Assembly (NCBI GenBank): GCA_021647505.1
Contig: JAKIUN010000038.1
Location: 1-36,378, forward strand
Length of the DNA stretch: 36,378 nt
From: Gammaproteobacteria bacterium
GTDB taxonomy: Bacteria; Pseudomonadota; Gammaproteobacteria; SZUA-152
Reading direction: 5' to 3'
A program made the translations under genes and the position numbers. Of the stretch, positions 1-36,378 are shown one piece after another. The notes under the pieces were generated by a model. That model was not told the DNA's origin. It searched no databases and was given only the letters and a program-made list of their open reading frames with translations. Position 1 is the first letter of the stretch, and every line of letters begins with the position of its first letter.

Positions 1-2
1 AG

Positions 3-242
3 AGTGACATTTTTGCTGAAGCACGACGCCAGCACTCCGGGGTAGAAGCCTGTATCAACAATCTTGAGATACGAGGATTAAACCGTTGCCTGTCCTATGG
101 GCGGGATGGATTTGAACGGCATGTGGCTCTGTCCATCGTTGCCGCCAACCTTCATCGTATTGGTTTGCTTTTACAGCGTAAAGAGTTGGCTCGTCTGCGA
201 CGAAACGAGCGACGACGGCAGCAGCAACGTTTAGCTGCCTGA
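3..242 (+). CDS. Transposase, C-terminal fragment (cut by window edge)
   Basis: An open frame enters from the left edge and stops at 240-242, giving about 79 residues. It contains HSGVEACINNLEIRGL, then a GRDGFERHVALSIVAANLHRIG stretch and a very basic tail (RLRRNERRRQQQR). This arrangement is typical of the C-terminus of DDE transposases annotated as ISNCY-type; the conserved Glu in HSGVEA could be the last catalytic acid. Only the 3' end is visible, so I cannot say whether the element is intact. The next 200 bp contain no gene and end in a hairpin (399-434), so the right end of the element probably lies there. The family assignment is from memory of similar tails, not from a search. Confidence 0.75.
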   Translation, partial: SDIFAEARRQHSGVEACINNLEIRGLNRCLSYGRDGFERHVALSIVAANLHRIGLLLQRKELARLRRNERRRQQQRLAA

Positions 243-644
243 GCGGACATCCACCGGCAACCTTTTTGAAATGAATGTCGTACGGCAGGGTTGGTGCTGG
301 CCGGGATTTCGTAAAATCTGCACAATGTTGTCAGGTGGTGGAGAAATCACCCACAAACACGCAACAATATCCATGTTATTTATACGTGAATTAGCCCTGC
401 CCGAAACCGTGGCTTATTTCATGGGTTTTCGGGCTGGCACTATTTAATAGCTTATAAGAGCCAAAGATGCACAATACCCATCAAAATTTCGAGCATCCGA
501 GCACTTCAGTCGGCAGCCCAAACAGAGAACATGTGTTATTCAAGCTGACAAAAGAACAATGGCGGCAGACTGCCGCGTAGTACTCAAACCACGCACTACC
601 TTTGCCAGCCGGTTATTGGCGATGCCTTATACATCCAGGAAAAT
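243..644. other. Intergenic stretch after the IS remnant
   Basis: About 400 bases with no recognisable gene. Apart from the hairpin at 399-434, the only open frame seen is a 37-residue one on the plus strand at about 468-581, which matches nothing I know. The stretch is probably the non-coding end of the IS followed by decayed chromosomal sequence leading into the broken paiB-like gene. Confidence 0.4.
399..434. terminator. Hairpin downstream of the transposase fragment
   Basis: GCCCGAAACC at 399-408 pairs with GGTTTTCGGGC at 424-434, with one bulged T. The sequence after it (TGGCACTATTTAATAG) is AT-rich but has no clean T-run. It could be the transcription stop of the IS or part of its terminal inverted repeat; the other end is outside the window, so this cannot be decided here. 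Confidence 0.45.
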
Positions 645-831
645 ATGTATATACCTCAACATTTCAAAGTAAATGATAGAAAAGAAATATTGGCATTTAT
701 CAATGACCGATCTGCAATGTAAATATAAGCTTAGCCAAAATCGTACTGAGGAAGACCGCAAGCAAGTCATTGAGAAACTGCAGAAAAGGGGCTCAACCAA
801 GCTGTCACAGGCAATAAAAACCGAGCTATAA
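645..831 (+). pseudogene. paiB: PaiB-like FMN-binding negative transcriptional regulator, deleted remnant
   Basis: Two pieces of one gene family lie back to back in different frames. The first (645 onward) reads MYIPQHFKVNDRKEILAFIN, the standard N-terminus of PaiB/FMN-binding regulators. The second, reading through 721-831, gives CKYKLSQNRTEEDRKQVIEK and ends KTEL, matching the PaiB C-terminus where KLSQN is highly conserved. The roughly 130-150 residues normally between them are missing, and the junction near 697-705 also changes frame. The gene therefore cannot make a functional protein. The family is known as a split-barrel flavin-binding regulator of sporulation/protease genes in Bacillus and is common in proteobacteria. 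Confidence 0.8.
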
Positions 832-947
832 CGCAGTGTGTGAAGAGTAAAAAGTGCTGGAAATACAGCCCTGCAATGATTCCCGGGATTCCGGTGTCGG
901 ATGTGGTGAACTTGACGAGCCACATCATCCCGTTCTATGCAATTCCG

Positions 948-976
948 CGTGGGCACAAAAGACGTGCCCACCCTAC
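948..976. repeat. Short palindromic repeat of the GTGGGC...GCCCACCCTAC type
   Basis: CGTGGGCAC (948-956) is followed by GTGCCCACCCTAC (964-976). A second copy with the same GTGCCCACCCTAC end sits at 25206-25218. Sequences of this form are dispersed, REP-like intergenic repeats in many gamma- and betaproteobacteria. Here it sits inside decayed sequence. Confidence 0.6.
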
Positions 977-1159
977 GGGACTATCTATCCCGGCGAGTTG
1001 TTGCGTGAGGGCCACGTGTTTGACGCCATCAATTTCTACGGTTGGGCAAAGTTTCGTTATGACCTGCTCTTTTACGGCAGGGTATTTCCCGAGAAAAATG
1101 ACGATGGTTGTACGAAGTTGACCCAAAAGGTCAGATTGAATTATGCGCCTGCCGACTAA
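977..1159 (+). pseudogene. Possible gene remnant, unrecognised
   Basis: After the palindromic repeat at 948-976 an open frame continues to a TAA at 1157-1159 and reads YPGELLREGHVFDAINFYGW followed by AKFRYDLLFYGRVFPEKNDD. The composition looks protein-like, with aromatic-rich and charged patches, but I do not recognise the family. The open frame extends back to 854, but the part before 977 runs through the repeat and is probably not native. The most likely reading is the 3' end of a gene truncated by the repeat and deletions; it may also be non-coding. Low confidence. Confidence 0.25.
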
Positions 1160-1267
1160 TGATCAATAATGGGTACTGGAACCGAATCCCCGACATAGGG
1201 ACATCCAGTAGCGGACGTCGCTGCCGCTGAATAAACAAGAAAACCAACCAATTAAGAGCCCGAATTC

Positions 1268-2641
1268 ATGACCGAAGAAAAGAACACCGCACGCATCAGC
1301 CCCTACGGGCATCTGGACATCCTCTCTCAGACGGAAGTGAACCTGCTGGTCAAGGCCAGTGGTGCCGATGGCTGCTATGACATCTTCCGCCGCTGTTCGC
1401 TGGCGGTACTCAATGTGGGCAGCGATCTGGATGATACCAAAGAGGTGCTGGAAAAGTACCGTGACTTCGACATCCAGGTCATTTCCCGGGAACGTGGCGT
1501 CAAGCTGGAGGTGGAAAATGCCCCGACCAGCGCCTTCGTCGATGGCGAGATGATTACCGGTATCCGTGAACACCTGTTCGCGGTGTTACGTGACATCGTC
1601 TATGCGCGTAATGAGATCGAACTCAGCGGCCGCTTCGATCTTGCAGACTCCAGCGGCATCACCAATGCCGTGTTTCACATCCTGCGTAATGCCAGCATCA
1701 TCGAGCCACAGAGCGAACCGGATCTGGTGATCTGCTGGGGTGGCCATTCCATCAGCCGCGGAGAATACGAATACACCAAGGAGGTAGGTCACGAGTTGGG
1801 CCTGCGTGGCTTGAACATCGGTACCGGCTGCGGGCCAGGGGCCATGAAGGGGCCGATGAAGGGCGCCACCATCGGCCATTCCAAACAACGTATCTACAAT
1901 GGCCGTTACGTCGGCATCACCGAACCGGGCATCATTGCCGCAGAATCACCCAACCCCATCGTCAACGAGCTGGTGATCCTGCCCGATATCGAAAAGCGCC
2001 TGGAGGCCTTCGTTCGCACGGGGCATGGGTTGATCGTGTTCCCCGGCGGTGCCGGCACGGCGGAAGAGATTCTCTATCTGTTGGGTATCCTGCTGCACCC
2101 AGACAATGCGGAAATCCCCTTCCCGCTGATATTTACCGGGCCAAAAAGCAGTGAGGACTATTTCCGCCTGATCCACCACTTCATCGGGCAGACCCTGGGC
2201 TTCGAGGCACAGCAGAAATACAAGATCATCATTGACGACCCGGCCCTGGTAGCGCGGGAGATGCTATTAGGCATGGAGGCCGTACGGCAGTTCCGTCGCG
2301 CCAATAGCGATGCCTTTCATTACAATTGGATTCTGCATATCGACCGCGAATTTCAGAAACCCTTTGAACCGAGCCATGAAAATATGACGCAGCTGGAGCT
2401 GCATCGCAATCAGGATAATCACCACCTGGCCGCCCATCTGCGGCGTGCCTTTTCCGGCATCGTTGCCGGCAACGTCAAGGAAGATGGCATCCGCGCCATC
2501 GAGGAACACGGGCATTTCGAGATCCGTGGTGATACGACGATCCTGCAACCATTGGACGAACTGCTCGAATCCTTCGTCCAACAGCAACGTATGAAGTTGC
2601 CAGGCAAACAGTATGTGCCCTGTTATAAGGTGATTCGCTGA
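1268..2641 (+). CDS. ppnN: Pyrimidine/purine nucleotide 5'-monophosphate nucleosidase PpnN
   Basis: The product has 457 residues, close to the 454 of E. coli PpnN (YgdH). It is a cytoplasmic LOG-family enzyme that cleaves the N-glycosidic bond of nucleoside monophosphates to give ribose 5-phosphate and a free base, and in E. coli it is controlled by (p)ppGpp. The N-terminal third matches the PpnN-specific domain (ISPYGHLDILSQ, then RRCSLAVLNVGS and FVDGEMITG, then LFAVLRDI). The Rossmann core carries CWGGHSISRGEYEYTKEVG, GTGCGPGAMKGPMKG and the LOG signature PGGAGTAEE near residues 260-268. The C-terminal domain ends KQYVPCYKVIR. The start follows GAATTC with only a weak Shine-Dalgarno but agrees with family length. 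It stands alone, convergent with the antitoxin-like gene. Confidence 0.96.
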   Translation: MTEEKNTARISPYGHLDILSQTEVNLLVKASGADGCYDIFRRCSLAVLNVGSDLDDTKEVLEKYRDFDIQVISRERGVKLEVENAPTSAFVDGEMITGIREHLFAVLRDIVYARNEIELSGRFDLADSSGITNAVFHILRNASIIEPQSEPDLVICWGGHSISRGEYEYTKEVGHELGLRGLNIGTGCGPGAMKGPMKGATIGHSKQRIYNGRYVGITEPGIIAAESPNPIVNELVILPDIEKRLEAFVRTGHGLIVFPGGAGTAEEILYLLGILLHPDNAEIPFPLIFTGPKSSEDYFRLIHHFIGQTLGFEAQQKYKIIIDDPALVAREMLLGMEAVRQFRRANSDAFHYNWILHIDREFQKPFEPSHENMTQLELHRNQDNHHLAAHLRRAFSGIVAGNVKEDGIRAIEEHGHFEIRGDTTILQPLDELLESFVQQQRMKLPGKQYVPCYKVIR

Positions 2642-2644
2642 GTC

Positions 2645-2687
2645 AGGAACGTGCACGTTCCTTAGCTTATTAACCCGGCAACAATAC
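2645..2687. repeat. Palindrome-headed dispersed repeat, copy 1 (also a likely ppnN terminator)
   Basis: Three bases after the ppnN stop is a perfect 18-base palindrome, AGGAACGTGCACGTTCCT (2645-2662), followed by ATTAACCCGGCAACAATA. The same layout occurs right after the moaA stop (32207-32252), with AGGGACGTGCACGTCCCT and ATTGACCCGGCACCAATA. The compensating A/T to G/C change keeps the palindrome intact, which suggests the structure is under selection. Confidence 0.75.
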
Positions 2688-2719
2688 AAAGAGACATCTT
2701 TTTTCATCCCCCTTCGCCA

Positions 2720-2743
2720 TCATCCCGGCGCAGGCCGGGATGA
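2720..2743. repeat. REP-like palindrome between convergent genes
   Basis: TCATCCCGGC (2720-2729) and GCCGGGATGA (2734-2743) form a perfect 10-bp stem with a GCAG loop. This is the common dispersed element seen in many bacteria as 'TCATCCCGGCGCAGGCCGGGATGA'-like units. It lies between the convergent ppnN and antitoxin-like genes and may act as a bidirectional terminator; it is three bases past the end of the latter. Confidence 0.65.
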
Positions 2744-2745
2744 CG

Positions 2746-3198
2746 TTAAACTTCTGAATTCTGGCTTGCCTCGGAATGACGAACCGAGTCCTGTGTGCGG
2801 GCACGCTGCTCATCCAGATACCAGCCATAGGAGCAGTCCAGCTGGATGCGTACACGGATGATGCCGTCGAGGCCGTCGTCGATCATGGTGGCCAACGGGG
2901 TGCGGCCATTGAGGCGGTGATTACGGCGATGCAGCCACATAACGGCGGCACGTTCGTTAAGTGGATTGGCCAGACTCAAGGCCTGGGAGATACCCAGAAT
3001 ATGTTCGACACGGTTCATCACTTCTTCATCACCGGACAGTGCCTTGCCCTGGAGGAAATCCTCCAGCGAGTGCGGCCTGTTCTCGGCGGGCAGTCCCAGC
3101 AGCGTGATTTTTTCACGGTCTCCGACACCCCAGTGGTCAAGCAGGGAAATCATCATACCAGCCAGTGTAGTCCGTTCATCCAGCCTTTCGATCGTCAT
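2746..3198 (-). CDS. Xre/MbcA/ParS-type antitoxin-like protein (DUF2384), orphan
   Basis: 150 residues. The N-terminal part (LAGMMISLLDHWGVGDREKITLLGL) resembles the Xre-type helical domain of this antitoxin family. The C-terminal part (RVEHILGISQAL, then NERAAVMWLHRRN and GRTPLATMIDDGLDG, then VRIQLD) matches the MbcA/ParS/Xre toxin-binding domain: the GRTPL...G..GL..V...L pattern is diagnostic. Such antitoxins normally sit directly upstream of a RES-domain NAD+-degrading toxin. Here the downstream side is occupied by convergent ppnN and the upstream side by the MtfA-like gene, so no toxin partner is visible. It may be a stranded antitoxin or a stand-alone regulator. The tail after CSYGWYLDE is charged and unlike the family. 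Confidence 0.8.
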   Translation of the reverse strand: MTIERLDERTTLAGMMISLLDHWGVGDREKITLLGLPAENRPHSLEDFLQGKALSGDEEVMNRVEHILGISQALSLANPLNERAAVMWLHRRNHRLNGRTPLATMIDDGLDGIIRVRIQLDCSYGWYLDEQRARTQDSVRHSEASQNSEV

Positions 3199-3291
3199 AC
3201 TGTGTCACCTCCGCGAGGCTTGGCACCTCACTCTGTATGCATTTTCAAATCAATCACCACCGAAACAAGCCTAGCACAATGTCATACAAAT

Positions 3292-4101
3292 TCACTGAGT
3301 TACTGCCGGTAACACCGCATAGCGGCTCAACGGATCCTGGCGATAATAGGCGCACAGTTGCTCATAGACCTCAGCACAATAATGTTGTAATACACTGGGA
3401 GACATAAAAAAATACTCGCTGATCACGGCGAAAAATTCAGCGGGATTGGTGGCGGCATAGTCATCGATGCAGCCTGGCTCATCATGGAAAACCTGCTCCT
3501 GCAGGCGGATAAATGCCTGGTTCAACACGCGGCTCCAGCGCTGCAAATCCATCTCCGGATGCAGGGGCGGGAAGCCGTTGGCACGGCCATTCAGCATATC
3601 CAGCTTGTGCGAAAATTCATGCAGGATGAGATTGCGGCCTCTCCCCTCGCTCGCCAGTTCCTGCTCGATGCTGGCCCACGAAAGGATTACCGGCCCATGT
3701 TGCCAGGACTCGCCATCGAGGGTCTGCTCGCCTTCATCCACCAAGCCGTTGTCGTCCAGGCCATGGCCGTAAAGGGCCCCTAGTGGCACGCGGAAGGCGT
3801 CGGGATAAACCACCACTTCGACCCAGCCGTCGAACTGATTCGGGCCCAGGTTGAGGATCAGCACACAGGCCTGGGCGGCGATAATCACTTCCATTTCACG
3901 GTTCAGCACCAACCCCTGCACGCCATTGATGCGCTTTTCGTGCAGGAACAGTGTCGTCAACAGGCGCAGGCGCGCGCGCTCCGGGGCCGTCAGCCGCCGC
4001 AGTACATCAACTCGCTGGCAGACATCATGCCAAAGGCCAAAGGGTATCCGCTGATGGTGGATGATTCGTGCACGGTGATAGCGGGCGAGTACGCGCAGCA
4101 T
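3292..4101 (-). CDS. mtfA: MtfA-like zinc-dependent peptidase (M90 family)
   Basis: 269 residues. It carries the gluzincin-like signature HEFSHKLDMLNG near residues 162-173, with a downstream acidic motif (NPAEFFAVISEYFF) that supplies the third zinc ligand and active-site region, as in MtfA (YeeI). E. coli MtfA is a soluble cytosolic aminopeptidase that binds and titrates the repressor Mlc, affecting glucose PTS expression. The usual family opening is also present: a basic N-terminus followed by LARYHRARIIHHQRIPFGLW. The length is typical. It is transcribed away from the idr operon's terminator region and has no evident operon partner; whether an Mlc homologue is the target here cannot be seen. 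Confidence 0.9.
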   Translation of the reverse strand: MLRVLARYHRARIIHHQRIPFGLWHDVCQRVDVLRRLTAPERARLRLLTTLFLHEKRINGVQGLVLNREMEVIIAAQACVLILNLGPNQFDGWVEVVVYPDAFRVPLGALYGHGLDDNGLVDEGEQTLDGESWQHGPVILSWASIEQELASEGRGRNLILHEFSHKLDMLNGRANGFPPLHPEMDLQRWSRVLNQAFIRLQEQVFHDEPGCIDDYAATNPAEFFAVISEYFFMSPSVLQHYCAEVYEQLCAYYRQDPLSRYAVLPAVTQ

Positions 4102-4239
4102 GGCGACAATACCTCCCGCAGCTACAACCAGCGGCAGACAGCGGGTAATTGGATTATATTGGGATCACCTTAGCACGACGGTATGCGCCCCCGCGAAAAG
4201 CGAAGAGTACCCTGATCAGGTTGGGGACGCCGGAAATGA

Positions 4240-4273
4240 GTAGGTGGGATGAGGTGAGCGAACCGCATCCTAC
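4240..4273. repeat. Imperfect palindromic intergenic repeat
   Basis: GTAGGTGGGATGAGGT at 4240-4255 pairs imperfectly with ACCGCATCCTAC at 4262-4273 around GAGCGA. On the minus strand it reads GTAGGATGCGGTTCGCTC..., a form seen as a dispersed repeat in proteobacteria. It lies between the 5' end of the MtfA-like gene and the idr operon terminator. Confidence 0.5.
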
Positions 4274-4325
4274 AAAAAAAGGGGCTGCACCCCGCCGGAA
4301 AATTCCCGGATGAGGTACAGCCCCT
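4274..4325 (-). terminator. Rho-independent terminator of the idr operon
   Basis: Read on the minus strand, AGGGGCTGTACC pairs with GGTGCAGCCCCT, with an inner second stem (TCCGGGAA/TTCCGGC-like), and is followed directly by seven T's. It lies 21 bases after the idrA stop and closes the minus-strand operon. Confidence 0.9.
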
Positions 4326-4346
4326 GCTGTGTGCCGTCTGTCTGGT

Positions 4347-7058
4347 TTAGGCAGAGAGGTTACGCGGCACGAAGCTCAGGCTATTGAAAGTGCTCTTGTA
4401 CTTGGATTCACCCAGTTTCTTCACCTTGGCGGTACCAAGCTTGTAGTTGTAGTTACCGGTAATGATATCGACCACCGCGCCCTGCAGCGCATTGGTAGGC
4501 TGCCACATATTGAGGAAGTTGGTGAACAACACGCCCTTTTTAATCGCCGGTGTCACCAGTGCCACCGCAGTGACTGCACCCTTACCAAGTTCGATATGCC
4601 CCTCTTTTATCAGGGTGTCGAATTGTAGGTGATTTTTGTAAACGCCCAGGATCGTGTCCTTGAAGTTCGGCACACGTTCGTTATACATCATCACCAGATC
4701 ACCCGACTCGATACCGCGTGCTGCTGCGTCATCCGGATGGATCTCCATGAACTGGGTATCCGCCGGCCAGCGTTGGGCGATATAGGCCCGGCGCTCCGTA
4801 TCATCAAAGCCCGACTGCCAGATTTCATTCATGCGGCCATTGGTGTGCCACAGCTCTCCGTCCTTTGGCTGTAACCAGTACCAATAATCGGAGATCAACG
4901 ACCAGGGATGCTTCTGCAGATTGACCTTGCCGGTCTGGCTGTTGAAGTGGGTGTATTTTTTGCTGTGAAAATTGGCGCCCTGCGGCCCACCCACACCCCA
5001 CTTCTTCTCCATGTCGGCCTCGGTCAGGGTAGTGTCATGCAGACGCTTGGTGCCATGCAGTTCGCCGGTTTGGTAGTTGTAGAAGGTGGGCCCCTGAATG
5101 CCGTCGGTGCCCAGGGAACGGAGCTTTTCGTGCAGTGTGGTTCCCTCGCGATGCGCCGCGACCTTGACCATGTGATAGGCCTTGCGGCTCTTGCGCGAAA
5201 AGCGTGACATCTCTTCCGCCACATCACTGGAGTTCTTCCAGTCATAGCCATCGTAGCCCATACGCTTGGCCATCTGGGCGATGATCCACCAGTCCGGCTT
5301 GGCATTGCCCGGGGCGTCATAGAATTTCGAATACAGGCGCATGCGGCGTTCGCCATTGCCGCGCATGAAGTCTTCCTCACCCCAGGTGGCGGCGGGGAAA
5401 ACGATATCGGCAAAACGACTGCCGATGGGGTCGCGCAGATAAATATCATGATTCCACACCACCATGCCGCCAGAGTCGGTGCGCTTCTTCAGGGTGTCGA
5501 TGATCTCTTGCTTGTCGTGTGAACGCACCTGGTGAGGATTATTGGTCACCATCTGCTCGAAGGCCTGTTGCAGCGACACGGTGCCGGCCATAGCCTGCAT
5601 CCAGGTGGTGCCGATGACGTGCGCCAGACGGGTATGCCCGGACTTCAGCCAACGGTCGGTGTCCAATGGACGCCGGCGTCTGCCGGGTACCTTCTCGGGT
5701 GATTTGTTGCGCGGATAGCTGCCGCCATTCTGACCGCCACGCTGATGACCACCGAAGCGTCCCACCATCTGACCCGGCCGACCACCTGCACCGCAGATTG
5801 TCGCCAGGGAGGCCACGGCATTGGTGTTGGATGTACCTGCGGACCAATAGGCTCCCTTCTCAATACCGAAGGAGGCCTTGATGCGCGAGCCATCGGCCTT
5901 GGGTTTGGCCAGCCACTCGGCCGCCAGACGGATCTTGGCAGCATCGACGCCGCTGATGCGAGCGGCATTCTCCAGCTGGTATTCCTCCTGCGACATCAAC
6001 CATTCCTTGTAGCCTTCAAAACCCCCGGTCTGGAACTTGCCCCAGGTGGTACGCCATTGCCAGGGGGTGTTACGGGTGCCTTGGCCGAAACCGGAATTGG
6101 TTTCCCATTTGTTGTTGACCCACTTTTTGATCCATTCCTCATCCTGCCAGCCGTTCTCGATGACGATACGGGCGATAGCACCCAGCAACGGTGTATCGGT
6201 GCCTGGATAGAGATCGAGGTGCAGGCCAACACCCATTTTATTGGCGTGAGTCATGCCGCCCGTCTCGCGGGGATTGATAAAGATGACCTTCATGCCGCGT
6301 GCAATCGCCGGCATGATCCACTGGGTAAAGATAATGGTCTTGGTCTCGTAGGGGTCGGTACCACCAATCAACAGGGTGTCCGCCGCCCCCCAGTCTTCGT
6401 AGGAGGGGGCGAAATTGTCGAAACCTGCATCGCGATAACCCGGAGTGGATGTAGCCTTGGAGGGCGTATCATGCCAGGTCCAGGCTGCAGTATTGACATC
6501 GCGGAAGGAAAAACGGGTAATCGCGTATGTGTTTTCCAGAAACTGGTAGCCAAAGGTCTTAACGGAATAGGCGTTGGCACCGTGGTTCTTGATAACATGC
6601 TTGCCCACCTCGGCGGCGATATCCAGGGCGAAATCCCAGGTCACCGGTTGCAGCATGCCATTGATGCGTACCAGGGGGTGCTTGAGCCTATCCCGCGTCG
6701 GCTTGTCAGGATTGTAAACCTTCTGCGCAATACATCCGCCGCGGATACTGGCGTCGCCATTCAGGTTAACATACTGAGTGCTTTTGTCGGGCGTAATCAC
6801 CACATGATGGGGACGCCCCTCGTGCATCACCACATTGTGCTGGGTCGGCGCCACCCAGTCTTCCAGGGGAGCCGAGGGAAAATCAATGCCAAAGGCATTT
6901 TCTGACGCCTTGGGGCCACCGCTGGGAGTACTCAGCGGCCAGCGATAGACCTTGTAGCCGCAGGCCACGATGCAATAATCGCAGGCAGTGGTCAGCACGT
7001 CACAATTCTTTGGCGGCAACGGTGTATTGTCTTCAGGGATATAATACTCGGTAGTCAT
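4347..7058 (-). CDS. idrA: Iodate reductase catalytic subunit IdrA (arsenite-oxidase-clade molybdopterin enzyme)
   Basis: The product has 903 residues and belongs to the DMSO-reductase family, arsenite oxidase (AioA) clade. Near the N-terminus C26-x2-C29-x3-C33 is followed by Ser104, exactly 70 residues later. This is the AioA pattern of a 3Fe-4S cluster with Ser in place of the fourth Cys. There is no signal peptide; AioA-type subunits travel with the Tat signal of the Rieske partner. Other family marks are DTLLIGGTDPYETKT, PGTDTPLLGAI, a GGHQRGG pterin-region motif and NGRMNEIWQSGFDD. AioA proteins are usually about 820-830 residues, and the longer product with ENAFGIDFP and SPEKVPGRRRRPLDTDRWL fits IdrA better. 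The decisive context is two di-heme peroxidase genes in the same operon, the signature of idrABP1P2. Known role: periplasmic reduction of iodate. GGAGGG precedes the ATG. Alternative: arsenite oxidase. Confidence 0.88.
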   Translation of the reverse strand: MTTEYYIPEDNTPLPPKNCDVLTTACDYCIVACGYKVYRWPLSTPSGGPKASENAFGIDFPSAPLEDWVAPTQHNVVMHEGRPHHVVITPDKSTQYVNLNGDASIRGGCIAQKVYNPDKPTRDRLKHPLVRINGMLQPVTWDFALDIAAEVGKHVIKNHGANAYSVKTFGYQFLENTYAITRFSFRDVNTAAWTWHDTPSKATSTPGYRDAGFDNFAPSYEDWGAADTLLIGGTDPYETKTIIFTQWIMPAIARGMKVIFINPRETGGMTHANKMGVGLHLDLYPGTDTPLLGAIARIVIENGWQDEEWIKKWVNNKWETNSGFGQGTRNTPWQWRTTWGKFQTGGFEGYKEWLMSQEEYQLENAARISGVDAAKIRLAAEWLAKPKADGSRIKASFGIEKGAYWSAGTSNTNAVASLATICGAGGRPGQMVGRFGGHQRGGQNGGSYPRNKSPEKVPGRRRRPLDTDRWLKSGHTRLAHVIGTTWMQAMAGTVSLQQAFEQMVTNNPHQVRSHDKQEIIDTLKKRTDSGGMVVWNHDIYLRDPIGSRFADIVFPAATWGEEDFMRGNGERRMRLYSKFYDAPGNAKPDWWIIAQMAKRMGYDGYDWKNSSDVAEEMSRFSRKSRKAYHMVKVAAHREGTTLHEKLRSLGTDGIQGPTFYNYQTGELHGTKRLHDTTLTEADMEKKWGVGGPQGANFHSKKYTHFNSQTGKVNLQKHPWSLISDYWYWLQPKDGELWHTNGRMNEIWQSGFDDTERRAYIAQRWPADTQFMEIHPDDAAARGIESGDLVMMYNERVPNFKDTILGVYKNHLQFDTLIKEGHIELGKGAVTAVALVTPAIKKGVLFTNFLNMWQPTNALQGAVVDIITGNYNYKLGTAKVKKLGESKYKSTFNSLSFVPRNLSA

Positions 7059-7084
7059 AATGACACCCTCCGGTGATTCTTTTT

Positions 7085-7137
7085 AGTGCCTTAGAAGTCA
7101 TTTTCTGCGCATTTTCAGCAATGACTTCTAAGGCACT
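7085..7137 (-). promoter_or_regulatory. Perfect 18-bp stem hairpin between idrB and idrA
   Basis: AGTGCCTTAGAAGTCATT (7085-7102) and AATGACTTCTAAGGCACT (7120-7137) are perfect reverse complements around a 17-base loop. In the idrB-idrA mRNA this would be a very stable stem-loop 17 bases after the idrB stop and 26 bases before the idrA start. No U-run follows it on the minus strand, so it is not a standard terminator. It more likely sets mRNA processing or stability and the relative yield of the two subunits. Confidence 0.75.
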
Positions 7138-7154
7138 TATTCAATTTATCGGGG

Positions 7155-7754
7155 TTACGATTCCAGCAGATTCTTGTGACGGCCAAAGATCAGCCCCAGC
7201 ATGCCCACGGCGTAGATGTTGTCGCCATCCAGTTCCAGCAGTACCTGGGGCAGGCTTTCGAATGCCTGGCCCGAGACCACGATGCCATGTCGTCTCAGGT
7301 CATAGGTCGACAGATGAAGCGGACACTGGCCCAGTATGCGGTGTGGGCCGTCGGCCAAATAGCTGCCCTGCAATGGGCCGCCCTGGTGGGAACAGAGATA
7401 GTTGAAGGCAACCACATCCCGCTTCGGGCCGATGCCGCCACCAGCCTGCACGCCGCCCATCTTGACCACCATGGCGGAAGAGTTAGCCAGCTCATCCGGA
7501 TAATTGAAATCCACCGGTACGTTGTCTTTCAGCTCGCTGAGTTTGGCAATCAGCTTGCGAGGGTAACCCACCACCCGTGCATCTGCCGCCTGTGCGCTGC
7601 CCGGAAATAGCGAGATGCTGATGGTGCTTGCCGCTACGGCCGTGCTGCCACTGTAAAGAAGGAACTGGCGTCGGGTCAGCATAACCTTGTTATGCACCTC
7701 GGCTGAACGCTCCTGCTTCTGCTTGTTCCTCGGTGTGCTTGTATCAGTACTCAT
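7155..7754 (-). CDS. idrB: Iodate reductase Rieske [2Fe-2S] subunit IdrB, Tat-exported
   Basis: 199 residues. A twin-arginine signal (TRRQFLLYSGS, around residues 27-37) is followed by a hydrophobic stretch ending FPGSAQA, so the folded protein would be exported by Tat and carry the catalytic subunit with it. The Rieske ligands are Cys and His of NYLCSHQGG and Cys and His of GQCPLHLSTYD. The positions that form the disulfide in classic Rieske proteins are Gly and Leu here, so there is no disulfide; this is also true of some AioB proteins and usually goes with a lower potential. The end (GQAFESLPQVLLELDGDNIY, GLIFGRHKN) is typical of AioB/IdrB. GGAGG precedes the ATG. It lies 31 bases after the peroxidase gene and upstream of idrA. 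Confidence 0.9.
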   Translation of the reverse strand: MSTDTSTPRNKQKQERSAEVHNKVMLTRRQFLLYSGSTAVAASTISISLFPGSAQAADARVVGYPRKLIAKLSELKDNVPVDFNYPDELANSSAMVVKMGGVQAGGGIGPKRDVVAFNYLCSHQGGPLQGSYLADGPHRILGQCPLHLSTYDLRRHGIVVSGQAFESLPQVLLELDGDNIYAVGMLGLIFGRHKNLLES

Positions 7755-7785
7755 TTTTCTTGCCTCCGATTTCCGTTAGGAACGG

Positions 7786-9051
7786 TTATTTCGCAGCCTG
7801 TGCCGCCTCAAGTTCAACCAATGTGAACAGTGGCTTGTAGCCCGGCAACCTGGGTTTGACTACCGTGATTTCTTCACCCGTGAAGGCTTCCAAAAAGGCC
7901 AGCAGGTCTTCTTTTTCTTCGTCGCTCAAATTGAGCTTGGTGATCAACGGGGTCTTGGTCTTTGGGTAACTGGTCGTGTTGCCTTCTTCATCAAAACCGC
8001 CACGATCATAGAAGTCGATAACTTCCTCAAGGGTGTAAAACTGGCCCTGCCGCATGTAGGGTGCCGTGAAACTGATATAACGTAAACTGGGAACCCGAAA
8101 CTTGCCTTTGTCCCACTTGTTCTTGTTACGGAAATACAGACCGACATCGTCTTTGACCGTGCGATACAGCTCCTCGGTGGAACCCTTGCCATAGTATTGG
8201 AAGCGGAAGGTAATCTGTGCTAGCCCGTCTTCCAACCACCGCTCTGCCCGGGGGACACCAATGTTGTAGTAGCTTTCATTGCTGGCAAGGGCGCCATTGT
8301 GACAAAGGATACAACGCCCCTTTCCTTCGAACAGCGCCTTGCCACTCACCTGCTGCTCCGTCAGCGCGGAGCTATCACCGAGAAGATACTTGTCCAGCGG
8401 TGTATCGCGTTGCACCAGAGTGCGCTGGTAGGCAGCGATGGCCTTCCAGGCATTGCCGATGGAGGGCCTGGGTTCACCGAAGACCTCATTGAAGCGCTCG
8501 ACGTATCCCGGAATCAGGCGCAGCCGTGCCTCCATGAGGTCATTTTCACCATTACCGGCAACACCACCTTTGGCGGCAGCAGGTGCCTGCGCCTCCAGAG
8601 AGGGAACCGAACCCGCCCAAAACAATTTTTTGTAATAGGCCGCATTGATGATGGTCTGGTTGCCGCGCCAGTGTACGGTACCGGGGTAACCGCGAGAGAA
8701 ATCCTCGGCCCAGGACCAGCCCTGCTCCGGCTCATGACAGGTGGCACAGCTCACCGAGGCATCACCTCCCAGGCGGGGATCGAAGAACAGCAGTTTTCCC
8801 AGCTCAGTCTTGGCCTCTGACATGGGATTGTCGAGTGGAATGGGCGGCGGGCCCAGGGGGGCCAGGGGCGGAATCGCCGCGTCCGGGGCCTTGGCAAACG
8901 TGCCGGCCATGGCGGGGGTCGACTGCACTTGAGACGTCCCGTTATCGGCTGAAACCGGCGGCTTGTCACCCATGGCTGCGGCCGATACCGACAGAGCCGC
9001 TGCGACTGCCGTTGCCATCATCAGAATGGGCGTTTTCTTTAACGAACTCAT
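7786..9051 (-). CDS. idrP1: Di-heme c-type peroxidase of the iodate reductase operon (IdrP, larger copy)
   Basis: 421 residues, CcpA/MauG family. A Sec signal (MATAVAAALSVSAAAMG) precedes a Pro-rich linker to about residue 70. Two CxxCH heme sites are present: CATCHEPEQGWSW near 140 and CILCHNGAL near 250. The family C-terminal motif VPSLRYISFTAPYMRQG and the EEVIDFYDRGG motif are also present. Bacterial members reduce H2O2 using electrons from small cytochromes. In the published iodate reduction model the two peroxidases dispose of H2O2 formed while IdrAB reduces iodate. I name it idrP1 because it adjoins idrB; the P1/P2 assignment is positional only. It lies 16 bases downstream of the other peroxidase gene and is clearly co-transcribed with it. 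Confidence 0.87.
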   Translation of the reverse strand: MSSLKKTPILMMATAVAAALSVSAAAMGDKPPVSADNGTSQVQSTPAMAGTFAKAPDAAIPPLAPLGPPPIPLDNPMSEAKTELGKLLFFDPRLGGDASVSCATCHEPEQGWSWAEDFSRGYPGTVHWRGNQTIINAAYYKKLFWAGSVPSLEAQAPAAAKGGVAGNGENDLMEARLRLIPGYVERFNEVFGEPRPSIGNAWKAIAAYQRTLVQRDTPLDKYLLGDSSALTEQQVSGKALFEGKGRCILCHNGALASNESYYNIGVPRAERWLEDGLAQITFRFQYYGKGSTEELYRTVKDDVGLYFRNKNKWDKGKFRVPSLRYISFTAPYMRQGQFYTLEEVIDFYDRGGFDEEGNTTSYPKTKTPLITKLNLSDEEKEDLLAFLEAFTGEEITVVKPRLPGYKPLFTLVELEAAQAAK

Positions 9052-9067
9052 GGCTCTCTCCTAGCGA

Positions 9068-10198
9068 TTAGTTGGGGACATCCAGCCAATTGGCAATAGC
9101 TTCGTATTCTAGTGGATAAGGTTCAGTCCACACGTGCCGGCTGCTGGTCAGTGGTTTGCCAGACAACGCGAGCAGGAAGGCCACCAAGTCTTTTTGCTCC
9201 TGAGGATTCAAATCCAGGGGTTTTATTCTGGTGTCTTTGTTGCGGTCGTTATCTCCGCCCCGGTTATAAAATGCCACGACCTCCGGTAGTGTCTTGATCA
9301 TGCCGTTGTGCATGTAGGGCGCGGTGTATTTCAGCTCACGCAGACTGGGGGTAATGAACGTACCCATGCCGGTTCCATCCGCCTTGTGCTTCTGGATATA
9401 GGCGCCCGGGTCACGCTTGAGATTCATGTAATTCCCAATACCCATAAAGTCGGCATAAGCAATAAAGGCCTGATGACGCGCAGTATCGAGAAACACATCA
9501 AAGTTTTCCTTGACACCCGTGTTATGTGGCTGGCCGTCGGTAAACATAGGCCCGCTGTGACAGGCGACGCAGCCCCCCTTCCCCTTGAACAGCTGCAAAC
9601 CACGTTTTGCATTGGTTGACATCTTGCCGCTGTCAAAAGGCGCGCCTTCCGAGTTCAGGGTTTTCAGGTATTCAGGGATAGCCTTGCGGGCACCACCGTT
9701 GGATGGTTCACCCAGTCCCGCAGCCTTGAACATCGTCACATACAGAGGATCCTGTTTAAGGCGCTCCTGCATGATGCGCATGTCCATGTTCATGATGTAA
9801 TCCTCGGTAATCATGCCGCGGGTCACATCATTGAGGTTGGTGCCGATACGTCCGTCATGCATCCATACCGTTTTATGGGCGGCATTGATCACGCTGGGGG
9901 CGTTACGGAAATGCTTGTTACCGGGATAACCCTCAGACAGGGCATCCGGACTGGCAAAACCATATTCCGGCTTATGACAGGTTCCGCAGGAGATGGCGGC
10001 ATCTCCCGACAGGCGCTTGTCGAAGAACAGGCGCTTGCCCAATTCCGCCCTGGCCTTGTTAACTTTAAGAGTCGCTAGCGGGCCAATATCGTCGCCTGCG
10101 ACAGCGATGGGATTCGCTAGTATCAAACCCATACCCAGGGCTGTTACGAGGACCCCTCTTTTGCTTAAAAATGGTCTTGTGGTCATCATGCCGGCCAT
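9068..10198 (-). CDS. idrP2: Di-heme c-type peroxidase of the iodate reductase operon (IdrP, first gene of operon)
   Basis: 376 residues, CcpA/MauG family, exported by a Sec signal (GVLVTALGMGLILANPIAVAG). Heme sites are CGTCHKPEYGF near residue 72 and CVACHSGPMF near 211. The Ca-site and C-terminal motifs (TPSLRELKYTAPYMHNG, then LPEVVAFYNRGGDNDRNKDT) match short periplasmic peroxidases. It shares only moderate identity with the neighbouring 421-residue paralogue, mainly around the heme sites and the TAPYM motif, so the pair is not a recent duplication. GAGGAGGAATAGGTA directly precedes the ATG, a very strong ribosome site. It is the promoter-proximal gene, with a sigma54-type promoter about 100 bases upstream. 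Confidence 0.87.
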   Translation of the reverse strand: MAGMMTTRPFLSKRGVLVTALGMGLILANPIAVAGDDIGPLATLKVNKARAELGKRLFFDKRLSGDAAISCGTCHKPEYGFASPDALSEGYPGNKHFRNAPSVINAAHKTVWMHDGRIGTNLNDVTRGMITEDYIMNMDMRIMQERLKQDPLYVTMFKAAGLGEPSNGGARKAIPEYLKTLNSEGAPFDSGKMSTNAKRGLQLFKGKGGCVACHSGPMFTDGQPHNTGVKENFDVFLDTARHQAFIAYADFMGIGNYMNLKRDPGAYIQKHKADGTGMGTFITPSLRELKYTAPYMHNGMIKTLPEVVAFYNRGGDNDRNKDTRIKPLDLNPQEQKDLVAFLLALSGKPLTSSRHVWTEPYPLEYEAIANWLDVPN

Positions 10199-10294
10199 TA
10201 CCTATTCCTCCTCAATGGATTGCGGGTCTCGCCCGTGCCCTCGGGGCGAGGACGCATCATAAATCGATTAAATTCCCTATCTGAATAGGGGGAT

Positions 10295-10310
10295 AGCACA
10301 ATGCAGGCCA
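10295..10310 (-). promoter_or_regulatory. Sigma54 (-24/-12) promoter of the idr operon
   Basis: The minus strand reads TGGCCTG-CATT-GTGCT against the consensus TGGCACG-N4-TTGCW, with exact GG-N10-GC spacing. The predicted start is near 10284, giving an 86-base leader to the peroxidase ATG. A CCCTAT/ATAGGG hairpin (10275-10290) lies right at the start site. The 10199-10630 interval holds no convincing gene; the 136-codon open frame across it starts in regulatory sequence and resembles nothing I know. Confidence 0.65.
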
Positions 10311-10333
10311 AGCTGGCCATATTGAATATTCCT

Positions 10334-10345
10334 CTGTTTAAACAG
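10334..10345. promoter_or_regulatory. Perfect 12-bp palindrome upstream of the idr promoter
   Basis: CTGTTTAAACAG is fully self-complementary and starts 24 bases upstream of the -24 element. It could be a binding site for a second regulator; no matching regulator can be named. Confidence 0.35.
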
Positions 10346-10387
10346 TTACTTACAAAGAAAATATCGAATGTTCCGCAGACCGTTTTA

Positions 10388-10405
10388 TGAACGCTTTGTT
10401 CCATG
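10388..10405 (-). promoter_or_regulatory. Candidate upstream activator site of the idr operon
   Basis: On the minus strand this is CATGGAACAAAGCGTTCA, about 105-120 bases upstream of the predicted sigma54 start. It matches CATTGAACGAATCATTCA (16893-16910) at 14 of 18 positions. Both contain the inverted half-sites TGAA-N7-TTCA (here one base off, TGAA-N7-TTCC on the plus strand). The distance is typical for NtrC-type activators. Confidence 0.5.
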
Positions 10406-10630
10406 CTGTCAACCGTAGAGGCGACTTTATTCACCCCGCTGCGAAACATCAGGGGTAGCGACCGGGCTGTCCGCGCCGTATCGGTTACGGCACGACACTG
10501 GCGGCGATTCCCGCTGGTGGCGCCCAGGAAGGTCGCTCCGGCGGCAGGGTACACTGCCGTAGGTTCCCCCGGAGTAAGACCCTCTGCCGCTTGTCGGAAT
10601 GTTGTCATTATCTCTCTGCCCGCCTACCGC

Positions 10631-13039
10631 TCAGGCAATCGCCTTTCTTTGCCGGCGAACCAGCAGCAGACCCATCAGAAATACACCACCAGCAATACCC
10701 AGCGGCAGACCATAGACCTTCACGGGATCGGCCTCGGCGGGCAATACCAGCCAATACCAGCTGGTCAGGGTATGTTTCGACCCGACCTCGCCATTACTGC
10801 CATCCCAGTCAGCGAAGGATACCGGGATAAATTCACCCTCAGTAAAGCTCACATCGCCACTGTCACCGCCGTTGCGAGGACGCTTCATCAGTACGCTCCA
10901 CTGGCCATTGTCCCAGTGGCTCTGTACCGAAAGACTATCATCCCCCTCACGAGGCACTATTTTTTGGTTAGGCCCCGAGGCATCCAGCAAGGCACCTCGG
11001 GAGGCCACCGCAGGTTCCACGCTGCCCGCATTCCAGTACCACATGGTGGTGGGATGGGAGGCATCGCCATGGCGGTACAGGGGTTTGACCACCACGGGCT
11101 TGGTCTTGAATGAATCCTGTTTGGGGAACTGGATCGCAAGGGCATCGGAATACAGGGTCAGTTTACTGTCCTGTATCTGTGTTGACACTGCTTCCCCCGG
11201 ACGGCTGTCGGTACGATCATCTACTTTCATTAAGAAGGCGATCTCATCCGCGTTGTACAATACCTGCACCGTAATCGAGTCATTCAGTGGCGTAAACAGC
11301 CGGTCTTCCTTAATGATATTCGGCACCAGGGGCACGGTCACCGCAGGCACCGTATCCCACACCGCGTCGGTCAAACTGTCCGGCAAGGCGCCCTCGATCT
11401 TTGCCGCGCGTAATACCGGCTCATCGCTGGGAGCAACGGACTTGTTGCGCAGGCTATAGACATAATTTGCAATGTGCCAGCGATCTTCCAGGGAAACAGG
11501 GTCTTTGTTGCCTTCCTCCGTCGCCCGGTGTGCCGGCATGGGTGTACCCGGCAGGCCGATAGACAGACGTGTGTAGATATTTTTAATGGTCTGTTCGCGG
11601 CTTTTTTCATTCTCGCCAGACACATTGGTGACACGCCAGGTCCAGGGTTTGGTGAGATTGCGCGGCCAGAGCCGGTCACCCCAGTCATCTTCCAACTTTT
11701 TACCGGAGGTGATATTGCCGCGACCGCTAAGACCGTGACACTTGCCGCAGACCTTTTCAAAAACGGGTTTACCCTTGGCTACAGATTCCTCGCTGAAAGG
11801 AACCTGAGATGCAACGGGTTCCGTGTTGGTTATCTTTTGAAAATCTGTTTTCAGATAGCGGCCATCATCATCGAAAAATTCATCATCGGCGTCTTCCGGC
11901 GCCCAGGCCGCCGTAATATCAAACCCCTTGATTACGGGAATCAGGCTGCGAATCTGCTTGTCACTCAACAACGTGCTCCACGCGGGCATCGCCGTCCCGT
12001 TCAGACCATGCTTAATGACGTTGAACAAATCGTCATCGCTTGGCAGCTCGGTGCCCGGTGAGTTTTTGTACTTGAACAACGAGAGGGTAAAGTCACGCGC
12101 CTTGGGATACATGAGATCGGTGGCAACACCATCTCCCGCTCCCTGCTCGCCATGGCACACCTGGCAGCGTTGCACATAAACGTCGACACCCATTTGTTGC
12201 TTACGACGGACACGAACCTTGGATGCTATGCCACTCACTGCCTTGGAGATTTCCGCATCCCACATGCGTGGCACCTGGCCAACATAGTCATAAAGAAAGG
12301 TAATCACTTCCCAGGTCTCATTCTCGTTCAGCATCTCGTGCCACACGGGCATGGCGGAATTCCACGGCGTACCCTCCTTGGGCAGGCCCGGACCACCGGT
12401 CGAGATACGCCAGAACAGATAGGCCTCCTGCAACTGGGCAATGGTACCGACATCCTGAAAATTGGCTGGCTGGGGACTGAAACCCAGGGCGTAATGGCCC
12501 TTTCCGTCCAGTAGGTCGCCATGACAGAAGAAACAGTTTTTGTAATAGACGTCACGCCCCGCCTCGACGACCTCTTCATAGGCCTCCCAGCCCTTATCTT
12601 CATCCTCGGTCATGGTTTTCAGAATCTGTTCGCGCAGCGGGTTTTCCAACTTGGATAAATTGTAGCTTTTGCCGAAGACACGTAATGAGCCCGGCGGCGC
12701 AGGATGTACCTGACGCAGTTCTACCGGCGCATCCATGGAGGGCTTGACAAAGCCATAGGTGGTGTAACCAACGAGAGCCGGAATAGCAATCAAAAAACCC
12801 CAGCGAACAACTGCCAGCCTTGGTTCCCTAAGCACCGCCAGGATGGGCGAATTGAACTCTTTCCAACGCGTCTCATCAAAGGAAAAATACAACAGCACAC
12901 TGGCAATGGTGATGATCATGTACTGCACCATTAGTGAACTGGGCAGCAAGGGCGGGAAAGCATTATCAAAAATCAGATAGGCGATAATGACGACCAACAC
13001 GGCCTGCCAGAATGCAGGAATTTTAATGCCTTTCATCAT
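10631..13039 (-). CDS. Membrane-anchored multiheme cytochrome c with ethylbenzene-dehydrogenase-gamma-like domain
   Basis: 802 residues. The N-terminus has about three membrane segments (FWQAVLVVIIAYLIF, MIITIASVLLYFSF, WGFLIAIPALVGYTTYGF). Three c-type cytochrome domains follow, with heme motifs CFFCH (about 168), CQVCH (about 291) and CGKCH (about 431). From about 550 to 770 there is an EB_dh-like domain (GALPDSLTDAVWDTVPAVTV, then FTPLNDSITVQVLYNADEIA), the fold that holds a b heme in the gamma subunits of ethylbenzene dehydrogenase, DMS dehydrogenase and (per)chlorate/selenate reductases. A final membrane helix (LPLGIAGGVFLMGLLLV) anchors the C-terminus. The bulk should be periplasmic. 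It is the last gene of the CydA-like operon, 76 bases after the tri-heme gene. The inferred role is electron relay between the membrane module and a periplasmic molybdoenzyme, most simply IdrAB. Confidence 0.85.
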   Translation of the reverse strand: MMKGIKIPAFWQAVLVVIIAYLIFDNAFPPLLPSSLMVQYMIITIASVLLYFSFDETRWKEFNSPILAVLREPRLAVVRWGFLIAIPALVGYTTYGFVKPSMDAPVELRQVHPAPPGSLRVFGKSYNLSKLENPLREQILKTMTEDEDKGWEAYEEVVEAGRDVYYKNCFFCHGDLLDGKGHYALGFSPQPANFQDVGTIAQLQEAYLFWRISTGGPGLPKEGTPWNSAMPVWHEMLNENETWEVITFLYDYVGQVPRMWDAEISKAVSGIASKVRVRRKQQMGVDVYVQRCQVCHGEQGAGDGVATDLMYPKARDFTLSLFKYKNSPGTELPSDDDLFNVIKHGLNGTAMPAWSTLLSDKQIRSLIPVIKGFDITAAWAPEDADDEFFDDDGRYLKTDFQKITNTEPVASQVPFSEESVAKGKPVFEKVCGKCHGLSGRGNITSGKKLEDDWGDRLWPRNLTKPWTWRVTNVSGENEKSREQTIKNIYTRLSIGLPGTPMPAHRATEEGNKDPVSLEDRWHIANYVYSLRNKSVAPSDEPVLRAAKIEGALPDSLTDAVWDTVPAVTVPLVPNIIKEDRLFTPLNDSITVQVLYNADEIAFLMKVDDRTDSRPGEAVSTQIQDSKLTLYSDALAIQFPKQDSFKTKPVVVKPLYRHGDASHPTTMWYWNAGSVEPAVASRGALLDASGPNQKIVPREGDDSLSVQSHWDNGQWSVLMKRPRNGGDSGDVSFTEGEFIPVSFADWDGSNGEVGSKHTLTSWYWLVLPAEADPVKVYGLPLGIAGGVFLMGLLLVRRQRKAIA

Positions 13040-13115
13040 TCACCCCGTACCAATAAAATCGGTTGATAGATTTTTTCACTAGCTATTAAAAGGTCTGCTT
13101 TTATCAAGACACCCA

Positions 13116-14252
13116 TTACTTGCGCTCCCACAGAAAAGCCACCAATGCATCCAATTGCTCCTCACTCATTTGTTCGGAATAATTGAGCGGCATCACTCCC
13201 GAGGGAAAGCCTTTGGCGATAACGGCATTGGGGTCAATAATACTCTGGCGAATCTCTTCGGCATTCAATCGCGAGCCGATACCATCCAGGCCGGGGCCAA
13301 GCTTGCCGCCGCTACCTAATATGGCGTGACAGGCTTGACAACCAAAACTACTGATCATTGACTCAGCACTACTATCAACGGCACCTTCTGAAGACGTGGC
13401 CGCCGGGGGTGTCGCGGTAGATTTTCCATGACTCGCCAGATAGTCCACCAGGATGTCCAGCTCTTTCACCGTCATCTGTTCAGCGAGATCCTGCGGCATC
13501 ACACCGGGAGGAAAGCCCTCGGCAATCACCTCATCCGGGGCGATAATGCCCTGGCGGATTTCTTCGCGGGTGAAGTGACCGGCCATCTGCTCCAGACCGG
13601 GCCCGAGATCACCACCACTGCCCAATATCACGTGGCAAGCCTGACAACTGTATTTGGCAACCACCTCCTCAATGGTGCCGGCGGATTCCACCACTTCCGG
13701 GCTGGTGGGGTCCGCCGCCGGCGCCTCCGTCGGCAGCGACACCGTTACATCGTATCCATCCTTGGCCTGCATAAAGGCAATGATGGCGTTGATCTCTATT
13801 TCCGAGAGTTCGATCGGCGACTTGTCAACGGCCGGCATGGGCGAGATGGTGTCGTTACTTCCCTTTTTGCCATAGTCTTTCACCACATAGACACCGGGAT
13901 CGACCAGAGACTCATACAGGTAAGATTCGACATCGGTGGCCGGGCCCTTGTAGCGCTCATCCTGCAAATGTTGCTTGGCCACCTCCACCATGTTGATCGC
14001 CAGAATATCCGGGGCGCGACCAAGGTCGTTATGACACAGAGCACAGGTTCCCTTGCCTGAAAAAAGGGTCTCGCCCAGGGCGACATACGAGTCCATGGTC
14101 AACGCCCCCAGATCCACTTCCTGATCGACAGGGGCTTCACCTTCCACCTGTGGCAGCAGATTGGCGACCAGGGTGAATAACAGTACCAGCGCCAGACTGA
14201 AACCCATGCTTTTTACCAGCACACCGCCAGGGGCTTTTATCTCATTGTTCAT
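13116..14252 (-). CDS. Tri-heme cytochrome c, membrane-anchored
   Basis: 378 residues. One N-terminal membrane helix (SMGFSLALVLLFTLVANLL) is followed by three mono-heme cytochrome c domains: CALCHND near residue 70, CQACHVILGSGGDLGPGLEQ near 201 and CQACHAILGSGGKLGPGLDG near 302. The second and third domains are near copies (GSGG.LGPGL, then EEIRQ.I..P..VI..GFP.GVMP), so the gene grew by internal duplication. Met in the GVMP motifs is the likely axial ligand. Its ATG overlaps the stop of the CydA-like gene (ATGA), so the two are translationally coupled and very probably form one complex. It may receive electrons from the CydA-like subunit. Confidence 0.88.
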   Translation of the reverse strand: MNNEIKAPGGVLVKSMGFSLALVLLFTLVANLLPQVEGEAPVDQEVDLGALTMDSYVALGETLFSGKGTCALCHNDLGRAPDILAINMVEVAKQHLQDERYKGPATDVESYLYESLVDPGVYVVKDYGKKGSNDTISPMPAVDKSPIELSEIEINAIIAFMQAKDGYDVTVSLPTEAPAADPTSPEVVESAGTIEEVVAKYSCQACHVILGSGGDLGPGLEQMAGHFTREEIRQGIIAPDEVIAEGFPPGVMPQDLAEQMTVKELDILVDYLASHGKSTATPPAATSSEGAVDSSAESMISSFGCQACHAILGSGGKLGPGLDGIGSRLNAEEIRQSIIDPNAVIAKGFPSGVMPLNYSEQMSEEQLDALVAFLWERK

Positions 14253-16114
14253 GCGGCCTCTCCTGCCTTTTTAGTCACGGACAATGGTGGCGCCTGTTTG
14301 GTATTACTGAGATTGGCAATCCAGAAGATAAACAGGACAAAGAGCACAAACATGACCGTAACAATCGTCATCATGTTTCCTGCATAACCAATAGTAGGTA
14401 TAAAATTATCCGGCGAGTTATCTTTCATTACGGTATACACATGCCAGTGGGTACGCACCGAAGAGCGCACATAACCCATCAGCGCCATCAACCAAGTGAA
14501 GGCGATAGGCAGTGCAAACAAGGCGTACTGGGAGCGATTACTGACCTGCCCCCAGAAGGATGGCAAAGTCTTGGCCTTACGATACATGAAGGCATCGATC
14601 ACGACTCCACTGATAATGACCACTAGAGTGGACACCACCTGCGTGACACTTGCTCCGACCTTGTACACGGTATTAGTGAAGTAACCATAATAGACGCCGG
14701 CAAAGATGATATTGACGATAGCCACGACATAGATCGCCACCATCAGGGCATTACCCGCCTTCTCCCACGAGACCGTGGCAACCTTGTCCGAACGCCGATA
14801 AATCTGGAAAGACAAAAAGGTGAAAATAAGCATCAGATTCACGGCGATGTTCTTCGCCGGCATGATCCCCAGCGGGCCCAGCAAGTGGTGATGACTACCA
14901 CCCAGGGCGGCAATTTCACCCGAGGTGAGAATCAAGGTATGTGGCGTCACCCAGATCAGAAAACAGATGACCAAGACCACAGCGATATATTTGATCATCC
15001 CCTGGTAACGCTTTGATCCTTCAGTGCGTGACATGCCAGACCACAAATAGTAGTTACCTGCCATAAGAATGGTACCGATCAATACCGCCTGGACGATAAA
15101 CAACCAGGCCAGAATACCGCCCATGGCAGTAATGCCCATCTGCTGCGAATAGGCGTAGATCTCGGCCATCAGCCAATAACCGGCAAAGGGCAGGGGCAGG
15201 AAGGCGAGAATAGCGATGAAGTTGGAGGTATAGCCCATCCAGTCATAATGGGCGCGATCCTCGGCGGTTCGGGCGGCCAGGCACTTGTAGGCCGCATAGG
15301 CCCCCACCACCGCACCACCAAAGGCGATATTAGCGATAAACCGGTGCAGATTGATGGGATTCCACAATGGCCCCTTCATCACCTCCCAGATGTTGCCGAT
15401 GACCGCGCCGACTTCATTGACCCCTGAGGGCGCCATCATGAAAGTGGCCCAGGAGTTGGCCATCACCATCAGCGTGCCGCCGACGCCATTCAATAACAAA
15501 CCAATGGAAATATGTACCCACTTGGCATTGCCATAGCGCATCGCATCCCAGCCGTAGTAATAGATATAAAGCAAAATGCTTTCCATGAAGAACAGCATGG
15601 CGTAGACCAGCATCTGAGCACCGAAGGCCTGCATCAGATAGGCCATTAAATCGGGATAGAGCAGGAATAGTGCCAACGCCAGAGTGCCGCCGAACAGGGC
15701 GGTGATGGAATAGGCGGTAATACTGATCTTCATGAACTCATGGGCCATGTCATCATAGCGCGCATCGCCGGTGGACTTGCCCAGCAGTTCAATCACCAAC
15801 ACAAAAAGCGGTACCGCCAGCACCAGAGCACCGAAAAACAGATGCATTTGTGCGATGATCCAGACAATAGAGCGGCTACTGGTACCAACGTCTGGATAAT
15901 CCTCCCGGGCCGGCCTGGGGGCCGGTCTCAACTTCAGTTCCTGCGCGACATCGGCACCTTCCGCCGTGGCCACCTCTTCGGCCGCAACCTCACTCGCAGC
16001 GGCCTCGGGTAGCCAGTGGCTCGGCGTCATGTCCCCCGACCATAAAAAACCCAGTACGGCAATCACCAACAGAGACAGCAGTATCGGTGACGAGAAATTT
16101 CTTGTTTCCTTCAT
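14249..16114 (-). CDS. CydA-like (cytochrome bd subunit I-related) membrane protein, diverged
   Basis: 621 residues from the ATG at 16114, chosen because GGAG lies just upstream; an open frame of 638 residues starts at 16165. After an N-terminal helix and an Ala/Glu-rich periplasmic stretch (35-75) come about 12-13 membrane helices. Features of CydA are visible: His91 in IIAQMHLFFGALVLAVP (like the b595 ligand), FFMESILLYIYYYGWD with Glu178, His201 before MANSWATFMMAPSG (compare NSWMQTP), and GYWLMAEI with Glu319 where CydA has GW..(A/T)E. Missing are the GRQPW quinol motif (here YAYSQQM) and the first acidic residue of the heme d pair (Val170 or Tyr171). No CydB gene is present. It could move electrons from quinol to the cytochrome c proteins rather than reduce O2. 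Family known, function inferred. Confidence 0.82.
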   Translation of the reverse strand: MKETRNFSSPILLSLLVIAVLGFLWSGDMTPSHWLPEAAASEVAAEEVATAEGADVAQELKLRPAPRPAREDYPDVGTSSRSIVWIIAQMHLFFGALVLAVPLFVLVIELLGKSTGDARYDDMAHEFMKISITAYSITALFGGTLALALFLLYPDLMAYLMQAFGAQMLVYAMLFFMESILLYIYYYGWDAMRYGNAKWVHISIGLLLNGVGGTLMVMANSWATFMMAPSGVNEVGAVIGNIWEVMKGPLWNPINLHRFIANIAFGGAVVGAYAAYKCLAARTAEDRAHYDWMGYTSNFIAILAFLPLPFAGYWLMAEIYAYSQQMGITAMGGILAWLFIVQAVLIGTILMAGNYYLWSGMSRTEGSKRYQGMIKYIAVVLVICFLIWVTPHTLILTSGEIAALGGSHHHLLGPLGIMPAKNIAVNLMLIFTFLSFQIYRRSDKVATVSWEKAGNALMVAIYVVAIVNIIFAGVYYGYFTNTVYKVGASVTQVVSTLVVIISGVVIDAFMYRKAKTLPSFWGQVSNRSQYALFALPIAFTWLMALMGYVRSSVRTHWHVYTVMKDNSPDNFIPTIGYAGNMMTIVTVMFVLFVLFIFWIANLSNTKQAPPLSVTKKAGEAA

Positions 16115-16230
16115 GCCCCTATCTCCACAATCTTGAATCGGGTGTTGAATACAGCGTCCAGGCACAGTAGCCCGACACGTTGAGCCCTGCGCACATTTGC
16201 ACGCCGAAGTAAAATTTTTGTCATCATGAT

Positions 16231-16359
16231 TTACTGTGACGGTGTTAAATCAATATTCAGAGGCAAGCCCTGCATATTCATGATCAAATGATCCAATCCA
16301 TAGAAAAAGATCAGCACAACAGCGAAGGCAACTAACCAGACTTGTAGATTATTTCCCAT
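16231..16359 (-). CDS. Small single-span membrane protein, likely subunit of the CydA-like complex
   Basis: 42 residues from the ATG at 16357-16359: MGNNLQVWLVAFAVVLIFF, then YGLDHLIMNMQGLPLNIDL. One membrane helix occupies about residues 5-25. The upstream sequence AGAGAAG gives a ribosome site; a longer frame to 16455 exists but would start without one and overlap the neighbour's end. It lies between another tiny membrane gene and the CydA-like gene on the same strand. By position it recalls CydX/CydS of bd oxidases or CcoQ of cbb3 oxidases, but I see no clear sequence match to them. Confidence 0.65.
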   Translation of the reverse strand: MGNNLQVWLVAFAVVLIFFYGLDHLIMNMQGLPLNIDLTPSQ

Positions 16360-16429
16360 TTTCTTCTCTTGATCTTTACGCGTGAAAGAGACTGTTCGCC
16401 ATGGCATGGTGAACACGAACCCTGCCTTA

Positions 16430-16591
16430 TCAACCATGCTGTATTTCAACGCCACCGGAATAAATCAGCAGCCACCAGAAAAATACCAACATCAGAACCA
16501 AAATGGTCCAGAACAGTTTCGGCCCCCAGGAGGAGCCATCTTGAGACCCTGTAGTCTGGGTCTTGTCGTCTTGTTTCCCCGATGCAGTCAT
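16430..16591 (-). CDS. Small single-span membrane protein, first gene of the CydA-like operon
   Basis: 53 residues from the ATG at 16589-16591, preceded by GGAG six bases upstream; a second ATG two codons earlier overlaps that ribosome site. The N-terminal 25 residues are polar (ASGKQDDKTQTTGSQDGSS), followed by a Trp-rich membrane helix (LFWTILVLMLVFFWWLLIY) and a short SGGVEIQHG tail. It starts about 109 bases downstream of a predicted sigma54 start and precedes another micro membrane gene by 70 bases. The product is unrecognised; a structural subunit of the membrane complex is the simplest reading. Confidence 0.65.
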   Translation of the reverse strand: MTASGKQDDKTQTTGSQDGSSWGPKLFWTILVLMLVFFWWLLIYSGGVEIQHG

Positions 16592-16710
16592 TGTCATCTC
16601 CACTCGTCGTCGCTACTGAAATCCGCCGTATTGCCAGAAAAATCCGCTCGTCGATATTTTCGGCAGGCCCGTCCATCACTAGTTGATCCATCTGCCCTAG
16701 CCCTAGCCAT

Positions 16711-16726
16711 AGCAACATCCAGGCCA
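16711..16726 (-). promoter_or_regulatory. Sigma54 (-24/-12) promoter of the CydA-like operon
   Basis: The minus strand reads TGGCCTG-GATG-TTGCT, with a perfect -12 TTGCT, and differs from the consensus -24 by two bases. GG-N10-GC spacing is exact. The predicted start is near 16700, about 109 bases before the first small gene. It shares its TGGCCTG element with the idr promoter. Confidence 0.72.
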
Positions 16727-16826
16727 TCCCTCTCAAAACACTTGAAAAGGCATAGCTAGCGCGGCTTTTCTCTTCATGACCCCAAGCAACAGGCCCGGGC
16801 CCGTGGGCCTGAAACCGGCCAAAAAA

Positions 16827-16910
16827 TGAATGCAATGTTCATTTGCGAGGGATAATCGGAACAAAATGATGCATTGGACACAACGAGTGATACATTGAAC
16901 GAATCATTCA
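16827..16910. promoter_or_regulatory. Shared activator-binding region between divergent sigma54 promoters
   Basis: Two TGAA-N7-TTCA inverted repeats lie at 16827-16841 (flanked as AAATGAA...TTCATTT) and 16896-16910. Between and overlapping them are direct repeats TGATGCATTGGAC (16867-16879) and TGATACATTGAAC (16888-16900), offset by 21 bp, i.e. two helical turns. The block is 100-185 bases upstream of the leftward promoter and 140-220 bases upstream of the rightward one, suited to enhancer sites for an NtrC-type activator. The rest of the 550-base gap between 16592 and 17141 contains no gene I can support. Confidence 0.55.
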
Positions 16911-17048
16911 CTACTGATTCAATATGCCCTGAAAATGAAACATTACGTACAACTCCAGGGCCGGTGCGCCTGTCGCCATGGCCCACAAGCCGGCCGGAGG
17001 CCCATACAAGACGGGAATGGGGCCAGCTTTTCAGGGGTATTCAGAACT

Positions 17049-17064
17049 TGGTACGGCTTCTGCT
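17049..17064 (+). promoter_or_regulatory. Sigma54 (-24/-12) promoter of the HEAT-repeat gene
   Basis: TGGTACG-GCTT-CTGCT has exact GG-N10-GC spacing and only one mismatch in each element against TGGCACG-N4-TTGCW; a T precedes it, as in the extended consensus. The predicted start is near 17075. Confidence 0.7.
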
Positions 17065-17141
17065 ATCCATCAGGCTGACGCGATGTGAAACAGGGCCCTG
17101 AAACCGGAACACATGCAATTTTATCTTTATGGGATATCAAC

Positions 17142-19619
17142 GTGACCAGCCTTCAAAAAACAACGGATTCAAAACGAGATATGGCCGACAAACAAGACGT
17201 AGAGCTAGCCCTGCAGCGGCTGCTCAGCAAGGGTGATGAACTGGATCGTTGTTGCGCCTGCCGCTCGCTCGGCGTACTGGGGAGCAGTGATGCCGTACAA
17301 CCACTGGTCGAACATCTGCGCGATGACGACATCGATGTGTGTATCGATGCCGCCGAATCCCTGGGACTGCTGGGTGAGCCAGCCGCCGTGGCGCCCCTGA
17401 TCGAATCCCTGCACAATGACCCCGATGGTGAAATCAGGGTCTCTGTCGTCGAGGCGCTGGGGCGCCTGGGGGGAGAACAGGCCGTTTCAGCACTGCTGTC
17501 ACTGCTGACGTCCATGCCGGAAGATACCGACTGGGATGATGACGATGCCTGGGACAGCAACTGGGACATCCAGCGCAAGGCCGTGCAGGCATTGGGTTAC
17601 CAGCGCGTCGCCAAGGCCGTTGCCCCCCTCACTGCGCTGCTGGACGACGAAGACGCCCAGGTCGACGAAACCGACAGCCTGCTGGCCCTGGCGCGAATTG
17701 GTGGTGCAGGTGAAGAGCTTGTCATCCAGCGCCTGCAGAACGGCTCGACACGCGAACGCCGGCGTGCGGCCCATGCCTTGGGTCAGCCCTGCTCCCCCAC
17801 TGGCGCCCATGCCCTGGGCCGTGCCTTGCAAGATCCGGAGCCGGAAGTCCGCGCCGTCGCCGCCGAGGCGCTCGCCAATAACGGCCAAGGTCGCTACCTG
17901 GGCGCCCTGCTCCTGCTGTTGCGTGATCCCGCCGACGAGGTACGCGAAACCGCCCTGAAGATGATTGACAAGCTCAGTTCGCATGTCAGTGCCGAGCTCG
18001 ATGTACAACAGTTGTTACCCCTGTTGAGCGATCCCAGCACCCGGGTGCGCGCCGCCGCGCTGCACGTCTTGCAGGGACACTTGCCTGACCCGCTTGAAGC
18101 CGAAACCCAGGCATGCCTAGTCGGCTTGCTGAGCGATTCCGAGCCACTGGTTGCCGCAGCCGCCCTCCCACACGCCCTGCGCCTGGAGGGCCCGGACATT
18201 GACGGCATCCTGCTCAATCTGCTGGCCGACGAACAACGGGATCCCGCCGTTCGACAGCAGGCCGCACTAGCCCTGGGCAATCGTCCACAAACCTCAGAGG
18301 AAATACTCACGGCCCTGGACTGCACGATCAATGACCATGAACCCATCGTACGCTGGGCAGCATTGCAGGCCCTGATGGCCTGCCATAAAAAACAGCCCGA
18401 TACGGCGACTCTTGATGCGGCTCTCGATACAACTCTTGATACACAGGACGAAGCTGAGGCGGAAAATGAACCCGCCGCCCCGCTGGCCCGTATTCTCGCC
18501 GCCCTGTATGGCGAAACAGACACGGCCACAGCAACGATAGCACCTACCGAAACCACCGGAGACGATCCAGTCCCCGAGTCACCAGAGACGACGTCTCCTG
18601 TCGACATTTCTGACCCCCATGAAGAAACCGAGGCATCAAGCAGCAACGAGACCGCACCTGAATCGACCCTCGACGCCATCCTCCTGGCCAATACAGAATA
18701 CGAGCAACTCGATGAAAAGAAAAAAACCATCACCACGGATGAACTGCCCGAACTGCCCGCCGGGGAAGACGAAGCCTTCCAAGACTTCTATGACATCCTC
18801 GCCCGGCAGCGGCATAACAAGAAAAAGTTCTACCGTGGCAAAAATATCGATATCGAGGCCGATATCCGCCTGCTCAGCGCCCGCGTCCTCGGCGAATGCA
18901 GCCAGCCCGAGGTGGTCGAGGTACTGAGAAAGACCATGCTTGAGGACAATCCCGAACTCCAGCAAGAGGCCATTGACGCCCTGGCGCGCCTGACGCCAGA
19001 TACCCCCGGGCTGACAGAAACACTGGGGCCACTGAACAGTCTTCTGCATATGGGAACATCCGAACTACGAGTCGCCAGCGCACGCGCACTGGGCGCCCTC
19101 GGCAACCTGGCCTGCCTGCCGAATCTGCAGGAAAGCCTGGAGGATGAAAACCCTCTGGTACGCAGTCAATCGGTCATGGCCATGGCGCAGATCCTGGAAC
19201 GACACACTGACAAGCTTTTATGGGAACAGCATGCCGACACGCCTGCCGCCATCCCTGTCGCCAGCGCACGGGCACAAGATGAGGCCGACACCATCGAGCA
19301 GGCATTGCACGCCATGTCCGAACGCCTGGCCGACAGCGATGTAGGCGTCAGCAAGGCCGCCGCCCTGTCCCTGGCAAAACTGAACCGGCTGCTGTCCGCT
19401 GGCAAGACCCGTGATGACATCATCGAGCGTCTCATTACCGCCGGCTTTGTCGGCGAGGGACGGCAGGCACGGGAGATGGGCCAGGCGCTGCGCGTCCTCG
19501 ACCCCGGCGCAGCCAGCAACACACTGATACAGCACCTGGATACATTATCATCGAGCATAGAACGACAATTTGTGCTGGAAATGCTGGAAGAGGTCTTCCG
19601 CCCATCACAGGCCGCATAG
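17142..19619 (+). CDS. HEAT-repeat (PBS lyase-like) scaffold protein
   Basis: About 825 residues from a GTG at 17142; the open frame reaches back to a GTG at 17085, but that would leave only about 10 bases of leader after the predicted start, and an ATG at 17181 (MADKQDVELALQRLLSKGD) is an alternative. The protein is built of about 30-residue helical repeats (pattern LG.....AV..L...L.D....VR..AA.ALG), in one block up to about residue 440 and another from about 580 to the end. An acidic, Thr/Ser/Pro-rich linker separates them. There is no signal peptide or membrane helix, so it is cytoplasmic. Such proteins serve as docking surfaces, and PBS-lyase-type HEAT proteins also handle tetrapyrroles. 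Its position beside heme-related genes suggests an assembly role, not proven. Confidence 0.85.
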   Translation: MTSLQKTTDSKRDMADKQDVELALQRLLSKGDELDRCCACRSLGVLGSSDAVQPLVEHLRDDDIDVCIDAAESLGLLGEPAAVAPLIESLHNDPDGEIRVSVVEALGRLGGEQAVSALLSLLTSMPEDTDWDDDDAWDSNWDIQRKAVQALGYQRVAKAVAPLTALLDDEDAQVDETDSLLALARIGGAGEELVIQRLQNGSTRERRRAAHALGQPCSPTGAHALGRALQDPEPEVRAVAAEALANNGQGRYLGALLLLLRDPADEVRETALKMIDKLSSHVSAELDVQQLLPLLSDPSTRVRAAALHVLQGHLPDPLEAETQACLVGLLSDSEPLVAAAALPHALRLEGPDIDGILLNLLADEQRDPAVRQQAALALGNRPQTSEEILTALDCTINDHEPIVRWAALQALMACHKKQPDTATLDAALDTTLDTQDEAEAENEPAAPLARILAALYGETDTATATIAPTETTGDDPVPESPETTSPVDISDPHEETEASSSNETAPESTLDAILLANTEYEQLDEKKKTITTDELPELPAGEDEAFQDFYDILARQRHNKKKFYRGKNIDIEADIRLLSARVLGECSQPEVVEVLRKTMLEDNPELQQEAIDALARLTPDTPGLTETLGPLNSLLHMGTSELRVASARALGALGNLACLPNLQESLEDENPLVRSQSVMAMAQILERHTDKLLWEQHADTPAAIPVASARAQDEADTIEQALHAMSERLADSDVGVSKAAALSLAKLNRLLSAGKTRDDIIERLITAGFVGEGRQAREMGQALRVLDPGAASNTLIQHLDTLSSSIERQFVLEMLEEVFRPSQAA

Positions 19620-19647
19620 CGACTCAAGACATTTAACCCTGGATAAC

Positions 19648-19693
19648 CAACCCTAAAATAAAGAGCAAACCCCTCAACAACCCTAAAACAAAG
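19648..19693. repeat. Direct repeat upstream of the cupredoxin-like gene
   Basis: CAACCCTAAAATAAAG (19648-19663) recurs as CAACCCTAAAACAAAG (19678-19693), offset by 30 bases, just before the AAGGAG ribosome site of the next gene. It may be a regulatory site or a simple duplication. Confidence 0.4.
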
Positions 19694-19713
19694 CAAGCTG
19701 AAAGGAGCCACAC

Positions 19714-20448
19714 ATGAACAAGGCACTCACGGTATTTACCCTATTTGCAGCAGCCAGTCTGCCGTTAACGGCCGCAGCCTACAAGGTCGTGGATGTCGCC
19801 AATGGCGGTACCATCACTGGAAAAGTGAACTTTTCGGGAACCGACCCGGCGCCAAAAATCTACGCCATCACCAAGGACACTGATGCCTGCGGCACCGGTG
19901 ACCGCGAAATTGACTTTGTCCGCGTCACCAACGGCGCCCTCAATGACACCGTGGTCTATCTGAAAAAGGTAAAGTCCGGCAAGGATTTCCCGGCCGACAT
20001 CAATGATCTCGTGATCGACCAGAAAAAATGCGACTTCCAGCCCTTCCTCTCGGTGATGAAAAACAAGGACAAGTTCGCGGTGCACAACTCAGACCCGGTG
20101 CTGCACAACATCCATACCTACGAACTCATCGGCAAGGCACGCAAGACCGTCTTCAACATCAGTCAGCCACCGGAAATCACCGTTATCAACAAGACCGTCA
20201 AGCTCAAGCGTGGCACCGTCATGAAACTGGAGTGCGATGCCCACGACTTCATGCACGGTTTTGTCTTCGTGGCCAAAAACCCCTACTTTGCCGTCGTTAA
20301 AGAGGACGGCAGCTTCGTCATCGATAACGTCCCCCCCGGCAACTACAAGATTGCCGCCTGGCACGGTTCACTGGGCGAGAAAAAGGGCAAGGTCACCGTG
20401 GATGCTGGTGGCAAGACCTCTATCGATTTCAACTATAGCGGCAAATAA
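19714..20448 (+). CDS. Exported cupredoxin-like protein with C-terminal carboxypeptidase-regulatory-like domain
   Basis: 244 residues. A Sec signal (VFTLFAAASLPLTAAA) is followed by a beta-sandwich region. Possible type 1 copper ligands are the His of VHNSDPVLHNIHTY near 125 and the Cys, His and Met of LECDAHDFMHGFVF near 172-182. That spacing resembles plastocyanin-like proteins annotated near methylamine utilisation genes. The C-terminal part (GSFVIDNVPPGNYKIAAWHG) is the typical turn of carboxypeptidase-regulatory-like domains. An AAAGGAG site precedes the ATG. It would be a soluble periplasmic protein, and if copper binds, it could shuttle electrons to or from the cytochromes encoded next door. 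Copper ligation is an inference from residue pattern only. Confidence 0.78.
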   Translation: MNKALTVFTLFAAASLPLTAAAYKVVDVANGGTITGKVNFSGTDPAPKIYAITKDTDACGTGDREIDFVRVTNGALNDTVVYLKKVKSGKDFPADINDLVIDQKKCDFQPFLSVMKNKDKFAVHNSDPVLHNIHTYELIGKARKTVFNISQPPEITVINKTVKLKRGTVMKLECDAHDFMHGFVFVAKNPYFAVVKEDGSFVIDNVPPGNYKIAAWHGSLGEKKGKVTVDAGGKTSIDFNYSGK

Positions 20449-20567
20449 CCCTTGGAATCTCTGAGTGGATCTTGACAGGGCAGGCTGCATGTTCACGATC
20501 CATTCAGAGCCCATCAAACACAAAAAACACAGTAACACATTGATATTTCAAGAGGAAAATGAATCTC

Positions 20568-20699
20568 ATGGCAAGCTACCGACTTCCCTTTCTGGGCCGG
20601 CGTCAAGCCACTGGTTTTGACTATCTGGCGCTGGTCGGTTTCTCAATCAACATGGTCGTGGTCGCAGTAATTGTCGCCCACTGGCTGTTAAGCCCATGA
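20568..20699 (+). CDS. Micro membrane protein (43 residues)
   Basis: Reads MASYRLPFLGRRQATGFDYL, then a membrane helix (ALVGFSINMVVVAVIVAHWLL) and ends SP. The ATG at 20568 is 11 bases after GAGGA; an in-frame ATG at 20559 is too close to it. A basic N-terminal region before the helix suggests N-in topology. It lies between the cupredoxin-like and Usp genes. It has no recognised family; it may be a third small subunit of the respiratory membrane module. Confidence 0.6.
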   Translation: MASYRLPFLGRRQATGFDYLALVGFSINMVVVAVIVAHWLLSP

Positions 20700-20768
20700 A
20701 AACCACCCCTCATTTCACCGTTTTGGCGGGCACGACTTGCCCTCAAAAGCACTTTTTCACCTCCAAAA

Positions 20769-20782
20769 TGGATCTATGTCAA
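20769..20782 (+). promoter_or_regulatory. FNR/Anr-like box upstream of the Usp gene
   Basis: TGGATCTATGTCAA matches the FNR/Anr consensus TTGAT-N4-ATCAA (Anr/Dnr sites often end GTCAA) at 8 of 10 positions. It is 124 bases upstream of the Usp gene start. Universal stress genes are frequent targets of FNR-type regulators, which would fit anaerobic induction. A GGGCA/TGCCC hairpin lies just upstream (about 20727-20742). Confidence 0.45.
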
Positions 20783-20905
20783 AGAAAAATAGCACAGCGC
20801 AACAGAGAATGGTGCCGATGTAAGCCATGAAAAATCGATAATGACCTTTATCAAGAGCCTGTCGCACGACCGGATTTGACATTAATATACACAAGGGAAA
20901 GATGG

Positions 20906-23113
20906 ATGAATACGATGAATGCACAACTGCAAGCCAGCTTCAAATCCAGCTCGGAAGAGCAGGAACCACTTCCCGAATACCACCACATTCTGCTGGCGGT
21001 GGATTCATCGGATCACTCCAACCGCAGCCTGCAGGATGCCGTGCAACTGGCCGGCCTGTGGGATGCCGATATCACCGGTGCCCACGTCTACGCCGCCAAA
21101 CTGCACGATGTACGCTTCCGCCAAATGGAAGGCGGGCTGCCCGAACAGTTCCGCGAAGAAGATGAACTGGAAAGACAGCGCGATGTGCACGATGACCTCA
21201 TCACCCGCGGGCTGTCCATTATTACCGACTCTTACCTGGATCATTCCGAACGACAATGCCAGGCGGCAAACCTAACCTTCAAACGTTGCAGCCTGGAAGG
21301 CAAGAATTACCGGGAACTGGCGGGTGAAACCAATAATGGCCAATACGATCTATTAGTGCTGGGCGCATTGGGGCTGGGTGCTGTACAGGGCAGCCGCGTG
21401 GGAACCGTGTGCCAGCGCGTGGTGCGTCGCAGCAATATCGACACCCTGGTCATCAAGGAGCCCGGCCGTTCCATCACTGACGGGCCGATCGTGGTGGCTG
21501 TTGATGGCTCCACCCGGGCCTATGGTGGATTGCTAACGGCATTGGCGCTGGGGGAACGATGGCAGGTGCCGGTCAAGGTCATCGCCGCCTTTGATCCCTA
21601 CTATCACTATGTCGCCTTCAATCGCATTGCCGATGTCTTATCGGAAGAGGCCGGCAAGGTGTTTCGCTTCCAAGAGCAGGAAAAACTCCACGAAGAAATC
21701 ATCGATTCCGGTCTGGCGAAAATTTACCAGGGCCACCTGGAGATTGCCGAGAGCATCGCCCGAGACCATGGTTTTGAACACGGTTTTGAAATCAAGCTAC
21801 TGGATGGAAAACCCCACGACGCCATCGAAAAATACCTCAAAGAAGTGCAACCTTCACTGCTGGTGATCGGCAAACTGGGCATCCATGCCGATGCAGATCT
21901 CGACATCGGCGGCACCACGGAAAACCTGCTCCACAACACGACTTGTGCCTTGCTCATCAGCCAGCAGGAATTCCAGCCCCGCGTGGAAGTCATTGCCGAA
22001 TCAACCACCTCTTGGACTACGCAAGCAGAAGAGCGTATGGCCAAGGTTCCCGAGTTTGTACAGGGCATGGCAAAGATGGCTATTCTACGTTATGCCCAGG
22101 AACGTGGCCATACGGTCATTACCGAAAGTATTGTCGAAGAGGCCACCGCGCAACTGTGTCCTGGCCATGCCAAGGAGGCTATGGCGGATATCGTCGCCGC
22201 CCACGATGCTGGTGAACTGGCGAAAAAACCCATCGAAGAGTTGGTCATGCGTTGGACGAATGAGGCCACCGCACGCCTGTTGAGCATTGACGATCTGTCA
22301 TTGCGCGGCAACCTCAGCATGCGGGCGGAAAAGAAAGCCCGGGTCGAGGGCGCCGAGCGGGTGGAGCTGGAACATATCGCGGCCTTCCTGGATTCACCCG
22401 AGCCGGCCGATGAAAAAACGGCGGCGCCCCCCCTGTCCGACGACACCCTGAACTGGAATGCCGCCGCCCTCGCCCGCCTGATGCGGGTGCCCGAAGGCTT
22501 CATGCGTGACACCTGTAAGCAACGGGTCGAAGAATACGCGCACGAAACAGGCGAGACCGAGGTCACCCTGACGGTAGCCGAAGCCGGCCTGCAACGGGCG
22601 CGCGAGACGATGATGGCGCAGATGAAGGCCGAACCCGGTAGCGTCCCCGAGGCCATCGCAAACGCGGCACCGGGCACCTGTCCGTTTGGCCACAGTGGCG
22701 AGGAAGAGCAACCGGAAGACAGCACTGCCCATTGGACCGAGGCCGCAAAACAACGTCTGGAAAAAGTGCCAGAAGGCTTCATGCGGGATCTCACCCGTCA
22801 GCGCATCGAGGCCTTTGCAACGCGCAATGAAGTGACGGAAATCACCCCGCAGCTGATCGCTGAAAAATACCGCGAATGGGGCGATGGCTCGGAAAAGCAG
22901 CACCGCCAGCTCGACTGGAGCGACGATGCCCTGCAACGCATCGAGCGTATCCCCGACTTTGTGCGCGGCATGGTGGTGAAAGAAGTGGAACGCTGTGCAC
23001 TCGAACAGGGCATCGACACCGTGACGCCAGAATCCCTCAGTAAGGCCATGGGTCGCTGGGAGGACATGGGTGTGTTCCATTCCGAGTCCGACCCAGATCT
23101 CTACAAAGGCTGA
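20906..23113 (+). CDS. Double universal-stress-protein with tandem PCP_red-like repeats
   Basis: 735 residues from the ATG at 20906, which follows AAGGGA by eight bases. Residues of about 25-335 hold two Usp domains (HHILLAVDSSDHSNRSL; DLLVLGALGLGAVQGSRVGT; PIVVAVDGSTRAYGG; LLVIGKLGIHADADLDIGGT). The rest is about five copies of a 50-residue helical motif (W..EA..RL..VP.FVRG......E..A...G...VT.E.): clear ones begin SWTTQAEERMAKVPEF, NWNAAALARLMRVPEG, HWTEAAKQRLEKVPEG and DWSDDALQRIERIPDF, and one is degenerate. This is the PCP_red fold from the C-terminus of light-independent protochlorophyllide reductase BchB/ChlB. A CPFGHSG element precedes the fourth. It is cytoplasmic. The radical SAM gene starts five bases after its stop, so the two are coupled. 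Function unproven. Confidence 0.85.
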   Translation: MNTMNAQLQASFKSSSEEQEPLPEYHHILLAVDSSDHSNRSLQDAVQLAGLWDADITGAHVYAAKLHDVRFRQMEGGLPEQFREEDELERQRDVHDDLITRGLSIITDSYLDHSERQCQAANLTFKRCSLEGKNYRELAGETNNGQYDLLVLGALGLGAVQGSRVGTVCQRVVRRSNIDTLVIKEPGRSITDGPIVVAVDGSTRAYGGLLTALALGERWQVPVKVIAAFDPYYHYVAFNRIADVLSEEAGKVFRFQEQEKLHEEIIDSGLAKIYQGHLEIAESIARDHGFEHGFEIKLLDGKPHDAIEKYLKEVQPSLLVIGKLGIHADADLDIGGTTENLLHNTTCALLISQQEFQPRVEVIAESTTSWTTQAEERMAKVPEFVQGMAKMAILRYAQERGHTVITESIVEEATAQLCPGHAKEAMADIVAAHDAGELAKKPIEELVMRWTNEATARLLSIDDLSLRGNLSMRAEKKARVEGAERVELEHIAAFLDSPEPADEKTAAPPLSDDTLNWNAAALARLMRVPEGFMRDTCKQRVEEYAHETGETEVTLTVAEAGLQRARETMMAQMKAEPGSVPEAIANAAPGTCPFGHSGEEEQPEDSTAHWTEAAKQRLEKVPEGFMRDLTRQRIEAFATRNEVTEITPQLIAEKYREWGDGSEKQHRQLDWSDDALQRIERIPDFVRGMVVKEVERCALEQGIDTVTPESLSKAMGRWEDMGVFHSESDPDLYKG

Positions 23114-23117
23114 CACG

Positions 23118-25142
23118 ATGTCCGACAATGACCTTTTTCTGCTTGCCATCAACCTGACCCGGCGTTGCAACCTGGCCTGCGAGCACTGTTACCTCGATGC
23201 CAATACCTTGCAAAATGGTAGCCCCGATGAGCTCTCCCGCGCAGAGGTGTGCCACTTACTCGATGATATTGCCGCACGCAGTAACGAGGTCATGGTCGTG
23301 CTCACCGGTGGCGAACCCTTGATACGCCCCGATCTGGAGCTTCTCATTAACCACGGCAGTCGCCTTGGCCTGTCCATGGTGGTGGGCACCAATGGCGTCA
23401 TGCTCACCGACAAGCGTGTGCAATCGCTCAAGCTCGCCGGCGCCCTGGGCATGGGCATCAGTGTCGATTCACTCGATCCCCAACAACACGATCAATTTCG
23501 CGGTCGCAGCGGCGCCTGGGAAAAGACCCTGGCCGGCATCGAGGCCTGCCGCCGTCATGACCTGCCCTTCCAGGTGCACTTCTCCGTCACCGAGGCCAAT
23601 GCCACCGAGGTGCCGGCGATGATCGACTTCGCCCGAGCCAGTGGCGCACGGGTGTTGAATATTTTCTTTCTGATCTGCACCGGGCGTGGTGAATCCATGT
23701 CCGATATCAGCCCCATCACCTATGAGCGAGTGCTGAATCAACTGGTGGCGGCGCAGAGCGAATACCACGATCTTCTAATCCGCGCCCGTTGCGCCCCCCA
23801 CTTCAAGCGCATCGCCTATGAACAAGACCCCCAGTCCCCCCTTACCCGGGCCGAGGGCTACGAAGGCGGTGGGTGTTTGGCGGGCATTCACTACTGCCGG
23901 ATTACCCCCGAGGGTGATATCACCGCCTGTCCCTATATTCCCGACAGCGAGGGTAATATCCGCGAGACTCCTTTCTGGCAGACCTGGGAAGAGTCAGCGA
24001 CCTTCGCCTCGTTACGTGATCCCTCGTTGAAGGACAAGTGCGGCCAATGCGAATACCAGAAACTGTGCGGTGGCTGCCGCGCCCGGCCGCTGGCCATGGG
24101 TGGCAGCCTGATGGACACCGACCCCTGGTGCAGCTATTTGCCGCAGGGCGGCAAGGTGATCCAACCCTTAGTAGAAACCCCCTCTGCCATCACCTGGTCG
24201 GCCGAGGCCGAGCAACGTCTGCAACGCATCCCCTCCTTTCTGCGCAAGATGGTGAAAAAGCGCACTGAGGCCCATGCGCAGGAACTGGGTGAATCCCAGG
24301 TCACCGTGGAACATATGTCCACCCTGGCTGCAAAGCGTTTTGGCGATGCCGGCCCCCCGGGTATGCCCGACCAGGCCACCGCCGATTCACCCTTCGACGC
24401 AGCCAGCAAGGAACTGCCCTGGAGCCAGGAAGCGCGTGAGCGTCTGGCCAGCATGCCGGCCTTTTTGGCCGAAGGCGTACGCGCCGTGGCCGAGGATGTG
24501 GCCCGGGCCGAAGGCCGCCTGGAGGTCAACATCAAGTTGCTCGACCGGCTGGAGGCAGAGGACCAACTGGAACGCCAATTCGACTGGTCTGACGAGGCCG
24601 AGGCCGCGATGGAGGAATCTCTGGCCGACAAGGCCCCTCAGGTGCGCCTGTTTGTCGCCCCGGCGTTGGAGGTTGAGGCCGAACGGATCACCAAGAAACG
24701 TCGTGCGACCACCGTGGCAGTAGAGGACGTGCGGCAGGCTATGGCCGTCTTCACCGGTGGTGTGGAATGGTCGGACGAGGCCGCCAAACGGGTCGCCGGC
24801 GCCCCCGACTTTGTCCGTGCCGGCATCAAAAAAGCGGCCGAGCTCAACGCCCGCCGGGAAGGTTTGGATATCATCGGATCCACCGACCTCACACGCTTCC
24901 GCAATCGCGCCATGATGCGCGCGGTACAGCGCATGAAGGGCTTCGGTATGACCGAACTCAGCTTCGATGCCTTTGACATCGCCAAAGACAAGGTACCGCG
25001 CCTGAAAGAAAATCCGGAGGCGGTGAAACGCTTCAACACTATCCGTGAATTTGTCGACGCACGCGAACACCCCGGTGAACTGCTGGGACAGGAGCTGTTG
25101 GCGGAGATGAAGGAAAAGTTAAAAGGCAACACAAAAGGATGA
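23118..25142 (+). CDS. NirJ/AhbD-like radical SAM protein fused to PCP_red-like repeats
   Basis: 674 residues from the ATG at 23118, with AAAGG upstream. The radical SAM cluster ligands are C17-x3-C21-x2-C24 (RRCNLACEHCYLD), followed by TGGEPL and NGVML motifs. A SPASM/twitch region follows around 270-345 (GGGCLAGIHYCRI, ITACPYIPDSEGN, CGQCEYQKLCGGCRARPLAM, DPWC), the layout of the heme-modifying enzymes NirJ (heme d1), AhbC and AhbD. From about 355 onward there are about four PCP_red-like repeats starting TWSAEAEQRLQRIPSF, PWSQEARERLASMPAF, DWSDEAEAAMEESLAD and EWSDEAAKRVAGAPDF. Ordinary NirJ/AhbD proteins end near 350-400 residues, so the fusion is unusual. A tetrapyrrole substrate is inferred from these relatives and from the next gene, hemY. 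Confidence 0.85.
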   Translation: MSDNDLFLLAINLTRRCNLACEHCYLDANTLQNGSPDELSRAEVCHLLDDIAARSNEVMVVLTGGEPLIRPDLELLINHGSRLGLSMVVGTNGVMLTDKRVQSLKLAGALGMGISVDSLDPQQHDQFRGRSGAWEKTLAGIEACRRHDLPFQVHFSVTEANATEVPAMIDFARASGARVLNIFFLICTGRGESMSDISPITYERVLNQLVAAQSEYHDLLIRARCAPHFKRIAYEQDPQSPLTRAEGYEGGGCLAGIHYCRITPEGDITACPYIPDSEGNIRETPFWQTWEESATFASLRDPSLKDKCGQCEYQKLCGGCRARPLAMGGSLMDTDPWCSYLPQGGKVIQPLVETPSAITWSAEAEQRLQRIPSFLRKMVKKRTEAHAQELGESQVTVEHMSTLAAKRFGDAGPPGMPDQATADSPFDAASKELPWSQEARERLASMPAFLAEGVRAVAEDVARAEGRLEVNIKLLDRLEAEDQLERQFDWSDEAEAAMEESLADKAPQVRLFVAPALEVEAERITKKRRATTVAVEDVRQAMAVFTGGVEWSDEAAKRVAGAPDFVRAGIKKAAELNARREGLDIIGSTDLTRFRNRAMMRAVQRMKGFGMTELSFDAFDIAKDKVPRLKENPEAVKRFNTIREFVDAREHPGELLGQELLAEMKEKLKGNTKG

Positions 25143-25159
25143 AATTAGCAGGCTGGGAA

Positions 25160-25218
25160 CCGCCCACCAAAGTGAATATTGGCTGGACGGATGCAATGGT
25201 GGGCGGTGCCCACCCTAC
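25160..25218. repeat. Intergenic palindromic repeat before hemY
   Basis: CCGCCCACCA (25160-25169) pairs perfectly with TGGTGGGCGG (25197-25206), and an inner palindrome GGTGGGCGGTGCCCACC follows, ending GTGCCCACCCTAC as at 964-976. It splits the radical SAM gene from hemY and is the longer of the two copies of this repeat type in the window. Confidence 0.65.
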
Positions 25219-25242
25219 ATAAATGACGACTAGAAGCCAAAC

Positions 25243-26661
25243 ATGACCGACACAGACGTACTCATTATTGGCGGTGGCATCTCCGGACTCGCCACGGCCT
25301 GGTGGCTGGCTCAGGCCGGTGTCTCCGTGCAGGTGTGGGAGGCCGACGAGCGCATTGGCGGCAAGATAAAAAGTCACCAACAGGACGGCTATCTCACCGA
25401 ACGCGCCGCTTCGCTGTTGATGAATTTCCGTCCGGAAGTTGCACAGCTGGTGCAGGAAGCAGGACTGGACGAAGTGAAGACTCGGCGTACCTCTCAGGCC
25501 CAGGCGAAACGCTACCTCCTGCACCATGGCCAGCTACAGGCCCTGCCGATGCAGATTGGCAGCCTGTTGACCTCGCCCCTGTGGAGCCTGCGCGGCAAGC
25601 TACGCTTACTGCTGGAGCCTTTCATCCCTGCAGGTGGCCATGATGACGAATCCGTCAGCCAGTTCATCCGCCGACGGCTGGGCAATGAAATGTTGGAAAA
25701 GGCCATGGAACCCTTTGTTGCCGGCACCCTGTCGGCAGACCCGGATCTGGCCAGCGCCGGCGCCACCCTGCCCCGGCTGACCACGCTGGAGCGCCGCTTC
25801 GGTTCCATCACCGCCGGTGTGCTGGCGCATAAACTGCTGCGCCGCCGCACCGCTTGCAGTACCGATACCTTCTCCTTCCGCGGCGGCATGAGCACCCTGG
25901 CCAATACCCTGGCATGCACACCCGGCCTGCAGATCCTCTCCAATCGCCGCGTACAGGAAGTGGCGCCCTGCCGGCATGGCTGGCGTGTCACGGCAACGAC
26001 CCCAGGCGGAGAACGCAGCCTCAGCGCCACGCACGTCATCATGGCCACGCCGGCACCGGCGGCGGCAAGCCTGCTGGCATCGGTGGACAAAACCCTGGCA
26101 TCACTACTGGATGAAATCCGCTATGCACCACTTGCGGTGTTGCACATGGGGCTGGAACGCGCAGATATCGAACACCCGCTGGATGGCACCGGTTTCCTCA
26201 CACCACGACGCGAACAGCAGCCCTTTTCCGGCAACCTGTGGATGAGCAGCCTGTTTACGGATCGCGCCCCGCAAGACAAGGCCCTGCTCACCACCTACCT
26301 CGGTGGCGCCCGCCAACCCGAGGCCGCCGCCTGGAGTGACAGCCGCCTGGTCGACGAGAGCCTGCGTGCACTGACGCCGTTACTGGGCCTGAAAGGCAGT
26401 CCCGTGATGGTGCGCATAGATCGCCACAGCCAGGCCCTGCCTCTCTATCATGGCGCCCACTTGGCGCGGGATCGGCGTATTTGCCAACAACTGCACACCT
26501 TGCCCGGCCTGCATGTCGAAGCCAATTATCGTGGCGGTGTATCCATACGTGATCGTATCGTCCGTGGCCGCTCATTAGCACGCCACATCTGCACACAATT
26601 ACAAACAAGCACACAGGGCCTGTCAGCAGATAGCCTGATTTCACTGCCTGCGGATCGTTAA
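25243..26661 (+). CDS. hemY: Protoporphyrinogen oxidase, FAD-dependent (HemY/HemG type)
   Basis: 472 residues. The N-terminal dinucleotide-binding motif VLIIGGGISGLATAWWLA is followed by VWEADERIGGKI, the standard FAD contact of this flavoprotein group. The middle part (FIRRRLGNEMLEKAMEPFVAG, then SADPDLASAGATLPRL) is characteristic of protoporphyrinogen oxidases rather than phytoene desaturases or amine oxidases. The C-terminus retains LPGLHVEANYRGGVSIRDRI, the second FAD-binding motif. The reaction is six-electron oxidation of protoporphyrinogen IX to protoporphyrin IX, the penultimate step of heme synthesis; this type usually needs O2. Its place between a NirJ/AhbD-like radical SAM gene and the sensor genes suggests heme supply to the cytochromes. 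Ribosome site weak; start agrees with family. Confidence 0.9.
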   Translation: MTDTDVLIIGGGISGLATAWWLAQAGVSVQVWEADERIGGKIKSHQQDGYLTERAASLLMNFRPEVAQLVQEAGLDEVKTRRTSQAQAKRYLLHHGQLQALPMQIGSLLTSPLWSLRGKLRLLLEPFIPAGGHDDESVSQFIRRRLGNEMLEKAMEPFVAGTLSADPDLASAGATLPRLTTLERRFGSITAGVLAHKLLRRRTACSTDTFSFRGGMSTLANTLACTPGLQILSNRRVQEVAPCRHGWRVTATTPGGERSLSATHVIMATPAPAAASLLASVDKTLASLLDEIRYAPLAVLHMGLERADIEHPLDGTGFLTPRREQQPFSGNLWMSSLFTDRAPQDKALLTTYLGGARQPEAAAWSDSRLVDESLRALTPLLGLKGSPVMVRIDRHSQALPLYHGAHLARDRRICQQLHTLPGLHVEANYRGGVSIRDRIVRGRSLARHICTQLQTSTQGLSADSLISLPADR

Positions 26662-26687
26662 ACGCTGAAACCGCCAGCAGAGCGTTG

Positions 26688-26725
26688 CGGATCCTGCCAA
26701 TAGCCTCCAGTATTGGCAGGATCCG
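26688..26725. terminator. Perfect 15-bp stem hairpin after hemY
   Basis: CGGATCCTGCCAATA (26688-26702) and TATTGGCAGGATCCG (26711-26725) form a perfect stem with an 8-base loop. No T-run follows, so it may stop transcription only partly or protect the mRNA end. It separates hemY from the sensor operon. Confidence 0.6.
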
Positions 26726-26773
26726 GGGCTGATACTGGAGTTGATCAAAAAACCATTGATGGAGAACCAAAGC

Positions 26774-27109
26774 ATGGCCACACCGAAACAGGCCAACCTT
26801 CCGCAAGCCGCCGCACCCTATCTTTTTCTGCGTATTACCGGGGCGGTATTATTGGTCATGCTGCTAATTTCGGTCTGGGCAAGGTGGTACGGCCATCAAG
26901 TCTCCCTGCCACGTTACTGCGAGAACCCACAGAGCACATTGCAACATCTCGAAAAGGTTATCGAGGAAAAACGTCCTGCCGGCGATGAAGCCCGCCGCCC
27001 CTACATTGTAGCCGCCAAGATACTCTTTCTCCTACCACGTCATTTAGAAGAAGGACAGGCCGCCTATCTCAGCCGTATCCGCACCTACATCCAGGATACC
27101 TGCCGGTGA
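26774..27109 (+). CDS. Small membrane protein upstream of the sensor kinase
   Basis: 111 residues from the ATG at 26774 (GGAG nine bases upstream; a TTG at 26741 gives a longer frame). One membrane helix (LRITGAVLLVMLLISVWARWY, about 19-39), then a region with Cys residues (LPRYCENPQ and the terminal DTCR). The segment LLPRHLEEGQAAYLSRIRTYI is amphipathic. The stop overlaps the GTG start of the histidine kinase (GTGA), so it is translationally coupled to it and may be a sensory accessory. No family recognised. Confidence 0.7.
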   Translation: MATPKQANLPQAAAPYLFLRITGAVLLVMLLISVWARWYGHQVSLPRYCENPQSTLQHLEKVIEEKRPAGDEARRPYIVAAKILFLLPRHLEEGQAAYLSRIRTYIQDTCR

Positions 27110-29700
27110 GCACGGCCATTCAGAACCGTGATCACCCCCCCGCTCTGAGTGGACGCTTTCTGCTGATCTTTCTGCCCTTGAGCACTCTGCTGGTCGCGGT
27201 CGGCGTCAGTCATTACTACGCCGAGATGCGGCTGGCGCGAGTCAGTCTGGAGAGCAATGAAATACAAAACGTGGCATTGGCGCAAAAGGGGATTACCAGT
27301 GAGATGCGCGCCGTCATCTCCGACCTCACCTTCCTCGCCAAACTCAATGAACTCTGGGGCCTTTTGGACAACCCCAACGATGACTCCGCTCGCCAGAACC
27401 TGTCGCAGGAATTTCTCTATTTCAGCGAAAAAAAGGGCATTTATGACCAAATCCGTTTTTTATCTGCGGACGGCATGGAAATTATCCGCATCAATTACAA
27501 CCAGGGACAGCCGCACATCGTTGAACAAAGCCAATTACAAAACAAGAGTGATCGTTATTACTTTAAAGAGGCCATGGCGCATGATATTGGCGGTGTCTAC
27601 ATGTCCCCGTTTGATCTGAACGTTGAAGATGGGCAAATCGAAAACCCTCTTCGGCCAGTCATTCGTTTCGCCACTCCCCTGTTCAATAGTCGGGGAGAAA
27701 AAAAAGGCGTGTTGATGTTCAATTTTCGTGGCGAAAGACTGCTGCAGAGTTTTCATCTCGCCGCCCCCAACATCGATGATCACCTCAATCTCATCAATAC
27801 CCACGGATACTGGCTCAGTGGCCCCCGCCCGGAAGATGAATGGGGTTATTTTATGGGACGACAGCATTCGTTCGCCAAAGCCTTTCCCACCGCCTGGCAA
27901 CGGATATTGAGCGAGAACAGTGGCAGCTTCGTTACCGAAGAAGGACTGTTCACCTTTTCCACCATCTATCCCATGGTCTCGGTGATGGAGTTTTATGCCA
28001 ATACCAGCATAGGGTCAATTTCCTCACTTTTTGATGGCTACCAGGACACCAACCCTCATTTTTGGAAAACGGTTTCACATGTCCCCACCTCAATCCTGAA
28101 CACCTCTTCGCAAAACTTTTTTCGCCAAAACCTCTTACTCTACTCACTGGCGGGTCTTTTCTTGCTGGCGGGATCCTTTATCGTTGCCCAAGCTGGCATT
28201 CGCAAGGAACTCGAAGAGGCGCAAAAAAGCTTTGAACGCCGCTACCGTGACACGCTGGAAAACATGCAATTGTCGGCGGTCACCCTGGATGCAGAAGGTC
28301 TCATTACTTTCTGCAATGACTGCCTGCTGAAATTGACCGGATGGCAGCGAGAAGACGTTATCGGAAAAAATTGGTTCGATACTTTTGTGACATCGCAGGA
28401 TCGGCAACAGGCACATACCGCCTTTGCGAAAATCATCAACGGCAATGCCTCGCCGCACACCATTGAAAGCCATATTACGACAAAGTCTGGCGATATATTA
28501 CTCTTCTCCTGGGCCTCCACGCTTTCCTTCAGCCGCCTTGGAAAAAAATCCACACTGACCAGTATTGGTCAGGACATTACCCAGCAACACGAACACCAAG
28601 AACGATTACGTAAACTGTCCCGGGCCGTCGAGCAAAGCGGAAACTCGGTGATGATCACCGACATCGGCGGCCATATTGAATATGTCAATCCGCGCTTTAG
28701 CGAAGTAACCGGCTACAGCGCCGAAGAAGTGATGGGCAAGACACCGAAAATCTTCAAATCCGGAGAGACCAGCGACACCGATTATGAGCAGCTTTGGCAA
28801 ATCATCACGCGGGGAAATGAATGGCGCGGGGTGTTCCACAATCGCAAGAAAAATGGCGAATTCTATTGGGAAGATACCTTGATATCCCCGATACGCAATG
28901 AGCAGGATGAAATCACCCATTTCCTTGCCATCAAGGAAGACATCACTGAACATGTTCAGCTAAAAGAGGAGGTAGAAGAACGCAACCAGGAACTGGCGAA
29001 GACCCAGACCCTGACAGCCATGGGACGCATGGCCACCATGATCGCTCATGATCTGCGCAACCCACTTTCCTCCATCAAGATGACCTTGCAGATATGGGGA
29101 AAACGTGCTGAGGAAGACTGGGGTGAAGAGGCGGCAGAGATGAAACAAATCTCGCTGGATCAGGTGCGCTACATGGAAACCATTCTCGCCGACCTGTTGA
29201 CCTTTGCACGCCCAGACGCCCTGACGCCGGAATGGCTGGATGTGAAAAAGCTGCTCACCAGCGCTATTAATACCACGCAAAAAGGGCTACAGGAAAGCGG
29301 CGCAAAAATCACTGAGGACTACCCACCACAGCTACCGACAGTACATGGCGACGCCACCAAATTACGGCAGGTATTCAGCAATCTGATCACAAACGCCCTG
29401 GACGCGACGGATGACGTGAATCACGTCCCGCAAATCCGTATTCGTGCCTTGATGGAGGTTAACGATGCCACACCAACAATCCGCATCGATATCTGCGATA
29501 ACGGTGGCGGTATCGAACCAGGACTGAACGGCAAGCTGTTTGAGCCGTTCTTTACCACGCGCGCCAAGGGCACAGGCTTAGGCCTGCCCATTGTCAAACG
29601 CATCCTCGATCAGCATCATGGCCAGATCAGTCTGTACGCAAACAAGCGTGGCGGTACCTGTGCCAGTGTCACCTTACCGATAGGACCCATTGAGTCATGA
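27106..29700 (+). CDS. Membrane histidine kinase with periplasmic dCache-like sensor and two PAS domains
   Basis: 864 residues. A first membrane helix (FLLIFLPLSTLLVAVGVSHYY, about 18-38), then about 300 periplasmic residues with dCache marks (IRFLSADGMEIIRINYN, SDRYYFKEAM, RFATPLFNSRGEKKGVLMFN), and a second helix near 346-366 (LLYSLAGLFLLAGSFIVA). Two PAS domains follow (about 380-495 and 505-620). The HisKA box is MATMIAHDLRNPLSSIKM with His648 as phosphoacceptor, and the HATPase part has NLITNALDAT, DNGGGIEPG and GTGLGLPIVKRI. Starts with GTG, overlapping the upstream small gene, and its stop overlaps the ATG of the regulator. The ligand is unknown; a small extracytoplasmic molecule or anion is likely for dCache sensors. 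Confidence 0.93.
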   Translation: MSTAIQNRDHPPALSGRFLLIFLPLSTLLVAVGVSHYYAEMRLARVSLESNEIQNVALAQKGITSEMRAVISDLTFLAKLNELWGLLDNPNDDSARQNLSQEFLYFSEKKGIYDQIRFLSADGMEIIRINYNQGQPHIVEQSQLQNKSDRYYFKEAMAHDIGGVYMSPFDLNVEDGQIENPLRPVIRFATPLFNSRGEKKGVLMFNFRGERLLQSFHLAAPNIDDHLNLINTHGYWLSGPRPEDEWGYFMGRQHSFAKAFPTAWQRILSENSGSFVTEEGLFTFSTIYPMVSVMEFYANTSIGSISSLFDGYQDTNPHFWKTVSHVPTSILNTSSQNFFRQNLLLYSLAGLFLLAGSFIVAQAGIRKELEEAQKSFERRYRDTLENMQLSAVTLDAEGLITFCNDCLLKLTGWQREDVIGKNWFDTFVTSQDRQQAHTAFAKIINGNASPHTIESHITTKSGDILLFSWASTLSFSRLGKKSTLTSIGQDITQQHEHQERLRKLSRAVEQSGNSVMITDIGGHIEYVNPRFSEVTGYSAEEVMGKTPKIFKSGETSDTDYEQLWQIITRGNEWRGVFHNRKKNGEFYWEDTLISPIRNEQDEITHFLAIKEDITEHVQLKEEVEERNQELAKTQTLTAMGRMATMIAHDLRNPLSSIKMTLQIWGKRAEEDWGEEAAEMKQISLDQVRYMETILADLLTFARPDALTPEWLDVKKLLTSAINTTQKGLQESGAKITEDYPPQLPTVHGDATKLRQVFSNLITNALDATDDVNHVPQIRIRALMEVNDATPTIRIDICDNGGGIEPGLNGKLFEPFFTTRAKGTGLGLPIVKRILDQHHGQISLYANKRGGTCASVTLPIGPIES

Positions 29701-31160
29701 ACACGGCAATGAAAGACTTGAGCGCCATAAGAAGCATGGGAGACAGGATGTCCAGTCATAAAAGACATATATTAATCGTTGACGACGATGCCGCCAGTTG
29801 CAGGACGCTTCAGTTGCACCTGCGCAGCGAAGGCTACGATGTCAATACAGCCCACAGTGTCGATGAAGGACTGGCCGCTGCCCATAGCCGATGTCCTGAC
29901 CTGCTTATTCTCGACATCCGCATGCCGGGCAAATCGGGACTGGAAGGACTGCCCGAATTTAAGCAAATTTTCCCCGCCCTCCACATCATCATGATTACCG
30001 CATTCCATGATATGGACAGTACGATTCAGGCCATGCAAAACGGCGCCGAGGACTACATCCACAAACCCATTGATATCGATGAGCTGGACAACACCATCAC
30101 TCAGATTCTCGCCCCCGATGCCCAGCCAACAGTAGAAACGAAACGTAATGAACCCATCACCGATGGCAACACCATGGTGGGCCGTTCCCGTGCCATGAAA
30201 GAAGTATTCAAAACCATTGGCCTGATAGCCTCCAGCCCAGTAACCGTATTGATCACTGGCGAATCTGGCACCGGCAAGGAACTAGTGGCCCGGGCCACCC
30301 ATCGCGCAGGACAGAGAAGCAGTGGCGCCTTTGTCGCGATTAATTGCGCGGCACTGGTCGAAAACCTGCTGGAATCAGACATGTTCGGCCATGAAAAAGG
30401 TGCCTTCACCGGTGCAGTAAGCCGTCAATCCGGTAAATTTGAACAGGCCAATCACGGCAGCATCTTCCTAGATGAAATTGGCGAACTATCCCTCACCATG
30501 CAGGCCAAATTATTGCGCGTGCTGCAAGAGAAGGAATTCACCCCGATTGGCGCCAAGGCACCTCAGCGAACCAATGCCCGTGTTATTGCTGCCACCAACG
30601 TCGATCTGGCTGAGCGTGTACGCGAAGGACGGTTTCGCGAAGACCTGTATTACCGCTTACGCGTGGTGACTATTCACCTGCCGCCACTGCGCGAGCGCCG
30701 CGAAGATATCGAAGACCTGGTGCATACCCTGATTTCACGCATCAACCAGCAAATGCATGCCGGCGTCAAACAGATTTCCGCCGATGTCATGGCATGCTTG
30801 AAGGAATATGACTGGCCGGGCAACGTGCGCGAATTGTCCAACACGCTGGAAAAGGCCATGGCTCTTTGCCCAGGCTCGGTCATTACCCGAAATCTAATTT
30901 CAGATATCTGCAGTAGTGATACCTCCGTCGCCAATGACCCCCATCGTCCACTGGCTGAACTAAGCCTGGAAGAAGTTGAGGGTGCGCATGTAAAACGAGT
31001 GCTGGAGGCGACTCGCTGGCACAAGGGACACGCCTGCGACACCCTCGGCGTCTCCCGGCCGCGCCTGCGACGGATGATCAAACATTTCGGCCTGACACCG
31101 CCCGACGGGGCCGAAGACGATGACGACAACGGGGATGAAAACGGCGTGCAACCCAATTAG
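29697..31160 (+). CDS. NtrC-type sigma54-dependent response regulator
   Basis: 487 residues from the overlapping ATG; an internal ATG at 29748 with GGAGACAGG upstream is an equally good start. The receiver (HILIVDDDAAS, then LLILDIRMPG with the phosphoacceptor Asp, then Lys in IHKPID) is followed by an AAA+ domain with GESGTGKE (Walker A), GAFTGA (sigma54 contact), SIFLDEIGEL (Walker B) and REDLYYRL. The C-terminus has a Fis-type helix-turn-helix (CDTLGVSRPRLRRMIKHFGL). It pairs with the adjacent kinase. Since sigma54-type promoters occur upstream of the idr operon, the CydA-like operon and the HEAT gene, these are its most plausible targets. The acidic tail (EDDDDNGDENG) is unusual but short. 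Confidence 0.95.
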   Translation: MNTAMKDLSAIRSMGDRMSSHKRHILIVDDDAASCRTLQLHLRSEGYDVNTAHSVDEGLAAAHSRCPDLLILDIRMPGKSGLEGLPEFKQIFPALHIIMITAFHDMDSTIQAMQNGAEDYIHKPIDIDELDNTITQILAPDAQPTVETKRNEPITDGNTMVGRSRAMKEVFKTIGLIASSPVTVLITGESGTGKELVARATHRAGQRSSGAFVAINCAALVENLLESDMFGHEKGAFTGAVSRQSGKFEQANHGSIFLDEIGELSLTMQAKLLRVLQEKEFTPIGAKAPQRTNARVIAATNVDLAERVREGRFREDLYYRLRVVTIHLPPLRERREDIEDLVHTLISRINQQMHAGVKQISADVMACLKEYDWPGNVRELSNTLEKAMALCPGSVITRNLISDICSSDTSVANDPHRPLAELSLEEVEGAHVKRVLEATRWHKGHACDTLGVSRPRLRRMIKHFGLTPPDGAEDDDDNGDENGVQPN

Positions 31161-31223
31161 ATGGATTCGCGTCATTCCCTCCACGAGTACGCTGATCGCA
31201 CTCATAGAAAAAGAAGGCTGAGC

Positions 31224-32207
31224 ATGAAATCACAACTCATTGATCCATTCGGCAGAAAGGTTGAATACCTGCGCTTATCCGTTACCGACAAATGCAACAT
31301 CCGTTGCTTTTATTGTCTGCCAAAAGGATTCAATGACTTTGATTGCACAAGCCAACACCTCACCCAAGACGAGATAGTCCGTATCGTCGGCGCCTTTTCC
31401 GAGCTGGGTGTCCGGCGCATTCGTCTCACCGGCGGCGAGCCGTTGGTGCGAAAAGACATCTGTCAATTAAGCGCGCGTCTTTCCGGCCTGCCGGGGGTAG
31501 AGGATTTATCGCTCAGCACCAATGCCAGCCTGCTGGCGCAACATGCGATGGAATTAAAAAGGTCAGGCGTGGCGCGTATCAATGTCAGCCTTGACACCCT
31601 GCAGGCGGATCGCTTTCATGAAATCAACGGCGGTAATCTGTCCGACACCCTGGATGGCTTAATGGCGGCAAAGGCCGCAGGCTTCGCCCCGATCAAGATC
31701 AACGTGGTCGCCATGAGGGGCATTAATGATGATGAATTTGAAGACATGGTTGCATTCTGCCTGGAGCATGACTTCACCCTGCGCTTCATCGAAACCATGC
31801 CGGTAAGCAGTGCAGGTCGCAATGCCAGCGAGCACTACCTTCCGTTACAGGAGATAGAAAAAAGACTCAAGCATAAGTTTAATTTGATACCTGGCGTCAT
31901 GCCCGGTGGCGGCCCGGCCCGTTACTTCCAAGTCAAGGGCACAGAGCTGCGCATCGGTTTCATCACCCCAATCTCCCAGCACTTTTGCGAAACCTGCAAT
32001 CGAGTACGTCTGACGGCAACAGGCGCACTCTATCTTTGCCTGGGTCACGAACACAAGATTGAATTACGTCAACAGCTCAGGGATGGCATGAGCGACAAGA
32101 CGTTAAAGCAATGCCTCATTGACGCATTGGCCCTGAAGCCGGAGCGCCACTATTTCGAGGAAAACCCTACCCAGGTTGTGCGTTTCATGGCGAAGATTGG
32201 TGGATAA
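31224..32207 (+). CDS. moaA: GTP 3',8-cyclase MoaA
   Basis: 327 residues from the ATG at 31224, preceded by AAGAAGG; the frame is open to 31161, but that start has no ribosome site. It has the N-terminal radical SAM cluster C-x3-C-x2-C in DKCNIRCFYCLP, then RIRLTGGEPLVRKDI, and the second cluster in FCETCNRVRLTATGALYLC. The product ends in the conserved GG dipeptide needed for activity in MoaA. The enzyme converts GTP to 3',8-cH2GTP, the first step of molybdopterin synthesis. No other moa/moe genes are visible, so this copy likely boosts cofactor supply for IdrA or serves as the only copy elsewhere unlinked. It follows the response regulator directly and may be co-transcribed. Confidence 0.95.
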   Translation: MKSQLIDPFGRKVEYLRLSVTDKCNIRCFYCLPKGFNDFDCTSQHLTQDEIVRIVGAFSELGVRRIRLTGGEPLVRKDICQLSARLSGLPGVEDLSLSTNASLLAQHAMELKRSGVARINVSLDTLQADRFHEINGGNLSDTLDGLMAAKAAGFAPIKINVVAMRGINDDEFEDMVAFCLEHDFTLRFIETMPVSSAGRNASEHYLPLQEIEKRLKHKFNLIPGVMPGGGPARYFQVKGTELRIGFITPISQHFCETCNRVRLTATGALYLCLGHEHKIELRQQLRDGMSDKTLKQCLIDALALKPERHYFEENPTQVVRFMAKIGG

Positions 32208-32252
32208 GGGACGTGCACGTCCCTAACCTTCACTATTGACCCGGCACCAATA
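32207..32252. repeat. Palindrome-headed dispersed repeat, copy 2 (moaA terminator region)
   Basis: The palindrome AGGGACGTGCACGTCCCT (32207-32224) begins at the last base of the moaA stop and is followed by ATTGACCCGGCACCAATA. It has the same design as the copy after ppnN (2645-2687), but is two or three bases longer in the spacer. Confidence 0.75.
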
Positions 32253-32260
32253 ACCCAGGT

Positions 32261-32279
32261 AGGCACACTTTGTGTGCCT
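32261..32279. terminator. Short stem-loop after moaA
   Basis: AGGCACAC (32261-32268) and GTGTGCCT (32272-32279) make a perfect 8-bp stem with a 3-base loop; followed by TCC rather than a T-run. It could be a weak terminator or another palindromic repeat. Confidence 0.45.
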
Positions 32280-32410
32280 TCCACGCGACTAATTCACATT
32301 CCTGCGGCTGTAAAAACCAGGCTGGCCAAGCGGGTGGTCGGTAGGCGCTTTAGGCGACACCTCGGATGGCCTCTTTCGCTCACGTCCTGTGGCCTAGCGT
32401 CCCATTGCTG

Positions 32411-32449
32411 TTTTTTTTGAGGATAGCCGCCCTTTTTTCAGCTATCCTC
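32411..32449. terminator. T-run and hairpin upstream of the symporter gene
   Basis: Eight T's (32411-32418) follow a GC-rich, partly self-complementary stretch, which could end rightward transcription from moaA. Directly after comes GAGGATAGC (32419-32427) pairing with GCTATCCTC (32441-32449). The rest of the 290-base gap (32280-32410) has GC-rich sequence with partial repeats (AGGCGCTTTAGGCG) but no gene. Confidence 0.45.
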
Positions 32450-32497
32450 CTCCCTCGTCAGCAATACAGCCTCACCCAACACTGAAAGGGAGTCCAC

Positions 32498-33820
32498 ATG
32501 CCGCAAAAAATGACTATGACCACCAAAATTCTCATCTGGATGGTCTGCGGACTAATACTGGGAAGTCTGATCAACGCCTTCGCCTCCGATGTCGCCTTTG
32601 TCCAGGATTACCTGGTTAACGGACTGTTCCATGTCATTGGCGCCATGTTTATCAGTGCTCTGAAGATGCTGGTAGTGCCACTGGTCACCTTTTCCCTGAT
32701 CTGCGGCGTATGCGGCATTGGCGATGTCAATACCCTGGGGCGAGTGGGGTTCAAGGCCTTCCTGTTATTCATGTTGACCACGGCCCTGGCCATCACCCTG
32801 GCCATTACCGTCGCCGTGTTGGTAGGGCCGGGCGAAGGCTTCGACATGGGCACGGTGGCGCATAGTGAATTCAGCGCACCAGCGGCACCCCCGCTGACCC
32901 AGGTGATCATCGATCTCATCCCAGGCAATCCGGTCGCCGCCTACGCCAACGGCAATATGTTGCAGATTATTTTCTTCACCATCCTGTTCGCCATCTGTGT
33001 GTTGATGGTAGGAGAAGCGGGCCGCCCCATCGCCGAGGGTGCCGAACGCCTCAACACCGTGATGATGAAAGTGGTGACCGTGGTCATGCACGTCGCCCCG
33101 ATTGGTGTCTTCGCCCTAATGGCCAAGACCTTCTCCCAGCAGGGTCTGGAGATGATACTACCGATGATTAGCTACTTTGGCGTAGTGGCGGTGGTGCTGC
33201 TACTGCATGCCACTGGCACCCTGATGCTGCTGCTGAAACTGTTGGGACGGGTCAGCCCCTTGGTCTTCCTGCGCAAGATGCGCACCGTACAGGTATTCGC
33301 CTTCAGCACCTCCAGCTCCAACGCCACCATCCCGGTGACCCTGCGCACGGTGGAAAAACGTCTCGGGGTAGATAACTCCACCGCCTCCTTCGTAGTTCCT
33401 TTCGGCGCCACCATCAACATGGATGGCACCGCCATCATGCAAGGCGTGGCCACAGTCTTTATCGCCAATGTCTATGGCATCGACCTGGGCATTACGGGCT
33501 ATCTAACAGTCATCGGTATGGCGGTGCTTGCCTCCATCGGCACCGCCGGCGTACCCGGCGTAGGACTAATCATGCTGGCCATGGTATTCAATCAGGTCGG
33601 TCTACCGGTGGAAGGGATCGCACTCATCATGGGCGTGGATCGGCTACTGGATATGATGCGCACCGCCGTCAACGTTACCGGTGATGCAGCAGTGACCACC
33701 ATCGTCGCACGGAGTGAAGATGAACTTAACATGAAAACCTTCAATGACCCCAGTGCAGGCATCGTGGAAGAAGTGCATCTTCCCCATGGGCAGCCGCACC
33801 AGAGTACCCATCAGGCATAA
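32498..33820 (+). CDS. Dicarboxylate/amino acid:cation symporter (DAACS family)
   Basis: 440 residues, inner membrane. It has the family hallmarks: a Ser-rich reentrant loop (FAFSTSSSNATIPVTL), the NMDGTA motif in transmembrane segment 7 (PFGATINMDGTAIMQG), and the second reentrant loop with GTAGVPG, then D...D.MRTA.NV.GD (DRLLDMMRTAVNVTGDAA). These residues bind Na+ or H+ and the carboxylate of glutamate, aspartate or C4-dicarboxylates. SSSNATIP has Asn where GltP/DctA have Ala, so the substrate is uncertain. A GGGAG ribosome site precedes the ATG. It stands alone and is probably not part of the respiratory cluster. Confidence 0.93.
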   Translation: MPQKMTMTTKILIWMVCGLILGSLINAFASDVAFVQDYLVNGLFHVIGAMFISALKMLVVPLVTFSLICGVCGIGDVNTLGRVGFKAFLLFMLTTALAITLAITVAVLVGPGEGFDMGTVAHSEFSAPAAPPLTQVIIDLIPGNPVAAYANGNMLQIIFFTILFAICVLMVGEAGRPIAEGAERLNTVMMKVVTVVMHVAPIGVFALMAKTFSQQGLEMILPMISYFGVVAVVLLLHATGTLMLLLKLLGRVSPLVFLRKMRTVQVFAFSTSSSNATIPVTLRTVEKRLGVDNSTASFVVPFGATINMDGTAIMQGVATVFIANVYGIDLGITGYLTVIGMAVLASIGTAGVPGVGLIMLAMVFNQVGLPVEGIALIMGVDRLLDMMRTAVNVTGDAAVTTIVARSEDELNMKTFNDPSAGIVEEVHLPHGQPHQSTHQA

Positions 33821-34160
33821 CCTGACCTCGTATTTCCTGAGTTATCATGGCCCGCCCGCGCCCCACTATTACCGTGCGCTACGAAGGAAAGACCTACTGT
33901 GGTGCACTGGAAATGTCCCAGAGCCTTACCGACATCAAGCCCCTGGAGGGGAACCGGAGACCTGTCAAGAGGCCGAAGAACTGATGAGGTGAGAATGCGC
34001 GGATTCCATCAGGGCCAGAGATGATGAAATATCTCACCTAAAGGCCGGATATAGGGAAGCAATATTCTTTTTGTCACGTACGAACTTTTTCCTTGCATCG
34101 CGGGGCGCGACCATATGTGAAAAACACCGGTATCGAATACACACATAAAAGGGTATGCAT
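33821..34160. other. Intergenic stretch with one doubtful micro-frame
   Basis: A 45-codon frame at 33847-33984 reads MARPRPTITVRYEGKTYCGA, then LEMSQSLTDIKPLEG; it lacks a ribosome site. In another frame the tail would read EPETCQEAEELMR, so it may be the remnant of a short gene with a frameshift; unrecognised. AGGTGAGA (33989-33996) pairs with TATCTCACCT-type sequence near 34029-34038. The 34050-34150 part becomes AT-rich and should hold the promoter of the lipoprotein gene. Confidence 0.3.
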
Positions 34161-35801
34161 ATGTCAAAAGCCAAATTATCTGGAGTATATGGCTTGGTTA
34201 AAAAAGTTGTTGTTATAAGCATTTGTTTAGCTTTGCCTTTTTTGCTGACGTCATGCACCTACCTTAATTACTCTTCCATTCAAGCAGAATATGCTGATAT
34301 TCAAAATTCTGACCCAAGTCAGGTAAATTTAAAGCATATGCTGGATCGGGAAACTTTCTTTGTAATTGGCAAGATAACAGATAAATCAAACAGGTACTCA
34401 GACGTATCTATGGCTATAGCCGCCTATTCCAACAAATTCAAACAGAATGAACGTGTAGACACTATGTTCTTTAAAGGAACGGGGACACATTATGGTTTAA
34501 ATCTTCCCGAAGGTGTTTACACTTTTCTGGTTTATGCAGACATAGATAAAGACCAAATGCTTCATCAATCTGAAATAGTGGGCGAGAGGAAAGTAGTCAT
34601 AAATATGACGAGTTCCCCTGAAAAAGTTTTGAGTCATGTTGATATTAAATTAACGGGATCCACACTGACTGCCTGGGCTAAAACTATCCCTATTCCAGAC
34701 ATTATTGAGACAAAACAGTCTCTATATTATCCGGCAGGAACTATTCGCAGTCTTGATGACCCAATATTTGATGAGAAAATTTCAACATTAGGCATGTACG
34801 ATCCTGCTTCGTTTCTGGAATATGCGCCAACCATGTTTTATGCTCTGGAGGAAGATGTCGCGCATAAAATCCCTGTCGTTTTTGTTCACGGAATTGGAGG
34901 AAGTTTCAGGTCATTTGAGCCTATTGTTAAACGTATGGATCGTGATCGCTATCGACTCTGGTTTTTTTACTACCCATCTGGCGGCGATCTGGATCAGCTA
35001 GCTGATTTTTTTTACAGCTTATTTCTTTCTGGAGAAGTCATTCCTTTAGGGGAAATGCCTATGATTGTTATAGCTCACAGTATGGGTGGGATTGTTGTGC
35101 GAGAAGCACTTAATAAGTACCAAGGAAAAACGGACGAAAATAAAGTCGAATTATTTGTTACCATCGCTAGCCCGCTGGGTGGACATCCCTCTGCTGCTTT
35201 AGGTGAGAAGCATGGCTTAATCGTGCTACCAGCGTGGCGGGATTTAAATCCAAATAACCGATTCATAAAAGAACTATATAAAAAGCCATTACCTAAATTT
35301 GTAAATCATCAACTTTTTTATGCCTACAAGAATACCAGCACCCTGAAATTAGGTGAAAACAGCGATGGAGTTGTACCATTATCCAGCCAATTGCATCCAG
35401 AAGCTCAAAAACAATCTCATCAACAGTTCGGGTTTAATGAAAGTCATTTCGACATTTTAAAAAATGATAAAATGATCACTCTCCTTCTAAAGAAGATGAG
35501 TGGTGTAAAAAGCATTTTTCCAGAATCACATATGAAAATACTTGTTAACGGTGGTTTTGATGTAAAGTTAAATGACAGTTATAGTCCTGTTACCAAGCAT
35601 TTAATTCAGTATGCAGGCAAGTATCTTGTGTTTTTAGCTAACGGGGTAATCGAGCCTTTCCATCCACAGCAAGAGCATTTTATTCAAGCCATTCAGGGGG
35701 AAATATCAGCCAATAAAGATATTGAAAGGGAGTTCATAATGTTTATGCGAGAATACCCTGAATTGGTTAATGGTGCTCTTAAAAACCAACCTAACGAATA
35801 A
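34161..35801 (+). CDS. Alpha/beta-hydrolase lipoprotein (lipase/PGAP1-like)
   Basis: 546 residues from the ATG at 34161, seven bases after AAAGGG (an ATG at 34155 is too close). A lipoprotein signal ends in the lipobox LTSC near residue 27-30, so the protein should be lipid-anchored outside the inner membrane. Residues of about 80-200 form a beta-rich N-terminal region (GVYTFLVYADIDKDQ...). The hydrolase core has IPVVFVHGIGGSFRSFEPI (oxyanion loop), the nucleophile elbow IVIAHSMGGIVVREAL with the catalytic Ser, an Asp in ENSDGVVPLSSQLHPEA and a His near SHFDIL. The gene is visibly AT-rich compared with everything to its left, suggesting transfer from another genome. The substrate is unknown; esterase or lipase activity is likely. 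Confidence 0.85.
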   Translation: MSKAKLSGVYGLVKKVVVISICLALPFLLTSCTYLNYSSIQAEYADIQNSDPSQVNLKHMLDRETFFVIGKITDKSNRYSDVSMAIAAYSNKFKQNERVDTMFFKGTGTHYGLNLPEGVYTFLVYADIDKDQMLHQSEIVGERKVVINMTSSPEKVLSHVDIKLTGSTLTAWAKTIPIPDIIETKQSLYYPAGTIRSLDDPIFDEKISTLGMYDPASFLEYAPTMFYALEEDVAHKIPVVFVHGIGGSFRSFEPIVKRMDRDRYRLWFFYYPSGGDLDQLADFFYSLFLSGEVIPLGEMPMIVIAHSMGGIVVREALNKYQGKTDENKVELFVTIASPLGGHPSAALGEKHGLIVLPAWRDLNPNNRFIKELYKKPLPKFVNHQLFYAYKNTSTLKLGENSDGVVPLSSQLHPEAQKQSHQQFGFNESHFDILKNDKMITLLLKKMSGVKSIFPESHMKILVNGGFDVKLNDSYSPVTKHLIQYAGKYLVFLANGVIEPFHPQQEHFIQAIQGEISANKDIEREFIMFMREYPELVNGALKNQPNE

Positions 35802-35846
35802 GGTCAGATTGTGGTTCGCTCCTCACACAATCTAACCTTATTCGTT
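35793..35846. terminator. 21-bp inverted repeat overlapping the hydrolase stop
   Basis: 35793-35813 and 35826-35846 are reverse complements at 20 of 21 positions around a 12-base loop. The left arm contains the stop codon of the hydrolase gene (AACGAATAAGG). With AT-rich ends on both sides it can act as a terminator for the hydrolase and, in the other direction, for the broken gene on the minus strand. Confidence 0.75.
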
Positions 35847-35869
35847 ATACGTATTCTCCATCCTATAAT

Positions 35870-36305
35870 TCAAAAACTCCACCCAATGATAACTCCGGCA
35901 CCACCATGAATATTTGTCTTTATATTTTTATCCAAAAAGCTAACCACACCCTCCAGCTCATTTTGGGAAATATTTTTACTTGATTCTTTTTTTATCAAAT
36001 AAGGCAGGGCCACCCATAACAGACACATTAAACCCATTGCTCCAGAACTACTGGTACCCGATTTTGGCCGCCACATTATAAAAGGTAACATTTACATAGG
36101 AACCAAGCTCAGTATTGAATTTACTCTTTTCCAATCCAACCAATGACTGAAAAAACAAACCATCTTTAAATGCTCCTCCCTTAGAATATCTCCATGGAAA
36201 TAATATTTGGCTAAATGTTTTTTGTACATTATCGTTCGATCCCCCATAAGTGGTTCTTCGAAGAATTGTGTGAAGGCCTATGGGGCCATTTTCAGGCCAC
36301 CACAA
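35870..36305 (-). pseudogene. Broken outer-membrane beta-barrel-like gene
   Basis: Minus-strand pieces in two frames form one protein. The first (36305 down to 36048) contains LFPWRYSKGGAFKDGLFFQS and VNVTFYNVAAKIGYQ, then an in-frame TAG at 36048-36050. The same frame continues as FWSNGFNVSVMGGPALFDKK until a frameshift near 35995-36010 after which YLIKKESSKNISQNELEG, HGGAGVIIGWSF and the stop follow in another frame. The end in Phe after alternating residues is typical of outer-membrane barrels, and the layout resembles small barrel proteins (DUF3575-like). The N-terminus is not visible; the frame toward the right edge is also interrupted at 36318. Two disabling changes within about 50 bases mean it is dead, barring sequencing error. 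Confidence 0.65.
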
Positions 36306-36378
36306 TAAAACAATATGTTATTTCTGAATCCATCGAATGAACGATAACCCCTGGCATTCGACTTGACGGTCTGAATCT

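Follow-up and report, generated by a model that had tools for sequence, protein, structure and literature searches.

A CydB-less, bd-like gene module with a fused cytochrome c/EB_dh subunit and two micro-proteins beside an iodate reductase cluster in a gammaproteobacterium

The window analysed, a whole stretch of 36,378 nucleotides of gammaproteobacterial DNA (GenBank contig JAKIUN010000038.1), carries a unit of five genes on the minus strand, all of which were recovered at their place when its open reading frames were checked. The unit starts with micro-protein 1 (16430..16591, about 54 amino acids, with further in-frame starts at 16597 and 16603) and micro-protein 2 (16231..16359, 42 amino acids), each with one transmembrane helix and a conserved motif, WGpklF...LvFFwWLlIYsgGV in the former and FYglDh.iM.mQGLPLN in the latter. 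Each of the two was found, with its motif conserved, in 51 of 80 related loci, so they are not chance reading frames; these 80 loci comprise the closest relatives only, and class-wide genome counts were used for statistics. The third gene (14249..16114) encodes a bd-like, CydA-like protein of 621 amino acids with about 14 transmembrane helices, and its stop codon overlaps in an ATGA with the start of a membrane-anchored c-type cytochrome (13116..14252). The latter has CxxCH motifs at residues 70, 203 and 305, so that its initial annotation as a tri-heme protein holds here, but most of its relatives have two such motifs. The last gene (10631..13039) encodes an 802 amino acid fusion of a mono-heme membrane cytochrome c, a di-heme cytochrome c, an EB_dh domain and a C-terminal transmembrane segment, a further one being present at the N-terminus. 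To its earlier description as a cytochrome with an EB_dh-like domain, which is correct for the domain, three heme c motifs (CxxCH at 169, 292 and 431) have to be added. The nearest kin of this domain are NxrC and EbdC, and a position near the NxrC methionine is an invariant glutamine in 73 sequences. Directly downstream on the same strand follow idrP2 (9068..10198) and idrP1 (7786..9051), both of the MauG/di-heme peroxidase family, idrB (7155..7754) for the AioB-like Rieske subunit, and idrA (4347..7058) for the molybdopterin subunit of the AioA/IdrA family, i.e., all four genes of an iodate reductase cluster stand together. As had been claimed, no CydB-like reading frame was seen in the window.

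The CydA-like protein matches PF01654 with 65 bits and has the CydA fold (VIA Z 22.8, 350 aligned residues, rmsd 4.1 against 7ose_A). In an alignment with 38 relatives, H91, E178 and H201 are invariant and correspond to H19, E107 and H126 of E. coli CydA, and H257 aligns to the heme b558 ligand H186; for the C-terminal half an alignment was not obtained. These three residues had been named correctly in the initial annotation; its fourth, Glu319, proved to be E318, which is likewise invariant and to which no canonical counterpart was assigned. The GRQPW motif is absent, and the position of E. coli E99 is taken by an invariant tyrosine, Y171, which turns the acidic pair E99/E107 into Y171 and E178, in agreement with the earlier statement that one acidic residue of the heme d pair is missing. 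A counterpart of the quinol-site residues Lys252 and Glu257 was not found in any of the 38 aligned relatives, the respective region being a near-invariant, uncharged stretch from Y322 to A336, and in the AF2 model extra helices stand where the Q-loop would be. None of the hallmarks of a canonical quinol-oxidising bd enzyme (qOR), that is K252/E257, GRQPW, the E99/E107 pair and a CydB in the operon, was thus present. The CydA fold, the heme ligands of the N-terminal core, the lack of a canonical quinol site and the fused cytochrome c/EB_dh subunit are well supported by these data. As the core ligands are kept, the loss of E99 does not imply that the protein acts "instead of reducing oxygen", as had been proposed. 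A canonical CydA is absent from the genome; a second CydA-like paralog is located on another contig, and the genome has a second, unfused copy of the gene set (L083). In a tree from which the rows G228_q, G014_q and G218_q were left out, the protein of the window is akin to the Nitrospirota/Nitrospinota copies L063 and L068.

The link of the module with idr, which had been postulated from the single locus, turned out to be far beyond chance. Among 609 genomes of two classes, IdrA was found in 16 of the 24 with the CydA-like protein and in 8 of the 585 without it, which corresponds to a Fisher p of about 3e-20 in a test that ignores shared ancestry; the gene set is therefore not one that occurs mostly without any periplasmic molybdoenzyme. 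The module adjoins idr in alpha- and gammaproteobacteria with differing gene order. Some genomes have the module without IdrA, and in some idrA sits on a different contig. In a species of the same genus the idr genes are intact and exactly this five-gene module is missing, so that Idr is independent of the module there. On the other side of the module, the plus strand encodes a HEAT-repeat protein (17085..19619) and a beta-sandwich protein resembling CarboxypepD_reg (19714..20448). As both are retained beside idr where the module is missing, they were ruled out as parts of the module and assigned to Idr, the HEAT-repeat protein being probably an Idr partner. A plasmid collection contained no match to the CydA-like protein and one idrA, on a Vibrio megaplasmid.

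Further along the plus strand lie a gene for universal stress domains joined to four PCP_red domains (PCP_red/Usp, 20876..23113), a gene for a NirJ/AhbD-like radical SAM/SPASM protein with three PCP_red domains (23070..25142), and a gene for a FAD protein of the HemY-type protoporphyrinogen oxidase family (25243..26661), which is a neighbour of the two PCP_red genes in this locus as in many others. The radical SAM protein contains the CxxxCxxC motif (CNLACEHC) and a SPASM domain but remains below the curated cut-offs (303 of 500 bits for NirJ2, 294 of 500 bits for AhbD), while the HemY-like protein scores 257 bits for TIGR00562, above its cut-off of 97.85. The families of the PCP_red and radical SAM proteins act on tetrapyrroles (PMC7242693). 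The PCP_red/Usp gene occurs in 32, and the radical SAM gene in 31, of the 35 genomes that encode the CydA-like protein, as compared to none of 26 genomes without it; the same-genus species which lacks the module also lacks both genes, and in several loci they lie directly downstream of a CydA-like module on the same strand. The tight linkage of the module with idr, and genomically with these two tetrapyrrole-type genes, is thus well supported. An accessory role of the cassette for Idr was rejected, as none of the 8 IdrA-only genomes carries it, and the 18 genomes with neither CydA-like protein nor IdrA, again all without it, argue against a general lineage feature. Synthesis of heme d1 for nitrite reductase was likewise dismissed, since cytochrome d1 and cassette are uncoupled in both directions: 12 of 32 cassette genomes have no strong cytochrome d1 match, and 8 genomes have such a match but no cassette. 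The type of these gene families and their co-occurrence with the CydA-like protein suggest a modified active-site heme. It is a possible, still quite tentative proposal that the radical SAM, PCP_red and HemY-like genes serve specifically to provide CydB-less bd-like enzymes with a modified heme other than d1, which would make these enzymes a separate class of cytochrome c-linked reductases with a cofactor of their own, here coupled to iodate respiration. No paper joining PCP_red with bd-like proteins was found in a search of the available literature.

With a leaning that falls somewhat short of even, the complex is read as a bd-like reductase which is linked to cytochrome c, probably carries a modified heme at its active site and shares its periplasmic cytochromes with Idr. 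The retained core ligands, the missing quinol-site residues and the operon's own cytochromes favour this reading. The five genes would then encode a form of the nitrite oxidisers' bd-like complex that is associated with Idr, and its CydA-like core would trade electrons with its own c-type cytochromes and not with quinol via the canonical site. Its high-spin heme site would reduce a small oxidant, most likely oxygen at low concentration, or possibly peroxide or another oxidant arising in iodate reduction, and the cytochrome/EB_dh arm could serve as an electron hub common to the complex, IdrAB and IdrP1/P2. The radical SAM, PCP_red and HemY-like proteins would make or install the modified heme, and the micro-proteins would probably be small structural subunits resembling CydX. 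Against this reading count the loss of E99, together with a C-terminal half outside the alignment, and the three COX1-family matches which this genome already has; in addition, at least some bd-like members must do something else, as conserved relatives of these genes exist in Kuenenia (PMC3578206), an anammox bacterium in which oxygen reduction would be out of place.

The occurrence of related genes in such an anaerobe, together with the strong linkage and same-strand order with idr, would also suit the route of the initial annotation, in which the CydA-like protein oxidises quinol, then at a non-canonical site, and passes the electrons through the cytochromes to IdrAB. The extra helices in place of the Q-loop could, judged from the model, form another quinone site, as has been proposed for Nitrospina (PMC3578206). 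However, the K252/E257 region contains no charged residue, bc1-type cytochrome b, found in 8 of 8 genomes examined, already provides an ordinary route from quinol to cytochrome c, and idr is kept without the module in the same-genus species and in other IdrA-only genomes, which renders this route unlikely. The idea that the module is a missing piece of iodate reduction therefore retains its link to idr, but the quinol step has lost its main support and the arrangement is known from nitrite oxidisers. For their version beside NXR a reversed alternative complex III has been suggested (PMC3578206, PMC6606698), where a high-potential periplasmic enzyme or cytochrome drives electrons to the quinone pool, and a related gene set is also found near genes of a DMSO-type-II enzyme (L111). 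Here this is rather improbable, as Idr has been shown to reduce iodate in Roseovarius, which leaves uphill electron flow without evident purpose, and as the quinone-site residues are missing. It is similarly improbable that module and idr are mere neighbours, brought together because the same bacteria, marine alphaproteobacteria and sulfur oxidisers living at low oxygen, inherited both: the clean absence of the module beside intact idr, the genomes with module but no IdrA and those with idrA on another contig would fit, but adjacency across two classes despite different gene order and the very strong co-occurrence speak against it.

The function of bd-like proteins is an open question in nitrite oxidisers and anammox bacteria, and the proteobacteria in which the same complex stands next to Idr could be more tractable for experiments than these organisms. 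The genomic link of the CydA-like protein with the radical SAM/PCP_red genes gives a direct, testable proposal of an unfamiliar heme cofactor. For iodate reduction, a conserved partner can be named which is absent from the report of the published idr survey (PMC8692401), where the genes around idr were described as poorly conserved and no mention of the CydA-like module was found; nor did the literature search yield a paper joining bd-like proteins with idr.

When compared with known systems, the locus shares with E. coli CydAB the fold and the N-terminal heme ligands, but differs from it by a tyrosine for E99, extra helices, and the lack of GRQPW, K252/E257 and an operon CydB. The OR-N enzymes, regarded as users of cytochrome c (PMC10839748), resemble the protein by their description after Murali et al. 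2021 in PMC10839748 and PMC12342949 (members of the CydA superfamily with core ligands, no quinol site, cytochromes c). The proposed CydAA' pairing needs a divergent partner CydA which this genome apparently lacks, its two CydA copies being of one type and the more divergent partner type of G228 and L077-L082 being absent, which counts against the favoured reading. With the published idrABP1P2 cluster (PMC8692401) the locus has the complete idr set in common, on the same strand downstream of the module. The gene set itself is not new in kind, as nitrite oxidisers and anammox bacteria are known to combine a bd-like protein with c-type cytochromes and an NxrC/EB_dh protein (PMC6606698, PMC3578206), and the quinol-site residues were reported to be missing in the Nitrospina protein as well (PMC3578206). 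The following features of the bd-like_3/alt_NxrC_2 set of Nitrospira and of its homologues in Nitrospina and Kuenenia were found: a CydA-like protein with CydA fold, core ligands and about 14 transmembrane helices, without quinol-site residues and without CydB, two membrane cytochromes c, an NxrC/EB_dh protein with a transmembrane helix and two heme motifs, and a tie to a periplasmic molybdoenzyme, which here is IdrAB. In this locus the complex is accompanied by a radical SAM/PCP_red gene pair. In contrast to the nitrite-oxidiser sets, one protein of 802 amino acids here unites the mono-heme cytochrome with the EB_dh protein, and two micro-proteins are added, and it is this fused, micro-protein-bearing bd-like variant, strongly tied to iodate reductase, which is new.

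The five minus-strand reading frames which the initial annotation had proposed as a unit at 10631-16591 were all found there, including the ATGA in which the stop of the CydA-like gene (14249-16114) coincides with the start of the following cytochrome gene (13116-14252). They encode two micro-proteins with a single membrane span each, a CydA-like protein of 621 amino acids, a c-type cytochrome, and a protein of 802 amino acids (10631-13039) carrying an EB_dh domain and three CxxCH motifs. The iodate reductase genes idrP2, idrP1, idrB, and idrA follow 3' of the module on the same strand. Each micro-protein has sharp conserved motifs and was found again in 51 of 80 related loci, a biased sample of closest relatives. 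The description of the c-type cytochrome as tri-heme holds for the window copy with its three CxxCH motifs, most relatives having only two. In the EB_dh domain (10634-11422) residue 637 of the 802 amino acid protein is a glutamine in 73 of 73 sequences and aligns with a methionine of NxrC in a phmmer alignment; this domain may or may not ligate heme b.

Reliable alignment to canonical CydA is confined to residues 80-286 of the CydA-like protein, which align to residues 8-215 of E. coli CydA (profile comparison, probability 97.7, E 1.8e-12). This comparison equates H91, E178, H201, and H257 with H19, E107, H126, and H186 of the E. coli protein and places Y171 at the position of E99; all five residues are invariant among 38 relatives. 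The glutamate listed as 319 is present, its correct number being 318. The segment from Y322 to A336, around where K252 and E257 of the Q-loop would fall, is uncharged and almost invariant in the family, and therefore no near register supplies a lysine or glutamate for these two. An AlphaFold2 model (pLDDT 74, pTM 0.76) yielded about 14 membrane helices and good structure matches only to CydA chains (VIA Z 20 to 23), the next best being alternative complex III subunits (Z 12 to 15).

Among 369 genomes of the window's class a CydA-like protein occurred in 16, an IdrA-like protein in 15, and both in 11; in a second class, the one to which the alphaproteobacterial locus L077 belongs, 240 genomes gave the numbers 8, 9, and 5. 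Both classes combined gave an odds ratio of 144 (p 3e-20), with kinship ignored, some incomplete genomes counted, and a few IdrA matches near 50% identity which may be arsenite oxidase-like. IdrA was also present in 38 of 49 genomes picked mostly for lacking a visible complete idr set in the fetched stretch. Gene order of module and idr is unlike in gamma- and alphaproteobacteria. Genome G014 had no match to IdrA, and its module (L111:3-5975) adjoins beta, chaperone, and gamma genes of the DMSO-type-II family (Nxr/Clr/Ser kind). The source genome has a second IdrA-like protein (53%) on contig C97 (L100:881-4401) with a Rieske partner before it; idrP1 and idrP2 were not seen within the 5.3 kb covered, and the locus looks like an arsenite oxidase. 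A PAS histidine kinase and a sigma-54 response regulator (27106-31160) are probable regulators, since relatives lie close to module or idr in five further loci (L042, L050, L052, L102, L105). A moaA-like gene (31161-32207) is located 3' of the response regulator, and a relative adjoins IdrA in L104 of genome G125.

On the plus strand, the region 20876-26661 contains a Usp protein that carries four PCP_red domains (20876-23113), a radical SAM/SPASM protein that carries three (23070-25142), closest to NirJ2 and AhbD and below both cut-offs, and a HemY-type protoporphyrinogen oxidase above cut-off (25243-26661). PCP_red is the domain found at the C-terminus of protochlorophyllide reductase subunit B. 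In 61 genomes selected by content, 35 had a CydA-like protein; 32 of these carried the Usp/PCP_red gene (p ~3e-14) and 31 the radical SAM gene (p ~2e-13), both genes being absent from the 8 IdrA-only genomes and the 18 with neither. In genome G228 and in loci L077, L079, and L082 the two genes come immediately 3' of the module and are co-oriented with it. Across genomes, cytochrome d1 presence gave no pattern matching these genes. Several cytochrome d1-family matches are grouped on contig C60 of the source genome (2858-11257) in a nir-type cluster, which suggests denitrification by this organism.

A genome of the same genus, G064 (tool-estimated completeness 100%), is collinear with the window and has an uninterrupted IdrA 93% identical to the window's. 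Absent is 10436-17027, i.e., the five-gene module and its flanks, 13580-13775 of locus L106 standing against 10435-17028 of the window; HEAT and CarboxypepD_reg-like genes are kept with idr. As related species carry the module at that place, loss is the simpler reading, and Idr is thus kept in the absence of the module. Neither the Usp/PCP_red nor the radical SAM gene was found in G064.

The favoured interpretation is a bd-like reductase that would be linked to cytochrome c and have a modified heme at its active site. The CydA-like core would trade electrons with cytochrome c, and the periplasmic cytochrome/EB_dh arm would be common to IdrAB and the peroxidases. The CydAA' of one archaeon is reportedly active with b-type hemes only (Murali et al.), in which case heme d would be dispensable for oxygen reduction in the superfamily. 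The likeliest substrate would be oxygen at low concentration. This would fit the reported absence of aerobic iodate reduction by Roseovarius azorensis cells, which the authors of that study interpret as Idr being oxygen-sensitive (PMC11445184). The initial annotation had proposed that quinol electrons pass through the cytochromes to IdrAB with no oxygen reduced; such a route, less favoured, might run through a putative other quinone site, the co-occurrence with IdrA speaking for it and the module-free idr locus of G064 against it.

The complete set occurs a second time, in unfused form, on contig C44 of the source genome (L083:2150-7298), preceded by mono- and di-heme cytochromes. It comprises a possible relative of micro-protein 2, a CydA-like protein (58% identical), a di-heme cytochrome, a mono-heme membrane cytochrome, and a di-heme EB_dh protein, which indicates that the 802 amino acid protein arose by fusion of the latter two. 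Two CydA-like proteins of different type share one cluster in G228 (L102:12884-18639, L103:728-5817), where idr lies inside it, and in L077, L079, L081, and L082; one is of about 725 amino acids with an insertion, each has its own cytochromes and EB_dh protein, and the two are a candidate CydAA' pair. In a tree of 89 sequences, built by a quick method and containing long branches, the window protein falls into a large proteobacterial clade, mostly of the fused type, which adjoins Nitrospirota and Nitrospinota copies. In Nitrospira moscoviensis bd-like_3 and two membrane cytochromes c cluster with alt_NxrC_2, whose product has two heme motifs and one transmembrane helix (PMC6606698); homologous genes accompany NXR in Nitrospina and Kuenenia, the bd-like protein of Nitrospina having 14 helices and lacking the quinol-site residues (PMC3578206). 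The gene combination of the window module is the one already published for the nitrite oxidisers Nitrospira and Nitrospina (PMC6606698, PMC3578206).
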